A DNA stretch of 30,507 nt, taken from IMG/VR virus record IMGVR_UViG_3300017764_002534, positions 1-30,507 of that record. One strand, given 5' to 3'. Position 1 is the stretch's first letter. Every line of letters starts with the position of its first letter. The translations under genes and the position numbers were made by a program. Shown one piece after another: positions 1 to 30,507 of this stretch. Under the pieces are notes generated by a model. The model did not search any database and was not told the origin of the DNA. It saw only the letters and a program-made list of their open reading frames with translations. The DNA comes from a virus.

Positions 1-1
1 A

Positions 2-787
2 AGATCAAAATCGTTGCTCCGCTATCCCGGCGGAAAGTCATACGCCATTAGTGCGTTGATGCCATACTTCCCGACAGACATCACAGAAATGGTTTCTCCG
101 TTCTTCGGGGGAGGTTCTCTCGAATGGGAGTGTGCATCTAGAGGTATCACCGTTCATGGTTATGATATCTTTGAACCACTGGTTAACTTTTGGCAACACG
201 TTCTTAATCACAAAGAAAAACTACATGCTCGTATCTTAGAGTTTCCTATTCCTCTTCCCAAGGAGGAATTTTATCGTATCCAAAAAGAATATTATAACCT
301 AGAGAACCGATTAGAGAAGGCAGCACATTTCTATCTTTTAAACAGAACCAGTTTCTCTGGAACAACTTTCTCTGGGGGAATGTCTCCCTCACAGAAGAAC
401 TGGAATCCTAGATGTATAGAAAAGTTAAAGAAATTTTCACTCGGTGGACTTTTTGGATCATCTGGTGAGGTAACAGTTGGTTGCGAAGACTTTAGTGTTT
501 CTATGGAAAAGCATAAAGATATCTTTGCCTACATGGATCCCCCGTATCTTTTAGATAATTCTACTTTATACGGTGACCGAGGAAGCACCCATAAAGATTT
601 TGATCATATGCAATTTTATAATAGTGTAAAAGGTATGAATGGGAAGTGGGCGATATCATACAACGACCACCCAGAACTACTGGAACTCTACAAAGATTAC
701 AATATTCATACACCGACATGGAGATATTCTATGAAATCAAAAGGTGGGTGTAAGGAATCGTATGAAATATTGATTACCAATTACTAA
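2..787 (+). CDS. dam: Dam-like DNA adenine N6-methyltransferase, 5' end outside window
   Basis: D12-class DNA adenine methyltransferase that transfers a methyl group from S-adenosylmethionine to adenine N6 in DNA. The typical opening LRYPGGK lies at the start, the SAM-binding FFGGGS follows about 25 residues later, and the catalytic motif DPPY is encoded at 536-547. The C-terminal part (WAISYND, then YEILITNY) also fits the family. The reading frame stays open to base 2, and the residues before LRYPGGK (RSKS) look like the usual Dam N-terminus. The true start therefore probably lies upstream of the window, and a TTG at 14 would be an unlikely start. Such phage enzymes commonly protect DNA from host restriction or mark it; the recognition site cannot be read from the sequence. 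Family is sure, specificity unknown. Confidence 0.9.
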   Translation, partial: RSKSLLRYPGGKSYAISALMPYFPTDITEMVSPFFGGGSLEWECASRGITVHGYDIFEPLVNFWQHVLNHKEKLHARILEFPIPLPKEEFYRIQKEYYNLENRLEKAAHFYLLNRTSFSGTTFSGGMSPSQKNWNPRCIEKLKKFSLGGLFGSSGEVTVGCEDFSVSMEKHKDIFAYMDPPYLLDNSTLYGDRGSTHKDFDHMQFYNSVKGMNGKWAISYNDHPELLELYKDYNIHTPTWRYSMKSKGGCKESYEILITNY

Positions 788-800
788 TGGACTTTAGCAC

Positions 801-829
801 TTGACAACTGTCCAACCGTGAGGTATACT
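801..829 (+). promoter_or_regulatory. Near-consensus sigma-70 promoter
   Basis: A perfect -35 box TTGACA (801-806) is followed, after exactly 17 bases, by TATACT (824-829), which matches the -10 consensus at five of six positions. It occupies the only sizeable gap between genes in the first 6 kb. T4-like phages use host sigma-70 for early transcription, so this is probably an early promoter driving the genes from 836 onward. The expected start point, about 7 bases after the -10 box, falls on or beside the ATG at 836, which would make the transcript leaderless or nearly so. Confidence 0.75.
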
Positions 830-835
830 ACTCGT

Positions 836-1303
836 ATGAACATCTTCGTATTAGATAAAAATCCATATGAAGCAGCACGACAAGCGTGTGATAAGCATGT
901 CGTAAAAATGATTTTAGAGTCTGCTCAAATGTTGTGTGCCGTGCATCCAGAAGGAGTAGCACCATACAAGCGTTCTTTTTATAATCATCCATGCACGAAG
1001 TGGGTTCGTGGAACTGATAAAAACTACGATTGGTTGGTAGACCATGCACTCGGTTTGTGTGTAGAGTATACTCGTCGATATGGTAAGACACACAAATCCG
1101 AAGAAGTCATCCAGTGGTGTAGGTGTAATCGACCATATCTTCCAATCGGAGAACTTACCAAGCACCCAACATGTATGCCTGATAAGTATAAGGTAGATTG
1201 TGTGGTACAGTCTTATCAAAATTACTACAATGGTGAGAAAGCATATTTTGCCAAGTGGAAAGACGGTCCAGTCCCCTCTTGGTTTACAGGAGTATTTCAA
1301 TGA
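836..1303 (+). CDS. Conserved small T4-like phage protein, function unknown
   Basis: A 155-residue protein starting MNIFVLD, with the strongly conserved-looking block CDKHVVKM at residues 18-25 and a Cys/Trp-rich centre. I recognise the MNIF-LD...CDKHVVKM pattern as recurring in marine T4-like phages, but I know no proven function. Some databases may label it as a pyrimidine-dimer glycosylase, which I cannot support from motifs. The frame also has a GTG at 818, but that codon lies inside the promoter spacer, so ATG 836 is the better start. It shares a 4-base ATGA overlap with the epimerase gene and so begins an operon running downstream. No signal peptide or membrane segment is evident. Confidence 0.8.
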   Translation: MNIFVLDKNPYEAARQACDKHVVKMILESAQMLCAVHPEGVAPYKRSFYNHPCTKWVRGTDKNYDWLVDHALGLCVEYTRRYGKTHKSEEVIQWCRCNRPYLPIGELTKHPTCMPDKYKVDCVVQSYQNYYNGEKAYFAKWKDGPVPSWFTGVFQ

Positions 1304-2289
1304 ATCATGATACCGTATTGGTTACAGGAGGAGCGGGATATATTGGATCACATGCCGTCCACGCTCTATTAGCATCCGGGAGAAAAGTAGTTGTAGTTGA
1401 CCGGGATAGCGAGGCATGCGATAATTTAGCAAAGATTTTTTCACGGAGAAAGAACAAACCTCAAGTCCACTGTTGTGACATAGACAATGATGTGTGGATG
1501 GATGGCATTCTAGAGAATAACAAACCCACTGCGTGTATGCACTTTGCCGCTGACATTTGTGTTCCTGAGTCTGTTCAGAATCCTCTGAAATATTTCTACA
1601 ACAACACATCAAAAACAATTAAACTTTTAGATAAACTCAAGAGACACGGCATCCACAGATTTATTTTCTCCAGCACCGCCGCAGTCTATGGGACACCAAA
1701 AAGTTCTGATGGTATTGTAGAAGCAACACCTTGTCAACCAATCAACGCTTATGGTAATTCTAAGTTAATGATTGAGTTTGTTCTTAAGCAAATGTCCTCT
1801 GCCATACCTGCGTTTGAATATACTTCATTTAGATACTTCAATGTAGCAGGGTCTCATATATCTGGCAAGGTCAGAGACTATCGTTGGAAAGAAAAACTAA
1901 ACATATTTCCCAAGTTCCTATCGGGTATTCTAAACGACAACGGTAAAATTTATGTTTACGGTACAGATTACCCCACTGAAGATGGAACATGTATTAGAGA
2001 TTATGTACACCCAGAGGACATTGTGTCCGCTCATATGATCGCTCTGGATGATGGCATATCTGGAGTTTATAATCTAGGTTCGGGAACAGGATATTCTGTC
2101 TGGAACATTGTAGAAAAATTTGTTGCGGTGACTAATCAAGAACTAGACGTACTGCATAAACCAAGACGAGAGGGTGATCCTGCTATTCTGGTCGCCAACT
2201 CAGATAGATTTAGAAGTGTTTCAAACTGGGAACCCAAATACACATTGAAAGACATGGTTGCAACTGCATGGAAGGCGTATGGTAGATGA
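1300..2289 (+). CDS. galE: UDP-glucose 4-epimerase-like SDR enzyme (GalE)
   Basis: Extended short-chain dehydrogenase/reductase that probably interconverts UDP-glucose and UDP-galactose (or the N-acetyl forms) using bound NAD. The glycine-rich NAD motif TGGAGYIG is at residues 9-16, the SST block at 124-126, and the catalytic pair Y151/K155 in YGNSK. This spacing matches E. coli GalE (Ser124, Tyr149, Lys153). At 329 residues it is close to the usual 338. The start at 1300 forms an ATGA overlap with the upstream gene; an in-frame start at 1255 would add 15 unrelated residues inside that gene. It lies outside the main glycan cluster but could supply UDP-Gal or UDP-GalNAc for the GT6 enzyme at 19201. 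The exact sugar is inference. Confidence 0.9.
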   Translation: MNHDTVLVTGGAGYIGSHAVHALLASGRKVVVVDRDSEACDNLAKIFSRRKNKPQVHCCDIDNDVWMDGILENNKPTACMHFAADICVPESVQNPLKYFYNNTSKTIKLLDKLKRHGIHRFIFSSTAAVYGTPKSSDGIVEATPCQPINAYGNSKLMIEFVLKQMSSAIPAFEYTSFRYFNVAGSHISGKVRDYRWKEKLNIFPKFLSGILNDNGKIYVYGTDYPTEDGTCIRDYVHPEDIVSAHMIALDDGISGVYNLGSGTGYSVWNIVEKFVAVTNQELDVLHKPRREGDPAILVANSDRFRSVSNWEPKYTLKDMVATAWKAYGR

Positions 2290-3389
2290 AAATGAAACGT
2301 GATTATATCAAAAAGGCGTATGGTTCAGAACCAGAATGGGATAAAGATATTCCACTAGAAGAGGTTGATGCAGGAGATGTTCTATCTTCAATTAACTGGT
2401 ATGTCACTACATCAGATAAGAGAAACTATAAAAAGTGGACTCTTGAGTGGATGAAGGACAAGAGAAGTTCTTGGACAGATGAAGATATTGATTTTGCAAA
2501 AAGATCTTCTCTAAAAGAATTTAGATCATACGGTCACTACTGTAGGATGCTTTCCCGTGGATTTCCGCATATCAACCAACTCACGGATGTGGTTGAAACT
2601 TATATTACTAAACTGATTGGTCTTGGTAAGTCTAAGAAGGCATCTCGTTCTGAGAAGGTTGTCATTTCTCCAAAGGAGAGAATGGAAAACCAAGTTACAG
2701 AACTTGCAGGAGAACTCATGCAACTCTGTGATGACGCTAACCAGTCAATTATGAAAAAAACTGATGATCATAAAAAGATAAAGATTTATCAGTGGTTGAA
2801 AGGAAAGCAAGTTGGATATAGACAGGCGGAGATGCTCGCCCTTGTTTTTTCCCCTGCTCTAGCAGAACTAGACGAGTTGATGAAGGGGGAGGACAACCAA
2901 CTCATGGAGGGTTACTCCTATCTTGGTAAGAGACAACAAAAAACTCTTCACAAATTTATGAGTGATCTTGTTAGTGATTGTCTTCGCTATAACGCAGATA
3001 ACAAGACAACCCGGAAGAAGAGAAAGATTGATCCAACGAAGGTTGTTTCTAAGGTACAATATGAAAAGTCTTCAAAGGAGTTTGGAATCAAAAGTGTCGA
3101 TCCTGTCGATATATTAGATTCTTCAAAAGTCGTAGTTTATAGTACCAAGTACAACACTTTGAGTGTATACTATGCATGTGTAGGACAGACTCTCTCGATC
3201 AAGGGAACTACCATTCAGAACTTTGATGAGGATAAGTCTGAGTCCCGAACAATCAAGAAACCAAAGGACATCATTAAAACAATTAAGAACCAGAGTACAC
3301 TTGATAAGGTTTGGAACTCTCAACACAGTATGATCAAGAGTCCCAACGGAAGACTAAACGCAAACACAGTAATTTTGAAAGTTTTTTAA
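2286..3389 (+). CDS. Unrecognised lysine-rich phage protein
   Basis: A 367-residue, highly charged soluble protein with no motif I can assign. The N-terminal third is Trp/Tyr-rich and acidic (an NWYVTTSDKRNYKKW block), the middle (about 120-245) is Lys/Gln-rich and probably helical, and a KKRKID basic patch near residue 245 precedes a more beta-like C-terminal part. No signal peptide or transmembrane segment is visible. It starts in an ATGA overlap with the epimerase gene (an ATG six bases later is also possible) and ends immediately before the RNase H ATG, the junction reading TAAATG. Placement beside rnh, 45 and 44 suggests a role in replication or nucleic-acid handling, but that is only context. 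Confidence 0.75.
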   Translation: MKMKRDYIKKAYGSEPEWDKDIPLEEVDAGDVLSSINWYVTTSDKRNYKKWTLEWMKDKRSSWTDEDIDFAKRSSLKEFRSYGHYCRMLSRGFPHINQLTDVVETYITKLIGLGKSKKASRSEKVVISPKERMENQVTELAGELMQLCDDANQSIMKKTDDHKKIKIYQWLKGKQVGYRQAEMLALVFSPALAELDELMKGEDNQLMEGYSYLGKRQQKTLHKFMSDLVSDCLRYNADNKTTRKKRKIDPTKVVSKVQYEKSSKEFGIKSVDPVDILDSSKVVVYSTKYNTLSVYYACVGQTLSIKGTTIQNFDEDKSESRTIKKPKDIIKTIKNQSTLDKVWNSQHSMIKSPNGRLNANTVILKVF

Positions 3390-4268
3390 ATGATTCTCCT
3401 CGATACAAACCAATTGTTTCTCGCCTCTTATTTTGTACACCGAAAACTTCACGAAGAACTAGACGAACATATGCTCAGGCATTTGTTCATGAACACTATT
3501 CGTATGTACCGAAAACAATTCAAAGATGAGTACGGAGAAGTAGTTCTCTGTCTTGAGTCTTCTGAATGTTGGAGGAAAGAAGTTTTTCCAAACTACAAGG
3601 CAAACAGAAAGAAGAAAGTTAAGGATGATTCTCATGACTGGAATCAGGTCTTTGGATTGTTTGAACAATATCTTTCTGAGATCAGTGAAGTATTTCCTTA
3701 CATGCAACTTCGCGTACCACACACAGAAGCAGATGATATCATTGCCGTGGTGTGTCAGCAGTTCCATTGTGATGAAAAGATTATGATCTTGTCTAATGAT
3801 AAGGACTTTATGCAACTGCAAAGATATCCTTCAATTAAACAATATAGTCCGATCAAGAAGGAATTGCTTGAGTGTAGGAACCCTAAAGATTTTCTACTAG
3901 AACATATTCTAAAGGGAGATACCTCGGATGGTATTCCTAATATTCTATCTGACGGAGATACGTTTATTGTCGATGGCAAGAGACAGAAACCAGTTGGAAA
4001 GAAGCGAATGATGCAAATGATTTCTGATGGTAAACTCTCACAAATGGAAAATTGGAAACGTAACCAAACACTGGTTGACTTTACCTGTATTCCTGATACA
4101 ATACGAGATGAAATCATTAGGACATATAAGAATGAAAAAAGTATTCGAGAAAATCAAAGACAAGAAATCAAGATCCGTCCGGGTCAGGGACTGTTTAGTA
4201 ATGCATCAAATTTCCTCTTGGAGAAGAAGTTGAATAATCTACTGGATCTGGCAGGCGATTTTGTATGA
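3390..4268 (+). CDS. rnh: T4-like RNase H (5'-3' FEN-family nuclease)
   Basis: Flap-endonuclease-family RNase H that removes RNA primers from lagging-strand fragments behind the T4-type replisome. The metal-binding acidic residues are in place: LLDTN with D5, EADD at 113-116, SNDKDF at 135-140 with D137 and D139, and KGDTSDGIPN with D177 and D180. The segment MQLQRYPSIKQYSP closely resembles the corresponding T4 Rnh segment. Length is 292 residues, against about 305 in T4. The ATG directly follows the stop of the upstream gene, and the 3' end overlaps the next small ORF by ATGA. In T4, rnh is not adjacent to gene 45, so this is a compact rearranged replication operon. Confidence 0.92.
   Translation: MILLDTNQLFLASYFVHRKLHEELDEHMLRHLFMNTIRMYRKQFKDEYGEVVLCLESSECWRKEVFPNYKANRKKKVKDDSHDWNQVFGLFEQYLSEISEVFPYMQLRVPHTEADDIIAVVCQQFHCDEKIMILSNDKDFMQLQRYPSIKQYSPIKKELLECRNPKDFLLEHILKGDTSDGIPNILSDGDTFIVDGKRQKPVGKKRMMQMISDGKLSQMENWKRNQTLVDFTCIPDTIRDEIIRTYKNEKSIRENQRQEIKIRPGQGLFSNASNFLLEKKLNNLLDLAGDFV
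4075..4102 (+). promoter_or_regulatory. Possible internal sigma-70 promoter inside rnh
   Basis: TTGACT (4075-4080) and TACAAT (4097-4102) are separated by 16 bases, and the -10 box is preceded by TGA, an extended -10 pattern. It could give extra transcription of the sliding-clamp and clamp-loader genes. It lies inside a coding sequence of an AT-rich genome, so a chance match is quite possible. Confidence 0.25.
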
Positions 4269-4474
4269 AAAAGAAGAAGAAGTCCCGTCACCGTGATGGC
4301 GATGGTCGATTCGAGGATCATGATTATCATGGATATTATAAGTCCGCACGAAAAACTGAAAAGCGGAATCGAAGACACAACGCAAAAAACAATGTACGAG
4401 ACATTGCCAAAGGGGGAATGACCCCCGAGGAATATGAGGATTACTATCAAAATGACAACCGAAATGACAACTAA
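4265..4474 (+). CDS. Small basic protein between rnh and gene 45
   Basis: A 69-residue protein beginning MKKKKKSRH, rich in Lys, Arg, His and Asp, with a Tyr-containing acidic C-terminus (MTPEEYEDYY, then Asn/Asp-rich). Composition suggests a disordered nucleic-acid-binding or adaptor peptide; no family is recognised. It is supported as a gene by the ATGA overlap with rnh, by its codon use matching the neighbours, and by filling the gap exactly up to the clamp gene, whose ATG comes one base after the stop. It may mainly serve to couple translation of rnh and gene 45. Confidence 0.6.
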   Translation: MKKKKKSRHRDGDGRFEDHDYHGYYKSARKTEKRNRRHNAKNNVRDIAKGGMTPEEYEDYYQNDNRNDN

Positions 4475-4475
4475 A

Positions 4476-5150
4476 ATGAAACTATCAAAGCAAACACTTG
4501 ACATTCTAAAGAACTTCAGTGGGATTAATTCTAACCTACACATTGTCCCCGGACACGATCAGGTAACTGTATCCCCCATGAAGAATATCATGGTAGAAGC
4601 ATCGATGGAAGAGGATTTCCCTGTGGAGTTTGCAATCTGGGATCTAAGTAAGTTCCTCGGAACTCTATCTCTCTTTGAGGATCCTGAACTAGAATTCCAC
4701 GAAAAGCATGTAACTATTTCTAGTGGTTCGACCAATGTTGTTTACCACTACGCAGAACCAAAGTTGGTGAAGGGTTGTAGACCGGATCGTGAATTTAATA
4801 TGCCAGAAACGGTTATTCACTTCGATCTTTCAAACCGTGAGTTTGTTGAACTCCAACGAGCGTCCGCAGTTCTTCGTCTTCCTGATCTTTGTATTACAGA
4901 TAATGATGGGTCTATTGATCTTATCTCTCTTGACAAGAATGATGTAACGAGTAACCGATATTCTATCTCGGTTTCGGATGATGTCCCTGATGCATCTTTT
5001 AAGATGTATCTTAAGAGTGAATATCTTAAGTTGCTTCCGGGTGATTACTCGGTTGGTATCTCGGACAAGGTTGTGAGTCGTTTTGCTCACAGTGATATTG
5101 ATCTCACTTATTACATTGCACTTGACTCGGATTCCGTATACAATGGTTGA
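4476..5150 (+). CDS. 45: Sliding clamp (DNA polymerase processivity factor, gp45)
   Basis: T4-type gp45, the trimeric ring that holds the polymerase on DNA and, in T4, also activates late transcription. The N-terminus MKLSKQTLDILKNFSGINS aligns with T4 gp45 (MKLSKDTTALLKNFATINS), which fixes the start at ATG 4476 although the frame is open with ATG codons upstream. FAIWDLSKFLGTLSLF corresponds to T4 VAIYDLNGFLGILSL, and the ending YIALDSDS matches YVVALEADS. Length is 224 residues against 228 in T4. It follows the small basic ORF by one base and overlaps the gp44 start by 8 bases, as expected for subunits of one holoenzyme. Confidence 0.93.
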   Translation: MKLSKQTLDILKNFSGINSNLHIVPGHDQVTVSPMKNIMVEASMEEDFPVEFAIWDLSKFLGTLSLFEDPELEFHEKHVTISSGSTNVVYHYAEPKLVKGCRPDREFNMPETVIHFDLSNREFVELQRASAVLRLPDLCITDNDGSIDLISLDKNDVTSNRYSISVSDDVPDASFKMYLKSEYLKLLPGDYSVGISDKVVSRFAHSDIDLTYYIALDSDSVYNG

Positions 5151-6093
5151 TATGAAGACAGAAGAATTCCTTTGGGTTGAGAAGTATCGTCCCCGAACAA
5201 TTGAAGATTGTATTCTGCCAGAAGACTTGAAAAAGTCCTTTGTGCAAATCGTTGAGAGTGGAGAGATGCAGAATCTCTTACTCGCCGGTGGTCCGGGTTG
5301 TGGTAAGACAACCGTTGCCCGTGCGTTGTGTGATGAACTTGGTTGCGACTCTATTGTGATCAACTGTTCAGAGGATGGAAACATCGACACGCTCCGAACC
5401 AAGATCCGAAACTTTGCAAGCACGGTCTCATTGTCCGACTGCAAGAAGGTCGTGATCCTAGATGAGTTTGATTATTCAAATGCACAATCCACCCAACCTG
5501 CACTTCGTGGGTTTATCGAAGAGTTCTCGAAGAACTGTCGATTTGTTCTGACTTGTAATTACAAGAATCGGATCATCGAACCACTGCATTCTCGATGCAC
5601 CGTTATCGACTTCCGATTTGATAAGGTAGTAAAAAGTAAGGTCATGCCTGCATTCATGGAGAGACTCAGTGGTATTCTCCACGCCGAGGGTGTTGGTTTC
5701 GATGAAAGAGTTCTTGCAAAACTTATTACGAGATACGCCCCCGACTGGAGAAGAATTCTAAACGAGTGTCAACGATACTCTGTCGGTGGTGATATTGATG
5801 TTGGTGTTTTGTCCGAGTCCGGTGATGTTAAGGTCAATGAATTGGTGAAGTATCTTTCGGACAAGGACTTTACTAGTGTTCGCAAGTGGGTGACTGCAAA
5901 TATTCACAACGATCAAACTTTGATTTTCAGAAAGATTTATGATTGTCTCTATGATAAGATGCAACCTCAGACCATCCCGAGTGCTGTTCTTATTCTAGCA
6001 GATTATCAATACAAGGCAGCGTTTGTGGCGGATGCAGAGATTAACCTTACGGCATGTCTGACAACGATCATGATGGAGTGTGAGTTCAAGTGA
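5143..6093 (+). CDS. 44: Clamp loader ATPase subunit gp44
   Basis: AAA+ ATPase that, with gp62, opens and loads the gp45 ring at primer ends. Visible motifs, numbered from ATG 5143: KYRP at 14-17, Walker A GGPGCGKTT at 49-57, Walker B VVILDEFD at 103-110, sensor-1 TCN at 137-139 and the SRC arginine-finger motif at 150-152. Total length is 316 residues (T4: 319), and the C-terminus ECEFK resembles T4 ACEMQWK. ATG 5143 places KYRP at the same position as in T4; ATG 5152 is an alternative, and neither has a clear Shine-Dalgarno, so the 8-base overlap with gene 45 probably couples translation. The stop overlaps the SET gene start (GTGA). Confidence 0.94.
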   Translation: MVDMKTEEFLWVEKYRPRTIEDCILPEDLKKSFVQIVESGEMQNLLLAGGPGCGKTTVARALCDELGCDSIVINCSEDGNIDTLRTKIRNFASTVSLSDCKKVVILDEFDYSNAQSTQPALRGFIEEFSKNCRFVLTCNYKNRIIEPLHSRCTVIDFRFDKVVKSKVMPAFMERLSGILHAEGVGFDERVLAKLITRYAPDWRRILNECQRYSVGGDIDVGVLSESGDVKVNELVKYLSDKDFTSVRKWVTANIHNDQTLIFRKIYDCLYDKMQPQTIPSAVLILADYQYKAAFVADAEINLTACLTTIMMECEFK

Positions 6094-6410
6094 CATATCG
6101 ACCGCTCCCAGATTCGTTGACCATAAAAAAGTCTCCTGTGGATGGTCTTGGTTTATTTTCAACTGAGTTTATAAAAGCGGGGACGAAGTTAGGTGTCTCG
6201 CATATTAGAGACTCTGGGTTTGAAAATGGATTCATCAGAACCCCCCTTGGTGGGTTTGTTAATCACTCAGAAGAACCTAATTGTGAATTTATATTGAACC
6301 GGGGCGAATTTCCCGTCGCAAAAGAGGGAGAAACTATGGAACTGGTAACAATCAGAGACATTGCTAAGGGTCAGGAATTAGTCACCAAGTATTGGTTGTA
6401 TAAACTATGA
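6090..6410 (+). CDS. Minimal SET-domain protein (putative protein lysine methyltransferase)
   Basis: A 106-residue protein that is almost entirely a SET domain, the fold of protein-lysine N-methyltransferases using S-adenosylmethionine. SPVDGLGLF (15-23) is the N-terminal SET motif, GGFVNHSEEPNC (54-65) carries the NHS...PNC cofactor/active-site motif, and GQELVTKYWLY (95-104) is the C-terminal ELxxxY motif with the expected tyrosine Y101. No post-SET cysteine cluster is seen. It starts with GTG at 6090 in a GTGA overlap with 44 and ends in an ATGA overlap with 62, so it is translated between the two clamp-loader subunits. T4 has nothing here. Candidate substrates are the clamp-loader proteins themselves or host proteins; the substrate is unknown. 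Confidence 0.82.
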   Translation: MTYRPLPDSLTIKKSPVDGLGLFSTEFIKAGTKLGVSHIRDSGFENGFIRTPLGGFVNHSEEPNCEFILNRGEFPVAKEGETMELVTIRDIAKGQELVTKYWLYKL

Positions 6411-6784
6411 ATTTGTCAGAAGTCCTTAACTCCATAAACTATAATAAAGAAGATATTTTTTTAAATCTTCCAGAGGTGACTCAGAAGGAATATGTTCCAT
6501 TTGTTGTCAATAAGTGTCTTTCTTATTTTCCGGACACAATCCTACAGGTAAACAATATGAACATGTATCCTGCGATTGATCCTAGAATGCAGTTTCATTA
6601 CCTACAAAATTCTATTCGTAAGAGAAAAAGATTTTCAAAGTGGAACAAAAATGAACAATCGGATAAGTTGGATGTGGTGAAAAGGCATTATGGATATTCA
6701 AATCAAAAAGCAGAGGAAGCACTACGAATTATGACCGATGAGCAGGTAGAACACCTAATTACCCTACATAAAGGGGAATCATAA
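6407..6784 (+). CDS. 62: Clamp loader small subunit gp62
   Basis: Non-ATPase subunit of the T4-type clamp loader, binding the gp44 ring. The block EYVPFVVNKCLSYFPDTI (about residues 28-45), then FHYLQNSIRKRKRFSKW and LDVVKRHYGYSNQKAEEAL, is the pattern of gp62 in marine T4-like phages. At 125 residues it is much shorter than T4 gp62 (187) but near the size I expect for marine relatives. Position between 44 and regA, as in T4, supports the call. It begins in an ATGA overlap with the inserted SET gene. Confidence 0.88.
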   Translation: MNLSEVLNSINYNKEDIFLNLPEVTQKEYVPFVVNKCLSYFPDTILQVNNMNMYPAIDPRMQFHYLQNSIRKRKRFSKWNKNEQSDKLDVVKRHYGYSNQKAEEALRIMTDEQVEHLITLHKGES

Positions 6785-6812
6785 TGATTTATAACATAAG
6801 GTGTTTGGAAAT

Positions 6813-7217
6813 ATGGGTGAAAAAAATCAAATAGACGACTTGGTAGAAATCACTCTCCATACGGATGAGGATTTCTTAAAGGTCAAAGAAACATTAACCA
6901 GAATCGGTGTTGCTTCAAGAAAAGACAAAAAACTATATCAGTCTTGTCATATTCTACACAAAAGAGGCAAGTATTACATAGTTCACTTCAAAGAACTATT
7001 TGCGTTGGATGGTCTTAGATCTGATTTTAGCGAAGAAGATAAAGGTAGAAGAAACGCGATTGTTGGGTTACTTGCTCAGTGGGAACTAATAAACATAGTG
7101 AACATTGATCAATGTTCAGAACCAATAACACCAATTAGTAAAATTAAAATCCTAAAGTATTCGGAGCGTGATGATTGGGAACTCTGTCCTAAATATCACA
7201 TAGGAAAGTCGAGATAG
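6813..7217 (+). CDS. regA: RegA translational repressor of early genes
   Basis: RNA-binding repressor that in T4 blocks ribosome initiation on early mRNAs, including 44, 45 and its own. The core DFLKVKETLTRIGVA, KDKKLYQSCHILHKRG and YYIVHFKELF is nearly identical to T4 RegA, and the C-terminus ends CPKYHIGKSR against T4 VPKYTIGN. The frame opens at GTG 6801, but ATG 6813 is preferred: AAGG lies at 6798-6801, about 11 bases before it. Even so the protein has roughly 8 extra N-terminal residues (134 in total against 122 in T4). The 28-base gap after 62 is the largest in this operon and may hold an autoregulatory RegA site. Confidence 0.94.
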   Translation: MGEKNQIDDLVEITLHTDEDFLKVKETLTRIGVASRKDKKLYQSCHILHKRGKYYIVHFKELFALDGLRSDFSEEDKGRRNAIVGLLAQWELINIVNIDQCSEPITPISKIKILKYSERDDWELCPKYHIGKSR

Positions 7218-7224
7218 AATAAAG

Positions 7225-8073
7225 ATGACAACCAGTTTTTGTGATGTAGACTTCAGTGATGGTTTGTCTGGTTGTCGTGTTCGTCTCTCGAATGGGGTCG
7301 TAATAAAAAGTTGCGACAAACCATACGAAACTAGACTATCATCTCAGTGCAAGAAACAAGAGTCGTTTCGTAACTACAATTTTAAAAATATAGAAATCCC
7401 CGCTGTTCTCGGTAAGGACATTGGTTCATTTTCTATGGTATATGCTCAAGGGATGAATTTCTCCTCCTTCTTAGAAAAAGCAAATAAAGTGGACTTAGAT
7501 TTCGTTGTGGAAACTTTGTCTGCTTATTTTGATTTCTTTGAGAGTAGATCTAGACCAAGCGATGAGATTGTCAGAACTAAACTGGTCAACAAATTAAACT
7601 CGATGAAAACATTGGGATTGAGTGTTGTTCAGTTGGAAAAACTATTAGATATACAAACTCATCTAGATATTAGACACTTACCCAAAAGCATGTGTCACGG
7701 AGACTTGACCTTTTCTAATATTATTTTTACGAAAAATAAACTCTGGTTTATTGACATGCTTGACACCTTTATCGATTCGTATTTACTTGATCTAGCAAAA
7801 CTAAAACAAGATCTATTCTACATGTGGTCGAGTAAACTTCGAGGAAAAAAGTCTCTACGAGTGTGTCAGGCGAAGCGTTACATATGGGAAAGACTGTGTG
7901 ATAAAAAAAGTCACCTAATAGAAAATGAATGGTTTGACTTTCTTGATACACTCAATATACTTAGAATAGAACCGTACATTAAAGATGAACACAGACTTGT
8001 GTTTGATGAAATTGTGAAAAGGACACCATACTATGAAAACTCTTATAGTCCCGATGGCGGGAAGATCCACTAG
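7225..8073 (+). CDS. APH/choline-kinase-like phosphotransferase, probable sugar or alcohol kinase
   Basis: A 282-residue protein of the aminoglycoside phosphotransferase / choline kinase fold. The catalytic loop is CHGDLTFSN (157-165) with D160 and N165, and the metal-binding segment FIDMLD follows at 175-180. The N-terminal lobe is short and lacks an obvious P-loop, as is usual for capsule-cluster kinases of this family. It is the first gene of the glycan island and overlaps the nucleotidyltransferase-HAD fusion by 41 bases. A kinase, nucleotidyltransferase and phosphatase set resembles sugar-1-phosphate activation routes such as AmgK/MurU or LicA/LicC (choline). The substrate is not readable here. 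Confidence 0.72.
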   Translation: MTTSFCDVDFSDGLSGCRVRLSNGVVIKSCDKPYETRLSSQCKKQESFRNYNFKNIEIPAVLGKDIGSFSMVYAQGMNFSSFLEKANKVDLDFVVETLSAYFDFFESRSRPSDEIVRTKLVNKLNSMKTLGLSVVQLEKLLDIQTHLDIRHLPKSMCHGDLTFSNIIFTKNKLWFIDMLDTFIDSYLLDLAKLKQDLFYMWSSKLRGKKSLRVCQAKRYIWERLCDKKSHLIENEWFDFLDTLNILRIEPYIKDEHRLVFDEIVKRTPYYENSYSPDGGKIH

Positions 8074-9091
8074 ATTCCCCGGTGAAAAACCAAAGTGGAT
8101 GCTTACGCACCCAAGAACAAATGGATACATGGTCATTGAGTCTTTGTCTGGACTTAATCTAGACTTTTTTGATCAAATTGTTTTTGTTGCCACTGAAGAA
8201 CAACAGGAAAAGTTTTCGTTTATTGATGGACTGAACGCACAACTTGAGGAAAAGGGAATATTAACGAAGTCTAGAGTTTGCCTTTTACCCAATCAAACAA
8301 GGTCACAATCAGAAACAGTTTATCGGGCGATTAAAAAAGAAAATATTTTTGGTTACTTCTATATTAAAGACTCCGATAGTTACTTCAACGCTGATATAGA
8401 AAATACAAAAAATATTGTTAGTTACGCAGATCTATCTGATCAAGATAAAATGAACGCCAGTTCCAAGAGTTATATTGAGATCGATCAGTCTGGTGTAATT
8501 AGTAATATAATAGAAAAGAAAGTTGTGAGTTCGACTTTTTCTGTTGGTGGTTATGGTTTCGCTTCCGCTGACGCATTTTGTCTTGCGTATGAGTCGCTAG
8601 AATATTTTGAAGATGAATGCTACATCAGTCACATAATTTATGAAATGATCTTATCTGGAGAAATTTTCTATGGATTGTCCACCAGTAATTTTGAGGACTA
8701 TGGTACGATTGAGGACTGGGATAATTTTAAGGATGAATACAAAGTTATTTTTACAGACCTAGATGGAACATTGATTACGAACACCGGTCAGTATGACCAC
8801 CCAAAACACGGATCGGGTGAACCTATTGATGATAACATAAATTTTTTAAATCATCTAAAAAGAAAAGGACTCGCCACTGTGATCATAACAACTAGTCGTC
8901 CAGAACACGAACGAGTCACAACCGTAAACGAACTCCGTGAAAAGGGTGTGTTGTATGATCATCTAATCATGGGACTACCGCATTGTAAAAGGTATTTGAT
9001 TAATGATTACGCAAAGAGCAATCCATATCCATCTGCCATATCGATAAACCTCACAAGAAATCTGGGTAATATTGGAGAGTTTTTGAAATGA
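8033..9091 (+). CDS. Fusion: sugar nucleotidyltransferase + HAD phosphatase
   Basis: Two enzymes in one 352-residue chain. Residues 1-232 form a nucleotidyltransferase: PMAGRSTRF (7-15) is the NTP-binding loop, with KPKWML at 19-24, IKDSDSYF at 111-118 carrying metal-binding acids, VGGYGF at 171-176 and EDYGTIEDW closing the domain. Residues 237-352 are a HAD-type hydrolase opening VIFTDLDGTL, with nucleophile D242 and D244, a TTSRPE motif-II segment and a C-terminal DYA acidic motif. Such fusions occur in capsule and LPS loci. ATG 8033 lies 41 bases inside the kinase gene but has AAAAGGA nine bases upstream. It probably activates the product of the adjacent kinase. Confidence 0.82.
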   Translation: MKTLIVPMAGRSTRFPGEKPKWMLTHPRTNGYMVIESLSGLNLDFFDQIVFVATEEQQEKFSFIDGLNAQLEEKGILTKSRVCLLPNQTRSQSETVYRAIKKENIFGYFYIKDSDSYFNADIENTKNIVSYADLSDQDKMNASSKSYIEIDQSGVISNIIEKKVVSSTFSVGGYGFASADAFCLAYESLEYFEDECYISHIIYEMILSGEIFYGLSTSNFEDYGTIEDWDNFKDEYKVIFTDLDGTLITNTGQYDHPKHGSGEPIDDNINFLNHLKRKGLATVIITTSRPEHERVTTVNELREKGVLYDHLIMGLPHCKRYLINDYAKSNPYPSAISINLTRNLGNIGEFLK

Positions 9092-10092
9092 ACATACTGA
9101 TAACAGGTGCTGCTGGTGGAATTGGTTCTACCTTGATTAGAGAATTAAATAATCACTCTTTGTTCTTTATTGATAATCTAAGAAATGGATATGAGCAAAA
9201 TTTGATGGACGATGATGGTAGTCTTTTGGGTGAGTGGAGTCAAACAAGCATCACAGAACCTATGGATGATCTTTGGATGGATGTTGACTTTGACGCTGTT
9301 ATTCATCTTGCGGCGATAACCTCTCTTCCTGATTGCGAGGAAAACTTTACAGAGGCATTTGATATCAATGTCACGGGGACAGCAAATGTTTTACAGTTTT
9401 GTAAAAATAGGGGCATTAAAAATGTCGTGTTCGCATCAACTAGTGCTGTCTATGAAAATACAAAAGATGGTTTGTTGGTGGAAGACATTCCGATCAACCC
9501 CTTACTTTTTTATTCATCAACAAAAATGATGGGCGAGCATATGTGTGATTCGTTTAGAAAAAACTACGACATGAACATAGCGACTCTCAGATTTTTTAAT
9601 GTGTTCGGACCTAGACAAGATTATTTACGAGACAATCCACCCTTATTAAATTATCTTGTTCGTGAATTCTGTAATGATAGAATTCCGATGTTACACTCTG
9701 ATGGAAGTCAAAGCAGGGACTATGTTCATGTTGATGATGTCGTTGAGTTAATTAAAATTTGCATGGAACAGAAAGTCGATGGAACATATAATGTGTGTAG
9801 TGGAGTAAAGATTAGCGTCAAACAAATGGCGGAGTATGTTAGATCAGCACTACATAAAAATGTCGAGGTTACTTATAGAGACTCTAGTAAACTGTGGGAC
9901 ACTAAACCGAATTTGTTCTCCGGAAATTTCCCACTTAAAAAATCTGTAGTCACAAAGGAAACAAATAAAACTTCTCTTGGTAGTTTCGATAAAGCATGGA
10001 AAGAATTGGGATGGAAACCACAAACAAACCTTGAAACTTTAATAAAGAAAGTTTCTGTTGAAATGAAAGACTTGTATTTTGAGGAATCGTGA
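9088..10092 (+). CDS. NAD-dependent epimerase/dehydratase (extended SDR)
   Basis: Second SDR sugar-nucleotide enzyme in the window, 334 residues. It shows TGAAGGIGS at 6-14, HLAAITS at 73-79, ASTSAVYE at 116-123 and the catalytic YSSTK with Y142 and K146; FFNVFGPRQ and RDYVHVDDV are typical of 4-epimerases and 4,6-dehydratase relatives. An insertion rich in Lys/Ser near 275-300 is unusual. The ATGA overlap with the fusion gene suggests it acts on the nucleotide sugar made there. It is clearly divergent from the GalE-like protein at 1300 and so is not a simple duplicate. Whether it epimerises, dehydrates or reduces cannot be told. Confidence 0.87.
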   Translation: MNILITGAAGGIGSTLIRELNNHSLFFIDNLRNGYEQNLMDDDGSLLGEWSQTSITEPMDDLWMDVDFDAVIHLAAITSLPDCEENFTEAFDINVTGTANVLQFCKNRGIKNVVFASTSAVYENTKDGLLVEDIPINPLLFYSSTKMMGEHMCDSFRKNYDMNIATLRFFNVFGPRQDYLRDNPPLLNYLVREFCNDRIPMLHSDGSQSRDYVHVDDVVELIKICMEQKVDGTYNVCSGVKISVKQMAEYVRSALHKNVEVTYRDSSKLWDTKPNLFSGNFPLKKSVVTKETNKTSLGSFDKAWKELGWKPQTNLETLIKKVSVEMKDLYFEES

Positions 10093-10745
10093 TGAACATA
10101 GATCTTTGTGATGTGACCGTTAGATGGATTAATCTTGACTCGGACACAGAAAAAAATGTAATGATGGAAAATTTGTGTGAGCGTATTGGGTTCAAGAACG
10201 CATCCAGATTTTCCGCAGTGACTGGGATTGACCCACATGAGGGAGTCAACCCCGGAGAAGAACACTACCGCAACTGCGCCGAATCTCACTTTAAAGTATA
10301 TGAGGAAACTGATACCTATCCACTTCTCATTTTAGAGGATGATGTGGAAATTGAGGAGTCTGTTTTTACATGTGATTTAAGAAACGTACCAGATGATGCT
10401 GATGCCATTTATCTTGGCATATCACATGGTGACGGAAATTACTTGGCACAAGATGTTGGTGGTGGTTGGATGCGGGTGGAAAGAATATTTGCAACGCATT
10501 CCATAATGTATCTAAATCCAAATATATGTAACGCCGTTACTGAAGTTGGTAAGAGATGGATATATGAACACAACAGACCATTTGATGTTGGGTTTGCGTA
10601 TGAGGTTCAACCTCATTTTAAAGTTTATGCTCCCCACGTTCCTTTCTTCTATCAGGCAGACTCGAAGAATTCTAAAAATAAATGGGAACATTTAACTAGA
10701 ACTCCACTTAACATTAAAAAGAAATTTACGATGGGAACAATGTGA
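10092..10745 (+). CDS. GT25-like glycosyltransferase
   Basis: A 217-residue protein with the family-25 (LPS galactosyltransferase type) signature: VRWINLDSDTEKN near the N-terminus (INLD at 13-16) and LLILEDDVEI around 78-87, with EDD the putative metal-binding site. RFSAVTGID is also typical of GT25. It is probably a retaining or inverting sugar transferase using a UDP sugar; donor and acceptor are unknown. Two in-frame starts exist. GTG 10089 overlaps the previous stop, but ATG 10092 has GAGG at a better seven-base spacing and is preferred. The C-terminus is basic. Confidence 0.75.
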   Translation: MNIDLCDVTVRWINLDSDTEKNVMMENLCERIGFKNASRFSAVTGIDPHEGVNPGEEHYRNCAESHFKVYEETDTYPLLILEDDVEIEESVFTCDLRNVPDDADAIYLGISHGDGNYLAQDVGGGWMRVERIFATHSIMYLNPNICNAVTEVGKRWIYEHNRPFDVGFAYEVQPHFKVYAPHVPFFYQADSKNSKNKWEHLTRTPLNIKKKFTMGTM

Positions 10746-11545
10746 TGAGTAATCTTTGTTATAATCTGCTCGGCAACTTTGGTCGATTAGGAAACGTCAT
10801 GTTTCAATACGCTGCCACACTAGGCATCGCAAGAAAAACAAATATGAACCCTATCGCAGCGATATCAAACGTTGAAAACTTTTCTACTCTGTTTAAACTT
10901 GGTTCCGTCACAGATGCGGTCGTAGAAACTAATATGTTATTCAATGAAGAGTCTTTTTGCTATGATGATAGAGCATTTCGTATTGCGGTTCCAGAAAATT
11001 CAAGTGTAGATATTAGAGGGTACTATCAAACCCCAAAGTATTTTTCACACATCGAAAATGAAGTCAAACAAAATTTTGATTTCAATGAAAATATCAAAAA
11101 CAACGCAATTGATTTGATACCATCTGAACCTTGTGTCTCTGTTCATGTTCGTCGAGGAGACTACGTTCCAATCTCAGACTATCATTTCAACCAAGCAATT
11201 GAGTATTATGAAAATAGCATAAAACACTTTTCAGATTACATTCCTGTATTTTTCTCGGATGATATTTCTTGGTGTAAAGAGACTTTCTCTCATATCAGCA
11301 ACGCTGTTTTTGTAGAAAATAAAGAGACGTTAAACCTCAACGCAAGAATTTCCTCCGATGTTTCTGGATATGTAGATATGTGTGCGATGTCAATGTGTAA
11401 CGCCCACGTTATAGCAAATAGTAGTTTTAGTTGGTGGGGTGCTTATTTGGGCGGAGGACCAACAATAGCACCAAAGACTTGGTTTGGACCAAGTGGTCCA
11501 CAAGATTGGCAAGACATTTATTGTGATGATTGGATATTAGCATGA
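10745..11545 (+). CDS. GT11 alpha-1,2-fucosyltransferase-like enzyme
   Basis: Family GT11, the fold family of bacterial WbsJ/FutC and vertebrate FUT1/FUT2, which add fucose in alpha-1,2 linkage to galactose from GDP-fucose. GRLGNVMFQYA lies at 13-23, the GDP-fucose-binding HVRRGDY at 134-140, FFSDD at 169-173 and NSSFSWWGAYL at 225-235; all conserved GT11 motifs are present and in order. Length of 266 is slightly short but complete. The start is ATG 10745, overlapping the preceding TGA by one base; GTG 10742 is an alternative. No transmembrane anchor is present, so it is likely cytoplasmic. Donor identity is inferred from the family. Confidence 0.9.
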   Translation: MSNLCYNLLGNFGRLGNVMFQYAATLGIARKTNMNPIAAISNVENFSTLFKLGSVTDAVVETNMLFNEESFCYDDRAFRIAVPENSSVDIRGYYQTPKYFSHIENEVKQNFDFNENIKNNAIDLIPSEPCVSVHVRRGDYVPISDYHFNQAIEYYENSIKHFSDYIPVFFSDDISWCKETFSHISNAVFVENKETLNLNARISSDVSGYVDMCAMSMCNAHVIANSSFSWWGAYLGGGPTIAPKTWFGPSGPQDWQDIYCDDWILA

Positions 11546-12180
11546 GAAAAATAGAAGCAGTGATGTTTGATTTGGATGGAGTTTTAGTTGATGCCTGTGA
11601 CTGGCATTACTTTGCACTCAATGAAGCGTTGATGGAAGTCGTCGGCACCGTGATATCAAGGCACGACCATGAAACAACATACAACGGATTGCCGACCAAT
11701 GTGAAACTTGAAATGCTTGGTCTTGACGAAAACCAGCGTGAAAAGGTTTGGGAACTGAAACAAGATCGCACACTCAAAACCATAAGAGAAAATGCAAAAA
11801 ACCAAGTTGAGAAGGTCGATCTATTCGAGTCTCTTATCGATCACGATATTAAAATCGCATGTGTGACAAACTCGATTCGCATGACAGCAAACGAAATGCT
11901 ACATGCAACGGGTCAGTTGAATTATTTTGATGAGATAATTAGTAACGAGGATGTTGAGAACAACAAACCATATCCAGATTGTTATAACTTCGCTGTGAAT
12001 AAACTTGATGTTGACCCAGATAACTGTATAATCGTTGAGGACAGTATGAAGGGTATGCAGGCGGCACAATCCAGTGTGGTGCCAATTGAAAATATTTGGC
12101 ATGTGCAAAACTCGGAAGATGTGACCAAAGAAGGAATGTGGAGGTTTGTGAATGAAAATTTTGATACCAATGGCAGGTGA
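11542..12180 (+). CDS. HAD-family phosphatase (beta-phosphoglucomutase-like)
   Basis: A 212-residue haloacid-dehalogenase-type hydrolase with nucleophile motif FDLDGVLVDA (D10, D12), motif II CVTNS, the lysine motif in NNKPYPDCY and the acidic motif IIVEDSMKG. An alpha-helical cap sits between motifs I and II (about 20-90), placing it in the PGP/beta-PGM subgroup. It could dephosphorylate a sugar phosphate or shift a phosphate. The start at 11542 is an ATGA overlap with the GT11 gene; the frame is open 12 bases earlier through TTG, which lacks support. The 3' end overlaps the next nucleotidyltransferase by 29 bases. Confidence 0.85.
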   Translation: MRKIEAVMFDLDGVLVDACDWHYFALNEALMEVVGTVISRHDHETTYNGLPTNVKLEMLGLDENQREKVWELKQDRTLKTIRENAKNQVEKVDLFESLIDHDIKIACVTNSIRMTANEMLHATGQLNYFDEIISNEDVENNKPYPDCYNFAVNKLDVDPDNCIIVEDSMKGMQAAQSSVVPIENIWHVQNSEDVTKEGMWRFVNENFDTNGR

Positions 12181-12868
12181 AGGCAGTCGGTTTGCGAAAG
12201 AAGGATATGTTTTTCCTAAACCACTTATTGATGTAAATGGAAAACCAATGATCCAAAGGGTCATTGAAAATTTAGACTTTGATGCTGATTATATTTTCCT
12301 TGTTCGCTCTGAACATCTTGAAAAATACTCAGGTCTTCGATCAACACTTCAAAGAATCACAGATGACAGATGCACCATTGTAGAGGTTGACTCTCTTACG
12401 GAAGGTGCTGCTTGCACATGTTTGCTGGCGAAAGAACACATTGATGTTGATGACGATTTACTAATCGCCAACTCAGATCAAATTATTGAATATGAAAAAG
12501 ATAACTTCACAATTCTAAAGAACAACACTGATTTTGATGGTATTGTTTACTGCTTTAATGATGTTCATCCAAAGTGGTCCTTTGCTAGACTAAACTCCCG
12601 ACACATGATTACTGAAATCAGAGAGAAAGAACCGATTTCAAATATTGCGACTTGCGGTATTTACTGGTTTAGACATGGATCTGATTTTGTTAGTAACGCA
12701 GAAACCATGATTGAAAATGACCTCCGAGTTAACGGTGAGTTTTATGTTGCACCCACATACAATCAAATGATCGGTGATGGTAAAAAGGTATCTCCGTTTT
12801 ATGTAACAAAGATGCACGGTATTGGAACACCAGAAGACCTTAACAATTATCTAAGGGTGTCACGATGA
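12152..12868 (+). CDS. Sugar-phosphate nucleotidyltransferase
   Basis: A 238-residue stand-alone nucleotidyltransferase with PMAGEGSRF (6-14), FPKPLIDVNGKPMI (21-34), the acidic LIANSDQII segment near residue 107 and the closing GIGTPEDL. It should join a sugar-1-phosphate to an NTP, giving NDP-sugar and pyrophosphate. A strong Shine-Dalgarno GGAGG at 12140-12144, seven bases before ATG 12152, fixes the start inside the HAD gene. It differs from the fused nucleotidyltransferase at 8033, so at least two activated sugars may be made. It is followed by a cupin gene with an ATGA overlap. The nucleotide and sugar are not determinable. Confidence 0.86.
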   Translation: MKILIPMAGEGSRFAKEGYVFPKPLIDVNGKPMIQRVIENLDFDADYIFLVRSEHLEKYSGLRSTLQRITDDRCTIVEVDSLTEGAACTCLLAKEHIDVDDDLLIANSDQIIEYEKDNFTILKNNTDFDGIVYCFNDVHPKWSFARLNSRHMITEIREKEPISNIATCGIYWFRHGSDFVSNAETMIENDLRVNGEFYVAPTYNQMIGDGKKVSPFYVTKMHGIGTPEDLNNYLRVSR

Positions 12869-13197
12869 TAACATCTCATTTAGATAAGATGAAGGGTGGT
12901 TGGTTTGTTGGTTGCTTTGATCCAACAGAATTTTATTCTGAGGATTTTGAGGTTGGATATAAAGAGTTTAAAAAGGACGAACCACACGCTGATCATTATC
13001 ACAAACTAGGGACTGAAATAAATCTAATCACAAGTGGTAAGGTTGAATTTAACGGCAAAGTATTTGAAAAGGGTAGTATTGTGATCATTGAACCCGGAGA
13101 AAAAACCACAACTAAATTTATAGAAGACTCATCAATCGTGGTCGTAAAAACACCATCGCTCCCTGATGATAAATTTTTATGTGGGGACACACTATGA
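12865..13197 (+). CDS. Small cupin-domain protein
   Basis: A 110-residue single cupin barrel. The metal-binding first motif is visible as HADHYHKLGTEINLITSG, with H44, H46 and E51, and the second motif is weak (KGSIVIIEPGEKTTTKF). Small cupins in glycan loci can be sugar isomerases, 3,4-ketoisomerases or regulators; here it lies between a nucleotidyltransferase and the GQPR genes and overlaps both by ATGA. It could act on the product of the preceding enzyme, but it is equally possible that it is a stress- or dioxygenase-type cupin. Confidence 0.72.
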   Translation: MITSHLDKMKGGWFVGCFDPTEFYSEDFEVGYKEFKKDEPHADHYHKLGTEINLITSGKVEFNGKVFEKGSIVIIEPGEKTTTKFIEDSSIVVVKTPSLPDDKFLCGDTL

Positions 13198-13949
13198 AAA
13201 AAGCAGCGATTCTTTACTCCGGACAACCAAGAGATATCAGGGAGTGTTGTGCAAATCATGTTCACCATTTGATCCGAAACAATCCAGACTTTGATTTTGA
13301 TATCTTCGGACACATATGGATAGATCACGACAATCCCTTTTGGGATATCGCACCCGAAAGAGGGTCATGGAAAGACGACGATGCTAAGTTTATGCTTAAA
13401 AATTGGAAACCAAAAAGAATTGTTTTTGAATCCCCCAAATCATTTAAGTCCAACTTAACTCCAAATCCAGCATGCCCACACCCAGTTCAAAATATCATGT
13501 CAATGTTGTATAGTGTCGAACAAGCAAATATCGCTAGAAATGAATATGAAAAACAAGAAGGGGTCGAGTACGACTGTGTAATTCGTCTGAGAACTGACGT
13601 ATATTTTGGAGACAACGCAGATATTAAATTGTCAACACTAGATCTAAGAAAAATAAATGTGGTTGAGCGAGGTGCCCATAGGGACTATGGTTGCAATGAT
13701 CAATTTGCCATATCAAATTCTGCAAACATGAATGCCCACTCAACCACTTTCTCATCAATTGATAAGTTGGTTGAAATGGGTTGTATTGTAAATCCAGAGT
13801 GTCTTGTTGGGTACAATTCTTTTGTTCATCATGGTATTGATTGTGACTCACATAAACGGGATCATGGTGATAAGTTACAGTTTACTCTGCATAGAGATCG
13901 ATATGCTTCATACAACGGAGGTTGTTTTAACAGGGAATATGAACTATGA
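13194..13949 (+). CDS. 'GQPR' family protein A, putative glycosyltransferase
   Basis: First of three adjacent paralogues of a family I cannot name. It opens AAILYSGQPRD (GQPR at 10-13), continues DFDIFGHIW (34-42), and has YDCVIRLRTDVYF with RLRTDV at 131-136, followed by a CNDQFAISNS segment. An N-terminal Rossmann-like strand, then a centre ending in an R-x-D motif, resembles GT-A transferases such as GT8 or GT25. I infer a glycosyltransferase from that and from its position; no family match is claimed. At 251 residues it is the most divergent of the three. Start 13194 is an ATGA overlap with the cupin; an in-frame ATG at 13179 is less likely. Confidence 0.68.
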   Translation: MKKAAILYSGQPRDIRECCANHVHHLIRNNPDFDFDIFGHIWIDHDNPFWDIAPERGSWKDDDAKFMLKNWKPKRIVFESPKSFKSNLTPNPACPHPVQNIMSMLYSVEQANIARNEYEKQEGVEYDCVIRLRTDVYFGDNADIKLSTLDLRKINVVERGAHRDYGCNDQFAISNSANMNAHSTTFSSIDKLVEMGCIVNPECLVGYNSFVHHGIDCDSHKRDHGDKLQFTLHRDRYASYNGGCFNREYEL

Positions 13950-14779
13950 AAATCGCACTTGCATTTTACGGTCAACCCCGATTCATTAAAAATCCTGTTG
14001 TTTTAGAAACGTATAAAAAATATTACTTGGACAAGTATGATTGTGATGTATTCGCTCACATGTGGTGGGGTGAACCCCAAAATTATAAGGTAGCACTTCA
14101 TGTAAAAAATAAAGGAGAAATGATATCTCCAGATTCCTTAGATTACTTTAATGAAAATTACAATCCGGTAACAATTGAAACTGAACCACCCAAAGAATTC
14201 ATTCCCACTGATGTGGTGAAAGAATCTCTTGATAGGAGGTTTACGGGGAAGTATCCACATGTAGGATCACACGCTCATCAACCATTAAATTATTGGAGTG
14301 ATATTACATACAGTAATGCTTTTTCTCAAATGTATAGCATTCAAAAATCATCTCGCATGGTAATGGAACATGCAAGTAAACTTAATATTGAATATGACTT
14401 TGTAGTTCAGGCAAGATATGACACCATGTTGTTTGATATACCTGATTTGACCGAGTGTGAAAAGAAGTTACACTTACCAAACCATCACGGTAGATTCCCC
14501 GACCTACATCTGTTTTTCGCACACAAACACTTGGATTGGGCAGGTAATATTTTTGATGACATAGAAACAGTTTACGATAGAATTGATAGACCCGGTTGTG
14601 AGAGATGGAAGTTTGAATCTTTTAAAAATAGATTCCCACTCTCCGATATAAATCCAGTCGCTATGGACGGAATGTGTGTCCGATCTATTGATGATAATGA
14701 AAAGAATTCAATTAGTGGATTCTGCTATCAACACAGAGAAACACAAAAAGCGATAGACGCGAGAGGATATTACAAATGA
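13946..14779 (+). CDS. 'GQPR' family protein B, putative glycosyltransferase
   Basis: A 277-residue paralogue of its two neighbours. Shared landmarks: FYGQPR at 7-12, DCDVFAHMWWG at 32-42, GEMISPDSL, a YSIQKSSR helix, YDFVVQARYDT with ARYDT at 156-160, HHGRFPD and FPLSDINPVAMDG. Close to protein C along the whole length and at DNA level in several stretches, so a tandem duplication is evident. Most extra length against A lies in a loop around 95-120 (containing GSHAHQPLNYW). Starts ATGA-overlapped with A. Function inferred as sugar transfer only from position and fold-like pattern. Confidence 0.68.
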   Translation: MKIALAFYGQPRFIKNPVVLETYKKYYLDKYDCDVFAHMWWGEPQNYKVALHVKNKGEMISPDSLDYFNENYNPVTIETEPPKEFIPTDVVKESLDRRFTGKYPHVGSHAHQPLNYWSDITYSNAFSQMYSIQKSSRMVMEHASKLNIEYDFVVQARYDTMLFDIPDLTECEKKLHLPNHHGRFPDLHLFFAHKHLDWAGNIFDDIETVYDRIDRPGCERWKFESFKNRFPLSDINPVAMDGMCVRSIDDNEKNSISGFCYQHRETQKAIDARGYYK

Positions 14780-15588
14780 AAATCGCAATTGCATTTTATG
14801 GTCAACCAAGGTATGTTACAAATAAGCACATCCTAAACTCATATAAAAAGTATTTTTTGGACAAGTATGATTGTGATGTGTTTGGACATATGTGGTGGGG
14901 AGATCAGACTGAGTATGACACATCTTCTTGGAATAACTGCGTAGGAGAAATGATATCTCCCGACTCTTTAGAGTTTTTTAGTAAAAATTACGATCCCATA
15001 GTTATTGAAACAGAGGAACCAAGAGAATTTGAATTTGACGACCACGTTGCCAAGTTCATTGATGAAAAGTTTACTGGCAAAAATCACTGCCCCAAGAATG
15101 GTCAAATATGGTGTCAAAGAAACTACAGTAATTTGATGTCTCACTTGTATTCTATGCAGAAATCATCTAGAATTGTTTCTGATTACTCGAACGAAAAGGG
15201 CATCACCTATGATTTTATAGCACTAGCGAGATACGATACTATTTTGTTTGATATTCCGAATCTAGATGAATGTGATAAAGGAAAATTACATCTACCATGT
15301 CATCACGGTAGATTCCCTGATGTGGTAATGTTTTGCCCCCATAAACACCTAACATGGTCTGGTAATCTTTTTGATGATATTTCTAATGTATATGATAAAG
15401 TTGATACCCCTGATCCTGTACGATGGAAATATGAATCTTTTATAAGTAGATTCCCACTATCGGATATCCAACCAGCAAGGATGGATGGGTGGTGTTGTCG
15501 CTCTATTGGTGATGATGAAAATATTGCACGGTGTTTTGAACACAGAAATCAAGAGGTCTGGGAAAGATCGAAAGGATATTATAAGTGA
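14776..15588 (+). CDS. 'GQPR' family protein C, putative glycosyltransferase
   Basis: A 270-residue tandem copy of protein B, with FYGQPR at 7-12, DCDVFGHMWWG at 32-42, GEMISPDSL, YSMQKSSR, ARYDT at 151-155, CHHGRFPD, FPLSDIQPARMDG and a C-terminal RSKGYYK echoing RGYYK in B. Variation is concentrated between residues 45-60 and 80-115, which could be donor or acceptor-binding loops that diverged after duplication. ATGA overlap with B; the stop overlaps the next gene's GTG start. No membrane segment. Function is inferred as for B. Confidence 0.68.
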   Translation: MKIAIAFYGQPRYVTNKHILNSYKKYFLDKYDCDVFGHMWWGDQTEYDTSSWNNCVGEMISPDSLEFFSKNYDPIVIETEEPREFEFDDHVAKFIDEKFTGKNHCPKNGQIWCQRNYSNLMSHLYSMQKSSRIVSDYSNEKGITYDFIALARYDTILFDIPNLDECDKGKLHLPCHHGRFPDVVMFCPHKHLTWSGNLFDDISNVYDKVDTPDPVRWKYESFISRFPLSDIQPARMDGWCCRSIGDDENIARCFEHRNQEVWERSKGYYK

Positions 15589-16508
15589 AAATAGCAGCAG
15601 TTGTGCCTCCGGCATCTTTAAATTTGGGAAATGACTTTTTTGCCGAGGGAGGAATGGAATGTTTTAGACAAGTCTTCTCTGAACATGAGATGGACATACA
15701 CTATATTGAATTTTTTGATAGTGGTGAGAATGGGTTTGCTCCCAACGGGCAGACTTCTTACTTCACACCCGCCACTTTAGAATGGATTAAAAAAGAGGCA
15801 GACTTAGTTGTTCTTTTTGCGGGGTGTGCCTTACATGAGGGACAGAGACATTTGTTCCAACCACTCTTAGATACAGGAGTTCCATTTATCGGGTGGGGTC
15901 TGTCGCCCACATCTTATAATGACTCCGATGTGAAATTTGCAAAAGAAATCTCTGACAAGTCACTCGCACTAATTACCAGAGATAATTTAATCGCAGAACT
16001 AGTTGGAGAGTATCCGAAGTTTATCAGTGGCATGGACGGTGGTTGGTGGATGGGAGACTCTTATAAAAGACCGGGTAAAGCAACAGGATATACGGTCATA
16101 AATATCGAAGAGGGTAACTCATTAAATGTTGGACAATCACTAGCAAAGTATGACGAACTAAAATCACAAGATAAAACGATTTACATGGTATCTAACAACT
16201 GTGAAAGAAATTGTCATCACATGCACCCCGGATCACTTTTGATCACCAGTGCAAGACATCTGTATACCACCTTCGCCAATGCAGAACATGTCATCACCAC
16301 TCGGGCACACACCACTATTTGTTGTTTAACTAACGGAGTACCTGTTGAATATGTGGGTCATCTTGACTATAGGACTAGAAGTTTGATGGCGACTGTTGGA
16401 GTTGACATGGGTAATTTGAGTTCATATAATCCAGATGATGTTCAGAAAATTGTCGCATCCAGTAAGAAAAACTTTGTCGAGATGATAAGAGACAAGATAA
16501 AACTTTGA
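15585..16508 (+). CDS. Polysaccharide pyruvyltransferase-like protein
   Basis: A 307-residue protein resembling the polysaccharide pyruvyltransferase family (CsaB/WcaK type), which adds ketal-linked pyruvate from PEP to a sugar. Signs are the N-terminal NLGNDFFAEGG (13-23), the central FIGWGLSPTSYND, the ALITRDN segment near 128-134 and the diagnostic VITTRAHTTICCLTNGVPVEYVG (R240, H242), where the family has a conserved R-x-H. GTG 15585 overlaps the preceding stop. Pyruvylation would add a negative charge to the glycan. The family call is fairly good; the reaction here is inference, and a GT-B-like transferase is the alternative. Confidence 0.75.
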   Translation: MKIAAVVPPASLNLGNDFFAEGGMECFRQVFSEHEMDIHYIEFFDSGENGFAPNGQTSYFTPATLEWIKKEADLVVLFAGCALHEGQRHLFQPLLDTGVPFIGWGLSPTSYNDSDVKFAKEISDKSLALITRDNLIAELVGEYPKFISGMDGGWWMGDSYKRPGKATGYTVINIEEGNSLNVGQSLAKYDELKSQDKTIYMVSNNCERNCHHMHPGSLLITSARHLYTTFANAEHVITTRAHTTICCLTNGVPVEYVGHLDYRTRSLMATVGVDMGNLSSYNPDDVQKIVASSKKNFVEMIRDKIKL

Positions 16509-16522
16509 TAATGGAAAAATAA

Positions 16523-17323
16523 ATGGTGGCGTTTTACAATTGTGTTGATCACTCTATAATACAGCAGGGAGACTTGTTCCCAGATCCCCCAGAACTAAAT
16601 GTTTTGGTGGACTGCTCTATCATTAGTGACGATGCCTCTTTTACAAAAGAAAACACGATAGCATGGATAGTCGAAAGTCCCGCTATAATAGAAGCATATC
16701 ATCCCGGTTTTTCTGATGAGTTGAAAAACAGACTAAAGAATGGTTCTCATAATTTTAGTAAATTATACACATACGATCCCTCATATAAAGACTACCCAAA
16801 CGTGGTGATGTTTGACTACTGTCCTGCCTCCACATGGATCGAAAAAGAAAATAGAATCATTCACAACAAAACAAAACTTGCCTCTTATATTTCTTCAAGT
16901 AAAAGGTTCACTTCTCTACAAGTCGCTCGAAATAAACTCATAGAACAACTCATGTTCAACGAAAGCGTTGACGTTTATGGTAGAAACGTGAACCCAATTG
17001 AAAAAAAGTCTGACGCTCTACGAGATTACTGTTTTTCATACGCAATAGAAAATTGCTCTCATCCCGGATACTTCACAGAGAAAATAGTTGACTGTTTTGT
17101 AACAGGGACGGTTCCGATCTATTTGGGAGATCCGACAGTGGATCGACTTTTTGATCCAAGAGGATTTATAAAACTTGAAAATAATCAAGATATAGAGTTG
17201 TCATTTGACAGGTATTATGGTATGATGCCTCACATAGAAAAAAATTACGAGATTGCTATGAATATTAAAAATGAATTTAGGGACCAGATCCCTGTTATGA
17301 TTGAGGATTATATTAATGCATAA
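16523..17323 (+). CDS. GT10 (alpha-1,3/1,4-fucosyltransferase-like) enzyme
   Basis: C-terminal signature of family GT10: DYCFSYAIENCSHPGYFTE at about 168-186, then KIVDCFVTGTVPIYLGDP with YLG at 200-202 and FDPRGFI near 210-216. These correspond to the GDP-fucose-binding region of bacterial and vertebrate alpha-1,3-fucosyltransferases. The N-terminal acceptor half is reduced, giving 266 residues against over 300 in typical members. ATG 16523 follows a 14-base gap, the largest within this part of the cluster; an ATG at 16511 is followed by a stop after three codons. Together with the GT11 gene it makes two predicted GDP-fucose-dependent transferases. Confidence 0.88.
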   Translation: MVAFYNCVDHSIIQQGDLFPDPPELNVLVDCSIISDDASFTKENTIAWIVESPAIIEAYHPGFSDELKNRLKNGSHNFSKLYTYDPSYKDYPNVVMFDYCPASTWIEKENRIIHNKTKLASYISSSKRFTSLQVARNKLIEQLMFNESVDVYGRNVNPIEKKSDALRDYCFSYAIENCSHPGYFTEKIVDCFVTGTVPIYLGDPTVDRLFDPRGFIKLENNQDIELSFDRYYGMMPHIEKNYEIAMNIKNEFRDQIPVMIEDYINA

Positions 17324-18254
17324 ATTACCCATCACTTTTATCATACCATACAAGAGAGATTGTTCTGACAGGGAAAGAAATCTTAGAGTTGTTGTTCATC
17401 ATTTGTTACACAACTATGACGCGAAGATAATTGTCTTTGAGGCAGATGAAAAAGAAACCATAAGTTCTATTTTGCCCGAAGATGATAGAATTACTTGCAT
17501 GTTCGAGTATCTCTCACTGGATGGTGTTTTCCATCGAACAAGATATCTAAACATGATGCTTGCCGAGGTAACCACGCCAATCGTTGCAAACTATGATGTA
17601 GATGTAATGTTCGATCCCAAAACAATTGATCGTGCTTGTTCTTTAATTTTAAACGATGAGATGGATGTGGTTTATCCATATGGTGCTGGGACCACAGATC
17701 AGTTTAGAATGTTTATTCCCTTTGATGGTGATTATATTATCGACAATAAACTGTACGAACACCCAACTAAAATTATAGAAGAATTGGCAGAATATTTGGG
17801 ACATAATAATTGTCCCATCGTAACGAATTCTCAAGAAAATAAAGTAAGTGTTTCTACTCCGGATCCCATGTTGGGTGAACAGACAGAGGGTGAATTTAAG
17901 GAGTATGGTATTTGCTCTTGGACAACCCTCGCCGGTCATTGCATAGTTTTTAGAACACAAACCTATTTTGATGGATACATGGAAAATGAACTGTTTTGTG
18001 GATGGGGTCCGGAGGATGGAGAAAGATTACATCGATTCACCACTCTAGGATACAGAGTAGTTCATCTCTCCGGGGAAAATGTGTTTCACCTAGAACACAG
18101 AAATCCCCCATCCTCAACCGATTTCAATCCAAGTCTAAATCGAAATAATGAACTCTGGAACATGTACAAGATCTATCATGATAAAGATAATTATGAAAAG
18201 ATTTACGAAGCACTCGACTATTATAAAAAGTATAAGAAAAAGGAACTAGTGTGA
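17316..18254 (+). CDS. GT2-type glycosyltransferase with GT7C-like galactosyltransferase motif
   Basis: A 312-residue GT-A enzyme. The N-terminus ITFIIPYKRDCSDRERNLR resembles polypeptide GalNAc-transferase/chondroitin-synthase-type transferases; NYDVDVMFDP carries the D-x-D motif (D94, D96), and FCGWGPEDGERLHR (GWG at 229-231, ED at 233-234) is the GWGxED motif of beta-galactosyl and chondroitin-type transferases. The C-terminus is lysine-rich. Start ATG 17316 overlaps the GT10 stop by eight bases; the frame is open back to a TTG at 17301, which is not needed. Probably uses a UDP-sugar donor; acceptor unknown. Confidence 0.82.
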   Translation: MHKLPITFIIPYKRDCSDRERNLRVVVHHLLHNYDAKIIVFEADEKETISSILPEDDRITCMFEYLSLDGVFHRTRYLNMMLAEVTTPIVANYDVDVMFDPKTIDRACSLILNDEMDVVYPYGAGTTDQFRMFIPFDGDYIIDNKLYEHPTKIIEELAEYLGHNNCPIVTNSQENKVSVSTPDPMLGEQTEGEFKEYGICSWTTLAGHCIVFRTQTYFDGYMENELFCGWGPEDGERLHRFTTLGYRVVHLSGENVFHLEHRNPPSSTDFNPSLNRNNELWNMYKIYHDKDNYEKIYEALDYYKKYKKKELV

Positions 18255-19204
18255 ACAAGAAAAAGATAGCAATAATCGGTCCCGGCATCATGCCCATTCC
18301 ACCCGAGGGGTGGGGTGCTGTTGAAATTTTAGTTTGGAGACATAAGTGTTCTCTAGAAAAGTTAGGACATGAAGTCACCATCTACAACACCAAAGATCTT
18401 CACGGTGTTGCAAATCACATCAACTCATCTGACTATGATTTTGTTCACAATCAGTACGACGAGTTCGCTGGATTTCTTTCACAAGCGTTGCAAGTTCCTT
18501 TTTGTACGACAACCCACTTTGGTTATATCATGAGAGAACATCTGTGGGGGCATGGATACGCACATGATGTCTTCCCGAAGACTCTCCTAAGTCCTTCTAT
18601 TCTTGCATTGTCAGAAGGTATTAAAAACATGTATTTGTCTAAGGGATATCAAGGCAAGATCGATTATTTGAGAAACGGTGCTGAAGTCGGAGAGTTTAAG
18701 TTTAAAGATCATGGAAACGGCAAGGCAATTGTAGTTGGAAAAATTGAAGATAGAAAACGACAGAGAGACATAGCGATTGCATGTGGAGGCAAGTCTCATG
18801 TTGATTTTGCGGGTCCATCCATCGATCCAAACTACAGAGATACTGAAACTTGTAAGCATATTGGTCACTGGACAAAACCAGAACTATATGAAAATCTTTC
18901 AAACTACTCTACACTTGTTCTTTTCAGCGATGGAGAGGCAGCACCTCTTGTTGTACCCGAGGCGTTCGCTGCCGGACTAAATGTGGTCGTAAGTGAGTGT
19001 GCGTCTGCCAACATCGACAGAGATCTTCCCTTTGTTACAGTTGTTCCTGACGATGTGATTCAAGATGATCTTCCAGATGTGATCAATGAATCTTGTGAGA
19101 GTAACCAACAATACAGAAAAGAAATCAGACAACTCGCAGAGGATCACTATGACTGGGATGTGATCATGGAAGAATATGTCGAAAAGATTGGAGTAACGAT
19201 ATGA
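18251..19204 (+). CDS. GT4 family (GT-B fold) glycosyltransferase
   Basis: A 317-residue GT-B enzyme. The N-terminal block IIGPGIMPIPPEGWGAVEILV at 8-28 is the classic GT4 donor-side opening, and SDGEAAPLVVPEAFAAG (226-241) is the C-terminal nucleotide-sugar-binding segment, including E229 and E237 in the family's E-x7-E position. NGAEVGEF and the VVGKIEDRKRQ segment also fit GT4. Such enzymes retain anomeric configuration and commonly build capsule or LPS chains. GTG 18251 overlaps the previous stop. Donor and linkage are not readable. Confidence 0.87.
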   Translation: MNKKKIAIIGPGIMPIPPEGWGAVEILVWRHKCSLEKLGHEVTIYNTKDLHGVANHINSSDYDFVHNQYDEFAGFLSQALQVPFCTTTHFGYIMREHLWGHGYAHDVFPKTLLSPSILALSEGIKNMYLSKGYQGKIDYLRNGAEVGEFKFKDHGNGKAIVVGKIEDRKRQRDIAIACGGKSHVDFAGPSIDPNYRDTETCKHIGHWTKPELYENLSNYSTLVLFSDGEAAPLVVPEAFAAGLNVVVSECASANIDRDLPFVTVVPDDVIQDDLPDVINESCESNQQYRKEIRQLAEDHYDWDVIMEEYVEKIGVTI

Positions 19205-19884
19205 TCGGGTGGTTGGTAATAGGAACAGCGAAGTATTTTGAAATTGGTGTAAACTGCCTTCAGAGTATCAAAGAAAATTATAAGGGGGAACACGACTCTA
19301 AGTATTTTCTATTCACTGATCGTGGTGCAGAAATACCAGAGGACATGGGGTGGATTGACGTAATCGATATAACACACCTTCCTTTTCCATTTATCTCTAT
19401 GGCAAGATATGCTCACTTTATGGACAGGAAAGATATGTTCTCCGAGTGTGACTATCTTTACTATATTGATGCAGATAGTTTGTTCATTGATGTTGGAGAT
19501 GAAATTCTCAGTAAGAGAACCACCGTCTTACATCCAAGTTACTACATGAACGAAACAGACACACATCCTTACGACAGAAACCCCGAGTGTCAGGCGTACA
19601 TTCCTATGGGAAGTGGTAACCAATATTATCAAAACTGTTTTCAGGGTGGAGAAAAAGAAGAGTTTCTAAAGATGTCGGAAATCCTCCGTGATAGAACAAA
19701 CACTGATCTGGGAAATGATGTCATCCCAAAGTGGCACGATGAAAGTCACATGAATAAATACATGAGTGAGAACCCACCAACATTAATATTAAATTCTGGA
19801 TACGCATTTCCAGAGGGGTGGGATCTGCCCTTTGAACAAAAAATCATGGGTATATCTAAAAACAACGTAGAAATTAGGAAATAA
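19201..19884 (+). CDS. GT6 glycosyltransferase (ABO / alpha-1,3-galactosyltransferase family)
   Basis: Family 6 member related to the human ABO transferases and alpha-1,3-galactosyltransferase. In order: FLFTDR at 36-41, PFPFISMARYAHF at 61-73, YLYYIDADSLF at 85-95 with the metal-binding D90-A-D92, YYQNCFQGG at 142-150 and KWHDESHMNKY at 177-187. The last is almost the vertebrate WHDESHLNKY, and its glutamate (E181) corresponds to the catalytic one. NSGYAFPEGWD ends the fold. At 227 residues it is a soluble catalytic domain without the vertebrate membrane stem. Donor is expected to be UDP-Gal or UDP-GalNAc, which the GalE-like enzyme could provide. ATGA overlap with the GT4 gene. Confidence 0.92.
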   Translation: MIGWLVIGTAKYFEIGVNCLQSIKENYKGEHDSKYFLFTDRGAEIPEDMGWIDVIDITHLPFPFISMARYAHFMDRKDMFSECDYLYYIDADSLFIDVGDEILSKRTTVLHPSYYMNETDTHPYDRNPECQAYIPMGSGNQYYQNCFQGGEKEEFLKMSEILRDRTNTDLGNDVIPKWHDESHMNKYMSENPPTLILNSGYAFPEGWDLPFEQKIMGISKNNVEIRK

Positions 19885-19886
19885 AA

Positions 19887-21236
19887 ATGAGTAGACCAAC
19901 CGTTACATTGTGTATGATTGTTAAGGATGAGAGTCATATCATCCATGAGTGTCTTGAGTCGATGCTACCGTATATTGACCGATATGATATCACTGATACA
20001 GGATCTACTGATAAAACTGTAGAAATCATTCGTGAGTGGGGGAAGAAGAATAATATTCCCGGAACGGTATATGAAACCGATTGGAAAGGTTTTGGAAAGT
20101 CAAGAACAGAATCACTAAGAAACGCTGATAAGGGCGGCGCAGATTATTCGTGGGTCATTGATGCCGACGACATGATTAAGGGTGATTTTAAATATCCACC
20201 TGAGTTTGGACAACACTGGGGATATACTCTAAAAATTCATAGAGGTGACTTTGAGTGGTGGAGAAACCAAATATTCAAGAACAATGTTGGTTGGGAATAT
20301 ATTGGTGTTATTCATGAATATGCAAACTGCGAGAATTTACAAAAAGAGGGCGGAACCATAGCAAGACTTTTGGGGAACTATTGTATCGATGCTCGAACAA
20401 TGGGTAATCGAACAAAAGAATTTGATGATGAAAATGATCCAGAAGCATGGAAGAAAAAGTATCTTCACGATGCAGAGACACTTAAAGATTGTTTAGAAAA
20501 TCCTGATAATATTAATTATGATCCAGACAATCAACGATATCATTTTTATCTCGCACAGTCTTACTTTGATGGAGGAGACTTTAAAAACGCAAAGGTGTGG
20601 TATGAAAAGCGTGCTGAACTCGGAGGGTGGGAAGAGGAACAATGGTACTCTGTTCTCAGAGTTGCCATGTGCATGTCAAACCTTGGAGAAGACTGGGCAA
20701 AAATCCAAGACGTTTTCTTGCAATCATATAACCTCAGACCATCTCGCGTAGAACCCTTGTATAACCTCGCTAGAATTCATAGATTGAACGGAAACGCTAG
20801 ATTGGGTTATCTTTTTTCTAAAATGGGTTGTACCATTGGTTTTCCCGCCAATGATGTCTTGTTCGTTGCGAAGGACACATACGAATGGCAGATCTGGGAT
20901 GAACTCGCCTCCACTGCTTGGTACTCGGGTGATATGGAAGCGGGACTCTTTGCTTCAAATAAATTATTAACAGAAAAAAAATATCCTGAATCAGAGCATG
21001 AAAGAATTGTAAATAACTTCAAACAATATGCCGCATGGCACGAAGAACAGGAAAAAGCAAAGAAAAATGCATTAGAGGAAGCGGAAAAAGAAAAATACAT
21101 AAGGGAAGAAGTAGAACGTAGACTCTCCGAAGAAAGAAAAAACAATGCCAAAAATAGAGAACAACAAAATAAGATAAATAAAAGGAGAAAGAAGTCAAAG
21201 GCGGCAAGCAAGTCGCGTAAAGCATCGAGGAGATGA
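19887..21236 (+). CDS. GT2 glycosyltransferase with helical repeats and Lys/Glu-rich tail
   Basis: A 449-residue protein. Residues 1-180 are a GT-A domain: TLCMIVKDESHIIHECLES, DTGSTDKT (37-44) and WVIDADD with the D-x-D motif at 92-95. From about 215 to 370 there is a TPR-like helical stretch (YFDGGDFKNAKVWYEK, YSVLRVAMCMSNLG, LYNLARIHRLNGN). From about 384 the chain becomes a charged coiled coil, ending in a Lys/Arg/Ser-rich tail (KRRKKSKAASKSRKASRR). GT2-TPR proteins can glycosylate proteins, and TPR regions bind polypeptides, so transfer onto a protein acceptor is plausible. It is the last gene before the fibre operon, separated by 3 bases. Acceptor is inference. Confidence 0.82.
   Translation: MSRPTVTLCMIVKDESHIIHECLESMLPYIDRYDITDTGSTDKTVEIIREWGKKNNIPGTVYETDWKGFGKSRTESLRNADKGGADYSWVIDADDMIKGDFKYPPEFGQHWGYTLKIHRGDFEWWRNQIFKNNVGWEYIGVIHEYANCENLQKEGGTIARLLGNYCIDARTMGNRTKEFDDENDPEAWKKKYLHDAETLKDCLENPDNINYDPDNQRYHFYLAQSYFDGGDFKNAKVWYEKRAELGGWEEEQWYSVLRVAMCMSNLGEDWAKIQDVFLQSYNLRPSRVEPLYNLARIHRLNGNARLGYLFSKMGCTIGFPANDVLFVAKDTYEWQIWDELASTAWYSGDMEAGLFASNKLLTEKKYPESEHERIVNNFKQYAAWHEEQEKAKKNALEEAEKEKYIREEVERRLSEERKNNAKNREQQNKINKRRKKSKAASKSRKASRR
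21173..21180 (+). promoter_or_regulatory. Candidate T4-type late promoter (GATAAATA)
   Basis: GATAAATA fits the NATAAATA late-promoter pattern described for marine T4-like phages and the T4 TATAAATA box. It lies 60 bases before the ATG of the first structural gene (21240), inside the tail end of the glycosyltransferase gene, where late transcription of fibres would need to start. The tract is very A-rich, so a chance match is possible. Confidence 0.4.
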
Positions 21237-21239
21237 TAT

Positions 21240-21673
21240 ATGGCATCCGGTAGATACGACATCACTGCGGAGCAGGGAGTTACTTTTAAATTTCATATTC
21301 GGTATAGGGATTCTAGGAAAAGATTAGTTGATTTAGATCCTGATCTTGGATGGACTGCCCGTATGCAAGTTAGACGTTCAGCAGAAGACTCAGATCTTCT
21401 ACTCAACATTACAACTTCTGGTGTCACTGGTGGTGGATCCACTGGTGAATTTACGTCAGGGTCGGGTGTTGCTGGTTCCGGCGGTATCACATTAAATGCA
21501 TCCTCAACAGGAGGCACTGGTCATAGTGGCGGAATCTTGTTAGGGGTAGACGCAAATACAATGTCTAGCGTACCGAAAGGTAATCACTTTTATGATTTAG
21601 AGTTAGTCCTAAATAACAATACTGTTGTCAGATTAATTGAAGGTCGATTCACTACAGACAGAGAGATCACTAG

Positions 21674-21677
<4 letters not shown>
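21240..21677 (+). CDS. Small virion-associated protein upstream of fibre gene
   Basis: A 145-residue protein beginning [25 protein letters not shown], with the later segments [10 protein letters not shown] and YDLELVLN...[15 protein letters not shown]. This pattern recurs directly upstream of fibre genes in marine T4-like phages; it is probably a structural or fibre-attachment protein, but I know no proven role. Between residues 57 and 100 it holds a Gly/Ser/Thr-rich linker. It starts three bases after the glycosyltransferase stop, with AGGAG (21228-21232) about 7 bases upstream, and overlaps the fibre gene by ATGA. Confidence 0.75.
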
Positions 21678-24378
<2,701 letters not shown>

Positions 24379-24382
<4 letters not shown>

Positions 24383-24870
24383 GTCCTTTATGTCGCATGG
24401 GTGAATATAATTCTAGTCTTTTGACCTATGTTGAAACAACTCTTGGTTCATGGAGTACCGGTAATGCTTGGTGGAATGTTGTCACCAAGGACTGGAGTGA
24501 TGGCAACTTAATATTTTCAGGGGGAGGGCAACTACTGGTGAATGATGGTGGATCAAACGGAGCAAATGGAAGTATTCGTATAGATCCCGGATCTGATTAT
24601 CCTGCCGGGTCTCCCGCAGGTGGTGCTAACGATTTTTATCTAGAATATCCAAACGCCATAATGTGTGCCACCATAGGAGGTCGCAAATATGAGTTTGGAG
24701 TACAAGATCCCACCGGCAACGATGACTTTCGTTTTGAGGAAGTTCAACCTCCCGTATGGACTCTTGCTGGTATCACGGCAGGTGGTTCATTGGGTTGGGA
24801 CGGAAACACAACCATAGTAATGGAATTATACTCAAGCGGTGATATTGATACAGAATTGAATCTAGGATAA
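24379..24870 (+). CDS. Unrecognised protein between two fibre genes
   Basis: A 163-residue protein starting [19 protein letters not shown], rich in Gly, Asn and aromatic residues ([15 protein letters not shown]), with a beta-sandwich-like composition and ending [11 protein letters not shown] recognise no family. It overlaps the upstream fibre gene by ATGA and lies in the same operon, so an accessory fibre tip, adhesin or chaperone is the natural guess. There is no signal peptide and no collagen repeat. The last codons overlap a candidate late promoter for the next fibre gene. Confidence 0.7.
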
Positions 24871-24873
24871 ATA
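24866..24873 (+). promoter_or_regulatory. Candidate late promoter (GATAAATA) before second fibre gene
   Basis: GATAAATA overlaps the stop codon of the upstream gene and lies 24 bases before the ATG at 24890; it is immediately followed by GGAG (24874-24877), the likely ribosome-binding site. If transcription began about 10 bases after the box, the ribosome site would be lost, so either it is read from upstream transcripts or the box is not used. It matches the same octamer as at 21173. Confidence 0.35.
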
Positions 24874-24889
24874 GGAGTAAGAACAAAAC

Positions 24890-26743
24890 ATGTCAGATTT
24901 TCCAACATCACCATCAGTCGGCGACCGCGTAACCTTTTCCAACTCAATATATGAGTGGTCTGGTGTTTTCTGGAGAGCATTGGGTACTTCAGGGATGACC
25001 GGAGCGACTGGTGCTACCGGAGCGACTGGTTCCACAGGTGCAACAGGAACCACAGGCAATACGGGACCAGCAGGTCAAACTGGTGGAGATACCTTCGGAT
25101 TGCCCGGAGGATTTGGTTTCTTCACACGATTTGATGGTTCGACTGGCACCACAACTCCCCTTCCCCTTGCATCCGGAACCCAACCCGGAAGTTTTAAATT
25201 TAGTTTTTCTACCGGTGCTAAACCCAACGCAGTTACAGGTGACACACCCAATTGGCCAAACTCCGGTTCAAACGAGTATCCATCACATTTAATAATAAGT
25301 GATTTTGCTTATGGCGGTGATGGTAAAGGCACTCATATTCCCAAACTACTTACCATATTATTTGGTGCGACTGGTGCAAAACTTCAAGGACTGGCAACCC
25401 GTCAAAATGTAACTGAGGCAGTCGCCATTTGTAAATTAACACAAATGCTTCCACATGACCGAGGTGCAGACTTCTCTCAAGGTAAAATTCCTACTGAAGT
25501 GTGGTTCTATGTAAAACCCGGAGGAGCAATTGATCACCCCGACCACTCCGATGGGGTTATTGGGGGTAGGGGATATCAAATTCCTATCGGGAGGATTGAT
25601 GAGTCAGGGCGACCGGTTGACTTGTTTAGCGGCGATCAGGGTCGATCCGGTCCCGGAAGAACAGGTCCACTCCAATCTGGAGATATATTTTACTTAAGTT
25701 TCCAACCACTTATTGGTGGTGATGGTGATGGCACTACCGGAGCGACCGGTGCTACTGGTGCAACCGGAGCGACCGGTGCTACTGGTGCTACAGGTGCAAC
25801 CGGTAGCACTGTTGGAGTTACTGGGTATCGAGCAACTCGCGGACTCACGCTAGATGCTGCTGGTGGAACCTTCGGTATTGATCAAACTGCAAACATTCAT
25901 GTTGGTGGTGTTTCCTCTGATGGCGGAATTATTGCTCTTGGTGGTATGACTCTTGGTGGCATAGGCGCACTCTCCGGGTCCGTGATTCGTGGAAAGTCAT
26001 TCGCCAGTGTTACTGATAACAAAACCAAAGTTGAGGTCGATGGAACGCAACTGGGTCTGTATGTTACAGATGATAACCAACCATCTGGCAGTGGTAGGAA
26101 GATGAGAATTTTAGGCAATAACATGACCATCGGTGCTAATGCCAATAACATCGCCGTACTCACTCTAAAAAATGGTCTCAAAATACAAGGAACTAATGGT
26201 GAAGGATTAACGGTAACAACGCCTAACATCTTTGAAACAGTTCTTCATGCCAACGCAGGAATTTCTACTGATAAGGGAATCACCTTCCCCGATAGCACAC
26301 ACCAAGCAACTCGCGGTGTTCTCGCTCTGACCGAGGGAAGTAATGTTACCATCACCGACAATGGAAATGGCAACTTTACAATTGCATCTGCTGGTGGCGG
26401 CGGTGGTGTTAGTGGGATAACTAGTTCCTACGATGGACACATTGAGTTCCCGAATAACTTCCCATTCAGTAGATATTATGTTGACGCAAGAGCAGTGACA
26501 GTGAGAACTATCAAAGAATTCTCTGCTGTGGCATCCACTGGTCCCGCTGGGTGTAGTGCCACTCTACATGGTCGCGGAATCCAACTTGGTAAAATTAGTA
26601 TTCCCGTTGGAACGGATGTTCCAACCACCGCGACTATAAATCAGACACTTCCCGTTGGTACAACACTAGAATTGAGAATTAATGGAATTACCACTGGACA
26701 AATCATGCGGGATATGAGATACTCTGTTGGGTTCACAGTATGA
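24890..26743 (+). CDS. Second collagen-like fibre protein
   Basis: A 617-residue virion protein. The N-terminus (DFPTSPSVGDRVTFSNSIYEW) resembles the tail-tip or neck-proximal domains in other phage fibres. Gly-X-Y tracts lie at about residues 35-66 and 280-305 (a run of Gly-Ala-Thr). Between them sits a globular part with no repeats. A fibre module [16 protein letters not shown] lies near 460-475, and the last 105 residues (ITSSYDGHIEF to YSVGFTV) parallel the C-terminus of the 902-residue fibre. ATG 24890 has GGAG 12 bases upstream. It is probably trimeric and may assemble with, or replace, the first fibre. Confidence 0.87.
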   Translation: MSDFPTSPSVGDRVTFSNSIYEWSGVFWRALGTSGMTGATGATGATGSTGATGTTGNTGPAGQTGGDTFGLPGGFGFFTRFDGSTGTTTPLPLASGTQPGSFKFSFSTGAKPNAVTGDTPNWPNSGSNEYPSHLIISDFAYGGDGKGTHIPKLLTILFGATGAKLQGLATRQNVTEAVAICKLTQMLPHDRGADFSQGKIPTEVWFYVKPGGAIDHPDHSDGVIGGRGYQIPIGRIDESGRPVDLFSGDQGRSGPGRTGPLQSGDIFYLSFQPLIGGDGDGTTGATGATGATGATGATGATGATGSTVGVTGYRATRGLTLDAAGGTFGIDQTANIHVGGVSSDGGIIALGGMTLGGIGALSGSVIRGKSFASVTDNKTKVEVDGTQLGLYVTDDNQPSGSGRKMRILGNNMTIGANANNIAVLTLKNGLKIQGTNGEGLTVTTPNIFETVLHANAGISTDKGITFPDSTHQATRGVLALTEGSNVTITDNGNGNFTIASAGGGGGVSGITSSYDGHIEFPNNFPFSRYYVDARAVTVRTIKEFSAVASTGPAGCSATLHGRGIQLGKISIPVGTDVPTTATINQTLPVGTTLELRINGITTGQIMRDMRYSVGFTV

Positions 26744-27864
26744 GTGCAAAAAATCAATTTCATCTTCCTAATATTGTTAGACATGGACTAGTAATGTGGT
26801 TGGACACACAATACGACAGTTCTATTCAACCATATTCCAAAGGAGAAGGGATTACTTGGATTGATCTGAGTAGTAACTTTGAGACAGAAGAAACAAATCC
26901 GAATGGTCTCCTGCGAACTGGAATAAAAACCGATGTATCGTACCCGGAAGGATCTGAAGGTGCATTCGGTCCCGGTTTTACTGGTGGTCAGATTGGTGGT
27001 CAGATCGACGGTCGTGCTTTGGGTGTTGACTTTACTGGTAGAGCAGGTGGACAGTTAACTTTACCAAAAAACGGTGAAGCGACCGCACTGGGTAATACCC
27101 GATATGGATCCTCTCCCTTCTTTTTAAATAACGGCAATCCGGTAAAATTTCCGGGCGATCTCGCATGGACCGTTGAACTTTGGTTTAACGCTGATGCAAT
27201 TGGACATAATCAAGGACTAATTTGTGGTTGTCCATATACTCCTCAACAGGGGCAACCGCAGACTCCTTTTGTTAATGTTGATACCCGAAGAGTTCAACCA
27301 TTAAACCAAGAAGATTCTTTTTTTAGTATTCGATATAAAAACAGAGGATACAACGATACTGTCTCCAATGTAATTAAAATTGGTTTTGGTAATGGTGAGG
27401 GTCTTGATGGAGATCCGGATTTCGCCAACAATCACCCTATTAAGTGGTATGAGACCGCCAATGATACACAGACTTCTGGACAGTGGACTCACTTAGTTGT
27501 TGTTAACGATCCAGATTTAGAGAGATGCTCAGGTGCAACAACAAGGGACGCTGGGATTAGGGTCTGGATAAATGGAGTATTGGATACTCCATCGTATCAA
27601 AAAAACTTTGCTTGCACCACAGATACGATCTCTCAGAGAAGTTTTTATAACTTAATGCAGTGGAGAATAGGTATGGCAGAAATAGAATCGTTCGGCGCAG
27701 GCGATAATGAAGAACCAATTGGAGAAATATCAAATAGATTTTGGACTGGCGAAATAGGTTGTGTCCGTGCCTACAACTTTGCTTTTGAACAAATAGAGGT
27801 CGATCAAAACTTTAGAGAAACCAGTTATAGATTTGGGCAACGACGGACGATTGGTTTAGCATAA
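26740..27864 (+). CDS. LamG/concanavalin-like lectin-domain virion protein
   Basis: A 374-residue protein resembling phage structural proteins with a laminin-G/concanavalin-A-type lectin domain. The N-terminus NIVRHGLVMWLDTQYDSS, then GEGITWIDLSSN, matches the usual GLVLYLDA...W.DLS opening. WTVELWFNAD, QWTHLVVVND and IRVWINGVLD are the strands of a LamG sandwich, and WTGEIGCVRAYNFAFEQIEVDQNF closes it. It probably binds carbohydrate at the host surface or within the fibre. ATGA overlap with the upstream fibre. No signal peptide. Call is moderate to good. Confidence 0.82.
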   Translation: MSAKNQFHLPNIVRHGLVMWLDTQYDSSIQPYSKGEGITWIDLSSNFETEETNPNGLLRTGIKTDVSYPEGSEGAFGPGFTGGQIGGQIDGRALGVDFTGRAGGQLTLPKNGEATALGNTRYGSSPFFLNNGNPVKFPGDLAWTVELWFNADAIGHNQGLICGCPYTPQQGQPQTPFVNVDTRRVQPLNQEDSFFSIRYKNRGYNDTVSNVIKIGFGNGEGLDGDPDFANNHPIKWYETANDTQTSGQWTHLVVVNDPDLERCSGATTRDAGIRVWINGVLDTPSYQKNFACTTDTISQRSFYNLMQWRIGMAEIESFGAGDNEEPIGEISNRFWTGEIGCVRAYNFAFEQIEVDQNFRETSYRFGQRRTIGLA

Positions 27865-27867
27865 AAT

Positions 27868-27872
27868 AGGAG
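27868..27872 (+). promoter_or_regulatory. Ribosome-binding site deciding the TTG start of dUTPase
   Basis: AGGAG lies six bases before a TTG at 27879, and 21 bases before the first ATG (27894). The spacing, plus the first beta strand of dUTPase being encoded only from TTG onward, supports the TTG start. Confidence 0.7.
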
Positions 27873-27878
27873 ATTGAA

Positions 27879-28316
27879 TTGAATTTTTATAAAATGACTT
27901 CACAAGCAGTCGCACCAAAAAAGGCGACTGCTGGTTCCGCTTGTTATGATTTATATTCTTGCGTTGGTCCCAATGGACTGACTATCAACCCCGGAGCAAG
28001 AATGGCAATACCCACTGGTATTGTTTTAGAAATTCCTGAGCAACATGTTGTAAAGGTATTTGCAAGATCTGGGTTATCATATAAAAAAGGAATAACTTTG
28101 GCAAACTGCGTCGGGATTATCGATCACGACTACAGAGAAGAATTATATGTTTTGCTAAGAAACGATAGTTTAGAATCATATAAAATTGAACACGGAGATC
28201 GCATCGCACAAATGATGCTAGAAAAAGTTTTAAACTATGAACTACTTGAAATTGACGCAAGACCTGCTATACTAGAGACTCGGGATGGCGGCATGGGCAG
28301 CACCGGTAAAAAATGA
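27879..28316 (+). CDS. dut: dUTPase (deoxyuridine triphosphate nucleotidohydrolase)
   Basis: Trimeric-type dUTPase that hydrolyses dUTP to dUMP and PPi, limiting uracil in phage DNA and feeding dTMP synthesis. All five motifs are visible: AGSACYDLY (18-26), ARSGL (62-66), GIIDHDYREE (79-88, catalytic D82), GDRIAQ (106-111) and R135-D-GGMGSTG (to 143). Glu replaces the usual Gly after YR in motif 3. At 145 residues it has normal length. It starts at TTG 27879 after AGGAG. The 14-base gap from the lectin-domain gene marks the return to nucleotide metabolism and replication genes. Confidence 0.94.
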   Translation: MNFYKMTSQAVAPKKATAGSACYDLYSCVGPNGLTINPGARMAIPTGIVLEIPEQHVVKVFARSGLSYKKGITLANCVGIIDHDYREELYVLLRNDSLESYKIEHGDRIAQMMLEKVLNYELLEIDARPAILETRDGGMGSTGKK

Positions 28317-28325
28317 AAGGTATCA

Positions 28326-28727
28326 ATGACACGCGACGAACTACTAAAGTTTCATGAACAACTCTGCAATGAAGGCAGAGATCTAATGAATTTAAAGAAT
28401 AGAGATTATGCTGGCAATCATGGAACAGAACCATTTGCTAATTTTACCAGATGTGAGGCGATGGGAATATGTGACACCGAACAGGGGTTCATGGTTCGGA
28501 TCACCGACAAGATGAGTCGCCTATCATCCTTCCTCGACTCTGGTAAGATGCATGTCGAGGATGAAAGTTTCAAGGACACAGTTATTGATGTAATTAATTA
28601 CATGGTTCTTCTTGCTGCATATACAAAGGAGAAGGATATGCAACAGGAACCAACTAAACCAACTCCTCGACAATATCAAAATTGGTCAGATCAAACGAAC
28701 ACAGGTCTATATTGCAAGGATACCTAA
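28326..28727 (+). CDS. Small conserved phage protein, probable Nmad1/DUF1599 type
   Basis: A 133-residue protein with the pattern NRDYAGNHGTEPFANFTRCE, GICDTEQGFMVRITDKMSRL and DESFKDTVIDVINYMVLLAAY. I recognise this as a common phage family, which I associate with the nucleotide modification-associated domain 1 group (DUF1599). The helical layout with Glu/Asp clusters also recalls all-alpha NTP pyrophosphatases such as MazG. A role on nucleotides fits its place between dUTPase and DNA polymerase. AAAGG sits five bases before the ATG. The C-terminal 30 residues look disordered (Gln/Pro/Thr-rich). Function is not established. Confidence 0.75.
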   Translation: MTRDELLKFHEQLCNEGRDLMNLKNRDYAGNHGTEPFANFTRCEAMGICDTEQGFMVRITDKMSRLSSFLDSGKMHVEDESFKDTVIDVINYMVLLAAYTKEKDMQQEPTKPTPRQYQNWSDQTNTGLYCKDT

Positions 28728-28728
28728 T

Positions 28729-30507
28729 ATGGGTTTCTATACCAATGTTTCGCTGAGAGGGAACAAAGTTCTCTATCGCGGATTCCGAAAAGGTGAGCGG
28801 GTACAGGAGAGTGTGGACTATAATCCCACTCTCTTTGTCCCGTCCACAGAACCAACTAAATTTAAAACACTAGATGGTAATTGGGTCGAACCATTCCGTC
28901 CGGGGACAATCCGAGATTGTCGGGATTTCATCAAGCAGTACGAAGGCGTTTCTGGTTTTGAGATTTATGGCAACAGTGATTATGTTTATCAATTCATTGG
29001 TGATCTTTTCAAAGAGGAAGTTAACTACGATCCTTCTCTCGTTCGGATTGCTTACCTAGATATTGAGACAACATGTGAAAGAGGTTTTCCCGATGTCCAA
29101 AACCCAATTGAAGAAGTTACTGTTATTACCATTCGTGTGGATTCTGAGACTCATGTTTTTGCCCTTGGCGATTTTAGTATTGATGATCGGGATGCTCATA
29201 CTCATAGTTTTAGTAGCGAGTCAGATTTGCTTCGATCCTTCATCGAGGTCTGGAAGAAACTCGACCCCGACATCGTAACTGGGTGGAACGTCAAATTCTT
29301 TGACATCGCATATCTTTATTCTAGAATGCGTGAACTCCTTGGAGAGAAAGAAGCAAACAAACTTTCTCCGTGGGGATATGTTCGTGAACACACTGTCCGA
29401 ACCCTACATGGTGAGAAACTCGCCTTTGATTTGACAGGTGTTGCTACTCTAGATTATCTTGATCTGTATCAAACTTTTACTTACACAAATCAAGAATCTT
29501 ACAAATTAGATCACATTGCTTCGGTTGAACTTGGTGAGAGTAAGTTGTCATATGATGAATACGATAGCATCTCGGATTTCTACAAAAAGGACTTCTCGAA
29601 GTTTGTGCAATACAACTATCAAGATACGATCCTCATTGAGAAACTCGAAGGGAAGATGAAGTTAATTGAACTCGCTCTTGCATTAGCATACACCGCAAAA
29701 GTGAATCTTGTCGATGTCTTCTCTCAAGTTCGTACTTGGGACCAGATCATTTATCATCATCTACGATCTGAAGGAACTGTTATTCCCCTGAAGAAGCATG
29801 GTTCCAAGAGTGAACAATATGCTGGTGCATATGTAAAAGAACCAATTACAGGAATGCATGATTGGGTTCTGTCCTTTGACTTGAACAGTCTATACCCTCA
29901 CCTTATTATGCAGTATAACATTAGTCCAGAGACAAAGGTAGATTGTGGGACTAGCGAGTGGATCAACGTGGACAATATTCTTAAATTAGATGAGCGTTGT
30001 CATAAGCAACTAACACAAAGAAAAAACAAGGGAATGTCCATCGCGGCGAGTGGAACCTGTTACCGAAAAGATATTCAAGGATTCCTCCCTGCACTAATGG
30101 AAAAGATGTACAAAGAACGTAAGTTGTACAAGAAGAAGATGATTGACTGTCAGAAACGACAGCAGTTAGGTGAGTCTGGGTTGGAAAATGAAATTGCCAA
30201 GTACAATAACTTTCAGTTGGTTCGTAAGATTCAATTGAACTCTGCTTATGGTGCTATTGGTAATCAATGGTTCCGATACTACGATGTTGACCTAGCGACT
30301 TCAATCACACTTTCGGGGCAGTTGGCAATCAGGTGGATTGCCGACAAGTTGAATGAGTTTTTAAACAAGACAGTTGGTACTGAAGATTATGATTATGTTG
30401 TGGCATCTGATACAGATAGTGTCTATTTGCGTTGTGGGAATCTTGTGGATAAAGTATGTGGGGGTAAGTCCAAGTCGGAGGTGGTTACATTCCTCGACAA
30501 AGCAGCA
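28729..30507 (+). CDS. 43: DNA polymerase gp43 (family B), 3' end outside window
   Basis: Replicative family-B polymerase with 3'-5' proofreading. From ATG 28729 (AAGGA eight bases upstream) 593 codons are open to the window edge. Exonuclease motifs: YLDIET with D111 and E113 (T4: D112, E114) and GWNVKFFD with D192. Polymerase motifs: FDLNSLYPHLI with D384, IQLNSAYGAIGN, and ASDTDSVY with D561 and D563. The T4 enzyme has 898 residues; roughly 250-300 are missing here. The frame begins one base after the preceding stop. It is the expected replisome partner of 45, 44 and 62, but lies about 21.5 kb from regA instead of adjacent to it. Confidence 0.95.
   Translation, partial: MGFYTNVSLRGNKVLYRGFRKGERVQESVDYNPTLFVPSTEPTKFKTLDGNWVEPFRPGTIRDCRDFIKQYEGVSGFEIYGNSDYVYQFIGDLFKEEVNYDPSLVRIAYLDIETTCERGFPDVQNPIEEVTVITIRVDSETHVFALGDFSIDDRDAHTHSFSSESDLLRSFIEVWKKLDPDIVTGWNVKFFDIAYLYSRMRELLGEKEANKLSPWGYVREHTVRTLHGEKLAFDLTGVATLDYLDLYQTFTYTNQESYKLDHIASVELGESKLSYDEYDSISDFYKKDFSKFVQYNYQDTILIEKLEGKMKLIELALALAYTAKVNLVDVFSQVRTWDQIIYHHLRSEGTVIPLKKHGSKSEQYAGAYVKEPITGMHDWVLSFDLNSLYPHLIMQYNISPETKVDCGTSEWINVDNILKLDERCHKQLTQRKNKGMSIAASGTCYRKDIQGFLPALMEKMYKERKLYKKKMIDCQKRQQLGESGLENEIAKYNNFQLVRKIQLNSAYGAIGNQWFRYYDVDLATSITLSGQLAIRWIADKLNEFLNKTVGTEDYDYVVASDTDSVYLRCGNLVDKVCGGKSKSEVVTFLDKAA

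Follow-up and report, generated by a model that had tools for sequence, protein, structure and literature searches.

The window, which is the whole stretch of DNA analyzed here, is an entire IMG/VR record of 30,507 bases (IMGVR_UViG_3300017764_002534), so that the phage genome is present only as a fragment. An earlier note on this DNA had rightly called it phage, as the T4-like genes gp45, gp44, gp62, regA, dUTPase and gp43 border its cluster of sugar genes. The left border is regA (6801..7217, + strand; PF01818, E=8e-42), and the right is the DNA polymerase gene gp43 (28612..30507, + strand; ~50% to cyanophage gp43), which runs off the fragment. A dUTPase and a DUF1599 ‘nucleotide modification associated’ protein adjoin gp43, and in the relatives compared both are part of the conserved right border, outside the variable cassette. 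The GalE-like UDP-glucose 4-epimerase (1255..2289, + strand; UDP-Gal supply), which the note had also recognized upstream, scored 337 bits against NCBIfam TIGR01179 (cut-off 262); it is 68-79% identical in the five near relatives holding the whole gene and belongs to the conserved left flank, likewise outside the cassette. The phage is uncultivated and aquatic, with no animal link. A cyanobacterial host was not supported, as psbA was found in 0/25 related contigs (themselves fragments) whereas both cyanophage controls were positive, and HTVC008M was set aside as a model, the regA-gp43 interval being absent from the two pieces examined.

GT11, GT10 and GT6 Within a Larger Sugar-Gene Cassette

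From 7225 to 21236 every open reading frame lies on the + strand, overlapping or abutting the next with a largest gap of 14 nt. Regular terminators and promoters were rejected as evidence for an operon, promoter-like sites being no commoner than in shuffled sequences. The alpha-1,2-fucosyltransferase family (GT11) gene (10742..11545, + strand) starts with GTG at 10742 or ATG at 10745; its product matched PF01531 with 87 bits (curated cut-off 23.9, E=1.7e-24) and phrog_2644 (4e-63), with no match in a PDB profile search, and on alignment carries HVRRGDY, in agreement with the HxRRGDY pattern, and NSSFSWWG. The alpha-1,3/4-fucosyltransferase family (GT10) gene (16523..17323, + strand) encodes a protein matching PF00852 (51.2 bits, curated cut-off 23.9, E=1.5e-13) and H. 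pylori FucT (2nzw, 2e-11), with the motifs ENCSHPGYFTEK and VPIYLGDP and the conserved CAZy GT10 core EN...Y/FTEK...PIY in the alignment. The DXD-type GT6 protein (19201..19884, + strand), of the ABO/alpha-3-galactosyltransferase family, matched PF03414 (108.4 bits, curated cut-off 25, E=4.2e-31), BoGT6a (6e-31) and ABO (6e-30); WHDESHMNKY is present, with the catalytic Glu in WHDES and a DAD nucleotide motif, as in CAZy GT6. Profile scores and motifs confirm that all three belong to their families, and the core motifs are intact. The earlier note had placed them in these families, in one co-directional cluster running from the GT11 ATG to the GT6 end, and had quoted the same motifs; all of this held, with Pfam scores above the curated cut-offs in each case. 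Third codon positions hold most of the differences between the window and the sibling contig L061 (dN 0.13 in GT6, 0.22 in GT10, 0.36 in GT11; dS close to saturation or beyond it), and on this comparison the three genes evolve under protein-level constraint.

The other genes of the cassette, all on the + strand, begin with a kinase-like protein of APH/choline-kinase fold (7225..8073; sub-threshold match), which is absent from 7/7 relatives, and a nucleotidyltransferase + HAD phosphatase-like protein (8033..9091), absent from 7 relatives and found at 60-73% in L086, L098 and L100. They are followed by a nucleotide-sugar epimerase/dehydratase of the SDR type (9088..10092; PF01370, 3e-47). A specific name for this epimerase was sought and rejected; several NCBIfam models match, none above its cut-off among the matches listed. 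Downstream of GT11 lie a HAD sugar-phosphatase/phosphomutase-like protein (11530..12180; PF13419, 9e-28), a sugar-1-phosphate nucleotidyltransferase (12152..12868; PF00483, 5e-7) and a small cupin-like protein (12865..13197; PF12973, 0.013, sub-threshold) with 38-41% homologues in Bellamy, L159, L164 and L023. Three tandem paralogues starting at 13179, 13946 and 14776 (13179..15588) are putative glycosyltransferases (phrog_13607, E=8e-33 to 3e-38 each), and precede a polysaccharide pyruvyl transferase-like protein (15585..16508; PF04230, 33 bits against 25.3). Between GT10 and GT6 are a GT7C/GT2-like transferase (17301..18254; PF02709, 19.4 bits, sub-threshold; phrog_15655, 2e-50) and a GT1/GT4-type transferase (18251..19204; phrog_33732, 5e-70; 91% in L061).

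Anchor Glycosyltransferases and Collagen-Like Fiber Genes

The note had overlooked the regA-to-fiber site, its hypervariability and the two glycosyltransferases that anchor it, which outweigh the blood-group analogy. The left anchor, GT25L (10089..10745, + strand), is a conserved GT25-type transferase. PF01755 matched 27/41 members of its family, the window's own match falling below cut-off, and a PDB profile search gave mimivirus R655 (7.6e-7). Its AlphaFold model (pLDDT 94) resembled R655 (2e-8) and COLGALT1 (3e-7) in Foldseek, with TM 0.6, and beta-1,4-galactosyltransferases were among the weaker fold matches; profile and predicted fold both point to GT25. This family also includes LPS galactosyltransferases. 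The right anchor, GT2T (19887..21236, + strand), is 69-75% identical in six near relatives, with no close relative among phage-collection isolates. By homology of its GT2 domain and TPR region to GmaR (1.9e-15) and SunS (3e-6; both PDB profiles) it is a putative protein glycosyltransferase of the GmaR/SunS type. GmaR is a GlcNAc transferase that modifies flagellin, and its TPR region has been suggested as the binding site for the protein substrate (PMC9638930). The likeness lies in the GT2 domain, in the TPR region that follows it in GmaR and in the filament protein that GmaR modifies; the similarity is distant, however, and no antirepressor role is known for GT2T.

Directly downstream of GT2T, fibA (21240..21677, + strand) encodes an Ig-like protein of predicted virion/baseplate-type fold (pLDDT 94). 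The top Foldseek match was the phage Douge baseplate, with the 80alpha baseplate also found, but these are weak (TM ~0.5) and immunoglobulin folds score about as high. The fiber genes continue the cassette unbroken on the same strand: collagen-like tail fiber 1 with GAT repeats (21674..24382; phrog_6320 tail fiber, 9e-23; collagen runs), a fiber-adjacent protein with no family match (24379..24870; 90% in G048, 31% in G046), collagen-like tail fiber 2, also with GAT repeats (24890..26743; tail PHROGs, 1e-7; Pfam Collagen 22 bits, sub-threshold), and a LamG/ConA-like lectin-domain protein, a putative receptor binder (26740..27864; PF13385, 5e-5, sub-threshold). Thr occupies 46/69 of the Y positions of the collagen-like fibers and the fragment shows no lysyl hydroxylase, which makes COLGALT-style hydroxylysine chemistry unlikely. 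Mimivirus, with L230, R655, R699 and its viral collagens, is alike in encoding collagen-like proteins together with a GT25-type enzyme that shares the fold, whereas the window belongs to a tailed phage and has Thr-rich GAT repeats without a visible hydroxylase; in the mimivirus paper the activity of R655 is itself putative.

Fixed Architecture and Cassette Turnover

Comparison of related sequences places a hypervariable glycan cassette between regA and gp43 in uncultivated marine T4-like phages, in the order regA, GT25L, GT11, variable sugar genes, GT2-TPR gene, fibA, collagen-like fibers, dut and gp43. The cassette is anchored on the left by regA with the COLGALT1/R655-like GT25 and on the right by the GmaR/SunS-like TPR glycosyltransferase, after which come the baseplate-like protein and the fibers. 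Counting loci, some of which come from the same contig, the regA-GT25L gap had a median of 21 bp (n=70) and was ≤100 bp in 55/70; GT25L and GT11 abutted (≤100 bp) in 44/45, GT2T and fibA lay ≤300 bp apart in 49/61, and GT2T was within ~9 kb of gp43 in 40/40. In near relatives the flanks are mostly 71-100% identical while the cassette interior is swapped. A hydropathy screen of 29 regA-GT2T intervals found 0/238 polytopic ORFs (≥4 TM-like segments), compared with 62/946 in control bacterial GT6 loci (p=8e-7); accordingly there was no sign of an O-antigen flippase or polymerase, and these intervals are unlike Wzx/Wzy-type O-antigen clusters, which have both. The locus, previously unremarked, combines genuine family members, a fixed architecture, cassette turnover and no polytopic membrane proteins, with fast-changing sugar-making genes beside collagen-like tail fibers.

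The host recognition cluster of pelagimyophages and cyanomyophages is also a hypervariable island with tail fibers and glycosyltransferases in marine T4-like phages, but lies between vrlC and gp14, and regA is unmentioned there (PMC7029224). The window's locus instead interrupts the replication module between regA and gp43 and carries anchor genes of its own.

Distribution of the Three Families and the GT6 Donor Loop

The combination of GT6, GT10 and GT11, which the note knew of nowhere else, is shared by six further viral contigs and 6/80 bacterial GT6 loci. The triple is less distinctive than the note suggested, and the locus as a whole is the more important finding. GT11 was present in 21/23 phage GT6 loci (gap ≤300 bp in 10) and in 46/80 bacterial ones (≤300 bp in 26), whereas GT10 was within 300 bp of GT6 in 0/10 phage loci. 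Kyanoviridae cyanophages carry GT6-GT11 groups (P-SSM2, Bellamy, S-CAM9) or GT10-GT11 groups (S-SM2, S-SRM01, S-SSM7), where these families frequently stand side by side among other sugar enzymes; the groups differ from the window in lying near nrdB, pstS or psbA without a GT2-TPR anchor, and a profile search found GT6 with GT10 in 0/14 records. No description of phage blood-group or fucosylated-fiber systems was found in the freely readable literature.

The GT6 donor loop reads YYQNCFQGG, with QNC in both window and sibling, and is unlike what we take to be the corresponding residues of the A (LGG) and B (MGA) transferases, and unlike BoGT6a (AGG). Of the note's reading, the three families and the GalE stood, and GT6 proved strongly linked to GT11; uniqueness of the combination and an A/B-like donor loop were not supported. 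Neither GDP-mannose dehydratase nor fucose synthase reached its NCBIfam cut-off in the 30,507-base fragment. GMD-like ORFs were seen by inspection in relatives L040 and L041. Assignment of Gal or GalNAc as the GT6 donor from the loop was not possible. The frequency of GT6-GT11 neighbors in cyanophages and bacteria makes alpha-1,2-fucosylated galactose the favored acceptor of GT6, and the linkage fits an order of Gal, alpha-1,2-Fuc, then GT6. On 2'-fucosyllactose, BoGT6a, which is the nearest relative with a solved structure, yields A-antigen-like products (PMC3961637). The GT6 tree does not support a single origin of the phage genes: it requires six label changes, and well-supported branches force at least three of them.

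Discussion

As the sugar-making locus is tied to collagen-like tail fibers, the phage would most likely coat its own fibers with sugar. We put at roughly 0.5 the probability that the locus directs cytosolic glycosylation of these fibers, with an H-type fucosylated branch and an optional GT6 cap. GT11, GT10 and GT6 would be a recurring, swappable part of a conserved glycan-and-fiber locus of marine T4-like phages, whose soluble enzymes would add sugars stepwise in the host cytosol to collagen-like fiber or baseplate proteins ahead of assembly. The first sugar would probably be added by the GT2-TPR protein, as GmaR does on flagellin; GT25L would then add a hexose, probably galactose, GT11 an alpha-1,2-fucose and GT10 a second fucose, and the Fuc-Gal unit may receive a terminal hexose or N-acetylhexosamine from GT6. 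Swapping of the interior would alter the fiber coat, much like O-antigen cassettes in bacteria. We infer the acceptor, linkages and order of addition, as well as the purpose, which may be fiber protection or adsorption tuning.

This reading draws support from the fixed anchor spacing, the GmaR/SunS-like and R655/COLGALT1-like anchors, the collagen-like fibers in unbroken same-strand genes, the 0/238 polytopic ORFs and the GT6-GT11 linkage. The LPS galactosyltransferases of GT25, the beta-1,4-galactosyltransferase fold matches, the lack of a lysyl hydroxylase and of a close GT2T relative among isolates, the weak fibA fold match and the absence of GDP-fucose genes from the fragment count against it, and soluble enzymes could also act at the membrane face on host glycans carried by lipids. 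Editing of the host surface, by which fucose/hexose branches would be placed on host LPS or capsule precursors during infection to exclude competing superinfecting phages or keep progeny off debris, is a less likely but serious alternative. It is the published reading of pelagimyophage and cyanophage glycosyltransferases (PMC7029224, PMC9602691). LPS synthesis includes GT25 and GT11 enzymes, and bacterial GT6-GT11 pairs lie mostly in surface-polysaccharide type clusters, with polytopic membrane genes in 34/52 of the longer loci; in the 29 phage cassettes, however, membrane proteins resembling a flippase, polymerase, ligase or phosphoglycosyl transferase are absent, and the constant coupling to a GmaR/SunS-like glycosyltransferase and fiber genes would be left unexplained.

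Glycosylation of phage DNA, with the transferases decorating hypermodified bases against restriction as in T4 and others, is improbable. To our knowledge GT6, GT10 and GT11 have no DNA substrates, the fragment shows no base hydroxymethylase or enzyme of that kind, and the DUF1599 protein and dUTPase beside gp43, which speak for it, sit in the conserved right border and not in the variable cassette. DNA-modifying phage glycosyltransferases do exist, going by the mention of Pyle et al. 2024 in PMC12619734. True histo-blood-group mimicry, in which the phage would build an ABO/Lewis antigen identical to that of animals, is about as improbable: all three families are present and BoGT6a makes A-antigen-like products, but the GT6 donor loop is a different one, GT10 and GT6 are neighbors in 0/10 phage loci, the cassette holds many further sugar enzymes, and this is an aquatic phage.

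Fiber glycosylation has a parallel in mycobacteriophages, where, in what PMC12619734 relates of Freeman 2023, phage-encoded transferases decorate virion proteins; there they are capsid and tail tube, whereas here fibers are proposed, with a far larger exchangeable enzyme set. The usual reading of phage glycosyltransferases is that they edit host LPS. A protein-type glycosyltransferase and a collagen-galactosyltransferase-like enzyme beside collagen-like fibers, without membrane genes and with O-antigen-like turnover, make fiber glycosylation directly testable, in a locus carried by a widespread kind of marine phage. Its soluble DXD-type GT6, GT10 and GT11 are a resource for glycobiology, and the locus is a natural test of GT6-GT11 co-evolution. 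More tentatively, it may be a phage ‘serotype’ system, in which an exchangeable cassette at a fixed site would build fucosylated blood-group-family oligosaccharides in the cytosol on collagen-like fibers, after GmaR-like and COLGALT-like priming. If so, phages would vary their fiber coat as bacteria vary their O-antigen.

Organization of the locus

Although complete as an IMG/VR record, the 30,507-base window is a fragment of a T4-like phage genome. Every gene of interest is encoded on the + strand. The interior is bordered by core genes, on the left T4 RNase H, gp45, gp44, gp62 and regA (ending at 7217), and on the right dUTPase (starting at 27879), a DUF1599 protein and gp43. It holds sugar enzymes clustered at 7225-21236 (+), followed by virion-type genes at 21240-27864 (+) that include two for collagen-like fibres. 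A ConA/LamG-like lectin-domain protein adjoining the fibres (26740-27864) is a possible receptor binder. A small SET-domain protein (6090-6410) sits between gp44 and gp62, as in some relatives. At 13179-15588 three diverged paralogues, all phrog_13607, stand in tandem; they have relatives in the S-CAM9 and Bellamy clusters and are probably glycosyltransferases. A perfect sigma-70 consensus (TTGACA-17-TATAAT, 16402-16430) falls inside the gene for the pyruvyl transferase, a short way ahead of GT10; the window as a whole showed no enrichment of promoter-like sites.

The window proteins were searched with tblastn against about 140 fetched viral loci, revealing a single shared order: gp44, gp62, regA, the GT25-type left anchor GT25L (10089-10745 in the window), usually GT11, variable genes, the right anchor GT2T (GT2-TPR, 19887-21236), fibA (21240-21677), collagen-like ORFs, dut, a mazG-like gene and gp43. 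GT25L followed regA at a median of 21 bp (70 loci), GT11 lay within 100 bp of GT25L in 44/45 loci, fibA within 300 bp of GT2T in 49/61, and gp43 within about 9 kb of GT2T in 40/40, counts that are not all independent as some loci share a contig. As gp44-gp43 spacing in the compared cyanophages is about 3-8 kb (from positions), the regA-gp43 site is expanded in the window. The marine hypervariable island already described lies elsewhere, between vrlC and gp14 (PMC7029224). In one locus (L041:385-2285) the clamp gene gp45 and the clamp-loader gene gp44 are separated by a pair of nucleotide-sugar genes that look like those for GDP-mannose dehydratase and fucose synthase.

The window was compared with its five nearest contigs (G046, G047, G048, G049, G030) and a more distant sixth, G050. 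The left flank from rnh to regA was 77-100% identical to the five (in G050, 71-74% for regA, gp62 and rnh, 55% for hyp2), and the right side 69-75% for GT2T and 57-96% for dut and gp43 where present. Inside, identity was 42-81% for GT25L and 33-59% for GT11, and the HAD, nucleotidyltransferase, cupin, pyruvyl transferase and three paralogue genes were absent from all near contigs compared. The simplest reading of these sequences is that the cassette has been swapped between stable borders.

Three blood-group-family enzymes

Profile searches placed GT11 (10742-11545), GT10 (16523-17323) and GT6 (19201-19884) each well above the Pfam cut-off with the expected core motifs, bearing out the earlier note on both family membership and a co-directional cluster. 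Differences from the sibling contig L061 fall mainly at third codon positions, as in gp44 and regA, so these are maintained genes. GDP-fucose genes were absent from the 30,507 bases, which means little in a fragment.

That note knew of no description of this combination, which proved uncommon but not new. GenBank phage records with relatives (GT6 71, GT11 102, GT10 22) are nearly all cyanophages: GT11 and GT6 are adjacent in Bellamy and S-CAM9, the P-SSM2 GT6 mentioned in the note is indeed present and lies near GT11, and GT10 accompanies GT11 in S-SM2, S-SRM01, S-SSM7 and S-SCSM2R. GT6 and GT10 occurred together in 0/14 GenBank phage records tested by profile. All three families were found in the window and six other IMG/VR contigs (L061, L062, G047, G049, G070, G025/L040), L061 and L062 being near-identical to one another. 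Across 75 contigs, chosen mainly by the two anchors, GT10 was the commonest of the three (48 contigs, 42 of them above cut-off), ahead of GT11 (37) and GT6 (5). psbA was found in 0/25 related contigs, which makes a cyanobacterial host less likely.

In a set of 80 GT6 loci taken from bacterial genomes in GTDB (partners sought within about 10 kb), GT11 was found in 46, GT10 in 11 and all three in 6, including Moorena, Hoeflea and Treponema. The GT6-GT11 gap was at most 300 bp in 26/46 bacterial and 10/21 phage loci, a pairing that agrees with the known acceptor of the A/B synthases and BoGT6a (PMC3961637).

A DXD form of the nucleotide motif occurs in 17/18 phage GT6s, that of the window among them, while most bacterial GT6s carry NXN (46 against 24). 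The window GT6 has DAD and would thus be expected to be metal-dependent. Its counterpart of the donor-setting loop of A/B enzymes reads QNC (MGA in the aligned ABO chain, AGG in BoGT6a). In the GT6 tree phage enzymes do not form a single group; the window and L061 form a separate long branch, and the GT6s of two very large phage records, L013 (642 kb) and L021 (304 kb), occupy separate branches. At L040:10947-12257 a GT6 with the bacterial NXN motif is fused behind a methyltransferase-like domain.

Anchors, fibres and the likely target

The GT25 model matched 27/41 GT25L family members. The predicted GT25L structure is confident (pLDDT 94) and matches human COLGALT1 and mimivirus R655, with beta-1,4-galactosyltransferases as weaker matches; R655, the sole PDB sequence match (7.6e-7), is itself a putative collagen transferase (PMC9546862). 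Threonine occupies the Y position in 46/69 collagen triplets of the two window fibres. GT2T has no relatives above 35% identity among GenBank phages. Its profile matched SunS and GmaR (1.9e-15); GmaR glycosylates flagellin, and its TPR has been proposed to aid flagellin binding (PMC9638930). The adjacent Ig-like fibA has a phage baseplate as its top, though weak, fold match.

A self-contained O-antigen system depends on membrane proteins that are polytopic. When ORFs were screened by hydropathy, 0/238 from 29 distinct regA-GT2T intervals had at least 4 segments, against 62/946 in bacterial GT6 loci (p=8e-7). The enzymes might instead edit host surface glycans, and as cyanophage clusters equally lack such ORFs (0/279), their lack alone leaves editing of host lipid-linked glycans possible. 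We regard host-surface editing as a live but less likely alternative, given the missing polytopic ORFs, the resemblance of the right anchor to GmaR and the fibre genes that abut the cluster. Percent identities and adjacency were observed, whereas we infer which acceptors and linkages are involved, in what order the sugars are added and to what end. Taken together, the same three features tip the balance to virion proteins, and we judge that there is about an even chance (0.5) that the cassette glycosylates them.

Follow-up and report, generated by a model that had tools for sequence, protein, structure and literature searches.

A tandem triplet of predicted GT-A-fold glycosyltransferases that carry R-x-D at the putative DXD position, from a probable cyanophage

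Results

The window that we analysed, a 30,507-nucleotide stretch of viral DNA (IMG/VR record IMGVR_UViG_3300017764_002534), contains three genes, here called A, B and C, that lie head to tail within a glycan gene cluster, neighbours overlapping by four bases (Table 1); for A, the open reading frame listing starts instead at an ATG at 13179. A first-pass annotation had described a tandem triplet whose members share an N-terminal GQPR motif, a D-x-D-[IV]-F-x-H-[IM]-W block, a long MS-[ML]-YS-[VIM] helix and a Y-D-[CF]-[VI]-...-R-x-[TY]-D core. Indeed, these motifs are present in all three reading frames, and A, B and C are homologous genes: pairwise blastp was significant for A/B (E = 2.2e-7), A/C (E = 8.1e-12) and B/C (E = 4e-111, 54% protein identity). 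These comparisons are the independent evidence of homology; the profile-profile match between the A3 and A4 alignments is inflated, since both share rows. The GQPR coding pattern GGNCARCCNMG has three matches in the window, all inside the triplet, against 0.37 expected, and at least three matches were reached in 0 of 100 shuffles.

Table 1 Coordinates of the triplet, its candidate site residues and its neighbourhood in the window
Feature	Coordinates	Strand	Basis or remark
Gene A, GQPR family, A-type clade, 251 aa	13194-13949	+	ORF from ATG at 13194
Gene B, GQPR family, tandem copy, 277 aa	13946-14779	+	ORF
Gene C, GQPR family, tandem copy, 270 aa	14776-15588	+	ORF
R133-T-D135 of A, R-x-D at putative DXD position	13590-13598	+	Alignment; DXD equation from strand order
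R157-Y-D159 of B	14414-14422	+	Alignment
R152-Y-D154 of C	15229-15237	+	Alignment
B residues 50-52 (ALH); S-x-W in most non-A members	14093-14101	+	Non-A member alignment
C codon GTA, Val215	15418-15420	+	Glu in 73/74 non-A members
Upstream part of glycan cluster: GT25-like, GT11, HAD hydrolase, NTP transferase, small cupin-like protein	10089-13197	+	Pfam
Downstream part of glycan cluster: pyruvyl transferase, GT10, GT7-like, GT4-like, GT6, GT2 with TPR	15585-21236	+	Pfam
Weakly phosphotransferase-like gene	7225-8073		APH, below cut-off
Gene with NTP-transferase-like start and HAD part	8033-9091		
Separate HAD gene	11530-12180		
Separate NTP-transferase gene	12152-12868		
First large collagen-like gene	21674-24382		
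Second large collagen-like gene	24890-26743		

The first-pass annotation could match the proteins to no named family. This stands in so far as no characterised family claims A, B or C; the proteins are nonetheless catalogued as PHROG 13607, which they matched over most of their length in a profile search (A 7.5e-33, B 1.4e-33, C 3.3e-38, from a library that has no curated cut-off), and A weakly matches DUF7796 (PF25072; 24.2 bits, below the gathering cut-off of 27 bits), for which the Pfam search gave no row for B or C. A DUF7796 match at E<=0.1 is found in 24 of the 27 rows of the A-type alignment, and a distant kinship of A with DUF7796 is likely because three relatives reach the 27-bit cut-off (L071, 29.4 bits; L085, 27.1; L090, 34.9). 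An NCBIfam search returned chance rows only; a PDB sequence search returned nothing for the profiles and, for A, only two chance CFAP107 rows. In the literature searched, we found no mention of DUF7796 and no title or abstract start naming the GQPR family.

With C as query we found 28 IMG/VR loci, and with the profile 195 IMG/VR relatives, from which only the top 80 were retained; a pattern-limited viral scan with A alone gave no relatives. A phage collection yielded 14 records matching C and 16 matching A, all of them Synechococcus phages. The profile search identified 178 family proteins in 85 loci (L003-L087), at least two of them in 73 of these loci, and cyanophages carry up to three family copies. 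After identical copies and proteins shorter than 200 aa were removed and A, B and C of the window were added, 128 distinct rows remained. Our bacterial searches were bounded by pattern or by group and so do not establish that bacteria lack the family: one relative (L087) turned up among 44 pattern stretches of a bacterial genome collection, and one of 392 Planctomycetota genomes matched, again L087. The same 392 genomes gave one weak PF25072 hit, below the cut-off and to a different part of the profile, and a plasmid search with the L087 protein found none. The L087 contig is assigned to Planctomycetaceae bacterium TMED10, but its genes follow an order similar to the one in the cluster of phage S-SM2 (L032), and it may be phage DNA that was misbinned.

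The commonest order in the relatives is GT11, GT6, an A-type gene, a gene hit by the HAD as well as the NTP-transferase profile, and a C-type gene, so A- and C-type genes are there set apart. Adjacent family genes occur in 2 of the 85 loci (L071 and L072), and later also appeared in four other viral contigs (L090-L093), where two GQPR genes lie head to tail at 2992-4532; tandem copies thus recur outside the window. In the phage S-SKS1 (L094), a stretch of 3.4 kb contains three GQPR genes, including one adjacent pair.

The survey of the neighbourhood bore out the suggestion that GQPR genes keep company with glycosyltransferases: among the 85 loci, whose counts are not independent since many contigs nearly duplicate one another, homologues of NTP transferases occur in 83, HAD in 76, GT4 in 68, GT25 in 66, GT6 in 65 and GT11 in 63. 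In the window itself, the cupin-like call was made by eye, with no Pfam hit, and the GT2-TPR gene has no homologues in L003 and L035. The sugar cluster region is immediately preceded by replication genes of T4-like type (clamp, clamp loaders, regA); the host of this virus is probably a cyanobacterium, since the best relatives of its clamp loader, at 57-59%, are Synechococcus phages and single-cell marine viruses. The phosphotransferase-like gene opens the sugar cluster right after regA and has homologues in only 2 of the 85 loci. Most relatives have a single gene matching HAD and NTP transferase between the A- and C-type genes, as against the three genes of the window that share out these parts (Table 1). 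The two collagen-like genes are directly downstream of the glycan cluster.

AlphaFold2 gave confident models of C (pLDDT 92.2, 40 sequences) and A (pLDDT 89.4, 27 sequences). Foldseek against the PDB placed C closest to glycogenin (1.5e-5) and A closest to BoGT6a (3.5e-7). In VIA-align, where Z 7-8 is usual for models that have no clear match, A matched BoGT6a (4ayj; Z 12.9, rmsd 3.4, 189 aligned) and, tied with it, COLGALT1 (9evj; Z 12.9, rmsd 3.9, 200 aligned), and the top match of C was COLGALT1 (9evk; Z 11.6, rmsd 3.5, 188 aligned). All 50 matches listed for A and all 50 listed for C have titles that we read by eye as glycosyltransferase or polysaccharide synthase. The predicted fold of A and C is that of a GT-A glycosyltransferase, as the first-pass annotation had suspected; the searches assigned the proteins with confidence to no family outside the glycosyltransferases, and the models did not lack a nucleotide-sugar fold. 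B would share this fold, judging from its 54% identity to the modelled C.

At the level of profiles, we found no links to sets of GT6, GT25, GT11, GT4, NTP transferase, HAD, epimerase or pyruvyl transferase; hhalign against cyanophage GT6 was not significant, either with a first GT6 set that held fused ORFs or with the cleaned set, and Pfam gave no PF03414 (GT6) row at E<=1 for A, B or C. Among viral models, the top match of A was an S-PRM1 protein (E 2.8e-23), followed by proteins of Catovirus, Fadolivirus, Tupanvirus, Sylvanvirus (the last named DUF7796) and chlorella virus MT325, with a Cafeteria roenbergensis virus protein named glycosyltransferase at rank 18. The family probably bridges cyanophages and giant viruses, to judge from predicted fold and about 16-22% identity in these matches.

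Nine residues are invariant in all 128 distinct members (C numbering: Ala4, Gly9, Arg12, His38, Trp40, Ser122, Arg152, Asp154 and Asp182), and a C-terminal Arg, Arg242, is kept in 126. The R-x-D is thus present in 128 of 128, and its Arg and Asp recur in all 11 held-out proteins (L090-L094), among which the three S-SKS1 copies vary at the His, Trp, Ser or Asp182 columns. In the models, R-x-D falls between strands 147-152 and 155-158 of C and between strands 128-133 and 136-138 of A, which we take to be the inter-strand position held by DXD in GT-A enzymes. In a visual comparison, YDCVIRLRTDVYF of A corresponds to CDYLYYIDADSLF of the GT6 encoded in the window. We did not find the DXD metal motif expected of GT-A enzymes in the family; R-x-D stands there by strand order and would be its counterpart, an equation drawn from strand order rather than superposition, and only inferred because the profile comparison with GT6 was not significant. 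Of the two motifs proposed in the first-pass annotation for the metal site, R-x-D and D-x-D, only the former is supported by these data. The DxD[IV]FxHxW block is not the likely metal motif, because only its second Asp is conserved (117 of 128) and the universally kept R-x-D occupies the DXD site by strand order.

B and C are sister copies (support 100/99 in a 72-row tree) that group with L035 and L003 (100/100), and A falls in a separate clade; A is therefore older, as had been proposed, in the sense that its split from B/C predates the split of B from C. The two copies use the same codon at 81 of 141 conserved residues, against 62.8 +/- 5.7 expected from codon usage. Their tandem duplication is real but not recent, because identity over the whole genes is 66% at the DNA level and the longest exact matches are 23, 18, 17 and 12 bases; the near-identical DNA stretches from which duplication had been deduced are accordingly short. 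Loops said to vary around 45-60 and 80-115 do so at alignment positions 45-60 (identity 0.33) and 105-120 (0.15), and identity is also low at 135-150 (0.33) and 255-270 (0.25). B evolved faster relative to one of four outgroups only (42 versus 18 changes, p 0.003; p 0.22, 0.29 and 0.24 for the others).

B and C also lack different near-invariant residues, which fits either divergent roles or one impaired copy: B has lost S50 and W52, found in 71 and 70 of 74 non-A members, respectively, and C has Val at a column, C215, that is Glu or Asp in 127 of 128 family members. One copy could on this basis be catalytically impaired and serve as partner or scaffold of the other, and pseudo-enzymes such as COSMC do exist among GT-A enzymes (PMC7185993). 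We nevertheless regard impairment as unlikely. All nine invariants, R-x-D included, are kept in both copies; each has a further Glu four residues past the C215 column (128-row alignment) that may substitute for Glu215; and the change at C215 is not unique, since Gln stands there in 4 of the 11 held-out proteins, each encoded by the first GQPR gene of its contig (L090-L093), so this Glu is perhaps dispensable. Moreover, we found no second contig carrying gene C, and the Val215 codon, seen in one contig only, may be an assembly error.

Discussion

We think it likely that A, B and C are metal-independent glycosyltransferases of GT-A fold, belonging to an uncharacterised, mostly viral family and engaged in building a surface glycan, with B and C duplicated in tandem and then diverged. 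A GT-A fold does not prove glycosyltransferase function, and the activity is predicted from the models. Each protein would probably use two elements to bind a nucleotide-sugar, the GQPR loop that follows strand 1 and the strand bearing VFxHxW; R-x-D would replace the metal-binding D-x-D of GT-A enzymes, and its Arg, together with the conserved Arg near the C-terminus, may stand in for the metal by neutralising the diphosphate, so that a metal would not be needed. We propose this by analogy with enzymes in which basic residues take the place of DXD: in BoGT6a, NXN replaces DXD, two C-terminal cationic residues contact the diphosphate and activity is metal-independent (PMC3961637), and GT14 works without DXD, using basic side chains, other metal-independent GT-A families likewise having none (PMC7185993). 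Against a metal-free reading, Mn-dependent COLGALT1 and mammalian GT6 score as high as BoGT6a, and the kept Asp of R-x-D could still bind a metal.

The three enzymes would add sugars sequentially to the glycan that the genes around them make, which is most likely a polysaccharide of the host surface, rebuilt in the course of infection; pelagimyophage glycosyltransferases have been suggested to alter the host O-chain against co-infection (PMC7029224). The same enzymes might instead attach sugars to the phage particle itself. One candidate acceptor would be the Thr-rich collagen-like fibres encoded just downstream, whose longest G-X-T runs span 16 of 17 and 9 of 9 triplets and whose Pfam Collagen matches lie one above and one below the cut-off. 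COLGALT1, a top structural match, is a collagen galactosyltransferase, and enzymes of the chlorella virus PBCV-1 glycosylate its own capsid protein (PMC9614988). This reading seems improbable to us, given that of 12 GQPR-bearing records, some of them fragments, no more than two contain a four-triplet G-X-T run; of the four GenBank phage records among them that were searched over their full length, one has such a run, a long way from its GQPR genes; fibre glycosylation is therefore not the general role of the family. That A, B and C are nucleotidyltransferases of related Rossmann-like fold, in a neighbourhood that makes sugar nucleotides, is very improbable, as the structural matches listed are glycosyltransferases, separate NTP-transferase homologues occur in 83 of the 85 loci and Pfam matched none of A, B and C to NTP transferases.

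An earlier study (PMC3037559) leaves undecided whether cyanophage LPS clusters work or are stuffer DNA; GQPR conservation bears on that question, and the invariant site residues and conserved neighbourhood argue for function and against stuffer DNA. More tentatively, with rather less than even confidence, GQPR and DUF7796 proteins might form a new, mostly viral glycosyltransferase family of cyanophages and protist giant viruses, with Arg for the metal-binding Asp of DXD and metal-free activity, in which tandem paralogues build sugar chains. For a family that was already catalogued, this analysis adds the prediction of GT-A enzymes whose DXD site would be occupied by R-x-D, and it points to an R-x-D variant of that site.

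Among known systems, the retaining GT-A family GT6, through BoGT6a, is the best fold match of A and resembles the GQPR family in its replaced DXD and C-terminal cationic residues; it differs in having NXN rather than R-x-D, and no sequence or profile link joins the two. COLGALT1 (GT25), top or tied fold match of both C and A, was solved with Mn and likewise has no sequence link to A, B or C. Domain 2 of PBCV-1 A064R is a viral, cation-independent rhamnosyltransferase of an unnamed GT family (PMC9614988) and may be a further parallel. DUF7796 is met again in the Sylvanvirus protein of that name that A matches in fold. PHROG 13607 is a phage family given no function, to which we add a predicted fold, the R-x-D and a duplication; together with its likely kin in DUF7796, it gains a candidate, testable activity.
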